Source: a virus
DNA length: 64,000 nt
IMG/VR virus record: IMGVR_UViG_3300030104_005320
Location: 51,904-115,903 of that record
Strand: one strand, 5' to 3'
The first letter of the stretch is position 1; each line of letters begins with the position of its first letter. Positions 1-64,000 of the stretch are shown one piece after another. A program made the translations under genes and the position numbers. The notes under the pieces are model-generated. The model saw nothing but the letters and a program-made list of their open reading frames with translations. It was not told the DNA's origin and ran no database searches.

Positions 1-108
1 GACTTCATGGCTATCGATAATCTAATTAAAGCTTATTCTTCTACACAAACGGCAACTAATTCAAACGATGAACTAGTCGTTCCTCCTGATAGAATTATGA
101 ATATATAA
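1..108 (+). CDS. 3' end of an unidentified gene (partial)
   Basis: The frame is open from the first base of the window to a TAA at 106-108, giving 35 residues that end in PPDRIMNI. An ATG at position 7 could make it a 33-residue peptide, but no ribosome binding site can be judged because the upstream sequence is outside the window. A truncated C-terminus of a larger gene is more likely. No domain is recognisable. It runs in the same direction as the next gene. Confidence 0.45.
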   Translation, partial: DFMAIDNLIKAYSSTQTATNSNDELVVPPDRIMNI

Positions 109-135
109 GACGCTTTATAAAAACGGAGAGCGGAT

Positions 136-771
136 ATGTTTACGCACAAAAAAATAGCTTGGCAAAGCTGGAATGCGTTGGTTCATCAATCTTTAGCGGA
201 AGAACAAGAAATGCTAAAAGAGCTTGAAGAAGAGATGCAATCAGGGGGCGGCGTCCCTCCAGAGGGAGCTTCTTTTCTTCCGGTTGAATCTTTTCAACAA
301 AGGGTTTTACATACTCCGGTGGGCATTTATCCCATGGATTCTTTGTTTAAACCCTCTGACAGATGGGACTGCTGGATCGGGCACACTAACTTTGACATAA
401 CCCATGCTGTAAAAAATGATCTATCAAAAGTGGCTGGAGTTGAGGCTGTAAGAATTTTAGGAAGATATACATTTTTTATTGGAATTGCAAAGCTTTTCGA
501 CATTAAAGATGTTAGGATGAATATTGAAAAACAATTATGCGTCTATACAGAACGAGAAGTTTTGTCTGACGAACAAACACAAGCGACTGTAGATATGGTC
601 AAAGAACAACTAAAGACTAAAAAATATTGGTCCATATTAGTGGCCCCTACCGGAAAGGTCGATTATGTTGTCTCAGACGATCTAGATAAAGCTTACTTAG
701 ACGGTTTGAATGAACTATTGGAACTTAAACAATTACTAGGCGGAATTATTTTAAGAGGAGATTATGGATAA
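136..771 (+). CDS. Hypothetical protein, 211 aa
   Basis: No family is recognised. The N-terminus has an acidic, Glu-rich helical stretch (about residues 19-34, likely short coiled coil), then a Gly/Pro linker (GGGVPPEG), then a mixed alpha/beta region with a WDCWIGHTNFDIT segment and a Leu-rich C-terminus. There is no signal peptide or clear membrane span. The sequence AGAG lies shortly before the ATG. The stop overlaps the next gene, a sigma-like factor, by 8 nt, so the two are probably translationally coupled. Its position beside virion-type genes leaves a structural or morphogenetic role open, but nothing in the sequence proves it. Confidence 0.8.
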   Translation: MFTHKKIAWQSWNALVHQSLAEEQEMLKELEEEMQSGGGVPPEGASFLPVESFQQRVLHTPVGIYPMDSLFKPSDRWDCWIGHTNFDITHAVKNDLSKVAGVEAVRILGRYTFFIGIAKLFDIKDVRMNIEKQLCVYTEREVLSDEQTQATVDMVKEQLKTKKYWSILVAPTGKVDYVVSDDLDKAYLDGLNELLELKQLLGGIILRGDYG

Positions 772-1228
772 AATTTTTGAAGACCACTGGAATAAAATTG
801 ACATACAAAATATCATGAACAAAGTTGCTGGCAGATATAAAACAGCAATAGATTTTGACGATATAGAGTCCATCAAAATGCAAACATTATGGAAATGTAT
901 TCAAAAGTACGATAAAACTAGAGGATCTAAATTTACGTCTTATCTTTATCAGCAGCTTTCTTTTGCATTTAAGAACAGACTAAAATCTAAAAAAATGGAG
1001 TTTGCTAATTCCGATATAGAAAAACAAGACTTCAATACAGGAAATAAGTATGAGATCATAGATATATTAACCGGCTTAGATCCTGAGCTAAAAGAGGTAA
1101 TAAATCAAAGATTTTATCACAATATGACCATGGTAGAAATCGGACACGCCAATGGGTATAGCAGAGAAACGGCTAGAAGGCGTTTAAAAAAGGCTATAAA
1201 AACATGCAAAAAAAACTGCATTTCTTAA
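764..1228 (+). CDS. Sigma-70-family-like RNA polymerase sigma factor, 154 aa
   Basis: A small protein with the layout of a phage or ECF-type sigma factor. Residues about 30-75 resemble region 2: DDIESIKMQTLWKC, then YDKTRGSKFTSYLYQQ, then an F-K-N-R basic run. Residues about 105-150 form a region-4 helix-turn-helix, with MTMVEIGHANGYSRETARRR as the recognition segment. It is followed by a Lys-rich tail. Region 1 and a full region 3 are missing, so it is far shorter than a housekeeping sigma factor. Such proteins redirect host RNA polymerase to phage promoters, usually late ones; that role is inferred here. It overlaps the upstream gene by 8 nt and is followed by a separately transcribed virion-type gene. 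Confidence 0.72.
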   Translation: MDKIFEDHWNKIDIQNIMNKVAGRYKTAIDFDDIESIKMQTLWKCIQKYDKTRGSKFTSYLYQQLSFAFKNRLKSKKMEFANSDIEKQDFNTGNKYEIIDILTGLDPELKEVINQRFYHNMTMVEIGHANGYSRETARRRLKKAIKTCKKNCIS

Positions 1229-1331
1229 CGTAAATTTGTGTATATCTTATTTAGGAACTGGATCTCTTTTTGGAAAAATTGGAAATATGAAAATTTTACA
1301 TTCTATTAAATTTTAGAAGGAGATTCTAATT

Positions 1332-2003
1332 ATGGCAGTTCCCGGCAACACGGCTGATTACCTGAAGAATACCACCGGTGGTGCGTTTGTTCAAACCAAC
1401 GAAGGTGGTACTATTCTAGGTAACACTTCGACAGGCACAGCTATCACTAAAGCATTAGCTTTAAAAGATAACGCAACAGATTTTCCAAGATCGCCAATTC
1501 CGGTTAATAAGGCCAACGGTCTTATCGGAAATCACAAACCTCTTACTGCGGGCACGTTCGCTTACGAGGCAGAAGGCAATTACACCATCGCCGCTTCAAG
1601 CACTACCATCTCTGGTGTTGCTAGTACAAAGGTGTTGATTACTAGTGCTTCTCCACGAGAAGCTATTCATCGCTTCATGCACTCCTTTGGTGCTAAAACT
1701 GTCACAGCATTTCGTGCTGGCCGCTTTAGCTGGACATCTACCAAGCGTACTGGTGCGGCTCTTGCCGCCAGAATTAACTGGCTCAATATCGCTTCTGGCG
1801 GTATGGACACTGCGTCTGCTCCAGCCGCTCTCAATGAGAACATGTGGGACCCAAGTGCTGGCTCTGTTTCGGCTAACAGCGACGTTGCTGCTAACCCAAC
1901 AAGAGCGGTTCCGGGTTCGCTTGTTATGAAAGTTGACTTTGTTGACTTGGACGAAGCCACTGGTGGTGACTTCTTCGTTTACAAAGCAATTACAGGTATG
2001 TAA
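1332..2003 (+). CDS. Putative abundant virion structural protein, 223 aa
   Basis: The protein is rich in Ala, Gly, Thr and Ser with few charged residues, begins MAVPGNTADY and ends in an acidic beta-rich stretch. This composition is typical of tail-tube, capsid-decoration or fibre proteins, but no specific family is recognised. Several features suggest high expression: a strong AGAAGGAG ribosome binding site, a visibly higher GC content and GCT/ACC-type codon choice than the AT-rich neighbours, a 103-nt leader after the sigma-like gene, and a strong intrinsic terminator directly behind the stop. Candidate roles are major tail tube or minor capsid protein. Mass spectrometry of virions would decide. 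Confidence 0.7.
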   Translation: MAVPGNTADYLKNTTGGAFVQTNEGGTILGNTSTGTAITKALALKDNATDFPRSPIPVNKANGLIGNHKPLTAGTFAYEAEGNYTIAASSTTISGVASTKVLITSASPREAIHRFMHSFGAKTVTAFRAGRFSWTSTKRTGAALAARINWLNIASGGMDTASAPAALNENMWDPSAGSVSANSDVAANPTRAVPGSLVMKVDFVDLDEATGGDFFVYKAITGM

Positions 2004-2015
2004 ACCTAAAACTCT

Positions 2016-2040
2016 GGGGCCGTTAATTCGGCCCTCTTTT
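2016..2040 (+). terminator. Rho-independent terminator after the 1332 gene
   Basis: GGGCCG (2017-2022) and CGGCCC (2029-2034) form a perfect GC-rich stem with a TTAATT loop, followed at once by a T-rich tract (TCTTTTCTATTTTT). It starts 13 nt after the stop codon of the virion-type gene. Confidence 0.82.
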
Positions 2041-2071
2041 CTATTTTTAACATTACATACTGGGTATCAAA

Positions 2072-2392
2072 ATGAACGAAGCTTGGAGTCTAGCAAACGA
2101 TATAGCGGGGGTCATAGGCATGTTTTTAGTTCCCATCACCGGATGGGTTCTGTGGACTATAGTGACTCACGGGAAACAAATAATAGTATTGGAGCAGCGT
2201 GTGAACGATTCTTTAAACCAACGTATGAGATCTATAGAAAAAAGAGTAGCAGGAGTGGAAGAAAAAGTTGACGAGATTAGCGAAAATGTAACGGAGTGCA
2301 AGATCGTTATCAATGACAACAAAGCACTTCATACTCAGATCAACAGCAAGTTCGACACTCTCATAGACAAGATGAATGATATGAATTATTAA
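2072..2392 (+). CDS. Small membrane-anchored coiled-coil protein, 106 aa (possible holin or spanin-like)
   Basis: Residues about 8-32 form one hydrophobic span (IAGVIGMFLVPITGWVLWTIV). The rest is a charged heptad-like region (LEQRVNDSLNQR, then IEKRVAGVEEKVDEISENV), predicted coiled coil. This one-span plus coiled-coil plan is seen in some phage holins and spanins, and in other small membrane proteins. The XhlA type has the reverse order. It stands alone between two terminators, behind a virion-type gene. No lysin gene is adjacent, so a lysis role is only a guess. Confidence 0.65.
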   Translation: MNEAWSLANDIAGVIGMFLVPITGWVLWTIVTHGKQIIVLEQRVNDSLNQRMRSIEKRVAGVEEKVDEISENVTECKIVINDNKALHTQINSKFDTLIDKMNDMNY

Positions 2393-2414
2393 TTATTTTT
2401 TTTATCATTTTTAG

Positions 2415-2449
2415 AAACCGTTTGTGCGTATGTATAAACGGTTTTTTTT
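2415..2449 (+). terminator. Rho-independent terminator before the nrdA operon
   Basis: AAACCGTTT (2415-2423) pairs perfectly with AAACGGTTT (2436-2444) across a 12-nt loop, and the second arm runs into an unbroken T tract. It closes the first transcription unit just before a promoter-like sequence. Confidence 0.8.
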
Positions 2450-2458
2450 GTTTTTCAG

Positions 2459-2488
2459 TTGGCAAATGCTCGTTGCTAGTAGTATAAT
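2459..2488 (+). promoter_or_regulatory. Candidate sigma-70-type promoter of the nucleotide-metabolism operon
   Basis: TTGGCA (2459-2464) and a perfect TATAAT (2483-2488) are separated by 18 nt, about 50 nt before the nrdA ATG and directly behind a terminator. Boxes and position both suit an early or middle promoter read by host RNA polymerase. No transcript data support it. Confidence 0.5.
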
Positions 2489-2538
2489 AACTTGTAACAA
2501 ACGCCATTCATAATATATCAACACATAAAGAGGACACG

Positions 2539-4767
2539 ATGCAAGTCGCAAAAAGAGACGGAGACAAAGAAGAGTTCTCCGTAGAGAAGATTCATAAAGT
2601 AGTGGAGTGGGCTACAAACGGTATAAATGGAGTGTCCTTTTCAGATATCGAAATGAACGCCAATCTATCTTTATATGATGGCATATCTACTACAGAAATT
2701 CATCAGATACTTATTAAGTCCGCCAACGATCTTATATCAACATCGACTCCCAACTATCAATATGTTGCAGCTAGACTTTTAAATATGCAATTGAGAAAAC
2801 AGGTATGGGGCTGTGGAGACGAGGCTACGCCCTTTGCTTTGTTTCTAGAGAGAAATGTTGATAACGGAATATACGATCCTTCGGTTCTGGAAAAATGGAC
2901 CGCTGAAGATGTTGAAGTGTTTTGCAATTACATTAATCACGAACGGGACGATTTGTTTACATATGCTGGGTTACAGCAGATGATAGATAAATACTTGGTA
3001 AAAAACAGAAGCACTGGCAGGATATATGAAACACCACAATTTGCTTATATGTGTATAGCCATGTGTTTATTCGAAACTACTTCAGAAGTAAAGAACGCAT
3101 ATGACTGCTACTCCACGTTTCAAATCAATCTGCCCACCCCGATTATGGCGGGCGTTAGAACTAACATACGGCAGTTTGCTTCTTGTGTTCTTGTTGATGT
3201 TGATGATAACTTGGATGGTATTTTTAGTAGTATACACGCCGTTGGAAAATACACTGCAAGGCGGGCGGGGATCGGGCTCAACATCGGAAGAATGAGGCCA
3301 ATCAATTCGCCCATCAGAGGCGGCGAGGTTATCCACACTGGCCTCATACCATATCTTAAAAACTTTGAGTCCGCTGTAAAGTCAACAAGCCAAAACGGCT
3401 TACGTGGCGGTTCGGCCACTGTTCATGTTCCTTTCTGGCATTATGAAATTGAAGATATTATGGTTCTCAAAAACAATGCGGGCACAGACGATAATAGAGT
3501 AAGAAAGCTTGACTACTCTATACAGTTTTGTAAGTTGTTTTACGAAAGGCTTGTTGCCAATGAAGACATAACGCTGTTCAGCCCCAACGAAGCCAAGGGT
3601 CTTTATGAAGCCTTTGGAGACAATGAAAAGTTTGAAGAGCTTTATCTTAAATACGAAGAATCTAAAAGTCTTAAGTTTAGAAAAAAGATTTCCGCTAGGA
3701 AGTTGGCCGAGATTTTTGCGAGGGAAAGATTGGAGACGGGACGAATATACTCTATGAACATTGACACCGCAAATGAACACGGATCTTGGGATGTTCCTTG
3801 TTATATGTCTAATTTATGTCAAGAGATCATACATCCAACAGTACCAATTAAATCTATAGACGATCCAAATGGCGAGATTGGAATATGTATTCTTTCTGCT
3901 TTGAATTTGCTAGAATTATCAACCGAGAAAGATATACAAAAAGCATGTCGAATGGCTGTCAGAACTTTAGAGTCTGTTATAGATTATCAAGACTATCCAG
4001 TTATAGCGGGAGAAAACTTTACTAAAAATAGAAGGTCTTTAGGGATTGGTATTACTAATCTAGCTGGCTTCCTAGCTAAAAACAAACTAAAGTACGGAGA
4101 TAAGGAAGCACTTGAATTAGTTCATGAAACGATGGAGCAGATTCAATGGAACCTCCTCAATGCCAGTTGTGATCTAGCAAAAGAAAAGGGTGCATGTGCT
4201 AAGTTCCACGAGACAAAATACGCAAGAGGATTGCTGCCGGTTGACTGGTACAAAAAGACTGTTGATGAATTGGTTAAGCCAAACTACAACATGGACTGGG
4301 AGAGCTTAAGAAAGAGAATAGAAAAATATGGACTAAGACATTCTACTCTGTCGGCAATCATGCCTTGTGAGTCCTCTAGCGTCATTCAGAACAGCACAAA
4401 CGGCATTGAGCCTGTACGTAGCTTGCTTTTATACAAGAAGGCTAAAAACGGAATATTGAAACAATTAGTGCCAAATTATCATATGAGAAAAAAATACTAC
4501 ACTATGGCTTGGGAAATGACCGATAACAAAGGTATGATGGACACAGCCGCTGTAATACAGAAGTTTGTAGACATGAGTATGAGCACTAATTTGTACTACA
4601 ACTATTCGCACCATGAAGATGGCAATGTTCCCTTGAGCACGTTGATTAGAGATCAAATATACGGATATAAATACGGATTGAAAAATTTCTATTACGCCAA
4701 TACTCCAGATGGAGATGGCGATACAGAAAAAGAAATGAATTGTGAATCAGGAGCCTGTGCGATATAA
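2539..4767 (+). CDS. nrdA: Ribonucleoside-diphosphate reductase class Ia, alpha subunit
   Basis: The large catalytic subunit, which reduces NDPs to dNDPs with NrdB. At 742 aa it is close to the usual length. An ATP-cone occupies about residues 1-90, suggesting dATP control is retained. Catalytic residues fit E. coli NrdA: C216 (in SCVLVD), the N425-L-C427-Q-E429 motif, C450 (in GICILSAL), the paired tyrosines in NFYYANT near the C-terminus, and the redox tail CESGACAI (E. coli has CESGACKI). The segment PCESSSVIQNSTNGIEP is also typical. It is the first gene of an operon behind a promoter-like sequence. Its stop overlaps the next ATG by one base (TAATG). Confidence 0.97.
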   Translation: MQVAKRDGDKEEFSVEKIHKVVEWATNGINGVSFSDIEMNANLSLYDGISTTEIHQILIKSANDLISTSTPNYQYVAARLLNMQLRKQVWGCGDEATPFALFLERNVDNGIYDPSVLEKWTAEDVEVFCNYINHERDDLFTYAGLQQMIDKYLVKNRSTGRIYETPQFAYMCIAMCLFETTSEVKNAYDCYSTFQINLPTPIMAGVRTNIRQFASCVLVDVDDNLDGIFSSIHAVGKYTARRAGIGLNIGRMRPINSPIRGGEVIHTGLIPYLKNFESAVKSTSQNGLRGGSATVHVPFWHYEIEDIMVLKNNAGTDDNRVRKLDYSIQFCKLFYERLVANEDITLFSPNEAKGLYEAFGDNEKFEELYLKYEESKSLKFRKKISARKLAEIFARERLETGRIYSMNIDTANEHGSWDVPCYMSNLCQEIIHPTVPIKSIDDPNGEIGICILSALNLLELSTEKDIQKACRMAVRTLESVIDYQDYPVIAGENFTKNRRSLGIGITNLAGFLAKNKLKYGDKEALELVHETMEQIQWNLLNASCDLAKEKGACAKFHETKYARGLLPVDWYKKTVDELVKPNYNMDWESLRKRIEKYGLRHSTLSAIMPCESSSVIQNSTNGIEPVRSLLLYKKAKNGILKQLVPNYHMRKKYYTMAWEMTDNKGMMDTAAVIQKFVDMSMSTNLYYNYSHHEDGNVPLSTLIRDQIYGYKYGLKNFYYANTPDGDGDTEKEMNCESGACAI

Positions 4768-6335
4768 TGTGCGGTATAGCAGCATACGTTGGTAAAGATA
4801 ACGCATTTGATTTTATATCTAAAGCGTTGATCAAAATGGAATACCGTGGCTATGACAGCTACGGTATGCTTATAGAGAACGAAGAACATAAAGCTCTTGG
4901 TGCTCCGTCTGAAAGTATGCCAAAATTCATAGAAGGAAATAGAGGAATAGGGCACACACGATGGGCCACTCATGGCGAAGTAAGTATCAAAAACTGCCAC
5001 CCTGTTACTTATCTTGGTTGTCATGTTGTTCATAACGGCACAGTCGCAAATGAAAAGTACCACCGAACTAGACAGAGAGCTGACTATAACACCGAAACAG
5101 ACACAGAAATAATCGCTTGCGAGCTTTATAGAAGTATTAAGCTACATAAGGCAATTGAAAATCTAGATAGTATAGGAAGTTTTGTGGCTATGGTTGATTC
5201 AGTTTCTGGCCTAGCCGTCTATAGAGGGTCTAGTCCTCTTTATTATCAGGATGGAAAAATAGCTAGTGACTTAAGAGCCTTTGAGGGAAAAGTTTGTGTC
5301 ATACCAGAAAATACATTCTGCATGATCGACGACAGGTTTAGCCCTCCTGAATCGTGGGCAACCGTTGAAGTCGAGAAAGAGATCGAAGGCCATATAGAAT
5401 GTCATATGAAACACGAGATTTTATCTCAGTCGTCAATTATGAAAAATTTACAATTAACAAACACTAGAATCTTAGCGGGCAATCCTAGAGTAAAGCTGGT
5501 CGCTTGTGGCAGTAGTTATTATGCTGCTATGATGGCGGCACATTTTATGAACACCCAAGGGGGCTATGATGCAACTGCGGTATATGCCACAGAGTTTGTG
5601 TTCACGGGCCATGAAGGCACTATAATATTTATTAGCCAGAGCGGAGAAACCAAAGACGTTATAGACGCACTAAAATCAGTCTTGGACAGCCCCAAGTCTT
5701 GGAAGTCTTCTATTGATCCGGGCGGTTATGAAAAACTACCAATACATATTTTACAAAACAAAAAAGAATCTACACTGTCACAGTTGTGCGACCATTGCAA
5801 AGTGGTAAACATTGGTGTGGGCTTAGAGGTTGGAGTAGCGGCCACAAAGACATTTACATCTACTGTTCTACAGCTATCATCAATGGCTGGAATGGAAGTG
5901 GATTTGAATAGTGTATCTTCTTCGTTAAATTGGCACGATGAAGAACGGCAAAGTTATCTCGCACAAACCGTGAGCAAATATAAAAATGCTCTTATATTAG
6001 GCTCTGGAGAATTTTATCCTATAGCCTTAGAGGCGGCCCTGAAGCTAAAAGAAGTTGCATACCTGCACGCAGAAGCCATACCAGCAGACGAGATCAAACA
6101 TGGCCCTATTGCTTTGATAGATGAAAATACAATTTCTATTGTTATTGGAGATATTGATGATAGAATTGAAAACAACGTTAAACAAATAGAGTCTCGTGGA
6201 GGTAAAGTCATAAGACTTAACAATGGCCTCTGGGAAACTCTAGTAGAATTGCAATATCTTTCCTGCGATGTAGCGTTGCTTCGTGGGATAAATCCTGACA
6301 GACCAAGAAACTTAGCGAAAACGGTAACAGTATGA
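4767..6335 (+). CDS. glmS: Glutamine--fructose-6-phosphate aminotransferase (isomerizing)
   Basis: Makes glucosamine-6-phosphate from fructose-6-phosphate and glutamine, the entry step to UDP-GlcNAc. The N-terminal class-II glutamine amidotransferase domain (about 1-200) has nucleophile Cys2 (MCGIAAYVG), HTRWATHGE, VHNGT and TETDTE. Two SIS domains follow, with ACGSSYYA and SQSGETKDV, and the C-terminal LAKTVTV loop is present. At 522 aa it is shorter than the roughly 609 aa of E. coli GlmS, mainly through trimmed loops in the amidotransferase half, but the key residues remain. It sits between nrdA and nrdB, coupled to both by overlapping start and stop codons. It may feed the glycan island downstream. 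Confidence 0.94.
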   Translation: MCGIAAYVGKDNAFDFISKALIKMEYRGYDSYGMLIENEEHKALGAPSESMPKFIEGNRGIGHTRWATHGEVSIKNCHPVTYLGCHVVHNGTVANEKYHRTRQRADYNTETDTEIIACELYRSIKLHKAIENLDSIGSFVAMVDSVSGLAVYRGSSPLYYQDGKIASDLRAFEGKVCVIPENTFCMIDDRFSPPESWATVEVEKEIEGHIECHMKHEILSQSSIMKNLQLTNTRILAGNPRVKLVACGSSYYAAMMAAHFMNTQGGYDATAVYATEFVFTGHEGTIIFISQSGETKDVIDALKSVLDSPKSWKSSIDPGGYEKLPIHILQNKKESTLSQLCDHCKVVNIGVGLEVGVAATKTFTSTVLQLSSMAGMEVDLNSVSSSLNWHDEERQSYLAQTVSKYKNALILGSGEFYPIALEAALKLKEVAYLHAEAIPADEIKHGPIALIDENTISIVIGDIDDRIENNVKQIESRGGKVIRLNNGLWETLVELQYLSCDVALLRGINPDRPRNLAKTVTV

Positions 6336-7402
6336 AAACTATTTTTAACACTAAAAATGTAGATCCAATGAGCCAGCCCCTCTTTCTAGGAAAAGATTTG
6401 GGTGTTCAGCGATATGATATTATAAAGTATCCTGTGTTTAAAGGTCTTGATAGTAAGCAAATGATGAACTTTTGGAGACCAGAAGAAATCGAACTCAAGA
6501 AAGACCGAGGCGATTTTAAAGAGATGTCTGACAATGAGAAGTTTATCTTTACATCCAATCTCAAATACCAAACGATGCTTGATAGCGTCATCTGTCGCGG
6601 CGTTCCAACTCTTCTAGAGTACGTAACAAATACAGAACTAGAAGCCTGCATGATGACTTGGCAGTTCTTTGAGAAGATTCACAGCCAGTCTTACTCGTAC
6701 ATTATCCAGAACGTATATGCAGATAGCTCAGAAGTATTCGGAGGGATATACGAAGACAAAGAGATTATGAAAAGGGCAAAGAGTGCCATGGATGATTACA
6801 ATAATCTTATGGGGATGGCTTGCGAGTCAACTAAACTGACAGACCTGAAAAAGCAGATCTATATGACTATTGTAAGCATTAACATATTAGAAGCCGTTAG
6901 ATTTTATGTGTCGTTTATTTGCTCCTTTGCCTTTGCAGAAAACAAAAAGATGGCCGGAAATGCCGACATCATAAAGCTAATCAAAAGAGATGAAGCGTTA
7001 CACCTAGCTAACACTCAAGAGATATTGAAAATATTACACAAAGAAGATAGCGAAGGTTTTGTGAAGGTGGCCCGACAATGCCAAGATGCAGCTTGTGAAA
7101 TGTTTGAAAACGCCGCACACGAAGAGAAGCAGTGGGCATCTTATTTGTTTAAGGATGGTTCTATTCTAGGGCTAAACGAGACAGTCTTACACCAGTACAT
7201 TGACTGGCTTTGCATGTCTAGAAGAAAGGCTATCGGTTTGCCATATGAAAGCGTAGGTAAAAATCCAATCGCTGGCTGGACCGGTCCTTGGATGAGCAGT
7301 GAGTCTGTTCAGGTTGCACCACAAGAGCATGAAATTACTAGCTACAAGATTGGAGCCAGCAGAAACGATTTAGAAGATGTGGACTTTGCAGGACTTTTAT
7401 AG
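6332..7402 (+). CDS. nrdB: Ribonucleoside-diphosphate reductase class Ia, beta subunit
   Basis: The small subunit, which carries the diiron centre and tyrosyl radical for NrdA. At 356 aa it has typical length. Residues align with E. coli NrdB almost by number: D84 in YQTMLDS, E114 and H117 in FFEKIHSQ, and radical Tyr121 in SQSYSY. Further ligands lie in the region of NILEAVRFY and KRDEALH. Because the tyrosine is kept, this looks like class Ia rather than a Tyr-less class Ic enzyme. It starts in a 4-nt ATGA overlap with glmS. Confidence 0.96.
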   Translation: MKTIFNTKNVDPMSQPLFLGKDLGVQRYDIIKYPVFKGLDSKQMMNFWRPEEIELKKDRGDFKEMSDNEKFIFTSNLKYQTMLDSVICRGVPTLLEYVTNTELEACMMTWQFFEKIHSQSYSYIIQNVYADSSEVFGGIYEDKEIMKRAKSAMDDYNNLMGMACESTKLTDLKKQIYMTIVSINILEAVRFYVSFICSFAFAENKKMAGNADIIKLIKRDEALHLANTQEILKILHKEDSEGFVKVARQCQDAACEMFENAAHEEKQWASYLFKDGSILGLNETVLHQYIDWLCMSRRKAIGLPYESVGKNPIAGWTGPWMSSESVQVAPQEHEITSYKIGASRNDLEDVDFAGLL

Positions 7403-7414
7403 TGGAGAACCGTT

Positions 7415-7771
7415 ATGGAAATGAAAAGAACTAGCGTAAATCTTTTTACATTCACGGAAAAGGGAAAAGGCAAACTAGAAATGGTGGTTCTTTCAAATAA
7501 AAAAGGATACTATGGAATTATAGAAAACGTGTTTGTTGAGCAAGAGTTCAGAAGGAGAGGCATAGCCGCTAAACTTATTAACGAGGCTAAATGTTTAGCC
7601 GAAACTCTAAAGCTTTATAAAATTGTTTTGACATGCAGTAAGGACTTAATTGAGTTTTACGAAAATTGTGGGTTTGAATGGCAGCAAGACGGTCAAGCAT
7701 ACTGCATGAGATCTGACTTCAAACAAAATATAAATGTTCCAATAAGGAAAACAAATGAAGAACAAAGTTGA
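7415..7771 (+). CDS. GNAT-family N-acetyltransferase, 118 aa
   Basis: A compact GNAT fold. The acetyl-CoA-binding motif A is visible as EQEFRRRGIAAKLINEA (about residues 46-62), followed by the beta-bulge strand KIVLTCS and the C-terminal FYENCGFEW motif. The acyl acceptor cannot be predicted. It follows nrdB by 12 nt with GGAG upstream and overlaps thyX by 17 nt, so it belongs to the same operon. Confidence 0.85.
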   Translation: MEMKRTSVNLFTFTEKGKGKLEMVVLSNKKGYYGIIENVFVEQEFRRRGIAAKLINEAKCLAETLKLYKIVLTCSKDLIEFYENCGFEWQQDGQAYCMRSDFKQNINVPIRKTNEEQS

Positions 7772-8423
7772 ACTGCTAGGATATTACGGATCAGATGAGA
7801 CTATAGCTTGTAGTGCTTGGACTAGCACTAGTCGTGATTTAACAGACGATAAAAAAGCAAGAATCCCCAAACTGATTGATATGCTATGGAGCAACGGCCA
7901 TGAAACACCATTCGAGAAGGGTACTGTTCATTTTCTTGTTGATACTGATATTGCCACTCATATACACCTACTTAAGCATAGAGTTTCTTCGCTTAATGCT
8001 GAATCAGCTAGATATAAAGAATTAAAAGAAGACAAATTTTATCTACCTCTAGACTGGGGGGAAACTAGAGTCGGATCTTCTTCAATACCAAGGCTCGCAA
8101 TAACCGGAGAGCATAGGTGGGTAGATATACTTGCCCAATACACAAACATAGGAAACGAGCTTTATCACAAATGTATTGATGATCTAACTCCGGTAGTTGG
8201 AAGAAAAAGAGCTAAAGAATCTGCAAGATTTTTCAAAACATATAACTCGCAAATTCAGGCTGACGTTATGTTTAACATGAGAAGTTTTGCAAACTTTCAA
8301 AAATTAAGAAATCACAAAGACGCACAGTTAGAAATTAGGGATATAGCTGTTGGGATGTTGGAACTGGTAAAAAACATAGAAGGACAACCATTCAAACATA
8401 CTTTAAAATCTTGGAATTATTAG
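7755..8423 (+). CDS. thyX: FAD-dependent thymidylate synthase
   Basis: Converts dUMP to dTMP with FAD, NADPH and methylene-tetrahydrofolate. At 222 aa it fits the family. The signature spans H75 to Y87 (HRVSSLNAESARY, matching the ThyX RHRxxSxNxxSxRY form, with Lys replacing the first Arg). The C-terminal FQKLRNHKDAQLEIR segment corresponds to the second conserved flavin/dUMP motif. It overlaps the GNAT gene by 17 nt. Confidence 0.94.
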   Translation: MKNKVELLGYYGSDETIACSAWTSTSRDLTDDKKARIPKLIDMLWSNGHETPFEKGTVHFLVDTDIATHIHLLKHRVSSLNAESARYKELKEDKFYLPLDWGETRVGSSSIPRLAITGEHRWVDILAQYTNIGNELYHKCIDDLTPVVGRKRAKESARFFKTYNSQIQADVMFNMRSFANFQKLRNHKDAQLEIRDIAVGMLELVKNIEGQPFKHTLKSWNY

Positions 8424-8425
8424 CC

Positions 8426-8611
8426 ATGAATATAAACATATTAAAACAAAATCTAAGAACACTAAAGAAGGACTCTCAAAAAATACAAGAGCTGACGGGC
8501 AAAGAACCATCTGAAGATGGATATCTTATGCTAGGTATCAAAAATCTAGAACTAATCATAGGGAATATTATATTTAAAGACGCCATAAAGGAGTCTAACC
8601 CCAACAAATAA
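8426..8611 (+). CDS. Hypothetical protein, 61 aa
   Basis: A short helical protein (MNINILKQNLRTL) with no recognised domain. The frame is open from a TTG at 8411, but the ATG at 8426, just past the thyX stop, is the simpler start. The ribosome binding site is weak (GGAAT). It lies in an operon between thyX and the MazG-like gene. Confidence 0.6.
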   Translation: MNINILKQNLRTLKKDSQKIQELTGKEPSEDGYLMLGIKNLELIIGNIIFKDAIKESNPNK

Positions 8612-8636
8612 GACTGAAGAAAGGAAACGTGATATT

Positions 8637-9032
8637 ATGACAAACGACCACATAGCTAGAATGAACATGAGAGAAAAATTCATCAAACAAAAAAAATGCG
8701 AAAAATCAAATTGCTGTAGAACCACAACACGAGAAACGCTTCAAACCTACATTAGACTAGTGACTCAGTGGCATAAAGACAGAAATCTTATAGAAGGCAG
8801 CACAGATAAAGACCAAACTCTTAAATTAATGCAAGAACTTGGTGAACTTTCTGACTCCGTGTGTAAAAATAAAGACGTAAAAGACGACATTGGAGACATG
8901 TTGGTTGTTATGATAAATATAGCCGAAAGAAACGGCATTTCTTTAACGGACTGCCTAGAAACAGCTTGGAACGACATCAAGGACAGAAAAGGCAGGATGG
9001 TTGATGGTATTTTCGTCAAAGAAGGCGATTAA
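8637..9032 (+). CDS. MazG-like nucleotide pyrophosphohydrolase, 131 aa
   Basis: All-alpha NTP pyrophosphatase fold. The ExxE...ExxD-type metal motif is visible as LMQELGELSDSV (about residues 63-74) and DDIGDMLVVMINIAE (about 82-96). The usual closing helix LETAWNDIKDRKGRM is present. These enzymes clear non-canonical dNTPs, or (p)ppGpp in some phages. The first 40 residues are an extension with a Cys pair (CEKSNCC). It closes the nucleotide-metabolism operon. Confidence 0.85.
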   Translation: MTNDHIARMNMREKFIKQKKCEKSNCCRTTTRETLQTYIRLVTQWHKDRNLIEGSTDKDQTLKLMQELGELSDSVCKNKDVKDDIGDMLVVMINIAERNGISLTDCLETAWNDIKDRKGRMVDGIFVKEGD

Positions 9033-9080
9033 AATGTGTACATAATAATGTCCCGATGTATTATTTATCAGGAGATTAAA

Positions 9081-9221
9081 ATGCCTATTCTAAAAGGCCG
9101 AATTGCAAGTTGGGTAAGAGAGCGAAAGCTCGTCAGACGTACCGCTTTAGTTGGTGGTATTGTCGTTGGGATTTACTATATTGGAGTCGCTGCTGGTTGG
9201 TGGCCCAATTTTCTTGCATAA
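9081..9221 (+). CDS. Small single-span membrane protein, 46 aa
   Basis: The ATG at 9081 has a perfect AGGAG 6-7 nt upstream (CAGGAGATTAAA), so it is preferred over an upstream in-frame start at 9036. A basic N-terminus (KGRIASWVRERKLVRR) precedes one hydrophobic helix (LVGGIVVGIYYIGVAAGWW). The topology suggests the N-terminus is inside. Function is unknown. It directly precedes a structural-type gene. Confidence 0.68.
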   Translation: MPILKGRIASWVRERKLVRRTALVGGIVVGIYYIGVAAGWWPNFLA

Positions 9222-9266
9222 ATCAAAACCAAAAGGGAAAGGACTCCCTTACTTTAAGGACTTTGT

Positions 9267-10538
9267 ATGACCTCGATCTTTTCTGTTCCTAATGATAGAG
9301 TTTTCTACGCCTGTATAGGTGTCTTCTTTAGAGAAAGACAAACCACACAAACCGGAGGAGACAGCAATCTAAGCGGAACTATTTTTTTGGACGGTGTTCA
9401 ATCTGTTGGAATAGATTCTTCATTTCCTAAAACTAGCTATTTAGACATTGGAAGAGCACAAAGAGTCCACTCTTCGTATGATAAACAAGAATTTACTATA
9501 AATATTGAAAGAAATATACCATACGAAACCGGCAGGGCGGACGACGAGAATACTGGCACTTTCTACACTTCTGCCGGAACCAGCTATGAAGCTACCCACA
9601 TACTAAACGATGACAACATAGGATCTGCCGGTTTTGAAAACTCACTAAGAAACTATGACATAGTTTTAGTTTACGCACCAGACAGAATAGATACTTTGGG
9701 CGGAGGAACCTCTGGAAGCGATGTAGACAAGAATAAATTCATGGCAACTATTTATAGATGTTGTCTTCTAACCTCAATGTCATATAATATTGCTGTAAAT
9801 GGCCCAGTAACAGAAACGCTAACATTTACTACAAGAGTTGCCAACCAGATTGATGCAAGCAGTTTAAACTGGTCAACTCTCTCACTACCAGATAATGGTG
9901 CCGCCGTTACTGGTAAAGTTCTTAAAAGAGATCATATAGATACTACAAATTCTGTTTTGCCAACAGAAGTTACTAGAATGTTTAATTTAGGAACATCTGA
10001 CAAGGGGCTGCCGGTTTTAGGTCTCCAGAATATAGAGATAGCCGCTTCAATCAATTACAGCGACATGCTTGACGTGGGACAATGGAGAGGTTCTAACTTG
10101 TCCGGGGGCTCTCTGTCTAAAGCTCTTACTAGTAATCCCGCCAAAACGATAACTGAATCCGCAGGCAGCGATGCCAAACGAGCGGAGGAAAATTTATATC
10201 GTCAAGTAATACTTCCCGTGGAAGTTACGGCTTCTTTTACCGGAGTAGCTAGAACACAATACAGAGCCGGTGGCTATCAAGATTTTGAGTTAGACAACGA
10301 CACATTTAGTGATACAGAAATAGCTATTGCGACATTGGCTCTAGCTGACGGAGGAACAAAAAGAGTGCAATGGAATTTAGGAAAAAAGAACTATTTAACA
10401 GACATTAGTTATACAGGAGGAGACACAGGAGGAGGAAATGTGGAAGCGACATTATCTTTTCAAAATGACAGAAGCGATTTTGTCGTTTTAGAAAACGCAA
10501 GCGTTTTATCAATCGACCCCGGCTCTACAGTTTATTAA
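9267..10538 (+). CDS. Putative virion structural (tail-related) protein, 423 aa
   Basis: Rich in Gly, Ser, Thr, Asn and Asp with a predicted beta structure, and no enzymatic motif. Near the C-terminus KKNYLTDISYTGGDTGGG followed by VEATLSFQN resembles the strand pattern of tail-tube-like proteins, but similarity is too weak to name a family. The ribosome binding site AAGGA lies 6 nt before the ATG. It precedes phoH by 9 nt and follows a small membrane protein. Alternative: a baseplate or capsid-associated protein. Confidence 0.6.
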   Translation: MTSIFSVPNDRVFYACIGVFFRERQTTQTGGDSNLSGTIFLDGVQSVGIDSSFPKTSYLDIGRAQRVHSSYDKQEFTINIERNIPYETGRADDENTGTFYTSAGTSYEATHILNDDNIGSAGFENSLRNYDIVLVYAPDRIDTLGGGTSGSDVDKNKFMATIYRCCLLTSMSYNIAVNGPVTETLTFTTRVANQIDASSLNWSTLSLPDNGAAVTGKVLKRDHIDTTNSVLPTEVTRMFNLGTSDKGLPVLGLQNIEIAASINYSDMLDVGQWRGSNLSGGSLSKALTSNPAKTITESAGSDAKRAEENLYRQVILPVEVTASFTGVARTQYRAGGYQDFELDNDTFSDTEIAIATLALADGGTKRVQWNLGKKNYLTDISYTGGDTGGGNVEATLSFQNDRSDFVVLENASVLSIDPGSTVY

Positions 10539-10547
10539 AGGAATGAA

Positions 10548-11222
10548 ATGGCTAGAAAGCAAAAAAGAACAACTAGCAAAAAATCTCCAATTCGACCTTC
10601 TCGCAAAAAATTAAAACCTAAAACAGAAAACCAAGAAGAATATATCAGATCAATGGTTGAGTCAGATGTTACATTCTGCTCCGGCCCAGCGGGATCTGGT
10701 AAAACGGCAGTAGCTGTTGGACTGGCTTGTGAATACATGCTAGAAAACAAGATAGAAAAAATAATAATCACAAGACCCGTTGTAGAATCTGGTAGAGGTC
10801 TTGGCTTTTTACCCGGAACATTAACTGAAAAAGTGCAACCGTATCTTGTGCCTATAACTGAAGAAATGAAGCTATATTTAGGCAGAGACACATACAACTC
10901 AATGAGGTCAATAAACGCTATTGAAATTTGTCCTCTTGAATATATGAGAGGTAGAAACTTTCATAACTCTTTTATGATATTAGACGAAGCTCAAAACGCG
11001 ACTTTCGAGCAAATAAAAATGTTCTTAACGAGAATAGGGCTTGGATCAAAGGCTGTAATCAACGGAGACCTAGATCAAACAGACCTACGCGGGGAATCTG
11101 GCGGCCTAGACTGCTGTATGTCTAGATTGTCCGGCCTAAGAGGGCTGGCCATATGTGAACTAGACCAGTCTGATATCGTTCGCAACGGAATAATATCTAG
11201 TATTTTAGACAGACTTCGCTAA
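10548..11222 (+). CDS. phoH: PhoH-family ATPase
   Basis: A 224-aa P-loop protein of the PhoH family common in phages. A basic N-terminal tail leads to Walker A GPAGSGKT (residues 46-53), then ITRPVVESGRGLGFLPG, the PhoH-specific segment. Walker B is LDEAQNAT, and a sensor-like NGDLDQTDLR follows. Cellular homologues are phosphate-starvation proteins, but the phage role is unsettled, with RNA or nucleotide metabolism proposed. The first 35 residues (many Lys/Arg) may contact nucleic acid. Confidence 0.92.
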   Translation: MARKQKRTTSKKSPIRPSRKKLKPKTENQEEYIRSMVESDVTFCSGPAGSGKTAVAVGLACEYMLENKIEKIIITRPVVESGRGLGFLPGTLTEKVQPYLVPITEEMKLYLGRDTYNSMRSINAIEICPLEYMRGRNFHNSFMILDEAQNATFEQIKMFLTRIGLGSKAVINGDLDQTDLRGESGGLDCCMSRLSGLRGLAICELDQSDIVRNGIISSILDRLR

Positions 11223-11251
11223 ATTTTAGTGCGATAAAAGGTCTTATTTGA

Positions 11252-11257
11252 TATAAT
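11252..11257 (+). promoter_or_regulatory. Possible -10-like or late-type promoter element
   Basis: TATAATAAATA (starting 11252) lies between phoH and the zinc-ribbon gene. It shares TATAATAA with the -10 region before nrdA but has no good -35 at 17-18 nt. It could be a sigma-like-factor-dependent element or chance in AT-rich DNA. Confidence 0.25.
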
Positions 11258-11267
11258 AAATACAACT

Positions 11268-11298
11268 ATGGAGCTAGGGGTTTGGTTCTTAGCTCCAT
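11268..11298 (+). promoter_or_regulatory. Perfect 9-bp hairpin in the leader of the zinc-ribbon gene
   Basis: ATGGAGCTA (11268-11276) pairs exactly with TAGCTCCAT (11290-11298) around a 13-nt G/T-rich loop. The tail is TATTTAAATTT rather than a clean T run, so it is either a weak terminator after phoH or a 5' leader structure, ending about 23 nt before the ATG at 11322. Confidence 0.5.
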
Positions 11299-11321
11299 TA
11301 TTTAAATTTGAAAGGAAAACA

Positions 11322-11669
11322 ATGCCTCTTTATGATTTTGAGTGCGAGCCTTGTGCCTATTACACAGAAATAAGACAGTCTATGGAAGGCCCAAGCAGTC
11401 TTGAATGCCCGGTCTGCGGACAAGAAACTTTAAAAAAAGTTTTTATAAACGCTCCTCATTGTTATGTTAGAGGAGAGTCCGCGACAATAGGACAAATAGC
11501 AGACAGAAACACAGAAAAAATGGGCCTATATGAAAAACAAGAAAAGACCGCAAAAGACAAAAATGGAAAAGGCTTAACTACAGAACAAAAAGAAAAAAGA
11601 AAACAGCACCAAAAAATTGTATCTATGACCCCAGAACAAAAGATGAAGTGGATAAGAGAGGGTGATTAA
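11322..11669 (+). CDS. FmdB-type zinc-ribbon protein, 115 aa
   Basis: Begins MPLYDFECEPC, the hallmark of the FmdB-like zinc-ribbon family. The zinc ligands are two Cys pairs: C-E-P-C at the N-terminus and CPVCG about 23 residues later. The C-terminal half is Lys/Glu-rich and helical. The ATG at 11322 with AAAGGA upstream is chosen over an in-frame ATG at 11268 that lies inside a hairpin. Function is unknown; members are called putative regulators. The stop overlaps the next ATG. Confidence 0.8.
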   Translation: MPLYDFECEPCAYYTEIRQSMEGPSSLECPVCGQETLKKVFINAPHCYVRGESATIGQIADRNTEKMGLYEKQEKTAKDKNGKGLTTEQKEKRKQHQKIVSMTPEQKMKWIREGD

Positions 11670-11932
11670 TGGCTAATAGACCTAAAATTATAGACAGGCA
11701 GCACAGCTCTACAAGCGTAGAAAGAAGTAAAAAGCCGCACATAGCGATAGTGACCATGAAAATAGATATTAGAGCGATGGAGTCAGATGGAACGCTAGAC
11801 AACTATGTAATGGGAGAAAAGGAACTCAGAAAATATGGAATGTCCACAAAGGCACAGATAGCAATAAACGGCAAAGATGAAGCCGTATGTATTAAAAAAC
11901 TAAAAGAATTATTGGAGAGATTAAATGGGTAG
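11669..11932 (+). CDS. Hypothetical protein, 87 aa
   Basis: A small basic alpha/beta protein (HIAIVTMKIDIRAMES, GMSTKAQIAING) with no recognised family. It overlaps both neighbours by a few bases (TAATG at its start and 8 nt at its end), so it lies firmly in the operon leading to the recombinase gene. Confidence 0.7.
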   Translation: MANRPKIIDRQHSSTSVERSKKPHIAIVTMKIDIRAMESDGTLDNYVMGEKELRKYGMSTKAQIAINGKDEAVCIKKLKELLERLNG

Positions 11933-12278
11933 AGGAGAAAGAGAAGATATTTCAGGTCTTAATTTGCCAGATCCGGAAAAACCTGACATTATTTTTCTTG
12001 GCCTAAAAGGGGAGCAAACAGAAGAAAAAAAAGCTCTAGCGAAATGTGTCACAGTAAACAATGGATATGATAATACTTCAGTACAGTGCTTTATCAGAAT
12101 GGGAAGAGGAGAAATAATCGACCCTTATGAGATAGACTTTGGATATACCAACAAAAAGCTAGCGTCGTTGAAGTTTAAGAAGGTTTCAAAAAAAGCATTT
12201 GATAATTATACAAAATATTTAAAGTGCAAAAACAGATTATATTTTACTAAAGCCAGAAGGCTTGCAATGGAGTATTGA
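11925..12278 (+). CDS. Hypothetical protein, 117 aa
   Basis: Not recognised. The N-terminus is acidic; the C-terminus is basic and aromatic (KKAFDNYTKYLKCKNRLYFTKARR). No signal or membrane segment. It begins inside the previous gene by 8 nt with GGAGAGATTAA upstream. Confidence 0.7.
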   Translation: MGRGEREDISGLNLPDPEKPDIIFLGLKGEQTEEKKALAKCVTVNNGYDNTSVQCFIRMGRGEIIDPYEIDFGYTNKKLASLKFKKVSKKAFDNYTKYLKCKNRLYFTKARRLAMEY

Positions 12279-12279
12279 T

Positions 12280-12615
12280 ATGAAGAAAACTAAAAAAGGA
12301 CCGCTGTCCAAAAAAGAAAAAGCGTTTATTCAAAAAAATATAAAATTAAACACTATAGATGAACTAGCAGAGTCGATCTCTAGATCTAGCTCTGTTGTAG
12401 AAAAATTTGCAAAAACTTTACCGTCTGCGGTGACTACGAATACAAAAAATGATGACGGACCAACTGCGTCTAATCTCTATGCAAAAAATGAGGAACGAGG
12501 AGTTACTGTAATGACTGAAACGGCTTCGATGGCCGCAGATGAAAGCAAAAGAAAAAGAAAAAGCGGTCAAAGCCCAGAACGATACACTAAATGCATTCAT
12601 AAGATTAAAGAATAA
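12280..12615 (+). CDS. Hypothetical helical DNA-binding-like protein, 111 aa
   Basis: The N-terminus (SKKEKAFIQKNIKLNTIDELAE, then SISRSSSVVEKF) resembles a helix-turn-helix used in small phage regulators, with a low-complexity, charged tail. The ATG at 12280 is chosen over the in-frame TTG at 12262. The stop overlaps the next ATG by one base. Confidence 0.6.
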   Translation: MKKTKKGPLSKKEKAFIQKNIKLNTIDELAESISRSSSVVEKFAKTLPSAVTTNTKNDDGPTASNLYAKNEERGVTVMTETASMAADESKRKRKSGQSPERYTKCIHKIKE

Positions 12616-13121
12616 TGATTTGTACTAATTTTGATGGATATATGAAAGAGCTATGTCATCGAGATTTGATGATTAGCTGGAAGATAACATTAACAGATAA
12701 CACCATTGTGTATGGCGACTACGATAGGCCAGACCATGAAAACGCTTGGTTTAGACTAAAAGAACACTGTGAACAAAATGACGTTGTTCCAAAAAAAGTT
12801 GAGCTTTACATGTTTGGTGCTGAACATAAAGTTTTTTTTGAAGATGCTGACGGTCTTGACGGGATATGTGTTTTAAGAGGATTGGCTAAAGAGCAGACAA
12901 TGGACGGCGGCCATTCACAATCCTACCAAACTTTGACTGTCTTGCATCTAAATAAATCGTGCGAAGAAATTAACGTTGCCAAATATACTTGGCCAGATAA
13001 TGAATTTGAACAAAAAAGCTCTGTCAGAGGGCTATCTTATCAAAATTTGAAGAATATGATTTTTAAAAATGAATCAAAAAAACTCAAACATCCGAAAGTA
13101 CAAGAGCATCTCAACGGGTAG
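12615..13121 (+). CDS. Hypothetical protein, 168 aa
   Basis: No recognised family. It has a beta-rich start (ISWKITLTDNTIVYGDYDRP) and several His/Asp/Cys residues without a clear metal motif. The next gene starts 53 nt inside it. Its context is the block before the recombinase. Confidence 0.68.
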   Translation: MICTNFDGYMKELCHRDLMISWKITLTDNTIVYGDYDRPDHENAWFRLKEHCEQNDVVPKKVELYMFGAEHKVFFEDADGLDGICVLRGLAKEQTMDGGHSQSYQTLTVLHLNKSCEEINVAKYTWPDNEFEQKSSVRGLSYQNLKNMIFKNESKKLKHPKVQEHLNG

Positions 13122-13554
13122 TGATTGCACTGCTTCTCAGTATATTGCAGAACTAGTATGCATGAGACACGCCGAAAAAGAAAACAAAGGCAGTCTTGAA
13201 TACAAATTTTGGAACAACTCTAAAAATGAATACTACACTACACAAGTAAGAGTAGCTTCTAAGCTAATAAAAAAATACGGAGAGGAAGCGGTTCTACATT
13301 ATCTAAAAAGCCCCGGCGGAAAAAATGTTTATTCGCTAGGGTTTTTGCATAGTTCTAAAAAATTTGTTTTAACTTTGAAATTTGTTGAGCAGGGAATAAA
13401 AAAATCAAAGACAATAGTAGACAAAGAAAAGGCAAAGCCTAAAAAAGTAATTGAAGTGCAGAAAGATCTTGAATACAAACCGCGAAAATCCAAAGCACCG
13501 AATTCATTAATGTCAAAATTGAGGAAGCTAGATGGCAAAGAAAAAAACAAATAA
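13069..13554 (+). CDS. Hypothetical phage protein, 161 aa
   Basis: The segment ASQYIAELVCMRHAEKEN followed by KFWNNSKNEYYTTQ has the look of a small family seen in other phages near recombination genes, but no biochemical role is known to me. The C-terminus is Lys-rich. The ATG at 13069 is kept, despite the 53-nt overlap with the upstream gene, because the conserved-looking segment begins before the next ATG (13162). Confidence 0.65.
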   Translation: MNQKNSNIRKYKSISTGSDCTASQYIAELVCMRHAEKENKGSLEYKFWNNSKNEYYTTQVRVASKLIKKYGEEAVLHYLKSPGGKNVYSLGFLHSSKKFVLTLKFVEQGIKKSKTIVDKEKAKPKKVIEVQKDLEYKPRKSKAPNSLMSKLRKLDGKEKNK

Positions 13555-14620
13555 CTCTAAATCGATTGATCAGCTTTTTGATAAATACTCTGAGCTAATT
13601 CATACAGGCACTGAAATATTAAAACAACGTAGCAATTTCAAAATTATTTCAGTTAGTCCAGCAATAGATCTAGCTTTGGGGGGCGGCATCAGAGAAGGTA
13701 GTTGGCTAACACTCACGGGCGATCCCAAAAGCGGCAAAACCACCACCGCGATGCAAATAGCGGCAAACTGCCAAAAAGAAGGGAGAAAAGTTATATATCT
13801 AGACGTAGAAGGACGACTCAAAGGTATGAACTTTGAAGTGCCCGACCTAAATCCTGACATGATGACCGTCGTGGCACCAGAAAATGAACCTATATCAGCA
13901 GAGTCATTTTTGAAAATAGCCTACGAGATGATGACCCATAAAGACTACGAGGGTGCAGTCCTCATTATAGATTCTATATCTTCTCTCATGCCAGAAAAAG
14001 AATTAGATGGGGATTTTAGTCCCGGTAGAGCCGGTCTACCCAAGATCTTGTCTATCTTTACAAAAAAGATTGGACAATTGCTGCCACGACAGAAAGGGCT
14101 TGTCATAGCTATTACCCACTACATAGCCAATACTGCCGGTTTTGGTAAAGCCAAGCTTTCAGACGGTGGCAATAAAATTCAATATCAAGCAGACACTAGA
14201 ATGGAGATAGCGGGAGGCGGCGAAAAAGTTTCTGCGGTAACACCTTGGACGAACAGTGCAAAGACCGAACGCATCGGCCAAATCGTCAATTGGAAAATCA
14301 TATGCTCGTCTCTTGGGGCACCGGGAGGACAGGTGCAGAGCTATATTCGCTATGGACATGGCATTGACAAGGTTCAGGAACTTCTAATGCTTTCATGCGA
14401 CTTAGGGTTAATCGATCCTCGCGGATCTTGGTTTAGTCTTCCGTTTATGAATATGTGCAAGGATGTAGCGAAAGAAATAAAACCAGAGCTAAATACAGAC
14501 GATGACGATGTTGTTACGGCTGCGTTTAAATTTCAAGGACAAGATAAAGTATACAACTTCTTAAATGACAATCCAAAGCTTATCGGCTTTCTAGAGAAGT
14601 CTATAAAGGAAATGCTGTGA
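13532..14620 (+). CDS. RecA/UvsX-family recombinase, 362 aa
   Basis: An ATP-dependent strand-exchange protein of the RecA superfamily. Walker A is GDPKSGKTT (residues 63-71), the glutamate-bearing strand is KVIYLDVEGR, and Walker B is AVLIIDSISS. DNA-binding loop material follows (SDGGNKIQYQADTRMEIAGG). The N-terminal polymerisation helix region is short. It is closer in layout to phage UvsX than to cellular RecA, with a compact C-terminus. It overlaps the preceding gene by 23 nt and the nuclease gene by 4 nt (GTGA), placing it in a recombination block. Confidence 0.9.
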   Translation: MAKKKTNNSKSIDQLFDKYSELIHTGTEILKQRSNFKIISVSPAIDLALGGGIREGSWLTLTGDPKSGKTTTAMQIAANCQKEGRKVIYLDVEGRLKGMNFEVPDLNPDMMTVVAPENEPISAESFLKIAYEMMTHKDYEGAVLIIDSISSLMPEKELDGDFSPGRAGLPKILSIFTKKIGQLLPRQKGLVIAITHYIANTAGFGKAKLSDGGNKIQYQADTRMEIAGGGEKVSAVTPWTNSAKTERIGQIVNWKIICSSLGAPGGQVQSYIRYGHGIDKVQELLMLSCDLGLIDPRGSWFSLPFMNMCKDVAKEIKPELNTDDDDVVTAAFKFQGQDKVYNFLNDNPKLIGFLEKSIKEML

Positions 14621-15024
14621 AGATAACTGGATTAGATGGCAGAGAGTACAGTTGGAACCCTTCTGCCAAACAATCTAAAACTAATAACAGATCAAATCTT
14701 CATGTTAAAGCTAGAGATTTGTTGAAACAGGTCTTTCCTTATGATAGAATCTTAGAAGAGGTCACTTTAGTAGGAACGAATAACGGCACAAGAAAGGGAA
14801 CTTTGCGTGCAGATTTTTTTATTCCTAACAGGAACTTGATTATAGAAGTTCATGGAGAGCAGCACTTTAAGTTTAATGGATTTTTCTTCAAGGATAAACT
14901 TTCTTTTTTCAGGGCCAAGGCTAGAGACAGAGACAAAAAACAATGGTGTGCTATTAACGAAATAAACATTATAGAATTTAATTATGACGAGGATATAGAT
15001 GAGTGGCGAACAAAAATTGAATGA
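14617..15024 (+). CDS. PD-(D/E)XK / VSR-like endonuclease, 135 aa
   Basis: The core reads LRADFFIPNRNLIIEVHGEQHF (about residues 66-87), giving an Asp on one strand, Glu on the next and a following His-Gly-Glu-Gln-His. This is the arrangement of VSR-like and EDxHD nucleases. A basic loop (RAKARDRDKKQW) follows. The same core occurs in the gene at 47657. It begins GTG in a 4-nt GTGA overlap with the recombinase, suggesting a shared role in recombination or repair. A decayed or captured homing nuclease is the alternative. Confidence 0.72.
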   Translation: MKITGLDGREYSWNPSAKQSKTNNRSNLHVKARDLLKQVFPYDRILEEVTLVGTNNGTRKGTLRADFFIPNRNLIIEVHGEQHFKFNGFFFKDKLSFFRAKARDRDKKQWCAINEINIIEFNYDEDIDEWRTKIE

Positions 15025-15460
15025 GTTTCTTGAGGCTGTAGATAGCTGGATAAACTCAAAGACACTAGCCCAAATAGATCCTCCTGATAATATTAGCAGT
15101 ATTTTAAATTTAAGATCTGAAGATATGAAAAGGCTAAGTAGCCAAGATTGTATATGCTATGCTTACGAACTATATGCTTATGCTGAATATGTCGAAGGAG
15201 AAAAGGTTAAAGAAAATATAATATTAGATTGGGCAGAATCTAGTATTTGGTATATAATATCTACAGCGTTGCCTCAATACGGAGACAAGTACACAAAGTG
15301 GCAAGAAAAATATTATGCGGCAGTAAAAGAAAACCCTCTAGCAAGCGATATATTTAAAATAAAAAATCATGCTGAAGCTAGAGTCAATATTTTAAAAAAT
15401 AGATGCAAAACAATTCATAGCATGGCAGAATTATTGAATAACCTATCCAGAAGGAGATAA
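14999..15460 (+). CDS. Hypothetical helical protein, 153 aa (possible recombination mediator)
   Basis: All-helical, with a C-terminus (NHAEARVNILKNRCKTIHSMAELLNNL) of the sort seen in small phage recombination mediators such as UvsY. The similarity is only in pattern. Position directly after the RecA-like recombinase and the nuclease supports, but does not prove, a mediator role. It overlaps the nuclease gene by 26 nt. Confidence 0.6.
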   Translation: MSGEQKLNEFLEAVDSWINSKTLAQIDPPDNISSILNLRSEDMKRLSSQDCICYAYELYAYAEYVEGEKVKENIILDWAESSIWYIISTALPQYGDKYTKWQEKYYAAVKENPLASDIFKIKNHAEARVNILKNRCKTIHSMAELLNNLSRRR

Positions 15461-15461
15461 A

Positions 15462-15917
15462 ATGTCTAAAGAAGATGTTAAGAATCTTTTGAAAGAGATT
15501 ATAAAAACCCAAGATCCAGATCTAATTAAACTGGCCACAGAGATGCTTATGTCTTCACAAGATGACAAAGGGCCAAAAGCTCCAGAGGCCCAGTATGGAG
15601 ACTCACCTCCTCCTGACGCTACGACATATTCGAGATCGGATGACTCTGAATTTCTTTCTAAAATAAAGAAAGAGAAAACAAATGGAGAAGTGGCGGGTGT
15701 TCCTGTTAATAAAATGCCAAGAGAAAACAAATTCGTAGACCATGGCACAGAACACAAAGACGATCAAAATTCAACTCCTAAAGTAGAACTAACAGAGAGA
15801 AAGCGTCCAGCGTTTAAGAAGATAAAACAAACATGTACAAGATGTGGTGAAACTTTTGAAACTCACCCGCAATTCAAACGAGACTTTTATATTTGTGACC
15901 GATGCCTAAAAAGATAA
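15462..15917 (+). CDS. Hypothetical protein with C-terminal zinc ribbon, 151 aa
   Basis: A helical N-terminus (residues 1-35) and a long polar linker lead to a C-terminal four-Cys ribbon: CTRCGETF near residue 125 and CDRC at the end. The ribosome binding site is good (AGAAGGAGAT, 4-5 nt before ATG). The last 16 nt overlap the helicase gene. A nucleic-acid-binding accessory factor is plausible. Confidence 0.7.
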   Translation: MSKEDVKNLLKEIIKTQDPDLIKLATEMLMSSQDDKGPKAPEAQYGDSPPPDATTYSRSDDSEFLSKIKKEKTNGEVAGVPVNKMPRENKFVDHGTEHKDDQNSTPKVELTERKRPAFKKIKQTCTRCGETFETHPQFKRDFYICDRCLKR

Positions 15918-17389
15918 AAAGACAATTAGAAGACCTAGCTGCCGAAAGAGCCGTTCTTTCTGCTTTGTGTCAACACGGACTAGACGCATATCTAGAAATA
16001 GATTTTGTTGATTCTTCGCATTTCACGGATGCTATGAATCAGCTCATATTTGAATGTGTATACAGGTCTATTTCAGAAAATACAAAGGTAGAGCTTTCAT
16101 CTATTCTATCTGCCGCAAATGATCTTGGTGTTTCCGACCAAATAAACACTAAAGATGAAATAGGATTTATCAGATCTCTTTTTAACTTTCCTATACACAA
16201 AGAAAATGTAGGCACGCACGCAGCCAAAATAGCCAAATTAAAATTAGCTAGAGACCTGAAAAAGACTTTAAAGATATGTGAAAAAGATCTAGATTCTATC
16301 ACCGGAGACGAGGATGTGATGGATCTTGTTGCTAAGATTGAAGAGCCTTTACTAGAGGCAACAGGAGATGTTTACCAGTCTTCTAGTAAAAAAACAGAGC
16401 TTATTGGAGAAGACATCGATGGCTATGTGGAACATCTTTGCGAGAACGTGTCTGATTTTGCCGGAATCCCAAGTGGTTTTGACAGATTTGATATAGCAAT
16501 TGGCGGTGGCTTAAGAAGAAAATGTGTGGACCTAGTGGCGGCTAGACCAAAGGTGGGTAAGTCCATGTTCGGAGATGCGGTTGCTATGCATGTTTCTGGC
16601 CAACTGGACATACCAGTCTTAATGCTAGATACCGAGATGTCAAAAGAAGACCATCTACATAGAATATTGGCGAATCTATCCGGTGTAGAGATTAACAAAA
16701 TATCAACCGGCAAGTTTTCAGAAAACGCTATAGAGCTAGAAAAAATAAACGAAGCCAAAGAAAAACTTAAAGACATTCCATATCACTATATTAGTATCGC
16801 TGGAGAATCTTTTGAAAACATTCTAAGCCAGATGAGAAAGTGGATATATCAACATGTAGGATTTGACGAAAATGGACAGACTAAAGACTGTCTCATTGTA
16901 TACGATTACTTAAAGCTGATGGGATCTGAAGGTATAAATGCTTCTATGCAAGAGTATCAAGTGCTTGGTTTTCAAATAACTAAACTGCACAACTTTTGTG
17001 TTAAGTACGATGTTCCTTGTTTATCTTTTGTGCAGCTTAACAGGGACGGAATCACAAAAGAATCTACAGATGTTGTTTCGGGTTCTGACAGGCTGATTTG
17101 GCTTTGCACAAGCTTTTCAATTTTTAAACTTAAATCAGAAGAAGAGATAATTACCGATGGTGCGGATCATGGAAATAGAAAATTAGTTCCCGTCGTGGCT
17201 AGGCATGGAGAAGGGCTGGACGATGGCGATTACGTTAGTATGAAAATGTTTGGTAAATATGGGAGAATCGTCGAGGGAAACACCCGAAACGAAATACACA
17301 ACAATGCAAGATCAAGAGAAGAAGGATTTGAAACCGATGAAGACATTGGAACAGAATCAGATATCAGCAATATGCAACGAGATGCTTGA
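15902..17389 (+). CDS. dnaB: Replicative DNA helicase, DnaB-like
   Basis: A 495-aa hexameric helicase. A DnaB N-terminal domain (AERAVLSALCQHGLDAYLEI, about residues 14-33) precedes a RecA-like ATPase domain with Walker A RPKVGKS (215-221), a VLMLDTEMSKED strand and Walker B LIVYDYLKLMG. The late VVSGSDRLIWLC motif is also present. An acidic tail (TDEDIGTESD) ends the protein. It overlaps the primase gene by about 53 nt, the usual phage helicase-primase pairing. Confidence 0.92.
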   Translation: MPKKIKRQLEDLAAERAVLSALCQHGLDAYLEIDFVDSSHFTDAMNQLIFECVYRSISENTKVELSSILSAANDLGVSDQINTKDEIGFIRSLFNFPIHKENVGTHAAKIAKLKLARDLKKTLKICEKDLDSITGDEDVMDLVAKIEEPLLEATGDVYQSSSKKTELIGEDIDGYVEHLCENVSDFAGIPSGFDRFDIAIGGGLRRKCVDLVAARPKVGKSMFGDAVAMHVSGQLDIPVLMLDTEMSKEDHLHRILANLSGVEINKISTGKFSENAIELEKINEAKEKLKDIPYHYISIAGESFENILSQMRKWIYQHVGFDENGQTKDCLIVYDYLKLMGSEGINASMQEYQVLGFQITKLHNFCVKYDVPCLSFVQLNRDGITKESTDVVSGSDRLIWLCTSFSIFKLKSEEEIITDGADHGNRKLVPVVARHGEGLDDGDYVSMKMFGKYGRIVEGNTRNEIHNNARSREEGFETDEDIGTESDISNMQRDA

Positions 17390-18371
17390 CAAGCTGCCGT
17401 CTATACTGGCCTACTTTGATATAGATTATGTTGAGTATCCTAATAGATATGCGTTTGCTTGTCCGGTTCACGGTGGAGACAATCCAGAAGCTTGTTGTAT
17501 TTTTACAGACGGGATGACAAATAAAGGAAACTGGTCTTGTTGGACACAGCACTGTGAAGAAGAGTTTGCAAATAACTTATTCGGATTTGTGAGAGGGTGT
17601 CTTTCTCAAAAAAGAGATAAAATCGTTTCCATGAATGAGACTGCTGCGTTTTGTTCTAATTTTTTGAATAAATCTATTGATGATATAGAGTATTCAGAAT
17701 CCAAAAAACCAAAATTAAAAGCGATTGAAGTATTCAATAGAAAACTAGAAAGAAAGCCCGGACAAATAAGCCGAGGCGACATAAGAAACAAAATTCAAAT
17801 ACCAGCAGAATACTATATCAACAGAGGGTATACAAAAGAGGTTTTAGATTTGTTTGATGTAGGAAAATGTTTTTCTAAAAATCAACCAATGTCAGGAAGA
17901 ATTGTGGTTCCTGTATACGATGAAGACTATAACTATGTAGGATGTGTTGGCAGGTCTACACAAGAGTCAATGAAGCCTAAATGGCTGCACAGCAAAGGAT
18001 TTAAAAAATCTGTATTATACGGACTAAACATTGCAAAAAATCACATTTTAGAAACCTCCACCGCGATGCTGGTCGAAGGACAAGGAGATGTGTGGAGAAT
18101 GCATGAAGCCGGAATTAAAAACTGTGTTGGGATTTTTGGTGCTAGTATAAACGAAGATCAATTAATGCTACTAGAGCAGTCAGGAGCGTTAAACTTGGTG
18201 ATATTAACAGATTCTGACGAAGCGGGAAACAAGGCTTACGATCAAATAATTAAAATATGCGGAAGAAGATTTAATTACTATCGCCCCTCTATATCTAAAA
18301 AGGATGTTGGCGACATGACAATAGAACAAATAAAAGAAGAACTTTATCCTCAGTTGAAAGGAATTTTTTAA
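17337..18371 (+). CDS. DNA primase with CHC2-type zinc finger and TOPRIM domain
   Basis: Synthesises RNA primers at the fork. The zinc-binding domain shows CPVHGGDNPEACC and SCWTQHCEEEF near the N-terminus. TOPRIM motifs are MLVEGQGDVWRM (Glu) and VILTDSDEAGNKAY (DxD). It lacks the long C-terminal helicase-binding domain of bacterial DnaG, as is common in phages. The start at 17337 (AGAAGGA about 10 nt upstream) is preferred over in-frame starts at 17250 (TTG), 17259 and 17304. It overlaps the helicase and abuts the dNMP kinase. Confidence 0.88.
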   Translation: MKTLEQNQISAICNEMLDKLPSILAYFDIDYVEYPNRYAFACPVHGGDNPEACCIFTDGMTNKGNWSCWTQHCEEEFANNLFGFVRGCLSQKRDKIVSMNETAAFCSNFLNKSIDDIEYSESKKPKLKAIEVFNRKLERKPGQISRGDIRNKIQIPAEYYINRGYTKEVLDLFDVGKCFSKNQPMSGRIVVPVYDEDYNYVGCVGRSTQESMKPKWLHSKGFKKSVLYGLNIAKNHILETSTAMLVEGQGDVWRMHEAGIKNCVGIFGASINEDQLMLLEQSGALNLVILTDSDEAGNKAYDQIIKICGRRFNYYRPSISKKDVGDMTIEQIKEELYPQLKGIF

Positions 18372-19249
18372 TGAAGAGCAGAATACTGGCAATTGCCGGA
18401 AATAAACAATCAGGCAAAACAACATGTTCGAACTTTCTCCATGGATATCAATTGAGGTGCCACGCGATAATTGAAAACTTCAAAATTACTGAAGATGGAC
18501 AGTTAATCGTTACCACACATATATTAAATGAAAATGGACAAGAAGAAAAAGCAGACGCGATGCTGGATGTAAACAGGAAAGATCTTTCTTTTGCTGAATG
18601 GGCCATTTATAGTATGTGGCCATTCGTTAAAAGTTATTCGTTTTCGTCTCCTTTGAAAGAGATTGCAACTGGACTTTTCGGCCTAACCGAAGAACAGTGC
18701 CACGGCACAGACAAGCAAAAAAATACCACAACAAATATTAGGTGGGGAGATTTGCCGGGAGCCAACGCGAGTAAAAAAAACAAGAGAAAAAGATTGACGG
18801 CAAGAGAGTTCTTACAGTATTTTGGAACTGACATATGTAGATCTATATACAGCGATGTATGGGCCGAAAGATGCATTAAAGATATTAACAATGAAGATCC
18901 ACTTCTTGCTATAATAGACGACTGTAGATTTCCTAACGAAGCGGAAGCTGTGCAAAAGGCCGGGGGCAAGGTTATACGACTAACTAGATCAGACCACAAA
19001 GACCCACATAGCAGCGAATCGGCCCTAGAGGAATGGGATGATTATGACGCAGTTATCGACAATCAAAATCTAACCATTGCCGAAACAGTTAAAAGGGTAA
19101 TAGGAGTTTTAGATGAGTGGGGATGGCTAGGAAAAGAAATAGCAAAACAAGAAATTAAACAACGCTTGGCAGAACAACTCAGTCAATCAGAACCAGCCCA
19201 AAAACCCGAACTAGTTGGCGGGATTCACACTATCAAGAAAGACGCTTAA
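18371..19249 (+). CDS. Deoxynucleoside monophosphate kinase, 292 aa
   Basis: P-loop kinase of the phage dNMP-kinase type (T4 gp1-like). Walker A is GNKQSGKT (residues 10-17). The characteristic segments FSFSSPLKEIATGLFG, then TAREFLQYFGTDICR and IIDDCRFPNEAEAV, follow. It phosphorylates dNMPs for DNA synthesis. An N-terminal insertion (about residues 25-70) and a Gln-rich C-terminal tail make it a little longer than T4 gp1. It is coupled to both neighbours by overlapping TAATG. Confidence 0.88.
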   Translation: MKSRILAIAGNKQSGKTTCSNFLHGYQLRCHAIIENFKITEDGQLIVTTHILNENGQEEKADAMLDVNRKDLSFAEWAIYSMWPFVKSYSFSSPLKEIATGLFGLTEEQCHGTDKQKNTTTNIRWGDLPGANASKKNKRKRLTAREFLQYFGTDICRSIYSDVWAERCIKDINNEDPLLAIIDDCRFPNEAEAVQKAGGKVIRLTRSDHKDPHSSESALEEWDDYDAVIDNQNLTIAETVKRVIGVLDEWGWLGKEIAKQEIKQRLAEQLSQSEPAQKPELVGGIHTIKKDA

Positions 19250-20271
19250 TGATCGTAACATATATCAGAAGCTCCTCTTACAATAATTATGACTATTGCC
19301 AAATGCAATATTTTATAACGTATGTACTGGGACACAGGTCCACGTCTGGAAAAAAGGCTCAGTTGGGAACCATAGTCCATAAGGTAATGGAGGTATTAGC
19401 GTCATGTAAAAAAAAGCTACAAGACAATCCGGATAAAAAAAGCTTATACATAAAAGATGACGCCATAGGAAAAGTTAATTTTACTCCGCGTAGTCTTTTT
19501 ACAAAAAAGTTTGTTTCAAAAATTTTAGACCGAAGTTACGAATATTACACCGAAAACTGTACCCACAAATATACTGGGGCCGATATAAAATTTTGTAGAC
19601 TTTCTGTAGATACCGCCCTAGAGTACAACGATGGACAGTTTGACCCTAGAAAAAGAGACGTAGTAGACGCAGAGCCGCAGTTTGATATTCCTATTGAAGA
19701 GCCGTGGGCGAAATTCAAATATAAGATGCCAGACGGAGAAACAGTAGAAGGACAGCTAGCCATTAAAGGCACTATCGATCTTGTTACCAAGGTGGCAGAT
19801 GATACGATAGAGGTGATAGATTGGAAAACCGGGAGAAGATTGAACTGGGCAACAGGCGAAGAAAAAACTTATGATAAATTACTTGAAGATCCTCAGTTGT
19901 TGTTGTATAACTACGCTATATCAAAACTATATCCTAACTACGCACAAGCGATCATGTCTATTTATTTTATTAGAGACGGTGGTCCTTTTAGTATGTGCTT
20001 TGATGAATCGGATCAAACTAAATTTCTTAAAATGCTTGAAAAAAGATTCAAACAAATTCAAAGAAATGAATACCCTATGCCGATATCTAGAAATAGAAAG
20101 AGTTTTAAATGTACAAAGCTTTGTCATTTTTACAAAAACAACTGGCCCGGAACTAACACATCAATGTGTCAGCACGTAGAAGAACATTTACAGGCTTTTG
20201 GAGAAGACGGCACAATAGAAAGATGTACCAGACAAGGACACAATATTGGATATTACGAGGCACCCGGATAA
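19249..20271 (+). CDS. PD-(D/E)XK exonuclease of the RecB/AddB/Cas4 type, 340 aa
   Basis: A RecB-family nuclease. The N-terminal SSSYNNYDYCQMQYFITYVLG motif with Cys17 is followed by GTIVHKVME (metal-binding His), KGTIDLVTK (Asp) and EVIDWKTGR (the D-x-K core). QLLLYNYAISKLYP is the RecB motif. C-terminal cysteines (KCTKLCHF and SMCQHV) together with Cys17 may hold an iron-sulfur cluster as in AddB and Cas4. It probably processes DNA ends for recombination-dependent replication. It lies between dNMP kinase and polymerase. Confidence 0.88.
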   Translation: MIVTYIRSSSYNNYDYCQMQYFITYVLGHRSTSGKKAQLGTIVHKVMEVLASCKKKLQDNPDKKSLYIKDDAIGKVNFTPRSLFTKKFVSKILDRSYEYYTENCTHKYTGADIKFCRLSVDTALEYNDGQFDPRKRDVVDAEPQFDIPIEEPWAKFKYKMPDGETVEGQLAIKGTIDLVTKVADDTIEVIDWKTGRRLNWATGEEKTYDKLLEDPQLLLYNYAISKLYPNYAQAIMSIYFIRDGGPFSMCFDESDQTKFLKMLEKRFKQIQRNEYPMPISRNRKSFKCTKLCHFYKNNWPGTNTSMCQHVEEHLQAFGEDGTIERCTRQGHNIGYYEAPG

Positions 20272-20275
20272 ATAA

Positions 20276-21868
20276 ATGAATAATTTTATACCTTTAAATT
20301 GCAAGACTCACTACAGTTTACAAAAGGGCTTCTGTAGAAACCATTTACTGGCAAAGAAATGCAAAGAATATGGATACTCTGCCTGTGGAATCGCAGATAT
20401 CAGAACGCTTTCAGGGGCCGTTGACTTTCACCAGCAGTGCAAGAAAAATGGTATCAAGCCATTGATAGGATGTGATTTTGATGACTACATATTGTTCGCA
20501 AAAAACAAACAAGGATGGTTTGATTTAATAAAATATGTTTCAGACCAGACGCTAGAAGTTTTGAAATCTGTTGCAAAAAAAGGCAATCTACTATGCGTTT
20601 CTAAGAAGTCGAACGGTTTTAAAAAGCTTTTCAAAAGCAATCATTTTCAATACAACTATGATAAAAACAGCGTTTATTACGTCACTGAGGATGAAGCGGA
20701 TTGTCATAGAATTTTACTTTGCTCTGGCATGAAGACAACAATGAAGAAGGTTGCTAAACTATTAAATCAAAAAGAAGACATTCAAAATAAAGAGTTTTTT
20801 CAAAAGTCCAACTTTTATCTGCCAACCCCAGAAGATATTGGCGATAACGATTATAAGACGCTTAACGAAATAGCAGACATGTGTGAAGACTATGAAGTTG
20901 CAGAGAAGCCAATGCTTCCCACTTTTGATTGTCCTGAAGGGACCGACGAAGACGAGTATTTGACCCAGCTTTGTAGAGTTGGCTGGAAGGAAAGGCTCAT
21001 AGATAGCGGCAAAGTAGATAAAGAAGAAATTAAAAACGAATACGCCGAACGAGTTAAAAGCGAACTTAAAGTTATAATTAAGGCGGAGCTTTCTGGATAT
21101 TTTTTAATCGTTCAAGATATTATTAATTTTGTTAAGAGAAAAGGATGGCTTGCCGGACCCGGAAGAGGATCTGCCGCTGGCTGTCTAGTCTCATATTTGA
21201 TGGGGATTACTGAGGTAGATCCAATTGAATATGGTTTGATTTTCGAAAGATTTTACAATGAGGGAAGAAATACAGAGGATCATGTTTCTCTCCCTGATAT
21301 CGATATGGATGTTCCAGCAGAATACAGAGACGATGTTATAGATTATATTAAAGAAAAATACGGCGAAGAAAATGTGGCACAAATGATTACATTTGGCAGA
21401 CTCCAAGGCAGGGCAGCAGTCAAAGAAGTTTTGAGAATTAATGAGGCCGTGTCTTTTTCTGAAATGAACGCTATAACTGAAAGTATACCGGATGAAGCCA
21501 GAATCTCAGATCAGCTTGAGCTAATGGAAGAAAAATCAATTATTAAATGGACTTTAGAAAATGAGCCTGAGAATCTGAAAAACTGGTGTATAATGCAAGA
21601 CGACGGAAGTTTAAGCGGCCCTCTTGCCAATCTGTTTGAACAAGCTATAAAAATTGAAGGAACAAATAAGTCACAAGGCAAACATCCCGCAGGAGTAATT
21701 ATTTCTAAAAATAGACTCGCAGACGTTTGCCCGATGACTACCGACAAGTCTGGAGATCCAGTGGCATCTTTAGATATGGGAGATTTAGAAACTTTAGGCC
21801 ACGTAAAATTTGACGTTCTTGGAATCGATTTATTATCTAAAATAATGGAGATTGTAAAAAATGACTGA
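20276..21868 (+). CDS. dnaE: DNA polymerase III alpha subunit, N-terminal half (PHP-like plus palm)
   Basis: A 530-aa protein matching DnaE from its start through the palm. The first ~200 residues are a shortened PHP-like domain whose HxH metal motif is replaced by N-C-K (PLNCKTHYSL), so PHP catalysis is unlikely. GPGRGSAAGCLVSYLM, PDIDMD (D341 and D343, the paired catalytic aspartates) and VKFDVLGI (D513, the third) are all present. The protein then stops soon after VLGIDLLSKIMEI, where DnaE would continue into the fingers. The remainder is encoded at 22770. Two genes lie between the halves. Confidence 0.93.
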   Translation: MNNFIPLNCKTHYSLQKGFCRNHLLAKKCKEYGYSACGIADIRTLSGAVDFHQQCKKNGIKPLIGCDFDDYILFAKNKQGWFDLIKYVSDQTLEVLKSVAKKGNLLCVSKKSNGFKKLFKSNHFQYNYDKNSVYYVTEDEADCHRILLCSGMKTTMKKVAKLLNQKEDIQNKEFFQKSNFYLPTPEDIGDNDYKTLNEIADMCEDYEVAEKPMLPTFDCPEGTDEDEYLTQLCRVGWKERLIDSGKVDKEEIKNEYAERVKSELKVIIKAELSGYFLIVQDIINFVKRKGWLAGPGRGSAAGCLVSYLMGITEVDPIEYGLIFERFYNEGRNTEDHVSLPDIDMDVPAEYRDDVIDYIKEKYGEENVAQMITFGRLQGRAAVKEVLRINEAVSFSEMNAITESIPDEARISDQLELMEEKSIIKWTLENEPENLKNWCIMQDDGSLSGPLANLFEQAIKIEGTNKSQGKHPAGVIISKNRLADVCPMTTDKSGDPVASLDMGDLETLGHVKFDVLGIDLLSKIMEIVKND

Positions 21869-22094
21869 AGCTAGAAAGCAGGAATATAAATCTGTAGTTT
21901 TTGCTGGGTGCTCAATTGATAGCAATGGTGTGTCTGTTTGCAACTTGCAAAACTATATTAAAAATCCTCTTGGCGTACCAAAGGCAAAATACCAAGTGTG
22001 GTCAGACAGACACAGATGTTATGACTTATTTTACACTCTAGATGACGCTATTGAAAAGTTCATCCAATTGAAAAACAAAACAATCTATAAATAA
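21861..22094 (+). CDS. Hypothetical protein, 77 aa, between polymerase halves
   Basis: Unrecognised small protein (VVFAGCSIDSNGVSVCNLQNYIKNP, then YDLFYTLDDAIEKF). It overlaps the polymerase N-half by 8 nt and ends 11 nt before the exonuclease start. No intein, homing-nuclease or transposase motif is visible, so it does not explain the split. A small bridging or DNA-binding partner is possible. Confidence 0.68.
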   Translation: MTEARKQEYKSVVFAGCSIDSNGVSVCNLQNYIKNPLGVPKAKYQVWSDRHRCYDLFYTLDDAIEKFIQLKNKTIYK

Positions 22095-22108
22095 AGGAGA
22101 TAGCTATT
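22095..22108 (+). promoter_or_regulatory. Ribosome binding site that fixes an ATT start codon
   Basis: AGGAG (22095-22099) is followed by 6 nt and then ATT at 22106. No ATG, GTG or TTG lies in this frame between the TAA at 22088 and a GTG at 22190. The latter would delete the DFET catalytic motif. Confidence 0.65.
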
Positions 22109-22789
22109 AATTATCGAGATATCATAGTATTTGACTTCGAGACGACTGGCTCTAACCCCCACGGATGTCAACCCACACAGATAGCCGCCGTGGCACTGCA
22201 TCCGAGAAAACTCACGGTACAACCGGGAGGATATTTTGAAAGCAAGATAAGATGCATAAATAATGACGACAAAGCTGTCGCGGCTGGTTTTGATCCAATT
22301 GAAGAAAAGGCACTTGAAGTCACTGGAAGGACCAGAAAAGATATAGGCACAGGCCCGCTACCGAAAACTGTATGGAAAAAGTTCGCCCAGTTCTGTGATA
22401 AGTTTAACTTTAAAGGCACACAGTGGACCGCACCGGTGGCTGCTGGATATAATATTAATGGCTTTGATATGCCCATCGTAGAACGTATGTGCAAAATGTA
22501 CGGGCCAATTGACGAAAAAAGGGGCAGACAGAAAATCTTTAATCAAATTTTTACAATGGATTTAATGCCACACGTTTATTGCTGGTTTGAGAACAATCAA
22601 GACGTAAAGGGATACAGTATGGACTACCTACGTGATTACTTTGGAATCTCTAAAGAAAACGCTCACGACGCTCTACAGGACGTTAAAGATACAGCTAATA
22701 TACTTATCAAGTTTCTTCTGCTGCAAAGAAATTTATCTAAAAAAATAAGATTTGAAAAGGCTTTTGCTAATGGCGAGTTGTATGTTTGA
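22106..22789 (+). CDS. DEDD-family 3'-5' exonuclease (DnaQ/epsilon-like), probable ATT start
   Basis: Proofreading-type exonuclease, 227 aa from the proposed start. Exo I is VFDFETTG (D10 and E12), Exo II is AGYNINGFDMP (Asp), and Exo III is ENAHDALQDVKDTANI (H...D). The Shine-Dalgarno AGGAG is correctly spaced only for an ATT codon at 22106; starting at GTG 22190 would remove the Exo I motif. It sits between the two polymerase III alpha halves and overlaps the second by 20 nt. It could supply the proofreading that the degenerate PHP domain cannot. A sequencing error changing ATG to ATT cannot be excluded. Confidence 0.85.
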   Translation: MNYRDIIVFDFETTGSNPHGCQPTQIAAVALHPRKLTVQPGGYFESKIRCINNDDKAVAAGFDPIEEKALEVTGRTRKDIGTGPLPKTVWKKFAQFCDKFNFKGTQWTAPVAAGYNINGFDMPIVERMCKMYGPIDEKRGRQKIFNQIFTMDLMPHVYCWFENNQDVKGYSMDYLRDYFGISKENAHDALQDVKDTANILIKFLLLQRNLSKKIRFEKAFANGELYV

Positions 22790-24335
22790 TATTAATAATT
22801 TTGAAGATAGCAACGTCTGGGACTTAATTTGCGAAGGAAACACTAAAGGTGTCTTTCAGCTTGAGTCTAGCTTGGGTCGTCACTGGGCCAAGAAAACCAA
22901 GCCAAGAAGCATTAACGAACTAGCCGCTCTTATTTCTCTCATACGTCCGGGCGTTTTAAAGGCCAAGGTAGATGGCAAATCTATGGCTGATCATTATGTT
23001 GATCGCAAAGAAAACAAAGATCCGGTAACTTATCCCCACGATTCTCTAGAACCGATTCTCAGTGAGACTTTTGGCGTTCTTGTTTATCAAGAGCAGTCTA
23101 TGAAGATTGCACAGGTTTTAGCTGGCTTCGATCTAAAAGAAGCAGACGCACTAAGAAAAGCTATCGGTAAAAAGAAAGCAGACTTAATGGAGAAGGTTAA
23201 GACCAAATTCTTGCAGGGCACAAAAAAACAAGGCATCGTGACAGACGATGTAGCTGATGAAATTTTTTCTTGGATTGAAAAGTCTAACAGATATGCTTTC
23301 AATAAATCTCACGCTGTTTCTTACGCTATTGATGCGTTTTGGAGTGCTTATTGTAAAACATACAGACTCAAAAAGTTTTATAATACATATCTAGGTAGAG
23401 CAGATAAGAAGCCAAAGCCAGACATTGAAAAAAAAGAACTGATAATGGATGCTAGGCGTTCAAATATAGATATCCTTCCTCCAAGACTACAGCATCTTTT
23501 TACAGATTTTACTATGGATAATGAAAAAAATGTAATCTATTATGGATTACGCCATGTTAAAAACGTAGGAATCAAAGAATGCGAAAAATTAGAAAAGATT
23601 AAAACATCTACAGATATATCTGGATATAATTGGCTAGACTGTCTAATCAATATTATTTACAAATGCAACCTGAATAAAAGATCGGTTATTTCTCTTATAT
23701 CGGTTGGAGCATTTAATGGCGTTAATAATACTGTTAGTAGAGCGAAAATGCTTTACGAATTTGATAGCTGGAAACAGTTGTCAGCCAGAGAGCAAGAGTA
23801 CATATCAACCATATACAAAGATAAAAAAGACTTAGCAGATTGTATTCGCTTTACTCTTGAGTCTTCAGACATTAAAATTAATAGCCGTAGAAATCCCACT
23901 GTTGTAGATATAAAAAATTCATTAGAGAACCCATTTTATAATCTGGACGATACACCTCACACAATATCCACAGAAGAAGAAAAATATATGAGTTGTTCTT
24001 TGACTTGTAACAAAATCGACGGAATTGATTTAAATATATCAACTTCCGTGTGCAAAGATATATCTAATGAGTCGATAACAGGTAAAGTAAATCTAGCTGC
24101 TCAGATAAATTCTGTCAGAATATATAAAACTAAAAGAGGGAAAAATCCCGGCCAAACTATGGCCTTCTTGTGTGTTGAGGATGGAAGCGGCTCCCTTGAT
24201 TCTGTTACTGTATTTCCAGAGGCTTATGAGGAGAACCGAGATTTACTGATAGAAGGAAATACTGTACTAATAATTGGAGAGATATCTAAAAAAGACAAAA
24301 AATCTATTATTGTCAACAAGGTGTCGCAAATTTGA
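22770..24335 (+). CDS. dnaE: DNA polymerase III alpha subunit, C-terminal half (fingers to OB fold)
   Basis: Continues exactly where the first half stops. GNTKGVFQLESS matches the DnaE fingers motif. ISLIRPGVLKAK, YQEQSMKIAQVLAGFDL, ADALRKAIGKKK and YAFNKSHAVSYA follow in canonical order. Helix-hairpin-helix material lies near YGLRHVKNVG, and a C-terminal OB fold is seen (VRIYKTKRGKNPGQTMAFL, then ENRDLLIEGNTVLIIGEI). ATG 22770 with AAAAGG upstream is chosen over TTG 22752. With the N-half it totals about 1,050 aa, near DnaE size. None of the catalytic aspartates is in this half, so the two chains must assemble. Confidence 0.93.
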   Translation: MASCMFDINNFEDSNVWDLICEGNTKGVFQLESSLGRHWAKKTKPRSINELAALISLIRPGVLKAKVDGKSMADHYVDRKENKDPVTYPHDSLEPILSETFGVLVYQEQSMKIAQVLAGFDLKEADALRKAIGKKKADLMEKVKTKFLQGTKKQGIVTDDVADEIFSWIEKSNRYAFNKSHAVSYAIDAFWSAYCKTYRLKKFYNTYLGRADKKPKPDIEKKELIMDARRSNIDILPPRLQHLFTDFTMDNEKNVIYYGLRHVKNVGIKECEKLEKIKTSTDISGYNWLDCLINIIYKCNLNKRSVISLISVGAFNGVNNTVSRAKMLYEFDSWKQLSAREQEYISTIYKDKKDLADCIRFTLESSDIKINSRRNPTVVDIKNSLENPFYNLDDTPHTISTEEEKYMSCSLTCNKIDGIDLNISTSVCKDISNESITGKVNLAAQINSVRIYKTKRGKNPGQTMAFLCVEDGSGSLDSVTVFPEAYEENRDLLIEGNTVLIIGEISKKDKKSIIVNKVSQI

Positions 24336-24634
24336 AAGGTTTAAAGTTGAACAAATGTCATTTTTTAGGGAAGGTAATAGAGCCTCCCCGCCTACACGAT
24401 GAGAACGGAACCTCTGTTGTGAGATTTGTTTTAGAAGTAGAAGAATACAGAAGAGACAAAAGTGGTGAAAAAAAACGCTCTGTGAATTATCTGGACTTTG
24501 AAGCTTGGGATAGTGCCGCGATAGCAATAGAAAGATACGCCTTTGACGGCTGCCTGATGGCCGTTGAATCCATAGCCAGAAGATATGAAGACATTGTTGT
24601 ATTTAGAGTTACAAATTTTAAAATTTTGCACTGA
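24332..24634 (+). CDS. ssb: Single-stranded DNA-binding protein (OB fold), 100 aa
   Basis: SSB-type OB fold: NKCHFLGKVIEPPRL at the start, VVRFVLEVEEYRRDKSGEKK, then VNYLDFEAWDSAAIAIERYAF. It lacks the acidic C-terminal tail of bacterial SSB that recruits partners. The start is a TTG in a TTGA overlap with the polymerase C-half; no ATG is available without losing the first strand. It closes the replication block. Confidence 0.82.
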   Translation: MKGLKLNKCHFLGKVIEPPRLHDENGTSVVRFVLEVEEYRRDKSGEKKRSVNYLDFEAWDSAAIAIERYAFDGCLMAVESIARRYEDIVVFRVTNFKILH

Positions 24635-24645
24635 TTGGTCTTACG

Positions 24646-26286
24646 ATGAGAAAAAAGAAAGTGCTATTTGTATCTGAGGCTTCGTGGAAAACAACCGGAT
24701 ATTCAGTATACACTAAAGAAGTATTGAGCAGGCTGAACCAAATAGACGAATTAGAAGTGGCTGAATTGTCCTGCTACGGATCTGCTTCCGATCCTGAAAT
24801 AAAAGATATACCTTGGAAAGTTTTTCCAAACAAGCCAGATGGAAACTCAGAAGAGTTTAAGATATACAAAAGTAATCCCAGCAATACATTTGGCGAATGG
24901 ACATTTAATAATGTTTGTCTAAAGTTTCAGCCAGATATTGTTATGGATATTCGTGACTGGTGGATGTTTGAATATCAACAAAGATCTCCGTTTAGAGATT
25001 TTTATCATTGGGCTATAATGCCGACAGTGGATGCGGCACCCCAAAATTCTCAGTGGGTAAACACATTTCAATCTGCTGACGCTGTATTCACTTATTCAGA
25101 ATTTGGTAGAGACGTTTTACAGGGGCAGTGCGATAATCTTAATTTTTGTGGAATAGCACCTCCCGCCGCTAGTAAAAACTTTATTCCATTTCTTAATAAA
25201 TCACAGCACAAGGAAACGATGGGATTAGACCCGGATTCCATAATTATTGGCACCGTGATGCGAAACCAGCGAAGAAAGTTATATCCGGATTTATTTAAAT
25301 CTTTTAGGATGTTGCTAGATGAAACAAAAAATGATAAACTCTTTCTGCATTGCCACAAATACTATCCAGACATTGGCTGGGACACTCCGAGTCTGTTAGA
25401 TGAATTCGGCCTTAACAACAGAGTTCTTTTTTCATACCAATGTAAAGAGTGTAAAAATTTACAGGTAGAATTCTTTCAGGATTCAGTTACCTACTGTAAA
25501 AAATGTAACAAGCTTACACAACAGCTAGTAGGTATAGAAAATCCTATAGACGAAGTAAATCTTAATAAAATATACAATACATTTGACATATATGTTCAAT
25601 ACGCGAATAGTGAAGGCTTTGGAATGCCTCAGTTAGAGGCCGCATATGCTGGACTGCCCGTAATATCTACTTATTATTCAGCCATGGAATCTGTTATAGA
25701 TAACATAGGAGGCATCGGAATTAAGCCTTTAGAGTATTCTAGGGAGGCTGAAACAGGCTGCTATAGGGCGATTCCAGACAATAGAAAGTTTGTAGACGTT
25801 CTTAAAAAGATGATAGACTCAAAACAAACATTACCAAAAATCGGGCAAAAAATAAATAAAACTGCCAGAAATCACTATAGCTGGGACAAAACCGCAGACA
25901 TATGGGCAGAGCATATAAAGTCAGTACCTATGAGAGATCTTAAAGAAACTTGGCTCTCTCCCGCAAACATAAAACAGCCAGCTTCATCTGTGCCGCAAAA
26001 TATTGTAGATTTAGCGGACAAGGTTGATTTTATATTTACAGACATACTACATAAACCAGAGTGGATAGGTGGATACCTATGGACTAAAGTTCTTAAAGAT
26101 TGTACGTTCAAGTATAGAGTACAAAGTTCTAATGAAGACTTTTACTTTAATGAATCTCATATCCAGTCTTACGATCAATTTTTACCCTTTAGCTTTGAGA
26201 AGGCGTGCGAAGAAATGGCAGCCTTCAGAAATCAACTTAATCAATGGGAGATGGCTAGAGTGCAGGCGATAGGGGGAAGTCAGTGA
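24646..26286 (+). CDS. Glycosyltransferase, GT-B fold (GT4-like), 546 aa
   Basis: Opens with a Rossmann-type strand and Gly loop (KKVLFVSEASWKTTGYSVYTK). The C-terminal donor domain contains IYVQYANSEGFGMPQLEAAYAGLPVI, the GT4 E-x7-E pattern. Inserted between strands is a zinc-ribbon-like element (CKECKNLQ and CKKCNK, about residues 267-285). The C-terminal 120 residues are extra and unassigned. First gene of the glycan island, 11 nt after ssb. It overlaps the next glycosyltransferase by 4 nt. Confidence 0.86.
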   Translation: MRKKKVLFVSEASWKTTGYSVYTKEVLSRLNQIDELEVAELSCYGSASDPEIKDIPWKVFPNKPDGNSEEFKIYKSNPSNTFGEWTFNNVCLKFQPDIVMDIRDWWMFEYQQRSPFRDFYHWAIMPTVDAAPQNSQWVNTFQSADAVFTYSEFGRDVLQGQCDNLNFCGIAPPAASKNFIPFLNKSQHKETMGLDPDSIIIGTVMRNQRRKLYPDLFKSFRMLLDETKNDKLFLHCHKYYPDIGWDTPSLLDEFGLNNRVLFSYQCKECKNLQVEFFQDSVTYCKKCNKLTQQLVGIENPIDEVNLNKIYNTFDIYVQYANSEGFGMPQLEAAYAGLPVISTYYSAMESVIDNIGGIGIKPLEYSREAETGCYRAIPDNRKFVDVLKKMIDSKQTLPKIGQKINKTARNHYSWDKTADIWAEHIKSVPMRDLKETWLSPANIKQPASSVPQNIVDLADKVDFIFTDILHKPEWIGGYLWTKVLKDCTFKYRVQSSNEDFYFNESHIQSYDQFLPFSFEKACEEMAAFRNQLNQWEMARVQAIGGSQ

Positions 26287-27371
26287 AGGTATTATACATA
26301 GGAAATTACAAAGACGGGACAGGATGGGCCAATGCTTGTTGTGGAAACATATTAGCCATGGACGCTGCCGGTATAGAAGTTGTGCCAAGGGCTATAACTT
26401 TTGAAAAGCAAAGCAAGCCATATCCTAAAAGAATTAAAGAACTAGAAATTAAATACTCAAAGAAAAGCGACAACTACGATTGCGATGTTGTCGTACAACA
26501 CACACTACCGCATTTGTATTCTTACAATTCAAGATATAAAAACATTGGATTTTTTGATACTGAATCTTTCGATTTTGCTACAACCGGCTGGCAGCATTAT
26601 GCAAATATGATGGATGAGATCTGGGTTCCTAGTGAGCAAAATTTACAAGCCGCCAAAACCAGCGGTATAACTGTTCCGATAAAAATTATACCACACTCTA
26701 TAGATATGTCTGAGTATGAAAATACAGACGGTGCAAAAATTCAAGAGATGCAAAACAATTTTACTTTTGGGTTTGTTGGAGAGTTTATAGAGAGAAAAAA
26801 CTTGAAGGCATTAATCAAGGCTTTTCATATGGAATTTGACCCTAGAGAGCCTGTCAATCTTTTTATTAAAACTTCTAAATCGTCACTAGAGGATGTTCAA
26901 AAATTTTGTGGCCACATAAGAAGAGGGTTGAAACTTAGAAAAGAATACAAAGAAGAAATAGTAGTAGCCGGAATGCTAGAAAAGGTAGATTATGCTTCTG
27001 TGCTCAGTCAGGTTGATTGTTTTGTTATGCCTAGTCGTGGTGAAGCGTTTTGTATTCCCGCACTTGAAGCAATGGCACTTGGAATTCCCTCAATATACAC
27101 AGAATCAATTGGTATGGATTACTGTGTCGGAGAGGCTGTTCCCGCTAGAGTAGAGCCTTGTTTTGGAGCAATGCAGACTCTTCCAGACCTAGACACGGCA
27201 AGTAGCACATGGGCTGAGATAGATGTTCTGGAGCTATGCAAAGCAATGAGAAAGTGGTACAACAATAAAGATTTAAGTTCCTCAATTAAAGAAGAATGTA
27301 TTGAAACAGCCGCTGAGTATGACCACAAATATATTGGAATTGGCATAAAGGAGATTCTAAATGGCGGCTAG
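26283..27371 (+). CDS. Glycosyltransferase, GT4-like, 362 aa
   Basis: GT-B protein with an N-terminal VLYIGNYKDGTGWANACCGN loop, a linker GFVGEFIERKNLKALIKAF typical of the GT4 hinge, and the donor-site motif FVMPSRGEAFCIPALEAMALGIPSI. The start is GTG in a GTGA overlap with the previous gene. The acceptor is unknown. Confidence 0.88.
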   Translation: MKVLYIGNYKDGTGWANACCGNILAMDAAGIEVVPRAITFEKQSKPYPKRIKELEIKYSKKSDNYDCDVVVQHTLPHLYSYNSRYKNIGFFDTESFDFATTGWQHYANMMDEIWVPSEQNLQAAKTSGITVPIKIIPHSIDMSEYENTDGAKIQEMQNNFTFGFVGEFIERKNLKALIKAFHMEFDPREPVNLFIKTSKSSLEDVQKFCGHIRRGLKLRKEYKEEIVVAGMLEKVDYASVLSQVDCFVMPSRGEAFCIPALEAMALGIPSIYTESIGMDYCVGEAVPARVEPCFGAMQTLPDLDTASSTWAEIDVLELCKAMRKWYNNKDLSSSIKEECIETAAEYDHKYIGIGIKEILNGG

Positions 27372-28425
27372 TGCCACTGGTAGATCCGTTAGATCTATAA
27401 TGAGAAAAGTCAAAAGAGGGGACAAGCTTAATATATTAACTTTTCCCACGCATGAAAGGTACGAAGAAAACCTATGCAAAACAGGACATAATTTCTACGC
27501 TATAAACTATGGTAAAACGTGGGAGAGGCTATACGCGGATATTCCCGAAAACTACCATATCGTGAATGAAATACCAATAGATGTAGATTTTGATTTAGTT
27601 TTAAGTCACACTAGTTGTGAACGGATCAGGCTTGCAATCAACCTGCTGTCTGAAACAGACGATATAACTAAAATGAATGTTCCCATACTTAGGCATTGCC
27701 ACGTTTTGCCGAATCCCAAAATGCAAATTAGCCCAGAGATGCAGATGCAGCACTACAAAAGTGTTCCGGTGCAAAGGAACTCTTTTATATCTAGCTTCAA
27801 CAGAAAGCAATGGGGCTACGATGATGACGCTTCAATAATTGAACACGGAATGGATACTGATTTTTGGAAGCCCGACGATTCTGTGAAGCGTGAAAATTGG
27901 TGCTTATCTGTGGTTAATGACTGGCCTAATCGTGACTGGTGTTGCGGATTTGGGTTATGGTGTGCGACAGTCGGTCTAAATACTGAATACGAGATACCTA
28001 CAAGGGTTTATGGAAATAGTCCGGGATTTTCAGAAGCCGCCAAGGACACCAACCATCTAAGAGAGATATACCAATCTTCTAGCATCTTCTACAATACATC
28101 AATACATTCCCCCGTACCAACCGTTCTAATGGAGGCTATGGCTTGTGGTTGTGCTATTGTTTCTACCAACAACTGCATGATACCGGAGATAATTGAACAC
28201 GGCAAAAATGGACTACTGTCAAATGATCCTAATGAATTACGGCAGTTTCTTGAAATGCTTTTAAACAATCCAGAACTAGCTAGAAAGCTGGGAGATGAAG
28301 CAAGAAAAACTATTGTAGAAAAGTTTGGACTAGAAAGATTTATTGAAAATTGGAATGATCTTTTATATGACACTGTAGAAAATTATACATACACAACGGA
28401 GAGAGTTGATGAAAGCATATCTTAG
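27361..28425 (+). CDS. Glycosyltransferase, GT4-like, 354 aa
   Basis: GT-B enzyme with the nucleotide-sugar motif VPTVLMEAMACGCAIVSTNNCMIPEII and an ELARKLGDEARKTIVEKF tail typical of GT4. HERYEENLCKTGHNFYAIN near the N-terminus is shared in pattern with other phage-island transferases. It overlaps the preceding gene by 11 nt and the next by 17 nt. Confidence 0.87.
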   Translation: MAASATGRSVRSIMRKVKRGDKLNILTFPTHERYEENLCKTGHNFYAINYGKTWERLYADIPENYHIVNEIPIDVDFDLVLSHTSCERIRLAINLLSETDDITKMNVPILRHCHVLPNPKMQISPEMQMQHYKSVPVQRNSFISSFNRKQWGYDDDASIIEHGMDTDFWKPDDSVKRENWCLSVVNDWPNRDWCCGFGLWCATVGLNTEYEIPTRVYGNSPGFSEAAKDTNHLREIYQSSSIFYNTSIHSPVPTVLMEAMACGCAIVSTNNCMIPEIIEHGKNGLLSNDPNELRQFLEMLLNNPELARKLGDEARKTIVEKFGLERFIENWNDLLYDTVENYTYTTERVDESIS

Positions 28426-28831
28426 TTTCGTTCGCCCGGAAGACAATGCCTATAATTATTATAGAAACATAGGCAATTTTGCAAACGCAGTAATGGACAG
28501 CGAGGCAAATGAAATAGTCTGTAAAGATTTCCTGTCTTCCTTTTCTTACGATGAAGTGCCCGCTCTTATGGACCTGATTTTAAAGAAAATGAGGATCAAC
28601 TCCGAACTTACCATAGTTGAGCCTGATTTCTACCTTGCTTCAAAACATATATATAGAGGCGATATTCCTGTATCAGAGATTAATTCAAAACTTTTTGACT
28701 CTAATTCGTTAAAATCAATTTTAACCATTTCAGATATTGAATCTCTCATAACTCCATCTTTTCAAGTTGTTTCAAAACACTTAGATGAAAACAGTTGTAG
28801 ATTTGTTATAAAAGTTAGGAGATCTCAATGA
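28409..28831 (+). CDS. Possible truncated SAM-methyltransferase-like protein, 140 aa
   Basis: The stretch FLSSFSYDEVPALMDLILKKM followed by ELTIVEPDF resembles the post-motif-II region of class I methyltransferases (a leader plus IVEPD strand). However, the N-terminal SAM-binding GxGxG motif is absent. It may be a domain remnant, or a partner of the next gene. The ATG at 28409 is chosen over the TTG at 28406. Confidence 0.5.
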   Translation: MKAYLSFVRPEDNAYNYYRNIGNFANAVMDSEANEIVCKDFLSSFSYDEVPALMDLILKKMRINSELTIVEPDFYLASKHIYRGDIPVSEINSKLFDSNSLKSILTISDIESLITPSFQVVSKHLDENSCRFVIKVRRSQ

Positions 28832-29628
28832 ACAAAGTAACAACAAAGTGTGAAGATTGTGTTTTCTCTAAGACAGAAAACGATAAACAAACCGGTTGCC
28901 AGCTAGGACGAGATGAGAAGTTGGGCGTGTCAGAGACGGCAGACGAGGGATATTTTATTCTAGAAAGATTTTGCAATACTTACCGGCCCGATCAATGGCT
29001 AGAAGATTTAAACTTTGAAGAGTCTATGGACACGAAGAAAACCGTGATGGACGAGATTGTTCCTAGAATTGGATTTTTTATACGTTTAGACACAGGAGAT
29101 GAAACTCCAACCAATAGTGAACTAAATCATACCCTTCAGTCAATATCACAAATAGAACACGGGCCTCCAGCTTTTGTCGCCGTCATCAACGACAAAGTAG
29201 AATTTAATGAACTTATATGGTCTTTATTCTTAAAATATTTCGAAAACTCCACTACAAAATATCACATTGTTCAACTAAAAAACAAACCAGAAACAGATAT
29301 GAAGCATTTGGATGAAGCCTTTTCTCATGCTCAAAACGGATGGCTGTATTCGACAACCAGCGGAGAGTCTGTGCCAAAAGATGTTGTCAGCAAACTACAT
29401 AAAAATATAAACATAGACATGAAACAATTAATGTTGGTTGAGCCATATGATAACTACAACGGCCTCATGTTCCCTACATTTGTTTTTAAATTTTTAAAAG
29501 GGAATAGGTCTAAAATTTTTCAAGACGAGATGATGGATAGCCGTCCATTTTTAGAAAAAATGAAAGCCGCTGAAAAACGAGGAAATACAAAAACTATTTT
29601 TAGCTGGGAGGAATTCAATGCTTCCTAA
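28828..29628 (+). CDS. Hypothetical protein with N-terminal Cys cluster and GT-A-like domain, 266 aa
   Basis: The N-terminus has cysteines in a CEDCVFS...GCQLG...FCNTY pattern, probably a zinc site. The remainder (PRIGFFIRLDTGDE, then AFVAVINDKVEFNELIWSLF) resembles the core of a GT2 fold without a clear DxD. It overlaps both neighbours. A transferase or accessory protein for the adjacent GT2 gene is plausible. Confidence 0.55.
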   Translation: MNKVTTKCEDCVFSKTENDKQTGCQLGRDEKLGVSETADEGYFILERFCNTYRPDQWLEDLNFEESMDTKKTVMDEIVPRIGFFIRLDTGDETPTNSELNHTLQSISQIEHGPPAFVAVINDKVEFNELIWSLFLKYFENSTTKYHIVQLKNKPETDMKHLDEAFSHAQNGWLYSTTSGESVPKDVVSKLHKNINIDMKQLMLVEPYDNYNGLMFPTFVFKFLKGNRSKIFQDEMMDSRPFLEKMKAAEKRGNTKTIFSWEEFNAS

Positions 29629-30355
29629 AGTAGCTATTATTTGTGCTAATTACAACTATGGAAATTTTGTCATAGACGCAGTAAAGAGTATTGAAAATCA
29701 AACCTATAAAGGTCCAATAAGAATATATGTTGTAGATGACGGATCTTCGGACGACTCTTTGGAAAAACTGACATCATATTCTGAAGAAAAAAACGACAAG
29801 GATAAGTATCACTTTATTAGAATAAAAAACTCTGGAGCAAGTGTCGCAAGGAATACAGCCATAAATGCGGCTTGGCACTGGGCAGATATTTTTGGTATAT
29901 TAGACTCGGACGACGCATATTACCCTGAAAAGATAGAAAAGCTAGTAGCCAAACTTGTCGAACATAAAGAAGTAGGAGTGGCATACGCTGACTACAAAAA
30001 TGTATCTCCTGTTTTTTCTAAAAGAGAATTCAAAACCGCTTATGATAAAATAACCTTACTCCAAAGATGTATTGTTCACAGCAATTCGCTAATTAAAAAA
30101 GAATACTTAGAAAAAGTCAGACTACCAAACGGAGAGTTTTTTGACAGCAAGTTACACGGTCCAGCTAGCGAAGGGTTCATAGGATGCACAGAAGACTATG
30201 ATTTATGGCTTAGACTTTCTAATCATTGCATTATCACGCATGTTCCAGAATGTCTGGCTATAGCCAATCAACACGATAATAACCAGTCTAAAAAAATGAC
30301 TCCTGAAATATTCCAAAAAAACGCCCAAACCATAAGACAAAGAGCGGGTATTTAA
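29618..30355 (+). CDS. Glycosyltransferase family 2, 245 aa
   Basis: Classic GT-A GT2 domain: VAIICANYNYGNFVIDAVKSI, IYVVDDGSSDDSLEKL, NSGASVARNTAINAA and LDSDDAYYPEKIEKL (the DxD motif). The acceptor side has CTEDYDLWLRLS. It overlaps the nucleotidyltransferase gene by one base. Confidence 0.93.
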   Translation: MLPKVAIICANYNYGNFVIDAVKSIENQTYKGPIRIYVVDDGSSDDSLEKLTSYSEEKNDKDKYHFIRIKNSGASVARNTAINAAWHWADIFGILDSDDAYYPEKIEKLVAKLVEHKEVGVAYADYKNVSPVFSKREFKTAYDKITLLQRCIVHSNSLIKKEYLEKVRLPNGEFFDSKLHGPASEGFIGCTEDYDLWLRLSNHCIITHVPECLAIANQHDNNQSKKMTPEIFQKNAQTIRQRAGI

Positions 30356-31065
30356 TGGCCAGATTTGTAACTAAAATAACAAACAAAAAAACACCGACTT
30401 TTCTAAAGGGAGATCTGGCTGTTGCTATTCTTTCTGCCGGAAGTGGCAGCAGAATCAGATCTTACGAACCGAGAAGCCTACTTAAAATAGGAAACGAATC
30501 TCTAATTGATCATCAAATTAAAACGGTCAATCAATGTTTTGAAGACCCTGAAATAATTAGTGTTATTGGCTGTCACGCAAAAAAAATAATAAAAAAGACA
30601 AAAGGCAAAACACGTATAATAGAAAATCAACTACACGAAACTAGCAACTCTTCAGAGAGTTTGAGGCTAGCATTTAATAGCACGTTGAAAAAAAGTATGC
30701 TTTTCATGCATGGAGATCTTTATTTCAACGAAGGCACACTAAAAACGCTAGACTACAGTAAGTCGTTTATTATAATAGATACCAAAAATCAAATGAAAGA
30801 CAACGAAGTAGGTGTAACAATATCAGAGGGTAGTGCCGCAATAATGTCTTACGGCCTACCAACTAAATGGGCACAGATAGCCTTTTTGACAGGAAGAGAA
30901 TATAAAATATTAAAAAATATTTTTAACAAATATGAAACGCATGATAAAAAGAAATTGTCTTTTGAGATTATAAATATGATTATTAACATGGGTGGCAAGT
31001 TTTCGTGTCACGAACCGGAAAAAATGTCTATAGTCGAAATAGACAGAATAAAGGATATTAAATGA
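30355..31065 (+). CDS. Sugar-phosphate nucleotidyltransferase-like, 236 aa
   Basis: NTP-transferase fold: AILSAGSGSRIRSYEPRSLL is the nucleotide-binding Gly loop, followed by SLIDHQI. MLFMHGDLYFNE gives the metal Asp. It lacks the C-terminal left-handed beta-helix of bifunctional enzymes. It probably charges a sugar phosphate with NDP or CMP; the nucleotide cannot be predicted. Confidence 0.75.
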   Translation: MARFVTKITNKKTPTFLKGDLAVAILSAGSGSRIRSYEPRSLLKIGNESLIDHQIKTVNQCFEDPEIISVIGCHAKKIIKKTKGKTRIIENQLHETSNSSESLRLAFNSTLKKSMLFMHGDLYFNEGTLKTLDYSKSFIIIDTKNQMKDNEVGVTISEGSAAIMSYGLPTKWAQIAFLTGREYKILKNIFNKYETHDKKKLSFEIINMIINMGGKFSCHEPEKMSIVEIDRIKDIK

Positions 31066-32099
31066 AAATACTGATTTCTAGTGATGGCCTACATGCACAC
31101 TTTTACCAAAGGTCAGCTTGGATAAATGCTTTTGAAGCGTGCGGCATACAGACTTATTTTTGGGACTGCAAACAAGTTCCTGCATTCGATGTTTTCGACG
31201 CTTTCGAACCGGATTTGTTTTTAGGACAGTCTTACAACCTAACTCCCGATTTAATAAAGTGTATATACGAAAGACCGCATCTCAAAGTGGGCCTCCGTTC
31301 AGGAGACTGGGGAGATCAAGAAAAAGAAGTAGATAAAACCAAATACAATATACTATATTGCTCTGAACAAGAAAAGCAGATTTTAAAAAAGCTAAAAGAA
31401 GAGACTGGACAGCCAGAGTTTGTTCACATTCATTACAACGATGAAGAAATCCAAAGAACACACAATCATTTTGAAACTATAGGGATTAAGCCAGTGTCGA
31501 TTATGATGTGTGCGGACACGACGATATATAACGATGCGGAGCCACAAGAAGATCTGAGGTGCGACATAGGATTTGTTGGCGGGTATTGGCCATATAAAGG
31601 TCAAGTTATAAATGAATATCTTTTTCCTATGCTTGATTCATTTAAGTACAAGGTTAAAATATTTGGCAACAGTCCTTGGCCAGCAAACCAATACTGCGGA
31701 GTGATCGATGACGACCAATTAAAAGATTTATTTGTATCGGCTAAAATATGTCCAAATTTAAGTGAGCCACATGCACAAAAATTTGGTATTGATGTAAACG
31801 AAAGAATATTTAAAATACTCTGCTCTGGCGGATTCTGTATATCTGATTATGTTAAATCTTATGAGATGTTTGGAGACGGGGTTGTCCTAGCGAAAACTCC
31901 AGAAGATTTTAGAGATAAAATAAAATACTACCTAGAAAACCATAATGAGCGTGTTATTATTAGCAAAAGAGGGCAACAATACGTAAGACAAAACCACACA
32001 GGATTTCACAGAGTTTCTAAGCTTCTAAAATCCTTTGGATATGAAGATCTGTCTAATAACATTATTGAAAAATACAAGGAATTGATTAATGAGAACTAA
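31062..32099 (+). CDS. CgeB-like glycosyltransferase (GT-B), 345 aa
   Basis: The N-terminus is KILISSDGLHAHFYQRSAW. The C-terminal region NERIFKILCSGGFCISDYVKSYEMFGDGVVLAK, then the YVRQNHTGFHRV tail, follows the CgeB/DUF3880-associated transferase pattern, in which a single domain repeats a donor-binding motif. It overlaps fcl by 11 nt. Confidence 0.75.
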   Translation: MKILISSDGLHAHFYQRSAWINAFEACGIQTYFWDCKQVPAFDVFDAFEPDLFLGQSYNLTPDLIKCIYERPHLKVGLRSGDWGDQEKEVDKTKYNILYCSEQEKQILKKLKEETGQPEFVHIHYNDEEIQRTHNHFETIGIKPVSIMMCADTTIYNDAEPQEDLRCDIGFVGGYWPYKGQVINEYLFPMLDSFKYKVKIFGNSPWPANQYCGVIDDDQLKDLFVSAKICPNLSEPHAQKFGIDVNERIFKILCSGGFCISDYVKSYEMFGDGVVLAKTPEDFRDKIKYYLENHNERVIISKRGQQYVRQNHTGFHRVSKLLKSFGYEDLSNNIIEKYKELINEN

Positions 32100-33057
32100 A
32101 GTTTTGGTCACTGGTGCTAATGGTTTTTTAGGCAAAGCCGTGTGTAAAAACATTAGAAACGTCAATAAGTATAAAGTGCTGCCCTTGCATGGTAAATCTG
32201 AATGGGATTTGACAAAACAAAAATATGTAGACTATGCCCTTCAACAATATGAACCCGATGTTGTTGTTCATCTGGCCGCTACGGTAGGAGGCATAGGTGC
32301 AAATAAAGAAAATCCCGGCCTATTTATGTATGATAATTTGTGTATGGGTATGAATCTGATAGAATCCTGTAGAAAATATGGCAAGTTAAAAAAGTTTGTC
32401 ATGGTTGGAACCGTATGTGCTTATCCAAAATTTACCCCAGTTCCATTTAAAGAGTCGGATCTTTGGAACGGCTACCCCGAAGAAACTAATGCACCTTATG
32501 GTATTGCTAAAAAGGCTCTTATGGAACTACTGATAGCCTATAAGTCGCAATACAATTTCAATGCTGTTAATTTAATACCAGTAAATATGTATGGACCTAA
32601 CGATAACTTCAATCCAGAAATAAGCCATGTCATACCGGCCTTGATTTTAAAAATAGATAGAGCTATGCATGTGGGCAAAAAAGAAATAGAGCTATGGGGA
32701 ACGGGAGAAGCTAGTAGAGAATTTTTGTATGTTGACGATTGTGCGGAGGCGATTACCAAGTCTATAGAGGCGGAAGTTGATCCAAGCCCCATAAACATAG
32801 GAACAGGAAAAGAAATCAAAATAAAAGATTTAATTACCAGACTTGCAAAACTCATGGGGTATGCAGGGGACATAAAATTTAATTCTGATCTTCCCGATGG
32901 CCAGCCAAGAAGATGTTTAGACACTAAAAAAGCAACTGAAGAACTTGGATTTACTGCAAAGACAAGCCTTCATGAAGGATTAAAAAATACCGTAAGTTGG
33001 TACTACAATAACAAGGAACAGTATAAATTCAATGATTACTTCGATTATATTCAGTAA
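32089..33057 (+). CDS. fcl: GDP-L-fucose synthase
   Basis: NADP-dependent epimerase/reductase making GDP-L-fucose from GDP-4-keto-6-deoxymannose. TGANGFLG is the Rossmann loop and AATVGGIGANKENPG is typical of the family. VGTVCAYPKF and APYGIAKKAL supply the active-site region with YxxxK. MYGPNDNFNPEISHVIPAL is diagnostic. At 322 aa it is the normal length. No GDP-mannose dehydratase is in the window, so the substrate would come from the host or another phage gene. It pairs in theory with the GT10 domain at 52444. Confidence 0.92.
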   Translation: MRTKVLVTGANGFLGKAVCKNIRNVNKYKVLPLHGKSEWDLTKQKYVDYALQQYEPDVVVHLAATVGGIGANKENPGLFMYDNLCMGMNLIESCRKYGKLKKFVMVGTVCAYPKFTPVPFKESDLWNGYPEETNAPYGIAKKALMELLIAYKSQYNFNAVNLIPVNMYGPNDNFNPEISHVIPALILKIDRAMHVGKKEIELWGTGEASREFLYVDDCAEAITKSIEAEVDPSPINIGTGKEIKIKDLITRLAKLMGYAGDIKFNSDLPDGQPRRCLDTKKATEELGFTAKTSLHEGLKNTVSWYYNNKEQYKFNDYFDYIQ

Positions 33058-33871
33058 AGATAGACCTCTACAGCTAGATCTATGTTTAAAAAGTCTAAAT
33101 AAAAATTTTCCTGATTCTGAAAACTTAGTCATTTATAATAACTCTTCTGAGTTTGTAGAGTCATATGAAATTCTAAAATCAGAGCATTCTCAGGTTGAAT
33201 ATTGGCCGCAGAGCAATTCTCTTTTTTCAGATATATACTTAGCGGCACAAAGCTCGGATAATGATTATATTTGCTTTTTTACAGACGATGATATCTTTTA
33301 TAAAAAGTGTCTTCCTATAAGACAAGACATATTAGATAATAAAGATGTCATGTGTCTCTCATTAAGGATGGGGGCTAATATTAATCAAAGATCCCATGAA
33401 GGTAATATTTTTCAAGACGTAGCCGCCGAGATGTATCAATTAGACGAAAACACGATATGCTGGAATAAAACTAGAAATGCCTATGGCTCCTATTGGTCGT
33501 ATTCTTTGTCTGTAGACGGTCACATATTTAGGAAGCAAGACATCTTAGATATTTTTGACGAAATGAACTACCTGAACGAGAGATATAGATGGACACAAAC
33601 CCCAAATACAATAGAGTCAATTATGCAAAGATTCTGGACAACTACTCCACCTATGATGGCTTCTTTTCCGCATAGCGTTGTTGTCAATAGTCCAAATAAC
33701 AGGGTGCAAGACAGCCATCTCGCCAATAAATCTGGCGAAGTTTACGACTATACATCAAAAGATCTTTTAGAAAAATACATGCAGGGATCAAGAATAAATA
33801 TTGACAATCTTGACTTTGGTGAAATAAAATGCCCACACACAGAAATTGATATTATCAAAGGATTAGAATGA
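33032..33871 (+). CDS. GT-A-type glycosyltransferase, 279 aa
   Basis: Starts ITSIIFSKDRPLQLDLCLKSL, a GT2-type opening. CFFTDDDIF supplies an acidic DxD-like motif. The middle contains SYWSYSLSVDGHIFRKQD. It overlaps fcl by 26 nt and the FkbM gene by 4 nt. The family number is not certain; GT2-like is the best guess. Confidence 0.72.
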   Translation: MITSIIFSKDRPLQLDLCLKSLNKNFPDSENLVIYNNSSEFVESYEILKSEHSQVEYWPQSNSLFSDIYLAAQSSDNDYICFFTDDDIFYKKCLPIRQDILDNKDVMCLSLRMGANINQRSHEGNIFQDVAAEMYQLDENTICWNKTRNAYGSYWSYSLSVDGHIFRKQDILDIFDEMNYLNERYRWTQTPNTIESIMQRFWTTTPPMMASFPHSVVVNSPNNRVQDSHLANKSGEVYDYTSKDLLEKYMQGSRINIDNLDFGEIKCPHTEIDIIKGLE

Positions 33872-34488
33872 TATTTAGTATTGCAAAAATAAATAAAGCG
33901 TTTCCAATCACTGGAGCAATTCATGTTGGTGCTTTTGCCGGAGAAGAACTTGGTCACTATAGAAGCTTAGGGCTTACAAACACTGTAATGTTTGAGCCGC
34001 AAAAAAATTTGTATGATCGACTTCTTCCAAAAATGATATTAGATGAAAAAATACACAACGTGGCACTTGGGTCTTCCTGTGGCACTATGGATATGTACAT
34101 ATCTCACAGAGAGGGAGGCATAGAAATGGGATCTGGTGCCTCTAGTTCTTTGTTAAAACCTAAAGTGCATCTCCAAGAACATCCGGAAGTTACATTTCCA
34201 GAAGTACAAAAAGTAGAAGTTAAAACTCTAGACGAATATTATGACGAGAACTATAACTTTTTAAACATAGATGTTCAAGGTTATGAGCTAGAGGTTTTGA
34301 AGGGCGGTGTAAAAACCTTAAACAATATTCAAGCAATGGTGGTAGAGGTTAACAGAGATGAAGTATATGAAGGTTGTCCGCAATTAGAGGACATTACCGA
34401 ATTTCTATCTCCTCTTGGCTTTACAATGGTAGACATAGCATGGCAATCTAAAAGCTGGGGAGACGCTATATATGCAAAAACAAAATAA
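33868..34488 (+). CDS. FkbM-family methyltransferase, 206 aa
   Basis: Class I SAM-dependent O-methyltransferase of the FkbM type. The SAM site is GAIHVGAFAGEELGHYRSLG, with VMFEPQKNLYDRL after it. FLNIDVQGYELEVLKGGVKTL is the FkbM signature, and AMVVEVNRDEVYEG follows. It likely methylates a sugar of the glycan. ATGA overlap with the upstream gene. Confidence 0.92.
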   Translation: MIFSIAKINKAFPITGAIHVGAFAGEELGHYRSLGLTNTVMFEPQKNLYDRLLPKMILDEKIHNVALGSSCGTMDMYISHREGGIEMGSGASSSLLKPKVHLQEHPEVTFPEVQKVEVKTLDEYYDENYNFLNIDVQGYELEVLKGGVKTLNNIQAMVVEVNRDEVYEGCPQLEDITEFLSPLGFTMVDIAWQSKSWGDAIYAKTK

Positions 34489-35230
34489 TATTAGTATTGT
34501 GACTGGAACTCTTAACAGGGTTGAATATCTTGAAGCTCTTGTTGCCAACACCGTAGAGTCGGATAGCAGATTAGAGCTTGTATTGGTTGATGGAGGAAGC
34601 ACAGACGGAACAATTGAGTTTATAGAGAATTTTATAAACCATCCAAGAATTAAACTTATTAAATATGGAAAGCGTAGCCCTTATCCCCATTATATGAATC
34701 TGGGAATACAAAACGCATCGTGTGAATTGGTATGCCAGTGGAATGATGACGTTATTATGACTAGTCTTGGCTGGCAGAAAGTTTTTAACTCCATAGACGA
34801 TGAACACGACGCATATCTATTTAACTGGAAAGAGGGCAACTTTCCAGATACGATTGATGCTCAATGGCTAAAGTGCGACCACATGAGAGACAACGGATGG
34901 ATCATATGCAACAATGCCGACTACACATATCCACAAATGGTCGGAGAGCGAAGAGGCGAAGTTGTCATGAACTACGGCATTTATAAAAAGGACATATTTA
35001 GAAAACATGGCCTATACGATAAAGGCTACCGCTATTACTGTGCAGACGGCGAAATGGCGATGCGTGCATACTATCAAGGCTGTAAATTTAAGTCGTTGAT
35101 CGATGTCAAAGTTTGTGTGCTTCCGGCAGAGAAAAGAGCGATAATGTACAATGAAGATATACAAAGATACAATAAAGATTGTCAAAACTATGTTAACGGA
35201 AAATTTGAAAAGGAATATGAATACCTATGA
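34472..35230 (+). CDS. Glycosyltransferase family 2, 252 aa
   Basis: GT2 signature: ISIVTGTLNRVEYLEALVANTV, ELVLVDGGSTDGTIEFIENF, and the DxD-like CQWNDDVIMTSLGW. The C-terminal YRYYCADGEMAMRAYYQG corresponds to the acceptor-side ED loop. It overlaps the FkbM gene by 17 nt and the next by 4 nt. Confidence 0.9.
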   Translation: MQKQNNISIVTGTLNRVEYLEALVANTVESDSRLELVLVDGGSTDGTIEFIENFINHPRIKLIKYGKRSPYPHYMNLGIQNASCELVCQWNDDVIMTSLGWQKVFNSIDDEHDAYLFNWKEGNFPDTIDAQWLKCDHMRDNGWIICNNADYTYPQMVGERRGEVVMNYGIYKKDIFRKHGLYDKGYRYYCADGEMAMRAYYQGCKFKSLIDVKVCVLPAEKRAIMYNEDIQRYNKDCQNYVNGKFEKEYEYL

Positions 35231-35949
35231 GAAAATACATTTCATTTACGCTATATGGAGACAACCCCAAATATGTAGAAGGGATGCACCGAAACATAGA
35301 AATGAAAGATGAATTTTATCCAGATTGGGATATCATTATATTTCACGATGACAGCGTTGCACCGGAAGTTTTAGAAACACTTTCTCAAAATGCAGAACTT
35401 AGAAACATGACAGACTCTGGAATTTTAGCTGCTAGCTGGAGGTTCTGTGTAATAGATGAACCGGATGTGGAAAGGTTTATTGTTAGAGATTCTGATTCTA
35501 GGTTTTCTGCTAGAGAAGCAGCAGCCGTTCAAGAATGGGAACAAGAAGACACTAGGCTGCACATCATGAGAGATCATCCCCATCATGGATATGTTATTCT
35601 TGGAGGAATGTGGGGCGTAAAAGTAGACAGGGAATTCGAAAATGCCAACCTTAGAGATATTCTCCTATATTATCAAGGGGGAGCAGTTGAAGATATGACT
35701 AATAGAGAGCATTGGTCAATGACAGATATGAATTTCTTGAGAGATGCGGTCTATCCTCACTCAGCTCTAGAAGAAGGAAACTCTACGATACATGCGGCTA
35801 CAGATTATATGCACAAAGTTTCTTGGCAAAACGAACCTTGGTCAAAGGATTTTCCAACCCCTAGAAACGCCGATAAAAACTTTGTAGGAGAAATATTTGA
35901 TTTTGTAAATGGAGAAGAAGTTAGAGGGCCGCAATATGCGGAGCTTTAG
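35227..35949 (+). CDS. Putative glycosyltransferase (paralogue of the 52444 C-terminal domain), 240 aa
   Basis: YISFTLYGDNPKYVEGM, YPDWDIIIFHDDSV, FIVRDSDSRFS (DxD), MRDHPHHGYVILGGMWG and WSMTDMNFLRDAVYP align in order with the C-terminal half of the protein at 52444-54033. There ISFSLYGSD, YPDWEWRFYIGDS, IFRDADSVI, MRDHYWH and LGGMWGIKGG occur. The order and DxD suggest a GT-A transferase family. The sugar is unknown. Confidence 0.7.
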   Translation: MRKYISFTLYGDNPKYVEGMHRNIEMKDEFYPDWDIIIFHDDSVAPEVLETLSQNAELRNMTDSGILAASWRFCVIDEPDVERFIVRDSDSRFSAREAAAVQEWEQEDTRLHIMRDHPHHGYVILGGMWGVKVDREFENANLRDILLYYQGGAVEDMTNREHWSMTDMNFLRDAVYPHSALEEGNSTIHAATDYMHKVSWQNEPWSKDFPTPRNADKNFVGEIFDFVNGEEVRGPQYAEL

Positions 35950-36393
35950 ATGAGATTAATAGCACACAGAGGGAACAGATGGGGTGCAGAGACACATCTA
36001 GAAAACACGCCAGAGTATATAGAACAGGCAATAGATCAAGGCTTTGATGCGGAGATTGATATAAGCCTAACAGACTCTGGATTCGTGATCGGTCATGACG
36101 ACAAAAAAGTAGAAGTCGATATTAACTGGATACTGGACAACGCACGATATCTTTGGCTCCACTGCAAAAATCTAAAAGCACTTTTTGGCTTGCGTGGATA
36201 CCCTGATCTTAATTATTTTTGGCATCAAGAAGATGACTTCACGCTAACTAGCCAATCGATAATTTGGACTTATCCAAATAAACCAGTCACCAGTAAAAGC
36301 GTTATAGTTTGCGAAAGTCTCGCAGAATGTCAAAACTATATTTCAAAAAAGGCTTACGGTATTTGTTCGGATTATGTTGGACTTATTAAATGA
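35950..36393 (+). CDS. Glycerophosphodiester phosphodiesterase-like protein, short, 147 aa
   Basis: RLIAHRGNRWGAETHLENTPEYIEQAI, FDAEIDISLT and FVIGHDDK reproduce the GDPD catalytic strands (HRG, E-N-T, E-x-D, H-D). At 147 aa it is about half the usual GDPD length and the later barrel strands are minimal. It may be a reduced enzyme acting on a glycerophosphate-containing substrate or a non-catalytic relic. It abuts both neighbours. Confidence 0.7.
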   Translation: MRLIAHRGNRWGAETHLENTPEYIEQAIDQGFDAEIDISLTDSGFVIGHDDKKVEVDINWILDNARYLWLHCKNLKALFGLRGYPDLNYFWHQEDDFTLTSQSIIWTYPNKPVTSKSVIVCESLAECQNYISKKAYGICSDYVGLIK

Positions 36394-37148
36394 AAATATT
36401 AGTAGTAGGCGATAGTTGTATAGATCAGTATGTATATGGAGAGTGCGAAAGGCTTTGTCCTGAAGGTCCGGTGCCCATCTTAGCAGAACAAGACCGAACG
36501 GAAGCACCGGGGATGGCCGGAAACACACATAGAAATATGTTAGCGTTTTGTCCTGATGCGGAACTGATGTCTAATAATTATTTAGAAATTATAAAGACTA
36601 GATTTGTTGACAGTAAAACAAATCAACTATTGCTCAGAGTAGATATTAACGACACTGCACAAAGAATATCCAAAGAAGATATTGAAGAAATATGCGAACA
36701 GAATTATGATCTACTGGTTGTTTCCGACTACTGTAAAGGATTTTTACAAGATTCAGATCTAATTAAAATTACATGCAATTGCAAGCTCGCCGTTCTTGAC
36801 ACAAAGAGAAAACTGACTACCGAGATGTTGGATGCCTACGACTTTGTTAAAGTTAACGAGATTGAGTACGAAAGAAACAAAGATATCATAGAATCTCTCG
36901 CCGACAATTCAAAAATAATAATAACTTTAGGCGGCAAGGGGGTAAAGTTTATGGACAACATATTTCCTCCTCCGGCTGTTTTGCAAACGTTTGATGTGTC
37001 TGGTGCCGGAGATGTCTTCACCGCCTCCCTTGCTTACAAGCTATGTAGCCAAGAGCCTGTTGATGAATCTATAAGATTTGCACAGGAGTGCTGCAATAAA
37101 GTGATACAAAAGAAAGGGACATGCATTTATGAAAAAGATATGGACTAA
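36390..37148 (+). CDS. PfkB-family sugar kinase, HldE/RfaE domain-I-like, 252 aa
   Basis: KILVVGDSCIDQYVYGECERLCPEGPVPIL matches the start of heptose-7-phosphate kinase (HldE N-domain). APGMAGNTHRNM is the substrate loop. The catalytic signature is VSGAGDVFTASLAYKL. It is shorter than HldE-N (about 310 aa). It overlaps by 20 nt a separate cytidylyltransferase that matches HldE domain II, so a normally fused enzyme is here two genes. Substrate: a heptose or other sugar 7-phosphate, by inference. Confidence 0.85.
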   Translation: MKILVVGDSCIDQYVYGECERLCPEGPVPILAEQDRTEAPGMAGNTHRNMLAFCPDAELMSNNYLEIIKTRFVDSKTNQLLLRVDINDTAQRISKEDIEEICEQNYDLLVVSDYCKGFLQDSDLIKITCNCKLAVLDTKRKLTTEMLDAYDFVKVNEIEYERNKDIIESLADNSKIIITLGGKGVKFMDNIFPPPAVLQTFDVSGAGDVFTASLAYKLCSQEPVDESIRFAQECCNKVIQKKGTCIYEKDMD

Positions 37149-37515
37149 TGGATGTTTTGACATACTGCATGTGGGACATATCGAACTTTTTAAATACGCT
37201 AAATCTCTAGGCGAATATTTAACAGTTGGTATAGATTCAGACAAACGAGTCTCTGAGCTAAAGGGACAAAACAGACCTATAAATGATGAAAATTCCAGAA
37301 AAAAAATGTTATCTAGCATTAGGTGGGTTGATAATGTGGTAGTATTTAGTGATGAAAAAGAACTTTCTGATTCGGTTCAGAAACACGCAGACATAATTGT
37401 AGTAGGCTCAGACTATAAGAACAAAAGAGTAATTGGTTCTGAATGGGCAGATGTTGTGTTTTTTGATAAAATAAAAGGCTACTCAACTACAAAAACTATT
37501 GAAAGAATAAAATGA
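37129..37515 (+). CDS. Cytidylyltransferase-like enzyme, HldE domain-II-like, 128 aa
   Basis: IWTNGCFDILHVGHIELFKYAKSLG carries the HxGH nucleotide-binding motif. VGIDSDKRVSELKGQNRPIN and DIIVVGSDYKNKRVIGSEW complete the RfaE2/HldE-C pattern. It would charge a sugar-1-phosphate with NTP (ADP-heptose in bacteria). TagD-like glycerol-3-phosphate transfer is the alternative. It overlaps the kinase gene by 20 nt. Confidence 0.88.
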   Translation: MKKIWTNGCFDILHVGHIELFKYAKSLGEYLTVGIDSDKRVSELKGQNRPINDENSRKKMLSSIRWVDNVVVFSDEKELSDSVQKHADIIVVGSDYKNKRVIGSEWADVVFFDKIKGYSTTKTIERIK

Positions 37516-37874
37516 AGTTTGTTAATAAAGAATGGGGCTATGAAATTTGGATTGAAAACAATAAAGATTATTGTGGTAAACATCTTCATGTGTTACCCAA
37601 AAAATGGTGCTCGATACATTATCATATAAACAAAAAAGAAACCTTTTACATAATAAAGGGCGAACTATTGTTGGAATACGCACCCTTGGACTCCACGCTT
37701 AAAGACGACTGGGAAAAGGTTCGCAAAATCAAAATACTCAAAGAAGGCGAGTCCATGACACTGCCAACAGGAATAGTGCATACTTTTACAAGCAACACAT
37801 CTCGTCCTTGTGACTTCATAGAGGTTTCTACTTTCCACGAGGACTCTGATTCCATAAGGATAGGCAAAAAATGA
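37512..37874 (+). CDS. Cupin-fold protein, 120 aa (mannose-6-phosphate-isomerase type II-like)
   Basis: A single cupin domain: CSIHYHINKKETFYIIKGELLLEY holds the HxH...E metal site, and LPTGIVHTFTSNTSRP holds the second His. It is like the small sugar-phosphate isomerase/epimerase cupins found near LPS genes. ATGA overlap on both sides. Confidence 0.82.
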   Translation: MKFVNKEWGYEIWIENNKDYCGKHLHVLPKKWCSIHYHINKKETFYIIKGELLLEYAPLDSTLKDDWEKVRKIKILKEGESMTLPTGIVHTFTSNTSRPCDFIEVSTFHEDSDSIRIGKK

Positions 37875-38530
37875 AAGATATTGTTTTTGTCGGTCATTTA
37901 GGGCTTGGCGATCATATAATAACTCAGGGCATTATCAACCTGCTGGCCCCTAAGTACAAAAACATATGGATTCCTGTTAAGCAGCATAACATATCTTCAG
38001 TTGCACATATGTGCAGGGATTTAAAAAACATATCCTATATCCCCTGCTCTACGGATGAAGACTTAGATCATTTAGTGTTTTCTGGAGATTTGAAAGAAAT
38101 ACTTTGCGTCGGCCATAGGAACCCAACATGGCATCAAAGAGACACAGTGAATTTTGATAAATATTTTTATCGGCAAATAAATATAGACTTTAACGAATCT
38201 TACAACTGGATTCCACAAGACGGTTTAGAGTGCGAAAAAATAAACAAACTAATTCCAGATGAGCCATTTTGCTTTGTTCACGACGATGAGTCTAGAAATT
38301 ATAAAATCAATCCAAGCACAAATTTAAAACAGATTAGAAACTCTGTAACTGCGGATACTATATTCGACTATCTTCCGCTGATAAGACAGGCGACAGAAAT
38401 TCACTGCATGGATAGCTGTTTTGCTCTTATGATAGAGAGGGCGGGTATAGATTGTAAAAAATATATGTATTCCAATCTTCGTACTTCTGAGGTTCTTGCA
38501 ACTTATAAAAATGGATGGGAATTTGTTTAA
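37871..38530 (+). CDS. Putative GT-B-like sugar transferase of the GLGD family, 219 aa
   Basis: DIVFVGHLGLGDHIITQGIINLLA and the later QATEIHCMDSCFALMIERAG are shared in pattern with two minus-strand genes (50870 and 51657), which have NTGLGDSI/HI and ASEIHTVDTSWMHLI. The GLGD loop and late E-I-H strand resemble GT9 heptosyltransferase folds but are not diagnostic. Confidence 0.6.
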   Translation: MKDIVFVGHLGLGDHIITQGIINLLAPKYKNIWIPVKQHNISSVAHMCRDLKNISYIPCSTDEDLDHLVFSGDLKEILCVGHRNPTWHQRDTVNFDKYFYRQINIDFNESYNWIPQDGLECEKINKLIPDEPFCFVHDDESRNYKINPSTNLKQIRNSVTADTIFDYLPLIRQATEIHCMDSCFALMIERAGIDCKKYMYSNLRTSEVLATYKNGWEFV

Positions 38531-38990
38531 ATTATTAATATTAGATATTGATGGAGTTATGACCAACGGCACTAAGCTTTATGACACGGAAGGCAACGTT
38601 ACTCACAAGTCCTTCTATGATCATGACTTTACTGCCATCAAAAGATTCATCATGGAGGGAGTAAATGTTTGTTTTTTATCTGGGGACGAAAGGGTCAACC
38701 GACAAATGTCTAAACGTAGAAACATAGACTATTATCACAACCCAAAAGGCCACGATAAAAGCGAATATTTAGAACAGATATGTAAAAACTACGATTGTAC
38801 ACTTCAAGAGACGGCTTTTGTTGGAGATGATATATATGACCTACAGGCCATGAACGAAGTAGCGTATCCGTTCTGTCCTTGTGACGCAACAGAAGATGTG
38901 TCTAATTTTTGTGGCCTAAATGGACATGTCTTGGAATCCAAAGGCGGCGAAGGTGTAGTTAAGGAACTTTATACGTATGTATACCAATAA
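38511..38990 (+). CDS. KdsC-like HAD phosphatase, 159 aa
   Basis: Small cap-less HAD enzyme. LLILDIDGVMTNGTKLYD is motif I with the nucleophile Asp, NVCFLSGDE is motif II, and AFVGDDIYDLQAMNEV is motif IV, with a CPCDATEDV closure. This is the layout of 3-deoxy-D-manno-octulosonate 8-phosphate phosphatase and related sugar-acid phosphatases. ATG 38511 is preferred to TTG 38496. Confidence 0.87.
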   Translation: MDGNLFKLLILDIDGVMTNGTKLYDTEGNVTHKSFYDHDFTAIKRFIMEGVNVCFLSGDERVNRQMSKRRNIDYYHNPKGHDKSEYLEQICKNYDCTLQETAFVGDDIYDLQAMNEVAYPFCPCDATEDVSNFCGLNGHVLESKGGEGVVKELYTYVYQ

Positions 38991-39693
38991 TAATATAAAC
39001 TTACACTTAATCGGCAAGAAGTATTTAGATACATTGCTATATGTAGATAATCTTAATTTGTCAGAAACCAACGAGACTAAGCAAGTCAGGGAATGCTTGG
39101 GCGGTATTTATAACATAAAAGACTTGGATAGTGTATCCCCAATATATTCTCCCGTAGGAGAAAAAAGAGCGATAGTTATAAGCGAAAAGGAAAAGTCTAG
39201 AAGGACATCGATTGTAAGAGAAGTAAAATCAATCAAAGCAAAAGACAGCTACAATCTATGTAAAAATTTAGTAGTAAATTCTGATTGGACTCATGTGGCA
39301 TATATCGATGATGTAGCACTGCCTCATACTTTGCAGCCAAACAGCGTTGATTTTTGCACCAGCAAAGATAGAAGGCGGTTTTCAAAAAAACTAAATAAAT
39401 GCATACTTGCATTTGACTCTAGAGAAAGAAAGCATCTTTATAATGGCTTAGACCTAGATACAATTATTGTGTTGCATGACGAGCATGGCTGTGAAGCCAT
39501 ATTTAAAAATCTAGTTATATGCAAGTACGAAAACAATCCAGTGAAGAATTTACACGTAAATGGTGCTGGAGATATATTCGCGGCAGTGTTTATTAGAGAG
39601 TATTTAAAATCGAATTTAACAAGTGCCGTAAAATATAGTTGTGAAATAACAACACACATTTTAAAGAAAAGACAAACAAATGAAAAAGTATAA
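38977..39693 (+). CDS. Degenerate PfkB-family kinase-like protein, 238 aa
   Basis: The C-terminal HVNGAGDIFAAVFIREYL carries the PfkB anion-hole GAGD motif, and CLGGIYNIKDL recalls the substrate GG loop. The ATP-binding and ribokinase core between them is short, and the overall length is under the usual 300 aa. It overlaps KdsC by 14 nt and the next NTase-RpiB gene by 14 nt. It may be active on an unusual sugar or be a reduced partner of the 36390 kinase. Confidence 0.7.
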   Translation: MYTNNNINLHLIGKKYLDTLLYVDNLNLSETNETKQVRECLGGIYNIKDLDSVSPIYSPVGEKRAIVISEKEKSRRTSIVREVKSIKAKDSYNLCKNLVVNSDWTHVAYIDDVALPHTLQPNSVDFCTSKDRRRFSKKLNKCILAFDSRERKHLYNGLDLDTIIVLHDEHGCEAIFKNLVICKYENNPVKNLHVNGAGDIFAAVFIREYLKSNLTSAVKYSCEITTHILKKRQTNEKV

Positions 39694-40840
39694 CCTACTA
39701 ATACCAATGGCCGGAAAGGCCCAGAGATTTGCCGACAAGGGCTATAAGATGCCCAAGCCATTAATAATGGCAAAGAACAAGCACGTCATAGACTGGGCCA
39801 TGGACTCAATCGAAACAAAAGACTGTAATATAATTTTCCAAGTTAGGCTTGACCATATAAATAACTTTTCTATCGACAAGATACTTAAGAAAAAATTCGG
39901 AAATGATATTAGTATTGTGGTAGTTGACCACGACACAGAAGGCTCTGTCTGCACTTGTATGTTGGCTAGAGACCTGATAGATAATGATTTGCCATTAATA
40001 ATCTATACTCCAGATGTATATTTTGGCCCAAAATTCAACCCCAATGATATATCGGAAGAATTAGATGGCTTTCTGTTAACGTTTAAAGCGAACAGCCCCG
40101 CTCATAGTTATGTAGAGCTAAACGAAGAAGGATATGCGATTAAGACCGCTGAGAAGCAGGTTCTTAGTTCCAATGCCGCCGTTGGAGTTTACTACTACAA
40201 GACAGGATCGCTGTTTGTTAAGCACGCAGAAGAAATGATAGCGGCTAATATAAAAACGAAGAACGAATTTTACATTTGTCCCATGTTTAATACTATAATT
40301 AGAGATGGCGGCAAAGTGGGAATAAAAACAGTAGACAAGATGCACGTTCTAGGAACTCCGGGAGAGCTTGAGTTTTTTGTTAGAAATGTTTCTTGGACAT
40401 TTGGAGAGCGTCCTATAGCCTTGTGCGGAGATCATTCTGGATGGGATAAAAAAGAAGCGACAAAATTAATACTTGAAAATATGGGAATTGATTATATCGA
40501 TTTTGGGTGCTACGTACAAAAGGACTCAGACTATCCTGATTTTGTAACACAGGCGGCACAAGCCATACGAGATCAAATATGCGATTTTGGATTAGGCTTT
40601 TGTAGAACGGGACAGGGAGTCAATATGTGTGCAAATCATCACGGCTTAAGGTCTGCACTTGTGTTTAATGATTATACTGCCGAAATGGCGGTACGTCACA
40701 ACTGTGCCAATTTCTTTGGAATGTCCTCAAAGTATATCACCACAGAAGATATTAAGGTTATTATTAACACGATTAGAAGCCATTCATTTGATGGCGGTAG
40801 ACATATGAGTAGGATGTCGGAGGTTCTAAATGATAGTTGA
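39680..40840 (+). CDS. Fusion: nucleotidyltransferase + RpiB-type isomerase, 386 aa
   Basis: Residues 1 to about 245 are an NTP-transferase (LIPMAGKAQRFADKGYKMPKPL, then YTPDVYFGPKF as the metal strand). Residues about 248-386 match RpiB/LacAB isomerases: LCGDHSGWDKKEATKLI, IDFGCYVQKDSDYPDFV, FCRTGQGVNMCANHHGLRSAL and NCANFFGMSSKYI. The usual CGTGxG is CRTGQG, and the catalytic Cys is kept. I know of no standard enzyme with this fusion. It would link aldose-ketose isomerisation of a sugar phosphate to its activation. Confidence 0.86.
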   Translation: MKKYNLLIPMAGKAQRFADKGYKMPKPLIMAKNKHVIDWAMDSIETKDCNIIFQVRLDHINNFSIDKILKKKFGNDISIVVVDHDTEGSVCTCMLARDLIDNDLPLIIYTPDVYFGPKFNPNDISEELDGFLLTFKANSPAHSYVELNEEGYAIKTAEKQVLSSNAAVGVYYYKTGSLFVKHAEEMIAANIKTKNEFYICPMFNTIIRDGGKVGIKTVDKMHVLGTPGELEFFVRNVSWTFGERPIALCGDHSGWDKKEATKLILENMGIDYIDFGCYVQKDSDYPDFVTQAAQAIRDQICDFGLGFCRTGQGVNMCANHHGLRSALVFNDYTAEMAVRHNCANFFGMSSKYITTEDIKVIINTIRSHSFDGGRHMSRMSEVLNDS

Positions 40841-41402
40841 TCACGACAGCAAGTTTATATTTGTAGCTGTCGCTAAAACCGCGTCTACATCGATACACAG
40901 AAGCTTTGGATACACTCAAGACCCAGAGCCTAAAATATATCACATGCACTTAAAAGATATAATCAAAACAAATCCAGAAGCAAAGGATTATTTTAAATTT
41001 GGCTTTGTTAGAAATCCATATGATAGACTTGTTAGTGCTTATCATGATTTCAAATATTCCAAACATCACCCATGGGCCTCTGCGATTTATCAATATTCTA
41101 CATTTAAAGATTTTGCATTAAACTTGCATAATAGTCCTTGTAGGGATTTTATTCATTTAAGGCCGCAGTTCGAATATCTGGAACTCAACGGCGAATTGGG
41201 CGTTGATTTCGTTGGAAGGTTTGAACATCTGAACGATGACTTCAGGTTAGTACAGGAACTAATAAATATTGAAGATAGGTCTTTAGGTAGAGATAGATTA
41301 TCTTCTCATGAGGAATATACAACATACTACGACACAGAAACGAAAAATACTGTATATGAACTTTACAGAAAAGACTTTGAGGTATTTGGATATGAGAAAT
41401 AA
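40830..41402 (+). CDS. Sulfotransferase, 190 aa
   Basis: PAPS-dependent sulfotransferase family. The 5'-phosphosulfate loop is FVAVAKTASTSIHRSF (residues about 11-26) and the 3'-phosphate-binding motif is FGFVRNPYDRLVSAY. FVGRFEHLNDDF closes the core. It is paralogous to the gene at 42138. It would add sulfate to a sugar of the glycan. Confidence 0.9.
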   Translation: MIVDHDSKFIFVAVAKTASTSIHRSFGYTQDPEPKIYHMHLKDIIKTNPEAKDYFKFGFVRNPYDRLVSAYHDFKYSKHHPWASAIYQYSTFKDFALNLHNSPCRDFIHLRPQFEYLELNGELGVDFVGRFEHLNDDFRLVQELINIEDRSLGRDRLSSHEEYTTYYDTETKNTVYELYRKDFEVFGYEK

Positions 41403-42120
41403 ATTACTTCAACAGTGTGAAGCATCATATAAAAGATATGAAAAGAGCGTCAGAGATGTCAGCCCCCGCAATGGGTGTATGTTAAAGGCTGAAAACTTTT
41501 GTTTCTGCTGTATGTGTGAATTGTATTCAGTAGATGTGATTATAGAAACCGGTGTGTTTTTTGGAGCCTCGACAGAAATGTTCGCAAGATATTTTGAAGG
41601 ATCTGAAACCGAAATACATGCTATAGATATATCTTGGCCAGATGGCCTGCAAGAAAAATTACAATCATACAAAAATATTAAAGAAACATATTGTGCAGAT
41701 GGCACACAAAAGATTTTAGAGTTAATAACAAAATTTAAAGATAAAAAAATAGCGGTTTTTATAGACGGGCCAAAAGGCGAACAGCAACTATCTTTGGCTA
41801 AAAAAATAATAAATTCTGTAGAGTTTGTGGCACTTCATGACGTAGGTAGAGAATATTGTATGTATACAGCAGAACCACAAGTCGAAGTAGAAACGCATGA
41901 TAATTTCGTTGAGTGGGACCGGTCTATGTTTATCACAACTGAAGACTGGTTTGCCAATAAGTATTCACACATGAATATTGAACAGCTTAGATGGCTTCAG
42001 AAAAAAGACACGAGATGGGAAAAAAGAAACGATGGATACGACGAAAGTTTGTGGAATCCAATTTTAGATAAGATCACTCCTAACGGCTTTGGTCTTGGCA
42101 TAGCAATGAAAGCAACTTGA
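41392..42120 (+). CDS. Class I SAM methyltransferase-like protein, 242 aa
   Basis: VIIETGVFFGASTEMFARYFEG is the SAM-binding loop, IHAIDISWPDG the acidic strand, and IAVFIDGPKGEQQLSLAKKI the post-motif strand, resembling CmcI and rhamnosyl O-methyltransferases. FVALHDVGREYCMYTAE follows. The ATG at 41392 (11-nt overlap) is preferred to an in-frame ATG at 41308 that would run 95 nt inside the sulfotransferase gene. It sits between two paralogous sulfotransferases. Confidence 0.78.
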   Translation: MRNKLLQQCEASYKRYEKSVRDVSPRNGCMLKAENFCFCCMCELYSVDVIIETGVFFGASTEMFARYFEGSETEIHAIDISWPDGLQEKLQSYKNIKETYCADGTQKILELITKFKDKKIAVFIDGPKGEQQLSLAKKIINSVEFVALHDVGREYCMYTAEPQVEVETHDNFVEWDRSMFITTEDWFANKYSHMNIEQLRWLQKKDTRWEKRNDGYDESLWNPILDKITPNGFGLGIAMKAT

Positions 42121-42137
42121 GTTCATTAAGTGGAATC

Positions 42138-42746
42138 ATGATAATTAATCACAACAAAAGATTTATATTTGTGGCTGTAGCAAAAACTGCATGTACATCA
42201 ATACGTAGGAGTCTTGGATATACTAAAGATCCGCTACCCCTTAGATATCACATGAACTTAAAGGACATGATAAACCAAAACCCTGAAACTGAAAACTACT
42301 TTAAATTTGGTTTTGTTAGAAATCCTTACTATAGGCTGGTTAGTGCTTTTTTTAATTTTAGAAATTCAAACACACATGGATCAATACCGCCATATTACGT
42401 GCCTTTCTATGAATACAATAACTTTAGAGATTTTGTATTAGACCTAGATAAAATGGCTGAAAAAATCATACATCTAAAAACCCAATATGATTATTTAGAG
42501 TATAAGGGGGGTGTTGGCGTTGATTTTGTTGGAAGATTTGAGAATCTAAATGAAGATTTTGAAACTGTAAAATCTTTAATTGGTATAGAATCAGAGCCTC
42601 TTGGTATACACAGACAACATGTAAGCGGGCTCAATGGAGTCGCAAGAAAATCTGATAACTATATGGATGAGTATGACGAAGAAACAAAAGAAATAACTTA
42701 CCGGTTTTACAAAAAAGACTTTATGGAGTTTGGTTATGAAAAGTAA
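42138..42746 (+). CDS. Sulfotransferase paralogue, 202 aa
   Basis: FVAVAKTACTSIRRSLGY and FGFVRNPYYRLVSAFF repeat the motifs of the gene at 40830, and the DNA is visibly similar too. VGVDFVGRFENLNEDF matches again. The start is set at 42138 by aligning MIINHN with the paralogue's MIVDHD; a TTG at 42117 is the alternative. Tandem duplication around the methyltransferase is likely. It overlaps the next gene by 11 nt. Confidence 0.88.
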   Translation: MIINHNKRFIFVAVAKTACTSIRRSLGYTKDPLPLRYHMNLKDMINQNPETENYFKFGFVRNPYYRLVSAFFNFRNSNTHGSIPPYYVPFYEYNNFRDFVLDLDKMAEKIIHLKTQYDYLEYKGGVGVDFVGRFENLNEDFETVKSLIGIESEPLGIHRQHVSGLNGVARKSDNYMDEYDEETKEITYRFYKKDFMEFGYEK

Positions 42747-43539
42747 AGCCTATCAAGACATAATAGACAATTTAACAATATCAATTATTGGCCCGATTCA
42801 CCAGCAGTCGCTAGACAACATAGAAAACTACAAAAAAATATGTAAAAATATTTTAGTTTTTGCTTGGTCTGATATCAATACTGAAACAATTGAAGTATTT
42901 AGAGACAAAATCAGCGACGACGAAAGTGTTACACTTTACACTTACAAATCCCCTCCCTCACAAGATGTTAAGAATTGTATGTTTCAGCATTACAAAACAC
43001 TTCTTCCTCAAGTAAAAGGCATAATGATAGCCGCTACAAAATGTCAAACAAAGTATATGATACGAACCAGAGCCGACGAAAGTTTTAGCGATCTGTCTCC
43101 TATGGTAAAAAAGTTTTCAAACGATACAAACACTATCGTGTCTTCAAATATAGTTTGGAGAACTAATTGGGGCGGACGAAAAAAACATATGGGAGATCAC
43201 ACTTTTATAGGCGACACACAAACAATACTAGATGTTTATAAAGAGTTTTATACTTCAGCTTTTGAAGGTTTTAAGGGTAGTGCGTTAAGTGAAGCGTTTT
43301 ATAATGGCATAGAACATGGCTGTTGTGAAGAACATTTACATGACTACTTTATGAAACACGGAAAAACTCCAATACCGATCAATGTAGAAACTTTGGGTGA
43401 ATATCTGGTGTCTATTGAAGGAAAGAAATATAGCAATAAAACAGGACTTAACAGTAAAGTTATGGAGTGTCCAGATATGCTTGTTGATTGGTTTAGTATG
43501 GACACAAAGATGTGGAGATTCATGTATGAACAAGAATAG
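42736..43539 (+). CDS. WavE-like LPS glycosyltransferase, 267 aa
   Basis: ISIIGPIHQQSLDNIENY, the later YMIRTRADESF and WGGRKKHMGDHTFIGDT follow the WavE family layout (GT-A-like with an RTRxDE acceptor/metal motif). It overlaps the previous sulfotransferase by 11 nt and the next gene by 14 nt. ATG 42736 is used instead of TTG 42730. Confidence 0.75.
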   Translation: MKSKAYQDIIDNLTISIIGPIHQQSLDNIENYKKICKNILVFAWSDINTETIEVFRDKISDDESVTLYTYKSPPSQDVKNCMFQHYKTLLPQVKGIMIAATKCQTKYMIRTRADESFSDLSPMVKKFSNDTNTIVSSNIVWRTNWGGRKKHMGDHTFIGDTQTILDVYKEFYTSAFEGFKGSALSEAFYNGIEHGCCEEHLHDYFMKHGKTPIPINVETLGEYLVSIEGKKYSNKTGLNSKVMECPDMLVDWFSMDTKMWRFMYEQE

Positions 43540-44143
43540 TAAAACGGGACTGATACTCTCGCATATATTCGTAAGAGAGAGAGAAGAGCACAAATGGGAT
43601 TGGATTCAAAATTCCATAGATAAACATAGACAGCTTTACGATAACTTTTATATCGTCCTAAGTGGACACGGCATAGAAGTTCCTGAGCATATCAAAGACC
43701 AGTTGGATAGTATCTATTGGGAAGAGCAGATCAGAGAACAGGATATAGGGCAAGGACATCCTCATTTTTGTATCAAAGGTTACGAAGCGTGTCTAGAGGC
43801 AAATTGTCAATACACTTTAAAAACAAGAGGATTTGACTGGCTAGAACATGATGAAGTCTTAAAAAACAACTTAGTGTTTTGCTCTACTAACACAGACTTT
43901 TCTAAAAAACAACTAGGGGATCTTTTGATTTTTGGCGATACTAAAGATATGTTAGATCTTTGGTCATGTGTGCCTTGGGACTACACGCTAATCGACGGTT
44001 TAGAGAATTTATACAAAAACATGAAAAACAAGTGGGGCGAATCATGGCTGCAAGATAATGCCAAGTTTCTAAGCTCTCAACAGATGGGATGGATGACTAT
44101 GAACGATTTCAAGGGCAACGGCCCGAAGTACTGGGGGATTTAA
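43526..44143 (+). CDS. Putative glycosyltransferase-like protein, 205 aa
   Basis: Not firmly assigned. CQYTLKTRGFDWLEHDE and LLIFGDTKDMLDLW run in the same order as the KxRtD and FGDT motifs of the WavE genes on both sides, so it may be a shortened WavE relative. ATG 43526 is chosen because upstream starts lie in the overlap with the previous gene. Confidence 0.6.
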   Translation: MNKNSKTGLILSHIFVREREEHKWDWIQNSIDKHRQLYDNFYIVLSGHGIEVPEHIKDQLDSIYWEEQIREQDIGQGHPHFCIKGYEACLEANCQYTLKTRGFDWLEHDEVLKNNLVFCSTNTDFSKKQLGDLLIFGDTKDMLDLWSCVPWDYTLIDGLENLYKNMKNKWGESWLQDNAKFLSSQQMGWMTMNDFKGNGPKYWGI

Positions 44144-44144
44144 T

Positions 44145-44966
44145 TTGAATAGTATAGTATACAGAGGAATTCCTCACGAAACATTTTATGACAACCTAAA
44201 GCAAGTCAGAAGTTGGCACTCTGGGGAAATAATTTTATCTACTTGGAAAGATGTGGAAGTGGACAACAACACATCATCTATGATAGATCATATTGTTAGA
44301 TCAGAAGATCCGGGCGAGGATATAGATATTGGCAATCCATCGCTAAGATTTGCCAGCAGACAAGTCGTTGCCGCAAAAGCCGGAGTGGACAAAGCCGCAG
44401 GCGAAAAAGTCTTACTAACCAGAACAGATATAAATTACGCTAGAGCAAAAGAAAACTTGTTCGACAAGGTGCAGATCAACAAAAGCCAGTCTTCTTATAA
44501 AGTGTTTTCAGCCCCTCTTGTGGTGGGAAGCATCATGAGTATAGATCCATCTGTATCTAGAGCTAGATCCGTGTGTGACGATGCTGTTCATGGCTATGCA
44601 AGAACTATGTTCTTTAGAATGTGCGATTGGTTTCAATGTGGATACAAAGCGGATTTAGAAAAGTTTACGGATGTGCAGGAAGAAATAATAGAAGCTAGAC
44701 ATAGCGGGTGTTGCTTAGAACAGTTGTGGTTTATATGTTGCTTTAATAAAAATTCTTTTATGCGTTTTTATCCACATTCTTTAGAAGACCATCAAAACGT
44801 ATTCTGGGGAGTTACCGTTGAAAACTTTAAGATAATAAATAGCCAAGGGCTCAACGCTGGCAAATGGGCTCACAAAACCAATGAAGATATTTACATTAGT
44901 GAAGAAAAATACAACGAAATGCTTAACCAGATAAAGGTGGAAGATGAAAGATTTTTTGTTTTTTAA
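44145..44966 (+). CDS. WavE-like glycosyltransferase, 273 aa
   Basis: VYRGIPHETFYDNLKQVRSWHSGEIILSTWKDVE matches the WavE N-terminus. SRQVVAAKAGVDKAAGEKVLLTRTDINYAR is the diagnostic centre. The start is TTG at 44145, right after the previous stop. The end overlaps the next gene by 23 nt. Confidence 0.78.
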   Translation: MNSIVYRGIPHETFYDNLKQVRSWHSGEIILSTWKDVEVDNNTSSMIDHIVRSEDPGEDIDIGNPSLRFASRQVVAAKAGVDKAAGEKVLLTRTDINYARAKENLFDKVQINKSQSSYKVFSAPLVVGSIMSIDPSVSRARSVCDDAVHGYARTMFFRMCDWFQCGYKADLEKFTDVQEEIIEARHSGCCLEQLWFICCFNKNSFMRFYPHSLEDHQNVFWGVTVENFKIINSQGLNAGKWAHKTNEDIYISEEKYNEMLNQIKVEDERFFVF

Positions 44967-45819
44967 TTATTCTTGGGTTCCTAATTCTACCCTATATTTT
45001 AATTCGTTTATAGACGCCGGATATGACTGCGATATCGTAGACGAAATAAGCATAAATCATTGGGAGCCTAAAGATAAGTATAAAGTTGTAGTTGTATACC
45101 TACATTGCGATGGGCCTGTGGCAACAATAAACTATTGGTTAGACAATTATTTTCAAGACTGTTTTCTTATACAGCATGACACCACGGATCATGAGCAAAT
45201 ACAACCATGGACCAATAGAACTCCAGATCTAATTATGCAAAGAGAACTGTTTGACGGAACTCAGAATCCAGACAATATACCTATAGAACCATTTCATTTT
45301 CCCATACCGTCTGTCTATGATGATTCATACGAACAAATTAATGATGTAATGTTTTATGGATGTATGACTAATGAGATACGTAGACCGTTTACCGAAAAGA
45401 TATTGGAGCTATCTCAAGGCTCTCTCAAACATCTAAAGTGGGATATAAAAGTAACCGGCAGCGGCGATAGAACTCCAGAAGAATACAGAAAAGCGATTAA
45501 CCAGTGTAAGATAGGACTACATTACTTTGGCAACTCTAGAGACTCGATTCGAATATGGGAAATAGCAAGCACTAAAGCGGCGATAATTATGCCAAAACTA
45601 AGAATGAAATCTACGTCAGAAGGATACATGCCCTTCACGGAGTACGAAACAATAGAAGATAACTTTTCGGATCTAGAACAAAAAATACTTTACACACTTG
45701 AAAACGATAGGTGGAAAAATCTAGGAGAAGAATCTTTTCAGGCTTTTGAACAGCGACACTCCCCGGACCACTGCTTTAACTATTATCACAACGCCATAAG
45801 AAAGCATATACAAATATGA
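44944..45819 (+). CDS. CgeB-like glycosyltransferase (GT-B), 291 aa
   Basis: FLFFNYSWVPNSTLYFNSFIDAGYD opens a GT-B fold. CKIGLHYFGNSRDSIRIWEIASTKAAIIMPKL gives the donor-side CgeB-like motif. FEQRHSPDHCFNYY ends it, a tail typical of this group (RHSxxHRxxY). It shares this layout with the gene at 31062. ATGA overlap with the next gene. Confidence 0.75.
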   Translation: MKDFLFFNYSWVPNSTLYFNSFIDAGYDCDIVDEISINHWEPKDKYKVVVVYLHCDGPVATINYWLDNYFQDCFLIQHDTTDHEQIQPWTNRTPDLIMQRELFDGTQNPDNIPIEPFHFPIPSVYDDSYEQINDVMFYGCMTNEIRRPFTEKILELSQGSLKHLKWDIKVTGSGDRTPEEYRKAINQCKIGLHYFGNSRDSIRIWEIASTKAAIIMPKLRMKSTSEGYMPFTEYETIEDNFSDLEQKILYTLENDRWKNLGEESFQAFEQRHSPDHCFNYYHNAIRKHIQI

Positions 45820-47195
45820 TAAAATTAATTGCCTTCGATCTAGATGGCGTGCTAGTAGACGCTAGAGATCTTCATTACATGGCATTCAATCTTGCACTAA
45901 GAGATATAGATTCTTCTTATGAAATACCTAGAGAAGAACATCTATCAACTTATGACGGACTTCCTACTAATAAAAAACTAAAGATGTTGACTGAGAGAAA
46001 AGGTCTCGACCCGCAAAAACATGATCTAATCTGGAAAAAGAAACAGTCCAAAACAATAGATATAATCAATAACATGAAGCCAGATCATGATATGATACAA
46101 GTCTTAAAGACTCTAAAATCAAAGGGGTATATCATACATGTGTGTTCGAACTCAGTTAAGAATACGATAAAAATGATGCTGATTAGAAGAGGTCTTATTG
46201 AGTTTGTAGACGAAATATTCTCGAACGAAGACGTTAAAAGCCCAAAGCCAAGTCCAGAAATATACCTTCGTAGCATGGTAGCTGCTGGCGTTTGTCCTAA
46301 AGAGACACTAGTGGTTGAAGACTCTCATATAGGCAGAAAAGCCGCAATTGAGTCTGGTGCATTTTTGTGTCCCGTTAGGAATACCATGGACGTAACGCTT
46401 CGGAATATAGAAGACTCCATATCTGAAGCGGAAAGCAAAACAAAACAAGTAAGACCAAAGTGGCAGGGAGGTAAAATGAATATCTTAATACCAATGGCGG
46501 GGGCGGGATCGAGATTCGAAAAAGCTGGATATACTTTTCCCAAGCCTCTGATTGACGTGGATGGGAAGCCGATGATACAGGCCGTAGTTGATAACTTAAA
46601 TATTGACGCTAAACATATTTTTATTGTGCAAAAATCACATTATGATAGGTATAATCTTAATAATGTATTGTCGTCTATATCTCCTGACTGTGAAATTATA
46701 CAAGTAGATGGAATAACAGAAGGGGCGGCCTGCACAACGCTCTTGGCTAAAGATTTAATTAACAACGACGAACCCCTGCTGATGGCTAACTCAGACCAGT
46801 TTGTGGAATGGGACTCTAATCAATTTATGTATTCTATGATAGGAGACACTATTGACGCTGGAATGGCCACATTTAAATCTACACATCCAAAGTGGAGTTA
46901 TGCAAGACTGGATGCTAAAGGCTTTGTTTGTGAGGTCGCAGAGAAAAATCCGATCAGCGATATAGCGACGGTGGGAATCTACTACTGGTCTAAAGGTAGC
47001 GATTATGTCAAGTACGCCGAACAAATGATAGATAAGGATATAAGGGTCAATAACGAATTTTACGTCTGTCCCGTGTTTAATCAGGCTATAGAAGATGGTA
47101 AAAAAATAAAAACGTTCAATATAGAAAAAATGTGGGGTCTAGGAACCCCTGAAGACTTGAATCATTATTTAAACAACTACAAAGGCCAACAATGA
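45816..47195 (+). CDS. Fusion: HAD phosphatase + sugar nucleotidyltransferase, 459 aa
   Basis: Residues 1 to about 205 are a capped HAD of the beta-phosphoglucomutase/phosphatase type (FDLDGVLVDARDLHY, IHVCSNSVKN, VEDSHIGRKAAIESGA). Residues 221-459 are an NTP-transferase (NILIPMAGAGSRFEKAGYTFPKPLIDV, LLMANSDQFVEW). The junction carries AGGGAGGT just before an in-frame ATG at 46476, so the transferase may also be made alone. The pair could dephosphorylate a bisphosphate and then activate the 1-phosphate. Confidence 0.88.
   Translation: MIKLIAFDLDGVLVDARDLHYMAFNLALRDIDSSYEIPREEHLSTYDGLPTNKKLKMLTERKGLDPQKHDLIWKKKQSKTIDIINNMKPDHDMIQVLKTLKSKGYIIHVCSNSVKNTIKMMLIRRGLIEFVDEIFSNEDVKSPKPSPEIYLRSMVAAGVCPKETLVVEDSHIGRKAAIESGAFLCPVRNTMDVTLRNIEDSISEAESKTKQVRPKWQGGKMNILIPMAGAGSRFEKAGYTFPKPLIDVDGKPMIQAVVDNLNIDAKHIFIVQKSHYDRYNLNNVLSSISPDCEIIQVDGITEGAACTTLLAKDLINNDEPLLMANSDQFVEWDSNQFMYSMIGDTIDAGMATFKSTHPKWSYARLDAKGFVCEVAEKNPISDIATVGIYYWSKGSDYVKYAEQMIDKDIRVNNEFYVCPVFNQAIEDGKKIKTFNIEKMWGLGTPEDLNHYLNNYKGQQ
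46467..46478 (+). promoter_or_regulatory. Internal ribosome binding site and start within the HAD-NTase gene
   Basis: GGAGG (46467-46471), 4 nt, then ATG at 46476 in frame with the long gene, exactly at the domain boundary (residue 221). It may give a second, shorter product. Confidence 0.5.
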
Positions 47196-47653
47196 AAAAT
47201 ATATCAGCCATAGTGAAAGATCTTTCTGTGTCTCAAAAGTCTTTTTACCTTATTAAAGAGTTTAATAAGTATTTAACAAACACAGATCTATCGGCGTGCG
47301 TATTCTTTGAAAGGCCATCTATACCTCCGGTCCCAACTAATTTTGCGTGTAAAAGCGTTACATATCTATCTAATTACAACGGTATAGCGATAGCCACAAC
47401 AATCAAAGACGCAGAAAAAATACTAAAAATTAGCAGCTCTAGCACAAAATACTTATATTTGTGGGACATGGAATGGCTAGAGCAACCTTTATACTTTAGG
47501 AAAGCCATGGCGATACTTAGAGACCCAAGGCTAAAAATAATAGCCAGAAGCGAATCACAAGCAGAGGCTATAGAAAATTTCTGCAATAAAAGTGTGGTAG
47601 GCATTGTGTCTGATTGGAACGCTGATCAGCTTTTACAAATATTAGGAGATTAA
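47192..47653 (+). CDS. Hypothetical protein of the glycan island, 153 aa
   Basis: No confident family. YLYLWDMEWLEQPLYFRKAMAIL and IIARSESQAEAIENF resemble fragments of GT-B donor domains, suggesting a single-domain relative of a glycosyltransferase. It starts in an ATGA overlap with the HAD-NTase fusion and ends 3 nt before the endonuclease gene. Confidence 0.6.
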   Translation: MKNISAIVKDLSVSQKSFYLIKEFNKYLTNTDLSACVFFERPSIPPVPTNFACKSVTYLSNYNGIAIATTIKDAEKILKISSSSTKYLYLWDMEWLEQPLYFRKAMAILRDPRLKIIARSESQAEAIENFCNKSVVGIVSDWNADQLLQILGD

Positions 47654-47656
47654 CAA

Positions 47657-48430
47657 ATGAAATCAATAGATGAATCATATGTTATAAAGAGATATACAGA
47701 GGGTAGTAGCACTATTTCAATAGCCAAAGAGCTTGATACATATCCTAAAAAAATAGAAAGAATATTAAAGAAAAATGGAGAACCCTTGAGGAGCCGATCT
47801 GAGTCTCAGTCTTTAGCCATAAAAAACGGCAGGACAAAACATCCGACAAAAGGCACAACAAGAAGTGAAGAAGACAAGATGAAAATTAGCTTAGGAGTTG
47901 AAAAGGCTTGGAAAGAAATGCCAGATGAGCAGAGAAAAAAATTCATAGATTCCGCTAAAGATAGGTGGGATAAAATGAGTCCCGAAAAAAGAAGGGAAAT
48001 GCAAGAGAAGGCAGGGAGAGCTTTAAGGCTAGCTTGTATAGAAGGATCTAAGCAAGAAAAATTTCTAAAGCAAAAACTTCAAGATATTGGCTATGAAGTC
48101 ATAATGCACAAAAAAGGACTAATTGAAGGAAATTTTGAAATAGACTTGCTTTTACCTGAGATCAACACTATAATAGAGGTAGATGGTCCTCAACATTTTC
48201 TGCCATTATTTGGGGAATCCAAGTTAGCTGAAACAATAAAAATGGACAGTATAAAAAACGGAAGACTTATTTCTAAAGGGTTTTGTGTTATAAGGGTTAA
48301 ATATCTATGTAGAAATATGAACAAAAGCGTAGAAAGAAAGTTGTGGAATTTAGTTTCTGAAAAGGTGGGCGACATAAAAGAAGAGTTCCCATCCGAATCT
48401 AAAAGATTTATTGAATTGGAGATTAGCTAA
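47657..48430 (+). CDS. VSR-like / EDxHD-type homing endonuclease, 257 aa
   Basis: Residues about 1-60 form a resolvase-like helix-turn-helix (VIKRYTEGSSTISIAKEL). A repeated SEEDKMKIS...EQRKKF...SPEKRREM block resembles NUMOD-type DNA-contact modules. The C-terminal nuclease core is NFEIDLLLPEINTIIEVDGPQHF (Asp, Glu, Gly, His). This modular plan is that of free-standing VSR-fold homing endonucleases. The same core occurs in the gene at 14617. No intron or intein is visible beside it. Confidence 0.8.
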   Translation: MKSIDESYVIKRYTEGSSTISIAKELDTYPKKIERILKKNGEPLRSRSESQSLAIKNGRTKHPTKGTTRSEEDKMKISLGVEKAWKEMPDEQRKKFIDSAKDRWDKMSPEKRREMQEKAGRALRLACIEGSKQEKFLKQKLQDIGYEVIMHKKGLIEGNFEIDLLLPEINTIIEVDGPQHFLPLFGESKLAETIKMDSIKNGRLISKGFCVIRVKYLCRNMNKSVERKLWNLVSEKVGDIKEEFPSESKRFIELEIS

Positions 48431-49200
48431 TGACAGATGAATTGGACTTGTTTGATGCACAAAGCATCAAGGACGGAATAAAAAAAGAGGAAAACAAAAA
48501 GGAAGAAGAAACAACAATGCCCCCATACGGTTCCCAAGATTGGAACGAATATGTAATGGAGAAGTTTGATAACAAAGAGCTTTTTGATGGAAACCCGACG
48601 TGTGCGGGATTGCGTCGAGTGGCTGAAGATGTGCTAGGTACTATAGTTAGCAGTAGACCTATTCAAGTTTTTCCAGCATCAGACCCCAATGGGCCCGGAA
48701 GAGCCACTGTTGTATTTGAGATCGTTATTGATTGGATGGACTCTGGACAATACAGAACCTTTGGCGACGTGGCAGACGTATGGCATGGAAACACAGACGA
48801 TTTATTCTGTGCCCATCCCGTGGCTACGGCTAGCACTAGGGCAGAGGGTCGTGCTTTAAGAAAGGCTTTAAAGATTAAATGTCTAGCGGCAGAAGAACTA
48901 GCAAAAAAGGATGTTGCTTCTATCGTCAGACAGACAGTACAACAAAAGCCTACGGACGGAGAATGGAAAGAAGAGGACAATATTAGTTCCGCTCAAATCA
49001 ATTTTATTGGTGCCAAATGTGAGCAACTAGACATCAATGTTATGGATTTTATTAATTGTGGATCTGAATCTTATAAGACTATCGGAGAAGTTAGCAAGAA
49101 GACCGCATCTAAGATGTTGGGACTCTTGAATGAATACCAAACTAAAACTAAAGAAATGCCCGAAGATATAAAAGGGTATGAAAGCGATTGGAGAAAATAA
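48430..49200 (+). CDS. Putative single-strand annealing / recombination protein, 256 aa
   Basis: ATASTRAEGRALRKALKIK (about residues 134-152) is the pattern of Rad52/Sak-type and related phage annealing proteins. Before it, VVFEIVIDWMDSGQYRTFGDVADVWHGNTDDL is beta-rich. The C-terminal ISSAQINFIGAKCEQLDINVMDF is a helical tail found in several phage DNA-binding proteins. The first 35 residues are charged and disordered. Assignment is by pattern only. It overlaps the endonuclease by one base. Confidence 0.6.
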   Translation: MTDELDLFDAQSIKDGIKKEENKKEEETTMPPYGSQDWNEYVMEKFDNKELFDGNPTCAGLRRVAEDVLGTIVSSRPIQVFPASDPNGPGRATVVFEIVIDWMDSGQYRTFGDVADVWHGNTDDLFCAHPVATASTRAEGRALRKALKIKCLAAEELAKKDVASIVRQTVQQKPTDGEWKEEDNISSAQINFIGAKCEQLDINVMDFINCGSESYKTIGEVSKKTASKMLGLLNEYQTKTKEMPEDIKGYESDWRK

Positions 49201-49529
49201 TGAAAGTAAAATATCAATCTGGAAAAATATCTGTAGAATTTGATTGCGACACACAGAAAGAGCTTTTTGCTCAGTTGGCATCTTTTCAAGAAGTATTTTG
49301 CGAAACAAAATGCGGCAAGTGTGGGTCAGAGAATTTAAAATTTGTCGTTCGTCAAGTTGACGGGAACGAATATCATGAAATTAGATGTTTGGACTGCGGT
49401 GCGAAGCTACAGTTTGGCGTAAACAAGAAGGGCGGTGCTCTTTTCCCAAAACGCAAAGATAGTGACGGAAACTGGCTACCAGACAAAGGCTGGACAAAAT
49501 GGAACCCAAAAACTAAGAAAGCGGAGTAA
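49200..49529 (+). CDS. Zinc-ribbon protein, 109 aa
   Basis: CGKCGSENLKFVVR and EIRCLDCGAKLQFG form a four-Cys zinc ribbon. The C-terminus is basic and aromatic (DKGWTKWNPK), suggesting nucleic-acid binding. It starts inside the previous stop (TAATG) and ends likewise. Together with the putative annealing protein it is an island of DNA-related genes within the glycan region. Confidence 0.75.
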   Translation: MKVKYQSGKISVEFDCDTQKELFAQLASFQEVFCETKCGKCGSENLKFVVRQVDGNEYHEIRCLDCGAKLQFGVNKKGGALFPKRKDSDGNWLPDKGWTKWNPKTKKAE

Positions 49530-49804
49530 TGATTAAGCATAAAATTCTGGACGAACTAGGAACGGAAGATCAGTACATCATAGGTATAAGCTATATAAAA
49601 GATGGGAAAATAGAGACAACAATGATGTCTAACGATTTTCCGGTCTTAGATATGCCTACAGTAAGAAATGAATTTTCAGGATTGCTTTTTGAGCTTTATG
49701 ATAAGGAGGCTCCTAAGCCAGAAAACGTTGACATTGTAAACATAAACACCAACTCGTTAGACTCTCGTATCACAGACAAACAAGTTAAAGGCATAATTAA
49801 GTGA
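49529..49804 (+). CDS. Hypothetical protein, 91 aa
   Basis: A small acidic alpha/beta protein without a known domain. Its start overlaps the zinc-ribbon gene stop (TAATG), and its stop overlaps the next GTG by 4 nt (GTGA), so it is part of the same transcript. Confidence 0.65.
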   Translation: MIKHKILDELGTEDQYIIGISYIKDGKIETTMMSNDFPVLDMPTVRNEFSGLLFELYDKEAPKPENVDIVNINTNSLDSRITDKQVKGIIK

Positions 49805-50481
49805 AAATTTCATTTTGTATTACTTGTTATTATAGAGATGTGCATCTTTTACAGGATAGGATTGAGGAAATAGCAACGGGACAAACAGTCCTACCGGATG
49901 AGATAGTTGTTATTGCGAGCGGAATGCCGGATGGCTCTATGCGATGTCTAGATCCAAGAATAAAAATTTACACCTTTCCCGAAAGGATGCTTCCGGGCGG
50001 AGCTAGAAACAAAGGCGGTGAACTTTTTTCTGGAGATGTAGTATGTTTTTGCGACGTTGACGATCCAATACATCCACAAAAGTGTGAAATCGTAAAAAAA
50101 ATATTTAGCGAAAATCCAAACGTGGACGCTCTTGTTCACAATTTTAATTTCGACGAGGGAGATTTAGACGAAATATATGACACGAGCAACATCGAAATAG
50201 AGCGTATCTTAGAAGTAGATCCTAGATGGGAGAATGAACAAAAGCACATCTTTGAGCCACACAAAGACATACCTAGAACTTGTGTTATTGCCCCATCTAA
50301 AAAGCCGATACATCACGGACATTTAAGCGGCAGAGCAGAAATGTTTAAGACGTTAAAGTATCGTGAAGATATGTGGCTAGGGGAAGATGGAGATTTTTGT
50401 CAGTCTATAGTGAAGAGTGATTATAATTTATACTATACTCCGCTAATTTTAATAAACTATATAACAACAAAAGACAAATGA
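49801..50481 (+). CDS. Glycosyltransferase family 2, 226 aa
   Basis: ISFCITCYYRDVHLLQDRIEEI is the GT2 start, GGARNKGGELFSGDVV the helix before the DxD, and CFCDVDDPIHPQKCEI the DxD. GEDGDFCQSIVKSDYN gives the acceptor-side ED. The GTG start is set by the GTGA overlap. Confidence 0.9.
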   Translation: MKISFCITCYYRDVHLLQDRIEEIATGQTVLPDEIVVIASGMPDGSMRCLDPRIKIYTFPERMLPGGARNKGGELFSGDVVCFCDVDDPIHPQKCEIVKKIFSENPNVDALVHNFNFDEGDLDEIYDTSNIEIERILEVDPRWENEQKHIFEPHKDIPRTCVIAPSKKPIHHGHLSGRAEMFKTLKYREDMWLGEDGDFCQSIVKSDYNLYYTPLILINYITTKDK

Positions 50482-50885
50482 ATGTTGAAGTTTCTAACGG
50501 CGAAATTGCCGACAAAGTTTCTATATTAATGATCAAGGCACAAAAGATACACGATCCCGATAAGATGAAAAACATAGCTGAAGAGCTTGAAGCCTTATCG
50601 GTTGCCTTTGGTCAGATAGTAGGACATCCTTCGGATGTATTCAAAAAAGATGGAATTTGGGAATTGTTTTTTTCTTTGAAAAACATAAACGAAAAACTCT
50701 GGAACATAGAAGACAAGATAAGGGAAAAAGAAAAGAACAAACAGTTTGATGCAGAGTTTATAGAGTTGGCTAGATCGGTATATATGACCAATGATAAAAG
50801 ATCTAAAATAAAAGCAGAGATAAACAAGACTTCACACTCAAGACTATTAGAAGAAAAGTCCTACAGCGACTATCTAAGCCAATAA
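50478..50885 (+). CDS. DUF6165-like protein, 135 aa
   Basis: EVSNGEIADKVSILMIKAQKIHDP matches the start of DUF6165 (GEIxDKxxIL.IK). The rest is helical (LWNIEDKIREKEKNKQFD). Such genes are frequent neighbours of LPS or capsule transferases; their activity is unknown. It is the last + strand gene and converges with the minus-strand genes, its last 16 nt overlapping the neighbour's 3' end. Confidence 0.8.
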   Translation: MNVEVSNGEIADKVSILMIKAQKIHDPDKMKNIAEELEALSVAFGQIVGHPSDVFKKDGIWELFFSLKNINEKLWNIEDKIREKEKNKQFDAEFIELARSVYMTNDKRSKIKAEINKTSHSRLLEEKSYSDYLSQ

Positions 50886-51715
50886 TTATTTTTTACGCGA
50901 TGATTGCAGTCTTGAGATTTTACTCTAGACCAGCCAGAATCGTAAGAATCATTTAGATAGCCTTCTCCAGTCATAATTAAATCTCTTTCTGCCCAGTAGA
51001 ACTTAGGAACGTCTACTTTACACATTCTGATTAGGTGCATCCAAGATGTATCTACAGTGTGTATTTCAGAAGCGTTTTTGATGACCTTAATCCAGTCAAA
51101 AATAAGGGTATCTTTCCATGGGTAGTTTGCTGGATCTATGACAGGAAGGTCCGTAGGGGGGCTAAAATCGAAGCTGTACTTACGGCTGTCCCTTACTACG
51201 AAAGCGTATTTATTGGGCAGCTTTAGACTTTCAAAAAGATCGTTTTCTTTTTTTATATCTCTTGGTAAAAAGTAGCTTTTATATCTTTCTTCATACGGAA
51301 CCTGTTGGACAGAATAAAAAACTTTAGGCCATATTGTAGATTCTGGTAGATTTAATTTTTTAGCCTGCTCCAGCCATTGACTTTCTTTATTAAAGTAACA
51401 CCTTCTTAGTGGAGGTATATCAACGCCGGGGTTATCCTGCCTAATTTTTTTGTAAGCACTTTCTTGCCTGAGCCTTGCCTGTCTGGTGCTACTGGGGTGC
51501 GGCTTTACAAACGGAATAATTTTATCATTATCCCTATACATAAATTCAATATGCTTTAATCTAGAGTCCCAACAAACTACATAAACCCTGTCATATATCG
51601 ATGCAAAATATCTGATAGAGCCATTCATGACAATAGAATCGCCCAAGCCTGTATTGTTAGCTACTACTATCCATTTTTTCTTTAATGTCTGTCCAGCCAT
51701 TATCATATCCATCAT
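50870..51715 (-). CDS. Putative GT-B-like sugar transferase of the GLGD family
   Basis: VVANNTGLGDSIVMNGSIRYFA, YVVCWDSRLKHIEFMYRD and ASEIHTVDTSWMHLIRM align in order with the next minus-strand gene (AHNTGLGDHIMMNGAARYLL, YVVTYGQKVEHVKYMYRD, ATEIHTVDTSWFHLI). They are clear paralogues, and the 37871 gene is a third, more distant member. The GT9-like fold is a guess. The start is uncertain: ATGs at 51715, 51712, 51706 and 51700 are all possible, with GGAGA 11 nt before the first. The longest ORF reaches 51754. Confidence 0.75.
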   Translation of the reverse strand: MMDMIMAGQTLKKKWIVVANNTGLGDSIVMNGSIRYFASIYDRVYVVCWDSRLKHIEFMYRDNDKIIPFVKPHPSSTRQARLRQESAYKKIRQDNPGVDIPPLRRCYFNKESQWLEQAKKLNLPESTIWPKVFYSVQQVPYEERYKSYFLPRDIKKENDLFESLKLPNKYAFVVRDSRKYSFDFSPPTDLPVIDPANYPWKDTLIFDWIKVIKNASEIHTVDTSWMHLIRMCKVDVPKFYWAERDLIMTGEGYLNDSYDSGWSRVKSQDCNHRVKNNYWLR

Positions 51716-52442
51716 TAAGGTAATTTTCTCCACACGCGGGAACCGGTCTTGCATATCTATGAAAAAATCTAGGATTATCTAGCTTCATAGATTTTATTAA
51801 ATGAAACCAAGAAGTATCAACCGTGTGTATTTCTGTAGCGTTTTCTATAACAGACATCCAATCAAAAACCAAAGTCTTCAAGGGAAATGAGTCAGGGCTA
51901 ACAATCGGAAGTTTAGTGTTAAGATAAATTCTAGATTGTTTCTTAGCTCTTTTGCTCGCTACAAAAGCGTACTCCTTGGGCAATCCAAGACGTTTATACA
52001 GCTCTCTCTCACGATGCGGATCTCTTTTAAAGTAAAAACTTTCATGTCTTTGTTTGTAGTCTACGCCAACAGCTTTGTAAAAAGCTTCACACCAGCAGCT
52101 TTTTTCCACATCTAACCCTATTCTTTCTACCAGATCGGGCCAGTCACGCATGTATGGCCAGAAAAACATCCTTGCATCAAAACCCTCTTTCTCATATCTG
52201 GCTCTAATTTTTCTAATTTTCCTTTGTGCGTGCTTGCCACTGGCGGCATCTGTCTCGGCCACTATATGTATTCTTGGATCGTCTCTATACATATACTTTA
52301 CATGTTCTACTTTTTGCCCATAGGTCACGACATAAACTTGATCATAGGAATTTAACAGATATCTAGCAGCACCATTCATCATAATATGGTCTCCTAGCCC
52401 CGTGTTATGTGCAATAATGCATCTGTCTAAAACTAACTTCAT
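51657..52442 (-). CDS. Putative GT-B-like sugar transferase of the GLGD family, 261 aa
   Basis: Paralogue of the gene at 50870 with the same GLGD, YMYRD and EIHTVDTSW blocks. The middle is basic (RAKKQSRIYLNTK). It overlaps the downstream paralogue by up to 59 nt, and starts one base after the stop of the GT10 fusion gene. Minus-strand neighbours on both sides suggest one operon with the GT10 and GT13-GT7 genes. Confidence 0.78.
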   Translation of the reverse strand: MKLVLDRCIIAHNTGLGDHIMMNGAARYLLNSYDQVYVVTYGQKVEHVKYMYRDDPRIHIVAETDAASGKHAQRKIRKIRARYEKEGFDARMFFWPYMRDWPDLVERIGLDVEKSCWCEAFYKAVGVDYKQRHESFYFKRDPHRERELYKRLGLPKEYAFVASKRAKKQSRIYLNTKLPIVSPDSFPLKTLVFDWMSVIENATEIHTVDTSWFHLIKSMKLDNPRFFHRYARPVPACGENYLNDGYDNGWTDIKEKMDSSS

Positions 52443-52443
52443 T

Positions 52444-54033
52444 TCAATAATCCGTATTATGGGAACAAGGAGGATTTACTTGGCCTACGTGTTCATTGTT
52501 TTTTCTAAGAGTTGGAAAATCTAACTGGATTGCACCATCTATTTTTTCATTATTTTTTATACGAGATGTTATTTCAGGATTTCTTTTTTCATAATCTCCA
52601 TATAAGATACCGTTCTCGTGGCCAACATGAGATAAAGACTCGTCCTTGTAAATCGGCCATATGAATTCAGTCAACCATTTTTGGTCAACTCCCTTGCGAT
52701 CCTCCTTGTTAAAGCTGGCTATCATTTCTACTACATTTGGAATACCGCCCTTTATGCCCCACATACCCCCAAGGATTGGTATGTCGTGCCAATAGTGGTC
52801 TCTCATGCAGTGTAAAGATTTTTTAGATTGTAGCCACTCGTTAACAGCATGAACTTCTCTCCATAAGATTACTGAATCAGCGTCCCTAAATATTACAATA
52901 TTTGAGTCTTTAGCGGCATAAAATCGCCAAAACATAGAAAGGTTATTTTCTGGTTCTCCTTTCATATATATTAAATTACAACCCATTTCTTCTAAAGAAT
53001 CGCATACATGCCTTGGAACAGAATCCCCTATGTAAAAACGCCACTCCCAATCTGGATATTTATCCCTGCCATATTTGACGCATCTAACGGCACCGTCTGT
53101 GTATAAGGTATCTGATCCATACAAGCTAAATGATATTATCTTGTTATTGCTTTTGTTGATTTTTTTATTTATTATTGTTGAAAGTGTTGGGAAAAACTGC
53201 AACTCATTTAGAATTTTTTTCTTAGCGGCCTTTATGTATGGCAACCTTCTTTCCCACTCGTTGTTTTTTATCGCAGATTTAATTAAGGACAAAGAGTGCT
53301 GCTTGTCATGAACCGTAATTGGTATATATGCTCTAGGATCTATAAACTCGTACAGATTAGGACAGCCCCAGTAAAAGCATAAACATTCAGACAATATTGC
53401 GTCTACTATCTTTTCTGTGAAATAATTTTTTTCAGCAGTATTTTCAGCAGAGTATGTGTACTTATATGGGAATAAACCTTGATCTTTTGTTCTCCATGGA
53501 AGTGGCCCCATTTCTTTACCGGCTGATGGCCAGTGCTCAGGAATCCAAACATTTGCATGACCCCTTCCCCAGACATCCATTTCTATATTTTCACATATAT
53601 GGCAAAGAAGCTCTAGTCTCTGATTATGTCCGGGCAGCCATCTCTCGCCAGACATTACTGTAGAAAGTTTTTTGGTTTTTTTAAGGCTTACTTTTCCCTG
53701 TGTGAGATCAGAGTAGGTTGGAGATATCCACCACTCAACGGGATTTTTATAATGATAAAATAATATCTTGTCTCTATGTGCCTCGACATTTGAAAAAATG
53801 CCGGGAAATTGAGATATGCTATATTTCGGCTCCATCTGTATAACTATAGTTCTTTTGGGTTCTATGTTTTCTTTATCCCAATCTACCCAATTAATAACCA
53901 CAGAGAAATCTTCGTCCTCATCTACTAGCTGTATATCTTTCCAGCCCCCTTTTTCATCGGCCATTTTTTTAAAGTACCCATTAAGATAAGGCTCCTCCTT
54001 GTAATAATTGCCAACTATTTTTACTCTATACAT
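52444..54033 (-). CDS. Fusion: GT10-like fucosyltransferase + GT-A-like domain, 529 aa
   Basis: Residues 1 to about 285 match family GT10. YSAENTAEKNYFTEKIVDAIL (around 195-214) corresponds to the FENS...DYxTEK signature and FYWGCPNLYEFIDPRAYIPI to the closing PVxxG region. Residues about 298-529 are a second domain homologous to the whole protein at 35227 (FSLYGSD, FRDADSV, MRDHYWH, LGGMWG). The GT10 domain likely transfers L-fucose from GDP-fucose, consistent with fcl at 32089. It abuts the GT13-GT7 gene with no gap. Confidence 0.85.
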   Translation of the reverse strand: MYRVKIVGNYYKEEPYLNGYFKKMADEKGGWKDIQLVDEDEDFSVVINWVDWDKENIEPKRTIVIQMEPKYSISQFPGIFSNVEAHRDKILFYHYKNPVEWWISPTYSDLTQGKVSLKKTKKLSTVMSGERWLPGHNQRLELLCHICENIEMDVWGRGHANVWIPEHWPSAGKEMGPLPWRTKDQGLFPYKYTYSAENTAEKNYFTEKIVDAILSECLCFYWGCPNLYEFIDPRAYIPITVHDKQHSLSLIKSAIKNNEWERRLPYIKAAKKKILNELQFFPTLSTIINKKINKSNNKIISFSLYGSDTLYTDGAVRCVKYGRDKYPDWEWRFYIGDSVPRHVCDSLEEMGCNLIYMKGEPENNLSMFWRFYAAKDSNIVIFRDADSVILWREVHAVNEWLQSKKSLHCMRDHYWHDIPILGGMWGIKGGIPNVVEMIASFNKEDRKGVDQKWLTEFIWPIYKDESLSHVGHENGILYGDYEKRNPEITSRIKNNEKIDGAIQLDFPTLRKNNEHVGQVNPPCSHNTDY

Positions 54034-55428
54034 TTATGTTTTAACCCTATTTATAACATAAGATTTATTTTCAATCCTTTCAACAAGTGTATAGTTTAAA
54101 TTTTTCAGGCCATCAGTACTGAAATCATATCGAGAGTGTAACTTTTCTACATTCAAACTGTGAGATTTTTTTGAAGCTTTATCATGATGCATAGACGCAA
54201 ATCTTCCATCTCTTCTTTTCCATGAGATACCTAATGAATCAATTCTTTTTTTCATGTCGTCATCTTCTGCTCCCCATCCCCAATACTCATTTGAGTAACC
54301 ATTTAAAAGATTAAAATGAAACTTATCAAAAAGTGTGACGCCTCCAAATATACCAGCATACGGAAGCTTATAATTAAATTGAGAACAAAACGCAGAAAGG
54401 TGTGTTGGCGTACACGGAAAAGAGTAGTCACAAGACCTGCCTTCTGGAATCAAATCTATATCATGGAAACAAAAATAACAATTCTTATGTTTGTTTAAAT
54501 CGTAACCTATATTCAAAAGCTTGGCACGATTAAATTCATGGTCGTCGTATTGCTCTATAATTTGTATTTCATATTTGATATCCGGATGATAAAAATTCAT
54601 ATGGTCAGAAATACCAGAAACAAAGGACTCGACTTGATGCTCCCTGTTTCTGTAGGGAACAACTACACACATGTTATTAAACTCTTCAGTAGAAAAGTCT
54701 GAAACAAAATATTTAGACTCTGCTATATCTTGTTTTAAATATTTTATGTCAAAAAAATTATAATGATTCTGAACTTCAGGGTTAACGTGCGTGCCCCACG
54801 TTCCAAGATGAGTAGTCCTGCTAACTTCAGGCTGTAGCCATTTCATTCCATGCCATATTATGTGTGCTCTTATTGCAAAATCCCAACCCTTAGTTTTTAA
54901 ATGGTGGTCTTTCCTGTACCAATTAAATTTTAGCTGATCAAACCATCCTCTTTTGTCAAGTATAAATCCTAGTGCCGACCAGTTATATGTATCGACAACA
55001 AATTCTTGAGACTCTTTTTTAGAGTATTCACTAAAAGAATCATAGTTAAAGAGAGAAATTCCCGCATAACCCTTGTAAGAATCTCTATCTAAAGTCATAT
55101 ACCAATCTGCTATCTTAGTAATGTCTGGAGAAACCACTAGGTCTTCTTCTAGATATATATTAACATCAGAAAGCAGGACTTCATAAACATATGAAAGCAA
55201 CTTAAATGGATGGTTTTTAACTCCTTCTTTTTCTTTGGGCACAATAATCTTGTATTGTAGTCCATCCAATATTTTATTTATTGAAGATATCATATCTTCT
55301 AGCAAAGGAGTAGGCTCAACAGATAGTATTATATCCCAACCGTCAAGATCGTTTTTGACCAGAGAAGAAAGTAAATTCTCTAATAACTTTTTTCTGTTGT
55401 GAACAGTTACAGTTATTGTTTTTTTCAT
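54034..55428 (-). CDS. Fusion: GT13 (GnT-I-like) + GT7 (beta-1,4-galactosyltransferase-like), 464 aa
   Basis: Residues 1 to about 245 follow N-acetylglucosaminyltransferase I: YLEEDLVVSPD (EED at 94-96), GWDFAIRAH and QPEVSRTTHLG (around 200-209), with a late FFDIKYLKQD. Residues about 250-464 follow beta4GalT: VVPYRNRE, FNRAKLLNIGY (299-309), HDIDLIP (322-328, the DxD), GIFGGVTLFDKFHF, and NEYWGWGAEDDD (380-391). Both domains keep their metal-site acids. There is no signal anchor, so it acts in the cytoplasm. Order suggests GlcNAc then Gal transfer. It is the first gene of the minus-strand transferase operon. Confidence 0.88.
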   Translation of the reverse strand: MKKTITVTVHNRKKLLENLLSSLVKNDLDGWDIILSVEPTPLLEDMISSINKILDGLQYKIIVPKEKEGVKNHPFKLLSYVYEVLLSDVNIYLEEDLVVSPDITKIADWYMTLDRDSYKGYAGISLFNYDSFSEYSKKESQEFVVDTYNWSALGFILDKRGWFDQLKFNWYRKDHHLKTKGWDFAIRAHIIWHGMKWLQPEVSRTTHLGTWGTHVNPEVQNHYNFFDIKYLKQDIAESKYFVSDFSTEEFNNMCVVVPYRNREHQVESFVSGISDHMNFYHPDIKYEIQIIEQYDDHEFNRAKLLNIGYDLNKHKNCYFCFHDIDLIPEGRSCDYSFPCTPTHLSAFCSQFNYKLPYAGIFGGVTLFDKFHFNLLNGYSNEYWGWGAEDDDMKKRIDSLGISWKRRDGRFASMHHDKASKKSHSLNVEKLHSRYDFSTDGLKNLNYTLVERIENKSYVINRVKT

Positions 55429-55515
55429 CTAAAAAATATCTCAATAGATTGCTGTAGTGATAATAAGCGGAGTCAACCATAATATTATCGACAAAATCAA
55501 CAATCACAACAACAA
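55429..55515 (-). promoter_or_regulatory. Possible promoter region of the minus-strand transferase operon
   Basis: Read on the minus strand, a TTGTGA-like box and TAATAT separated by 16 nt lie upstream of the GT13-GT7 ATG, after an AT-rich hairpin. The boxes are poor matches and the region is AT-rich, so this is tentative. Confidence 0.22.
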
Positions 55516-55536
55516 ATTAACAATAATATTGTTAAT
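55516..55536 (-). terminator. AT-rich hairpin after the tail-type gene
   Basis: ATTAACAATA and its exact reverse complement TATTGTTAAT flank a single A, directly behind the stop codon (55540) of the minus-strand structural gene. The loop would open to a few bases. The following T run is broken (TTTGTTGTTG on the minus strand), so it is a weak terminator or 3'-end stabiliser. Confidence 0.35.
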
Positions 55537-55539
55537 AAT

Positions 55540-56508
55540 TTACAGATATTCTAATGAAAAATACAGCCCGTAGCTCTCCTTAGATCCTGTAGACAGGGGA
55601 GAAGCAGAAAGAGCTACAGACCATGTATGGTGTGTATCAACCCCAGTTCCTCCATAGTTTAGTTGTTTACTTGAAGAGCCGTCGCCAAACTGATGAGCAG
55701 TAGATCCGAAGAAGGTTTGCTGATTACCAGTAGTTTTTAGATACTGGGTCCATTTAGGCCAGACCATTCCGGTTCCACTAACAACTTGATTGTTTTGCAG
55801 ACCTTTTTGCCCAGAGCCCGGAGAGTCGAGAAGAGGGACGATAATTCCAGTTCCTCCTACTGTATCATAAGATCCAGCAACTCCCGCAGTGGCAAGTCTG
55901 GAATCTCCATTGACAACAGAAGAGTTATCGTATCCATTTGTAAAAGTAACAGCAGAGCTATTAACAAAGGAATTAGTAACTAAAGCGTTTGGCCAAGGCT
56001 CTCCCCACCATAAAGCGTCTCCACTTCCTACGGCATTTGAAGTGACAGATGTAGAACCCTGATTGTTAAATGTGCTGCCATTATGATTGACAATTTCTGC
56101 AACTTTAGTGTTCACGCCACTAGCTGGAAAATTTACATTATTTCTATCAAAAATTCTAAGTTGACAATTTTGAGCTTTAACAGCAGATGTATGGCCAAAT
56201 TCGATACCTAAAGTTCCATGCATGGTCTTAACTCCAGAAAGACCAATATTGGTATCGCTACCGGCAAAAGCACCTCCAAGAGTACATCGACCACTAGGGA
56301 ACACGGAAGTAACGTATTTTAAGTTATTTGTAGCATCAGAATTGGTGCTGCCATCAGAGTTTGCAATCGTTGTTACATCTTGATATGAGCCTATTTGAAC
56401 CGATGCTCCAGCGGTAGCACCATAAAAAGCCAAACCAGAACCCGAAAACGTATCAATAGCAGGCGTGCCGTTAGCCTGTTTTAGTAATTGGAACCTTATT
56501 TCTGCCAT
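55540..56508 (-). CDS. Putative virion/tail-fibre structural protein, 322 aa
   Basis: Gly/Ser/Thr/Asn-rich beta protein starting MAEIRFQLLKQANGTPAID. It has no enzyme motif. The C-terminus (KESYGLYFSLEYL) looks like a terminal beta strand of a fibre or decoration protein. A strong AAGGAG ribosome binding site precedes it. It is the last gene of the structural run; receptor-binding function is possible but unproven. Confidence 0.65.
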   Translation of the reverse strand: MAEIRFQLLKQANGTPAIDTFSGSGLAFYGATAGASVQIGSYQDVTTIANSDGSTNSDATNNLKYVTSVFPSGRCTLGGAFAGSDTNIGLSGVKTMHGTLGIEFGHTSAVKAQNCQLRIFDRNNVNFPASGVNTKVAEIVNHNGSTFNNQGSTSVTSNAVGSGDALWWGEPWPNALVTNSFVNSSAVTFTNGYDNSSVVNGDSRLATAGVAGSYDTVGGTGIIVPLLDSPGSGQKGLQNNQVVSGTGMVWPKWTQYLKTTGNQQTFFGSTAHQFGDGSSSKQLNYGGTGVDTHHTWSVALSASPLSTGSKESYGLYFSLEYL

Positions 56509-56565
56509 CTTTTTTCTCCTTGACGTTGGAATTGTTATATATATGTACGCAATTTGCGATAAAAA

Positions 56566-57477
56566 TTAGCAAATACAGCTTGGTAATGAATCGTCTCCAT
56601 CATCCCCGCTTCCTGTTGTTGTATCGTCTGGACATCCAACCCATAAAGGAATCCACTCATAATTAATACGAACACAAACAACAAAAACCAGACCAGCAAC
56701 AGCGGGCTGGGTTAAACTCGGATCTCTATTGTGACAAACTATGGTTTCATCAAGAAGGCAGTTAGAAAGGGTTCCCCCTTCTGTAAAGCCATCTAATCTA
56801 AAAACCTTAAGAATGAAAGTTGTAGGTATGCAGGGGGTCGTGGGTGCCGAGATCGACCCCTCTAAAACCCCGCATAATATCTGAGGTCCACCTTGCCATA
56901 CCTTTCTCTCGTCATCCCATTGTAAATTGACTGGCCCCGTTTTCCACGTAGTTCTGTCTCCCGCTACTCTTTCGTCAAAAGAAAGAGCCTCTTCACCTTC
57001 GGCCCCTATGCTTGGAACGGGTCTGTCTGCTACATCAAATCCAAAACCAGAAAGAATCAGAGGCCCGCGTAAGCTGTTAACTTGAACAGTGCCTACCTCG
57101 CCTCGATCTTTCAGCTTTCTTATATTTAAGTCTCCTTCATCATCGCTCCTAACTGATACCCCATCATTTCCCATCATTTGAAAATCAGTTTCTTTAATCC
57201 AGTTAGAACCGTCATCTCCAAATACTTTAGAGAAATAAGGATTAAGCTCCGCAGCACCCGGACCAACTTGACCAGCACCAAAGCCAAAAGGACCGTCTTC
57301 CGCTTCGCCGCCAGAAGGCTGTTCAAAGCCCGGAGTAGCAGAAGATCCCACCTTTTTTATTTGTATTGGCGAAAATATTTGTTCTTGTGAATTAACACAG
57401 GTTCCGCCCGTGTTAGACGCAAACGTGCTAGCTTGATCTGCTAAAGAACCTTGCGAGCCGGATATGTCGGTGCCCAT
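56566..57477 (-). CDS. Putative virion structural protein, 303 aa
   Basis: The N-terminus is low-complexity (MGTDISGSQGSLADQAS). The centre is a Gly/Glu-rich beta region, and the C-terminus has several cysteines (CIPTTF, CVRINYEWIPLWVGC, LPSCIC). No family recognised. A consensus AGGAGG lies upstream of its ATG. It is part of the tail-gene run. Confidence 0.65.
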   Translation of the reverse strand: MGTDISGSQGSLADQASTFASNTGGTCVNSQEQIFSPIQIKKVGSSATPGFEQPSGGEAEDGPFGFGAGQVGPGAAELNPYFSKVFGDDGSNWIKETDFQMMGNDGVSVRSDDEGDLNIRKLKDRGEVGTVQVNSLRGPLILSGFGFDVADRPVPSIGAEGEEALSFDERVAGDRTTWKTGPVNLQWDDERKVWQGGPQILCGVLEGSISAPTTPCIPTTFILKVFRLDGFTEGGTLSNCLLDETIVCHNRDPSLTQPAVAGLVFVVCVRINYEWIPLWVGCPDDTTTGSGDDGDDSLPSCIC

Positions 57478-57498
57478 AATTTTTCCTCCTTTTTATGT

Positions 57499-60171
57499 CT
57501 ATGCGTGACCACCGGGATCTAATCCGGGTTGGCCAGCATTGCCGCCTCCGGACTTTCCTGTGTTATCAATATTAACATCGGCGTTTCCCTTTAAGCTAAA
57601 CGCGATACCGCTTATATCTGTCCTTGAAAATCTAGCCGCCAATGTGGCAAAGTCAGTTTTTTCAAACTTAATCTTCGGAAATGGTCTTTTCTCTATTCTG
57701 TCCCTGTTTCTTTTTGCTTGTGCAAAACTATTCTTGTTGATTCTTGCTATTCTATCTATGTTATACTTAGCAAGCTTACCAAAGTTTGGCGTCCATGTGT
57801 TAAATTTAAAGGTCGTTTTAATTCCGGAAGTATCAACACTGATATCCATATTAGTCACATAAGGCCCAGAAGAAGCAAATCTTTCTCCTATGTTTCCCTG
57901 TGGTGCCCCAACAACCTCTACCATACCGCTTTCCATTGCTGTCATTTTTGCAGTTCCCATCAAAGCCTGCGTGCGTCCTACCTCCTTAAGAGCATTATAA
58001 GAACCAAAGGTTTCTGGGGTCAGCGATTCATCTACAACAACTTCTGCTTTTCCCCGTAGACTCGTGCCTCCAAGCCAAGGCCCATATCTATGTCTTGTAT
58101 TCTCTTCTGGAATTCCAGCAAACTTCGGAGTAGCCACATCAGGAGGAATAGCAAACTGCAAACTTTGTTTTCCTGATGTTATATATTTGTCGGGAGTTAT
58201 ATTTAGATTGAAAAAGTATTTGGCGAGCACAGTCAATCCAAAGTCAGGGGTCGTAATCGCGTCAAAATATTTAACTTGACCACCAGTCTGGAAGTGAACA
58301 TAAAGCAAATTACTTCCTGAAAATTGAAAGAATTGATCTTTGCCCGGACTGCCTTTTGTAGATACAATAGTACCGGCGGCTGGGCCAAGTCCTATTCCAT
58401 AATCAGATCCTAAATTACTGTAATCATATCCAATCCCGGTCGGAAACGCAGACATCGCTTTAGTTTTACCTTCTCCGTCAAAAAACTCCAAATCTCTGCA
58501 CAGCTTAGTCTCGATAAACGCAGAGTCAGATATTTCGTTAGCTTTCCATACTTGAAACTCTCCCGGAGGGGCGTATAGCAATCTACCAATAGGAACACCA
58601 TTTACAAGGTCGGCAAGAAGAGGAACGACAAATTGTTGGCAGTAAAAATTATTGGCAACGCCAGATACTAATGAAAATATCTCATCAGCCTCCTCGTTTT
58701 TGCTTTTTAATGTTGATTTAAAAGCTGTTTGAAGATTGGTATTTATGAAGTCAAAACAATTAGCTGAACCGCTATTTAGCAACTTAAGAAAATCATTAGC
58801 CACGTCAAACTGTGCGGTCCAAGGGCATCGCAATATGTTATTTTCTCCGTTTGGCTCGACACCGGCAATAGTTTCAAATGTTTTGAATATTTCCCAACAC
58901 TCTTTACCGCCTAAAGCCATTCTGATTTCAAGCAGACTAGCGTAGTAATGCGGCGAGTTAAAATTGTTATTTCTTGTGAGCCTAATTGTTCTACTCCAGT
59001 CTGGCTTGTCGGGGCCAGCCCCAAATAAACTGGCACTAGAACCTTGTACATAATATCCGCTTCTAAGATTAGATGTCAACAATCCTCCATTCTCCATTTT
59101 GCCCCAAACAGGATAACATAAAGAAATAGGCACAAACTGATATCTGTCTCTAGTTGCCCCAACTACCATTTTTTGAGTCACATTATCTGCAAACTCTTGG
59201 CCTACGCTATAACTAATAACATTGCCGCTATCTTTTTCAGACGTTATATATTCTTGTATGGCTCCCGGATTTGGAGGAGCGGCTTTAGATACTATCTTTA
59301 TATTTACTTCGGCACTTTCAATCACTCCCCCTCCGTCATCGTACTGGGATTCGTAGTTCGTCTCATCAAAATCTTTATGTCTAACATCGTAGTAATAATC
59401 AAACTGCAAAGCGTCAGCCAGATCAGAAACAAGACCTTCTATAGAGAGCGTTGGGCCTTTCAATCTATAGCACTCCGGTGCCGAGTAAAAATTAGCCATA
59501 CCGTCAAAACCAGCAAATTTTGCCTCTCCCCATACGGAATCAATTATACTTTTAAGATTAGATATATTTAAATCAAAATCAGTTTCTTCAAACTGAATAG
59601 GGCCGCCAAATCCAGTGTCTCCAAACTCAGCCGAAGACGTATCATAATAAGGGGCTGAAGCTAATTTATCAAGTGCGTACAACAACATATTCACTTTGAG
59701 TCCAGCGGTATTAAAGTGCGAGCTACCAAAGAACCCATCCACATCATTTTCAAAAAATCCAAATATATTGTATACATTGGCTATATCGTCGTAATTAACC
59801 AGAGAGCCAGCGGCATTAGTTGTGGGAGTTTCTAGAGGGTGGAACAGATCGCTCATACCGTTAAACTCGCCTACGATAATCTGAACGCCATCCATCAACT
59901 TAGATGGAGACTCTAATATAACATCGTAAGTTCTTCCGCCGCTTACGCTTTCTTGGTAGGTCCATCTTTGAAAGATTCCGCCATAGTAAAAACTACCATA
60001 CTTAAAATAACAAGCACTTCCAACTGCGGGCAAAGTAATATTAACGCCGTTTTCTGGATCTTCTACTATTTTTAACTGCATACTGCCACCTTGGCCACCC
60101 CATCCAACACTGGTGGACAAACTAGAGACATACGCTCCAAACATTTTTACTGGATTTTGTGCTAGTTCCAT
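57499..60171 (-). CDS. Large tail-associated structural protein, 890 aa (hub/baseplate candidate)
   Basis: A long beta-rich protein starting MELAQNPVKMFGAYVSSLS. It is free of enzymatic motifs and ends in a Gly-rich tail (GKSGGGNAGQPGLDPGG). Position between a tape-measure gene and fibre-like genes, and size, suggest a tail hub or baseplate component. No specific family can be named. Confidence 0.65.
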   Translation of the reverse strand: MELAQNPVKMFGAYVSSLSTSVGWGGQGGSMQLKIVEDPENGVNITLPAVGSACYFKYGSFYYGGIFQRWTYQESVSGGRTYDVILESPSKLMDGVQIIVGEFNGMSDLFHPLETPTTNAAGSLVNYDDIANVYNIFGFFENDVDGFFGSSHFNTAGLKVNMLLYALDKLASAPYYDTSSAEFGDTGFGGPIQFEETDFDLNISNLKSIIDSVWGEAKFAGFDGMANFYSAPECYRLKGPTLSIEGLVSDLADALQFDYYYDVRHKDFDETNYESQYDDGGGVIESAEVNIKIVSKAAPPNPGAIQEYITSEKDSGNVISYSVGQEFADNVTQKMVVGATRDRYQFVPISLCYPVWGKMENGGLLTSNLRSGYYVQGSSASLFGAGPDKPDWSRTIRLTRNNNFNSPHYYASLLEIRMALGGKECWEIFKTFETIAGVEPNGENNILRCPWTAQFDVANDFLKLLNSGSANCFDFINTNLQTAFKSTLKSKNEEADEIFSLVSGVANNFYCQQFVVPLLADLVNGVPIGRLLYAPPGEFQVWKANEISDSAFIETKLCRDLEFFDGEGKTKAMSAFPTGIGYDYSNLGSDYGIGLGPAAGTIVSTKGSPGKDQFFQFSGSNLLYVHFQTGGQVKYFDAITTPDFGLTVLAKYFFNLNITPDKYITSGKQSLQFAIPPDVATPKFAGIPEENTRHRYGPWLGGTSLRGKAEVVVDESLTPETFGSYNALKEVGRTQALMGTAKMTAMESGMVEVVGAPQGNIGERFASSGPYVTNMDISVDTSGIKTTFKFNTWTPNFGKLAKYNIDRIARINKNSFAQAKRNRDRIEKRPFPKIKFEKTDFATLAARFSRTDISGIAFSLKGNADVNIDNTGKSGGGNAGQPGLDPGGHA

Positions 60172-60172
60172 T

Positions 60173-61630
60173 TTAAATGTATACCCATTCTACTGTGAGA
60201 CTGTATGAACCAGTTTTAGGATTCCAAGTCTCGGTTTTGTTTTGTCTTTTGGCGGTAGTAGATGGCTTGTAAGGATTTACATACTCATCACCGTCTGGCT
60301 TTGTTCCTCTTTTGTCCTTCTTTAGAGTTATCTCATAAGTAACAGATCTAGTTTTCTCATTAGTGGTCGCCATATCCTGTATAACCGGCCCATCAGCTTT
60401 GGCTAAAACAGGAATTATTGCCACTATATTATTTCCGCCGTCTTGATTGTTATCTGTAATCTGTAGAGATTCAGTTAGAGCATCTTCGTTTTCTTTTGTT
60501 TCATTGGTGAAGCTTACACTATAGGAGCAAGTACCGGCAGCCTCATTACGGGTTTCGCTTTCTGATATAGCTTCTGCGTTAAGTGTAACACCAGACTCGC
60601 TATTGCAATAACTTGATGCGGTAGTTTTAACCATTGAAAGAGCATCTTCTGCATTAGCAAATTTTTCACTTGGGCTACTATTCCACATACCCTGAATATT
60701 AACATTCAAAGTCACAGTTGAAAAATCGTCTTCAGAATTATTCTCTATACTTAATTCCGCATCAATCATAAAAGGATCGACAGCCAATACCCATGTTTCT
60801 GTTACGCTGTAAGTTCCCGCTGTTAAATTTTGCGAAATGCTTTTTACATAGTTTCTGGGGTCACGAACGGTGCCACGATTCGTTAAACCATCAACGCTCA
60901 CTTTGGTATCAGTGCTTTGAGTACCATTTGCAGAAGAAGGATCGTAAAGTGCGGGACTTAGACCTGTGCCTTGAACCCTAGAATCTACCCACGCTTTTGC
61001 ATACTTATATCCCATTTTTGTAGAGATGTTTGTGTGTCCCGTGGCCGATATGGTGTGAGTTATAGTTATAGGCGAAACAGGCTGGAGTCCTGCGGCTAAA
61101 TTTTTCTTGTGTTGAACCTGATCTTCGCGTGTGCTCTCCCAAGTTTCTTCTATACTTTGAAGATTTTCACTAGGTGCATCGGCAGAATCTCCGCTAGTTG
61201 TCGTACTTGCGTCATACGCTTCAAATGTAAAGGAATATTCTTGGTATTGATTTCCTCCAGATTCTTCACTTTGCTCAGGAAGTTCAACGCTGACAACTCT
61301 GGCGTCAGTAAATGTTAGCGTGCCCGTTCCTCCGTAAGAAATTATTTCCAGAGTTCCAAGTTGTAGCTCCAGACCAAGAATGGTCTTCATGTGGGTGATA
61401 AGATCGGCTTGTCTAGCCCCGGCACTCGTCATTGATCCGGTAGCCATTACAGTACCGGTGACTGTAATATTAAACTTCTTAGACAACGGAATATTATCAG
61501 CTCTAAATCCCTCTGTGCTTATGCCGTAAGTAGGCATTGGGCCGTTAACGTCACCGTTAGAAGCCTGACCAATAACAAAGGCCGCTTGAACTTCGCCCTT
61601 TTGGTTTTTAGGTATAAAAACAACAGCCAT
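60173..61630 (-). CDS. Tail-type structural protein, 485 aa
   Basis: Ser/Thr/Asn/Glu-rich beta protein. The N-terminal part (FNITVTGTVMATGSM, then LELQLGTLEIISYGGTGTLTF) looks like a tail-tube or hub adaptor. The C-terminal half has repeated strand-turn units around SYSVSFTNET and SYSLTVEWVYI. It abuts both neighbours, 1-3 nt apart. Confidence 0.62.
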   Translation of the reverse strand: MAVVFIPKNQKGEVQAAFVIGQASNGDVNGPMPTYGISTEGFRADNIPLSKKFNITVTGTVMATGSMTSAGARQADLITHMKTILGLELQLGTLEIISYGGTGTLTFTDARVVSVELPEQSEESGGNQYQEYSFTFEAYDASTTTSGDSADAPSENLQSIEETWESTREDQVQHKKNLAAGLQPVSPITITHTISATGHTNISTKMGYKYAKAWVDSRVQGTGLSPALYDPSSANGTQSTDTKVSVDGLTNRGTVRDPRNYVKSISQNLTAGTYSVTETWVLAVDPFMIDAELSIENNSEDDFSTVTLNVNIQGMWNSSPSEKFANAEDALSMVKTTASSYCNSESGVTLNAEAISESETRNEAAGTCSYSVSFTNETKENEDALTESLQITDNNQDGGNNIVAIIPVLAKADGPVIQDMATTNEKTRSVTYEITLKKDKRGTKPDGDEYVNPYKPSTTAKRQNKTETWNPKTGSYSLTVEWVYI

Positions 61631-61633
61631 AAT

Positions 61634-62794
61634 TTACTCCAAATAGCCTTTAGTATAAAGCGTAATATTGTTAGGTTGCGGATCTTTTGTGTTTCCTATG
61701 TTTAGACTAGCATCGCCCGTTTGACCGAAGACACCCGAATTCATATACAGAGGAATATTGCCACTTACCGCTCTACTGAATATGGCAAGTGTAGTAGTAC
61801 TACCGATATTAAAATCTTGTTTAACGGCAAGGTTCATTGATCCGCTTGACACAGGATTAGATTCTATAAATAAAGTTGAATTTTCATTAACGGCCCCGGC
61901 GTCTGCACCGGAAGAAAATAAAGTCGCCTCTTTGTTTACAGAAGCGAATACGCCAGAAACAAAAACAGTTGCTTGATTTACTCCGCTTCCTATTCGGTCT
62001 GCCTGTAAGTTCAAAGTCGCAGTCGCATTCTTGGGGCTGTACTCAGTTCCAGTAATGCGTAGATTTCCATCTTGCTGATAGCCAGAGGGAAAAGATTGAT
62101 CGTTAATAAATGTCAAAGTAGATGTATAGCTAGGAGGGTCGCTCCAAATACTAGTTTCAGAATCCCATCTAAAATGAATTTTATCATCGGGAGCAAAGTA
62201 TACTCCTGTAAGATCTAAATCTATGTATCCACTTCCGGCTTGACTTCCGGTTACAGCACGCAGTTGCCATTCTTCACCGCCGCTTGTAAATGGTGAGGCG
62301 GGATTGTAGGCAGAAACAGAAGCTCCTGTCTGCCAAGCACCAGACGCCGAACCTACTCTTTTGCTTAGTATATTATTATTTTTATCTCTGTGCTCGGCAC
62401 GAAAGAAAATGTATCCTTCTTCCCCTGCGTTTTTGTAAAAAATGTTTATTTTTTTGGTCTTTACGTCATAACCTCTTCTTGAAGAAGGGCCATAGTTAGT
62501 GACATCATCGCCCGTCGAGGACGAGGTTGGCGACCAATCATCATAAGACCCATCAGTAGAACTTATATATAAACTAGTATCAACATTAGAGGAGTCAGAA
62601 TTAGAATTGATAGTCAGAGGCATTGTCTCTGTTGGCGGCCTAGCCATAAACAATGATATGTCGCCGCTAGATGCCGTTGGCCCCTCAATATACAACGTGC
62701 CACTACCTATGATATCAGGGGCACCTCTGATAACTAGGTTCGTTGTTTTTATGGGGTTTCCTAATATTACTGGCATCTTATTATCCTGCTTCAA
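61634..62794 (-). CDS. Repeat-containing virion protein, 386 aa
   Basis: Repeated short units with a TLxIxxxxxxSG-xxLxxx pattern: GTLYIEGPTASSGDISLFM, NSTLFIESNPVSSGSMNL, TTLAIFSRAVSGNIPLYM, ASLNIGNT, NITLYTKG. They occur at the N-terminus and, more densely, in the last ~130 residues, separated by a Gly/Ser/Tyr-rich middle. Such repeats are typical of fibre or whisker shafts. The start overlaps the tape-measure gene by 14 nt. Confidence 0.7.
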   Translation of the reverse strand: MKQDNKMPVILGNPIKTTNLVIRGAPDIIGSGTLYIEGPTASSGDISLFMARPPTETMPLTINSNSDSSNVDTSLYISSTDGSYDDWSPTSSSTGDDVTNYGPSSRRGYDVKTKKINIFYKNAGEEGYIFFRAEHRDKNNNILSKRVGSASGAWQTGASVSAYNPASPFTSGGEEWQLRAVTGSQAGSGYIDLDLTGVYFAPDDKIHFRWDSETSIWSDPPSYTSTLTFINDQSFPSGYQQDGNLRITGTEYSPKNATATLNLQADRIGSGVNQATVFVSGVFASVNKEATLFSSGADAGAVNENSTLFIESNPVSSGSMNLAVKQDFNIGSTTTLAIFSRAVSGNIPLYMNSGVFGQTGDASLNIGNTKDPQPNNITLYTKGYLE

Positions 62795-64000
62795 AATCCT
62801 TATTTAATCTTTGATCTAATTCGTTAGCAATTATTTCTGAAATCTTCGGAGTAATCGCGTCTGCAATCATATTCTTGAGATGATCGCCGTTTTGTATGTT
62901 AAAGGCAAGAGTCATGTCACCGCTGAATACATGGTTTAATGTCATCCCCTGCCCAATGGCTGTAGCTAATCCATTCATCGCCGTAGAAACAAGAGAGAAT
63001 TGTGCTACTACATTATCAACGCTTGATTGGAAATTTGCAGAAAAACCTGCAAGAGTTTCTTGAAGTTGTGAAGAATCGATAGTTAAAGCAGCAGATCCGC
63101 CTCCTTCTGCTCCAGAGCTACCATTTGCCCTGTAGGCAACGCCACCAACCAAGCCTCCACGTCTGAATCCTTTTACTTTTCCTCTATTTAGATTTCTCAT
63201 AAATCCAACGCCGTGTTTTTGAACGGCCTCTGGACTCATAACGAACTCTCCGGGGGTGAGCATAGCAGGGACACTATCGTTTCCAGAAACACCGCCCCCC
63301 GTATTCATGTAAACCCCTGTCTGTTTCAACCTATTTATCGCCTCAGCCACTGTTTTACCTAACGTTTTGCCGGTCAATTCTGACTTTTGTGTTGCGACAA
63401 CCTCTTGGTCTGGATCGCCCATGCCTTCAACTGATTGTTGTGCAGCAAAGAATTCTTTCAGATCAGCCGAGCCGGGAGTCAACTTGGCGTCAAGATATGC
63501 CTCGACTGATCGTTCCATTCGCCCAATTTTGCTAACTTCACGCTGTATCAATCCGCCAAAATTTGTACCCGTAGCCTTTTTGATAACCGCCGACGCAAGC
63601 TGCTCGGTCTTGTTTATCGTTCCACCTGTGTAGAAAGGTTCCAATCGGTCAGTTATAAGTGATAATTGCGACTTATAATTCTTGGCACGAGCCCTCGAAT
63701 CATCGTCGGTTCGGCGAGGGTCAAAAGGGGGTGGCTTAAGACCAATACCGCCAGCCGAAGCAGACACGAGAAGGGGAGATTGTGCAATTGCATCTAACGC
63801 ATTAGCCGTTCCTCTACCGGCAACAACTCTATTTAGATTAAATTCACCCTTACTGGACAATAGCCGTATATCTCTAGCGGCTGCCTCGAAGCCGGCATCG
63901 TTGGGAAATTCCGATTTTATAAAACTAGCAAGATTTTTACCCGTACCAAAAGCACGCATGGAATTCCTAACCAACTGTAAATACTGGCTGCCACTCATAT
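62781..64000 (-). CDS. Tape-measure protein, C-terminal part (cut by the window edge)
   Basis: The frame is open to the window end. SVPAMLTPGEFVMSPEAVQKHGVGFMRNLN is the hallmark of phage tape-measure proteins, followed by a Gly-rich basic stretch (KVKGFRRGGLVGGVAYR). The C-terminal helix (LKNMIADAITPKISEII) fits a tail-tip binding end. The ATG nearest the edge (63998) is probably internal. It sets tail length; the rest lies outside. Confidence 0.82.
   Translation of the reverse strand, partial: MSGSQYLQLVRNSMRAFGTGKNLASFIKSEFPNDAGFEAAARDIRLLSSKGEFNLNRVVAGRGTANALDAIAQSPLLVSASAGGIGLKPPPFDPRRTDDDSRARAKNYKSQLSLITDRLEPFYTGGTINKTEQLASAVIKKATGTNFGGLIQREVSKIGRMERSVEAYLDAKLTPGSADLKEFFAAQQSVEGMGDPDQEVVATQKSELTGKTLGKTVAEAINRLKQTGVYMNTGGGVSGNDSVPAMLTPGEFVMSPEAVQKHGVGFMRNLNRGKVKGFRRGGLVGGVAYRANGSSGAEGGGSAALTIDSSQLQETLAGFSANFQSSVDNVVAQFSLVSTAMNGLATAIGQGMTLNHVFSGDMTLAFNIQNGDHLKNMIADAITPKISEIIANELDQRLNKDFEAG

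What the first reader, a model, noticed from the sequence alone, without database searches (positions are those of the whole stretch)
54034..55428. Phage-encoded fusion of GT13 (GnT-I-like) and GT7 (beta4GalT-like) glycosyltransferases
Both halves carry the diagnostic motifs of enzyme families best known from the animal Golgi: EED and PEVSRT of GnT-I, and FNRAKLLN, DID and WGWGAEDDD of beta4GalT. Fusion into one soluble cytoplasmic protein suggests sequential addition of GlcNAc and Gal in one pass. I know of no characterised phage enzyme of this design.
Basis: partly seen in the sequence, partly recalled or inferred. Interest (0 to 1): 0.88.

Follow-up and report, generated by a model that had tools for sequence, protein, structure and literature searches.

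The report
Phage two-domain sugar transferase (GT13-like + GT7)
An uncultured phage carries one gene that joins two sugar-adding enzymes best known from the animal Golgi, directly beside a fucose-adding enzyme, which suggests that the phage builds an animal-like short sugar chain, probably on its own particle; no activity has been tested.

Summary
A single 464-aa ORF fills 54034-55428, on the minus strand, in a 115,903-bp IMG/VR phage record. Residues 250-450 are a bona fide GT7 domain: Pfam 1e-22, beta4GalT1 5e-32, top 30 Foldseek hits all GT7. Residues 1-240 are GT13-like. This is weak from the single sequence, but a profile of 12 phage relatives hits POMGnT1 at 8.5e-20 and GnT-I at 9e-14, and the top 13 Foldseek hits are GT13/GT16. 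The GlcNAc-contacting and catalytic positions (E94, W182, D183) are invariant. It lacks GnT-I's C-terminal region, so I call it GT13-like.

Each domain occurs alone in other uncultured phages. Only this protein has both, in about 200 GT7 loci, about 18 GT13-like loci and about 700 bacterial genomes. Eight viral contigs carry a separate GT2-GT7 fusion.

The GT7 donor position (Tyr289 in beta4GalT1) is Ile, favouring UDP-GalNAc over UDP-Gal. The next gene, directly abutting, is a GT10 fucosyltransferase. The phage encodes GlmS, Gmd and a GDP-fucose synthase-like enzyme.

Best reading: a bifunctional GlcNAc-, then GalNAc/Gal-transferase whose product GT10 fucosylates, probably on virion tail proteins. 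Activity and target are untested.

The parts
54034..55428 (-). Whole gene, 464 aa: GT13-like domain + GT7 domain, no other domain found
   Evidence: ORF; Pfam; only match in own genome
54694..55428 (-). N-terminal GT13-like domain, aa 1-245
   Evidence: 12-member profile A2 vs PDB: POMGnT1 8.5e-20, GnT-I 9e-14, GnT-II 6.8e-8; 9 of 12 members hit PF03071 GNT-I, best 1.9e-10; AF2 pTM 0.82, Foldseek top 13 all GT13/GT16
55141..55149 (-). E94-E95-D96, DxD-equivalent metal/donor motif; E94 aligns with GnT-I Glu211
   Evidence: E94 and D96 invariant in 12 phage sequences; aligned to GnT-I EDD
54880..54885 (-). W182-D183, aligned with GnT-I Trp290 (GlcNAc O4) and Asp291 (catalytic base)
   Evidence: Invariant in A2; alignment; roles of GnT-I residues from PMC7948508
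54817..54831 (-). PEVSR motif (aa 200-204), shared with GnT-I/POMGnT1 (PEISR/PDVSR)
   Evidence: P200, S203, R204 invariant
54037..54681 (-). C-terminal GT7 domain, aa 250-464
   Evidence: Pfam 7C 1.2e-22, 7N 2.2e-16; beta4GalT1 5e-32; AF2 pLDDT about 95 in this half, top 30 Foldseek hits all GT7
54511..54534 (-). FNRAKLLN motif, aa 299-306
   Evidence: F299, N300, R301 invariant in 17 viral GT7s
54454..54462 (-). DID metal motif, aa 323-325
   Evidence: D323, D325 invariant; aligned with beta4GalT1 DVD
54349..54351 (-). Ile360, equivalent of beta4GalT1 Tyr289 (Gal/GalNAc selector)
   Evidence: Alignment; Tyr in 118 of 138 non-redundant viral GT7s, Ile in 3; selector rule from PMC5560668
54256..54282 (-). 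WGWGAEDDD, aa 383-391, acceptor/catalytic motif (D389 = beta4GalT1 Asp318)
   Evidence: W383-G386, E388-D391 invariant
52444..54033 (-). Directly abutting gene (TAA|ATG): GT10-type fucosyltransferase domain + second putative transferase domain (like ORF 35227-35949)
   Evidence: Pfam GT10 5.7e-6, above cut-off; H. pylori alpha1,3-FucT 3.4e-7; junction sequence
51657..52442 (-). Third gene of the run, no Pfam assignment; N-terminus reads like a GT9/heptosyltransferase (by eye)
   Evidence: resemblance unverified
50870..51754 (-). Fourth gene of the run, paralogue of the third by eye
   Evidence: resemblance unverified
55540..56508 (-). Gene upstream on the same strand, last of a block that begins with a tape-measure-like tail protein (62781-63998); possible acceptor, speculative
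4767..6335 (+). GlmS-like enzyme, feeds UDP-GlcNAc supply
   Evidence: glmS models 9e-87 and 3e-89, below equivalog cut-off
32089..33057 (+). GDP-L-fucose synthase-like epimerase; Gmd partner lies outside the window at G000:4522-5643 (L191)
   Evidence: 7e-86 to GDPFucSynFcl; Gmd 6e-110

Best explanation
The gene encodes a bifunctional, soluble, inverting glycosyltransferase with two GT-A domains. Shown: fold and family of both halves and conservation of their catalytic residues. Inferred: the N domain transfers GlcNAc from UDP-GlcNAc (about 0.65); the C domain then adds a beta-1,4-linked sugar to that GlcNAc (about 0.65), more likely GalNAc than Gal (about 0.6 to 0.3), giving a LacdiNAc- or LacNAc-like disaccharide; the abutting GT10 enzyme may add alpha-1,3-fucose to the GlcNAc (about 0.45), drawing on phage-encoded GDP-fucose genes. 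The glycan is most probably placed on virion (tail) proteins (about 0.5), otherwise on a host surface glycan. Fusion would keep the two steps stoichiometric and local.
For: GT7 half. GT13-like half. Donor-contact residues E94/W182/D183 match GnT-I Glu211/Trp290/Asp291, described in PMC7948508. Ile360 selector. GnT1 and a beta4GalNAcT (NGAT-1, Ile selector) are inferred to act in one pathway in C. elegans (PMC5560668), so this pairing has a natural precedent as separate enzymes. GT10 abuts the gene and overlaps the closest GT7 relatives in other phages; in the sample the three Ile-type GT7 lineages are those with an immediately adjacent GT10. Supply genes GlmS-like, Fcl-like and Gmd. The block lies on the same strand as, and downstream of, tail genes.
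Against: No activity, acceptor or product has been measured. Each domain's close relatives occur alone, so the fusion is not required for function. The N half scores just below Pfam's cut-off on its own and lacks GnT-I's C-terminal region, so its acceptor site and donor could differ. The three Ile-type GT7s may share ancestry, so the Ile/GT10 link is not three independent events. No UDP-GalNAc epimerase was identified in the phage. Only about 8 of 39 GT10 contigs have a confident GT7 within the DNA held.
Confidence: 0.5

Rival explanations
1. One reading: GlcNAc then galactose, giving LacNAc (and, with GT10, a Lewis-x-like product).
For: Same domains and GT10 neighbour. Most viral GT7s keep Tyr at the selector position, and UDP-Gal is common in bacteria (general knowledge).
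Against: This protein has Ile360, the GalNAc-type residue by the published rule.
Confidence: 0.25
2. The two domains do not act in sequence: each adds a sugar to different acceptors or branches of the phage's large glycan cluster, and the fusion only tethers them.
For: Both domains occur alone in other phages. The window holds more than a dozen other transferase genes. A different GT-A domain (GT2) is fused to GT7 in eight contigs.
Against: GT7 enzymes characteristically extend terminal GlcNAc, the sugar a GT13 enzyme adds (general knowledge; C. elegans precedent).
Confidence: 0.25
3. The N domain is a GT2-type transferase with another donor (hexose, rhamnose or similar) that merely resembles GT13.
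For: Bacterial GT2-like proteins match the family profile over its first 160 positions; weak Glycos_transf_2 hits.
Against: Solved GT2 structures score far worse (SpsA 0.046) than GT13 (8.5e-20); Foldseek ranks 13 GT13/GT16 chains first; WD and PExSR motifs are shared with GT13, and the PExSR motif is absent from the bacterial GT2 relatives printed.
Confidence: 0.2
4. The fusion is an assembly artefact joining two phages.
For: Seen in only one contig.
Against: Continuous reading frame, near-identical GC3 and similar codon usage in both halves; the junction lies about 9 kb inside the contig end.
Confidence: 0.04

Closest known systems
GT7 beta-1,4-galactosyl-/N-acetylgalactosaminyltransferases (beta4GalT1, beta4GalT7, invertebrate beta4GalNAcT such as NGAT-1)
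   Same: Fold, FNR, DxD and WGWGxEDDD motifs, catalytic acid residues; Ile selector as in NGAT-1
   Different: No membrane anchor or stem apparent; fused C-terminal to another transferase; phage-encoded
GT13 / GT16 GlcNAc-transferases (GnT-I, POMGnT1, GnT-II)
   Same: GT-A domain, ExD, WD catalytic pair, PExSR, best profile and fold matches
   Different: About 240 aa only; GnT-I's C-terminal region has no counterpart; about 19% identity; no membrane anchor apparent
Microbacterium phage Magritte gp8 and about 18 IMG/VR standalone GT13-like proteins
   Same: Same family as the N half (16-29% identity), same invariant residues
   Different: 230-270 aa, no GT7 domain
Viral standalone GT7 genes followed by GT10 (L194-L198 group)
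   Same: 49-51% identity to the C half, Ile at the selector, GT10 immediately downstream
   Different: No N-terminal GT13-like domain; GT10 overlaps rather than abuts
Viral GT2-GT7 fusions (L223, L228, L241, L245, L248, L249, L252, L256)
   Same: N-terminal GT-A domain + C-terminal GT7, about 440 aa
   Different: N domain is GT2 (Pfam 1e-9), not GT13-like; GT7 halves form a separate clade (one clade with the window rejected only marginally, p-AU 0.045)

Membership tests
GT7 | Sequence profile | tested here: met
   Glyco_transf_7C 79.7 bits (cut-off 23), 7N 60.1 (27)
GT7 | Catalytic and metal motifs (PYRxR, FNR, DxD, WGWGxEDDD, C-terminal His) | tested here: met
   All present and invariant in 17 viral sequences; aligned to beta4GalT1
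GT7 | Fold | tested here: met
   Top 30 PDB matches are beta4GalT1/beta4GalT7
GT7 | Beta-1,4 transfer from a UDP-sugar | not testable with these tools
   Needs an enzyme assay
beta4GalNAcT subgroup of GT7 | Leu/Ile at the Tyr289 position | tested here: met
   Ile360; rule from PMC5560668
GT13 | Pfam PF03071 / related model above cut-off | tested here: not met
   Window domain: no PF03071 hit, MGAT2 26.4 bits against cut-off 27. 9 of 12 relatives hit PF03071, best 1.9e-10
GT13 | Homology by family profile and fold | tested here: met
   POMGnT1 8.5e-20, GnT-I 9e-14; Foldseek top 13
GT13 | ExD, WD catalytic pair, PExSR | tested here: met
GT13 | C-terminal region after PExSR as in GnT-I | tested here: not met
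   Match ends at GnT-I chain residue about 217 of 342; window aa 211-246 are short and low-confidence
GT13 | Beta-1,2-GlcNAc transfer | not testable with these tools
   Needs an assay
GT10 (neighbour 52444-54033) | Profile and ENT...YxTEK motif | tested here: met
   26.6 bits against cut-off 23.9; H. pylori FucT 3.4e-7 with the motif aligned

The most novel reading that the evidence does not exclude
The phage assembles a fucosylated LacdiNAc (GalNAc-beta1,4-[Fuc-alpha1,3]GlcNAc), a glycan type known from helminths and other animals, on its tail, using a fused GlcNAc/GalNAc-transferase followed by a GT10 fucosyltransferase. If so, it would to my knowledge be the first animal-type glycan antenna built by a phage.
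Probability: 0.2. Interest if true: 0.85.

Novelty: new variant of a known kind. Interest (0 to 1): 0.6.

Why it matters
GT13 and GT7 are the textbook pair that build antennae on animal N-glycans. Finding minimal, apparently soluble versions fused in one phage protein, next to an alpha-1,3-fucosyltransferase-like enzyme and with phage-encoded supply genes, suggests that phages assembled an animal-like antenna pathway of their own. It also points to GT7, not detected in 50,697 phage records but present in several hundred uncultured viral contigs, as an unexplored source of compact enzymes for glycan synthesis, and it gives directly testable predictions (donor, order, I360Y switch).

Tried and rejected
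Pattern-based searches with the single protein found nothing in viral or genome contigs, nor did the two-row alignment. One DNA pattern was one base off and wasted a scan; the corrected strict pattern found no true relative in viral contigs or, as judged by blast and profile, in genome contigs. A looser pattern found the GT13-like family. A mixed alignment of both families (A4) misaligned the two GT-A domains and was not used for folding. In the full-length fold the N half lacked depth and was unreliable, so domain orientation cannot be read from it. L302, the highest-identity GT7 fragment (63%), is a frame-broken contig with a standalone GT7, not a fusion. Bacterial relatives of the N half are GT2-like and the ones printed lack the PExSR motif. 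The HxRRGD protein at L193:2991-3737 looked like a fucosyltransferase by eye but had no Pfam or PDB support. No Rfam match in the window; promoter and terminator counts do not exceed shuffles.

Full report
Observation. The ORF at 54034-55428 is real, 464 aa, and lies on the minus strand. The window is bases 51904-115903 of a 115,903-bp virus record, with a terminase, a ClpP-like head protease and a tape-measure-like protein, so this is a tailed phage.

GT7 half. Residues 250-450 match both Pfam GT7 models far above cut-off, beta4GalT1 at 5e-32 and beta4GalT7 at 5e-27. AlphaFold gives pLDDT about 95 there, and the top 30 PDB matches are all GT7. PYRxR, FNR, DxD, WGWGxEDDD and a C-terminal His are conserved across 17 viral GT7s. 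Residue I360 aligns with Tyr289 of beta4GalT1. According to PMC5560668, Tyr or Phe there specifies galactose and Leu or Ile specifies GalNAc. Of 138 non-redundant viral GT7 motifs, 118 have Tyr and only three have Ile: this gene and two relative groups.

GT13-like half. A single-sequence search is weak. Microbacterium phage Magritte gp8 and a DNA pattern scan of viral contigs supplied relatives of 230-270 aa. Their 12-row alignment leaves invariant G69, E94, D96, D102, W162, W170, W182, D183, P200, S203, R204, G209 and G212. The profile hits POMGnT1 8.5e-20, GnT-I 9e-14 and GnT-II 6.8e-8, with SpsA (GT2) at 0.046. The fold (pTM 0.82) ranks 13 GT13/GT16 chains first. E94, W182 and D183 align with GnT-I Glu211, Trp290 and Asp291, which PMC7948508 describes as GlcNAc contacts and catalytic base. 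GnT-I's C-terminal region has no counterpart, hence 'GT13-like'.

How unusual is the fusion? GT7 is frequent in uncultured viral contigs: 364 stretches by one scan, at least 120 by another. About 200 loci were inspected; only this protein matches both profiles. None of the roughly 18 GT13-like relatives is fused to GT7. In 398 Pseudomonadota and 301 Chloroflexota genomes one GT7 was found and no fusion; the empty Chloroflexota answer is weak evidence by itself. tblastn with three different GT7 queries found no convincing GT7 in 50,697 phage records. Eight contigs carry a GT2-GT7 fusion; their GT7 halves form a separate clade, and grouping them with this gene is marginally rejected (p-AU 0.045). 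GT7 therefore probably acquired an N-terminal partner at least twice.

Neighbourhood. The next gene starts directly after the stop (TAA|ATG) and carries a GT10 fucosyltransferase domain plus a second putative transferase domain. In the closest GT7 relatives, GT10 overlaps the GT7 gene; in two more distant groups it lies about 1.5 kb downstream. A reciprocal scan found 39 contigs with this GT10 motif, about 8 with a confident GT7 within the DNA held. The phage also carries a GlmS-like gene, a GDP-fucose synthase-like gene and Gmd, and more than a dozen other transferase, sulfotransferase and sugar nucleotide genes. The four-gene block continues a same-strand block that includes tail genes, which favours a virion target; virion glycosylation by phage enzymes is reported for mycobacteriophages (cited in PMC12363180 and PMC12619734).

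Verdict. Domain identities and the fusion are well supported. The order GlcNAc then GalNAc/Gal then fucose is an inference from family knowledge, selector residue and gene order. The acceptor is unknown. The case is a new variant of a known kind, with a sharp and inexpensive experimental test.

Noticed in passing
L002 (466-aa ORF), also L013, L027, L042 and many others: About half of the viral GT7 proteins sampled are about 475 aa and carry extra sequence inside the GT7 domain, after WGWGxEDDD and before the C-terminal end; in L002 this is a concanavalin A/LamG-like lectin domain (Laminin_G_3 1.4e-7). Some phages have two such genes in tandem.
   Followed up: partly
L223, L228, L241, L245, L248, L249, L252, L256: A separate class of viral GT2-GT7 fusion proteins, about 440 aa.
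   Followed up: partly
52444-54033 and 35227-35949: The C half of the GT10 protein and the 240-aa ORF appear to share a domain with no Pfam match; relatives of the C half are in Synechococcus and Acinetobacter-labelled phage records.
   Followed up: partly
20276-24335: DNA polymerase III alpha is split in two ORFs with a DnaQ-like exonuclease ORF (22190-22789) between them; no Rfam intron found.
   Followed up: partly
39680-40840 and 45816-47195: Two other fusions in the cluster: nucleotidyltransferase + RpiB/LacAB-type isomerase, and HAD phosphatase + nucleotidyltransferase.
   Followed up: no
40830-41402, 42117-42746, and L191:7644-8414: Three sulfotransferase-like genes in the phage (Pfam tested for the first only; the others by sequence resemblance).
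   Followed up: no
L192:12484-14139: A Cys-rich protein with a long Ser/Pro-rich repeat (SSSRPSSSEPSSS...), a conceivable O-glycan acceptor; no PHROG match.
   Followed up: no
whole collection: GT7 genes, frequent in IMG/VR contigs, were not convincingly detectable by tblastn in INPHARED, and PHROGs had no match for this protein, so cultured phages seem to lack this enzyme family.
   Followed up: partly
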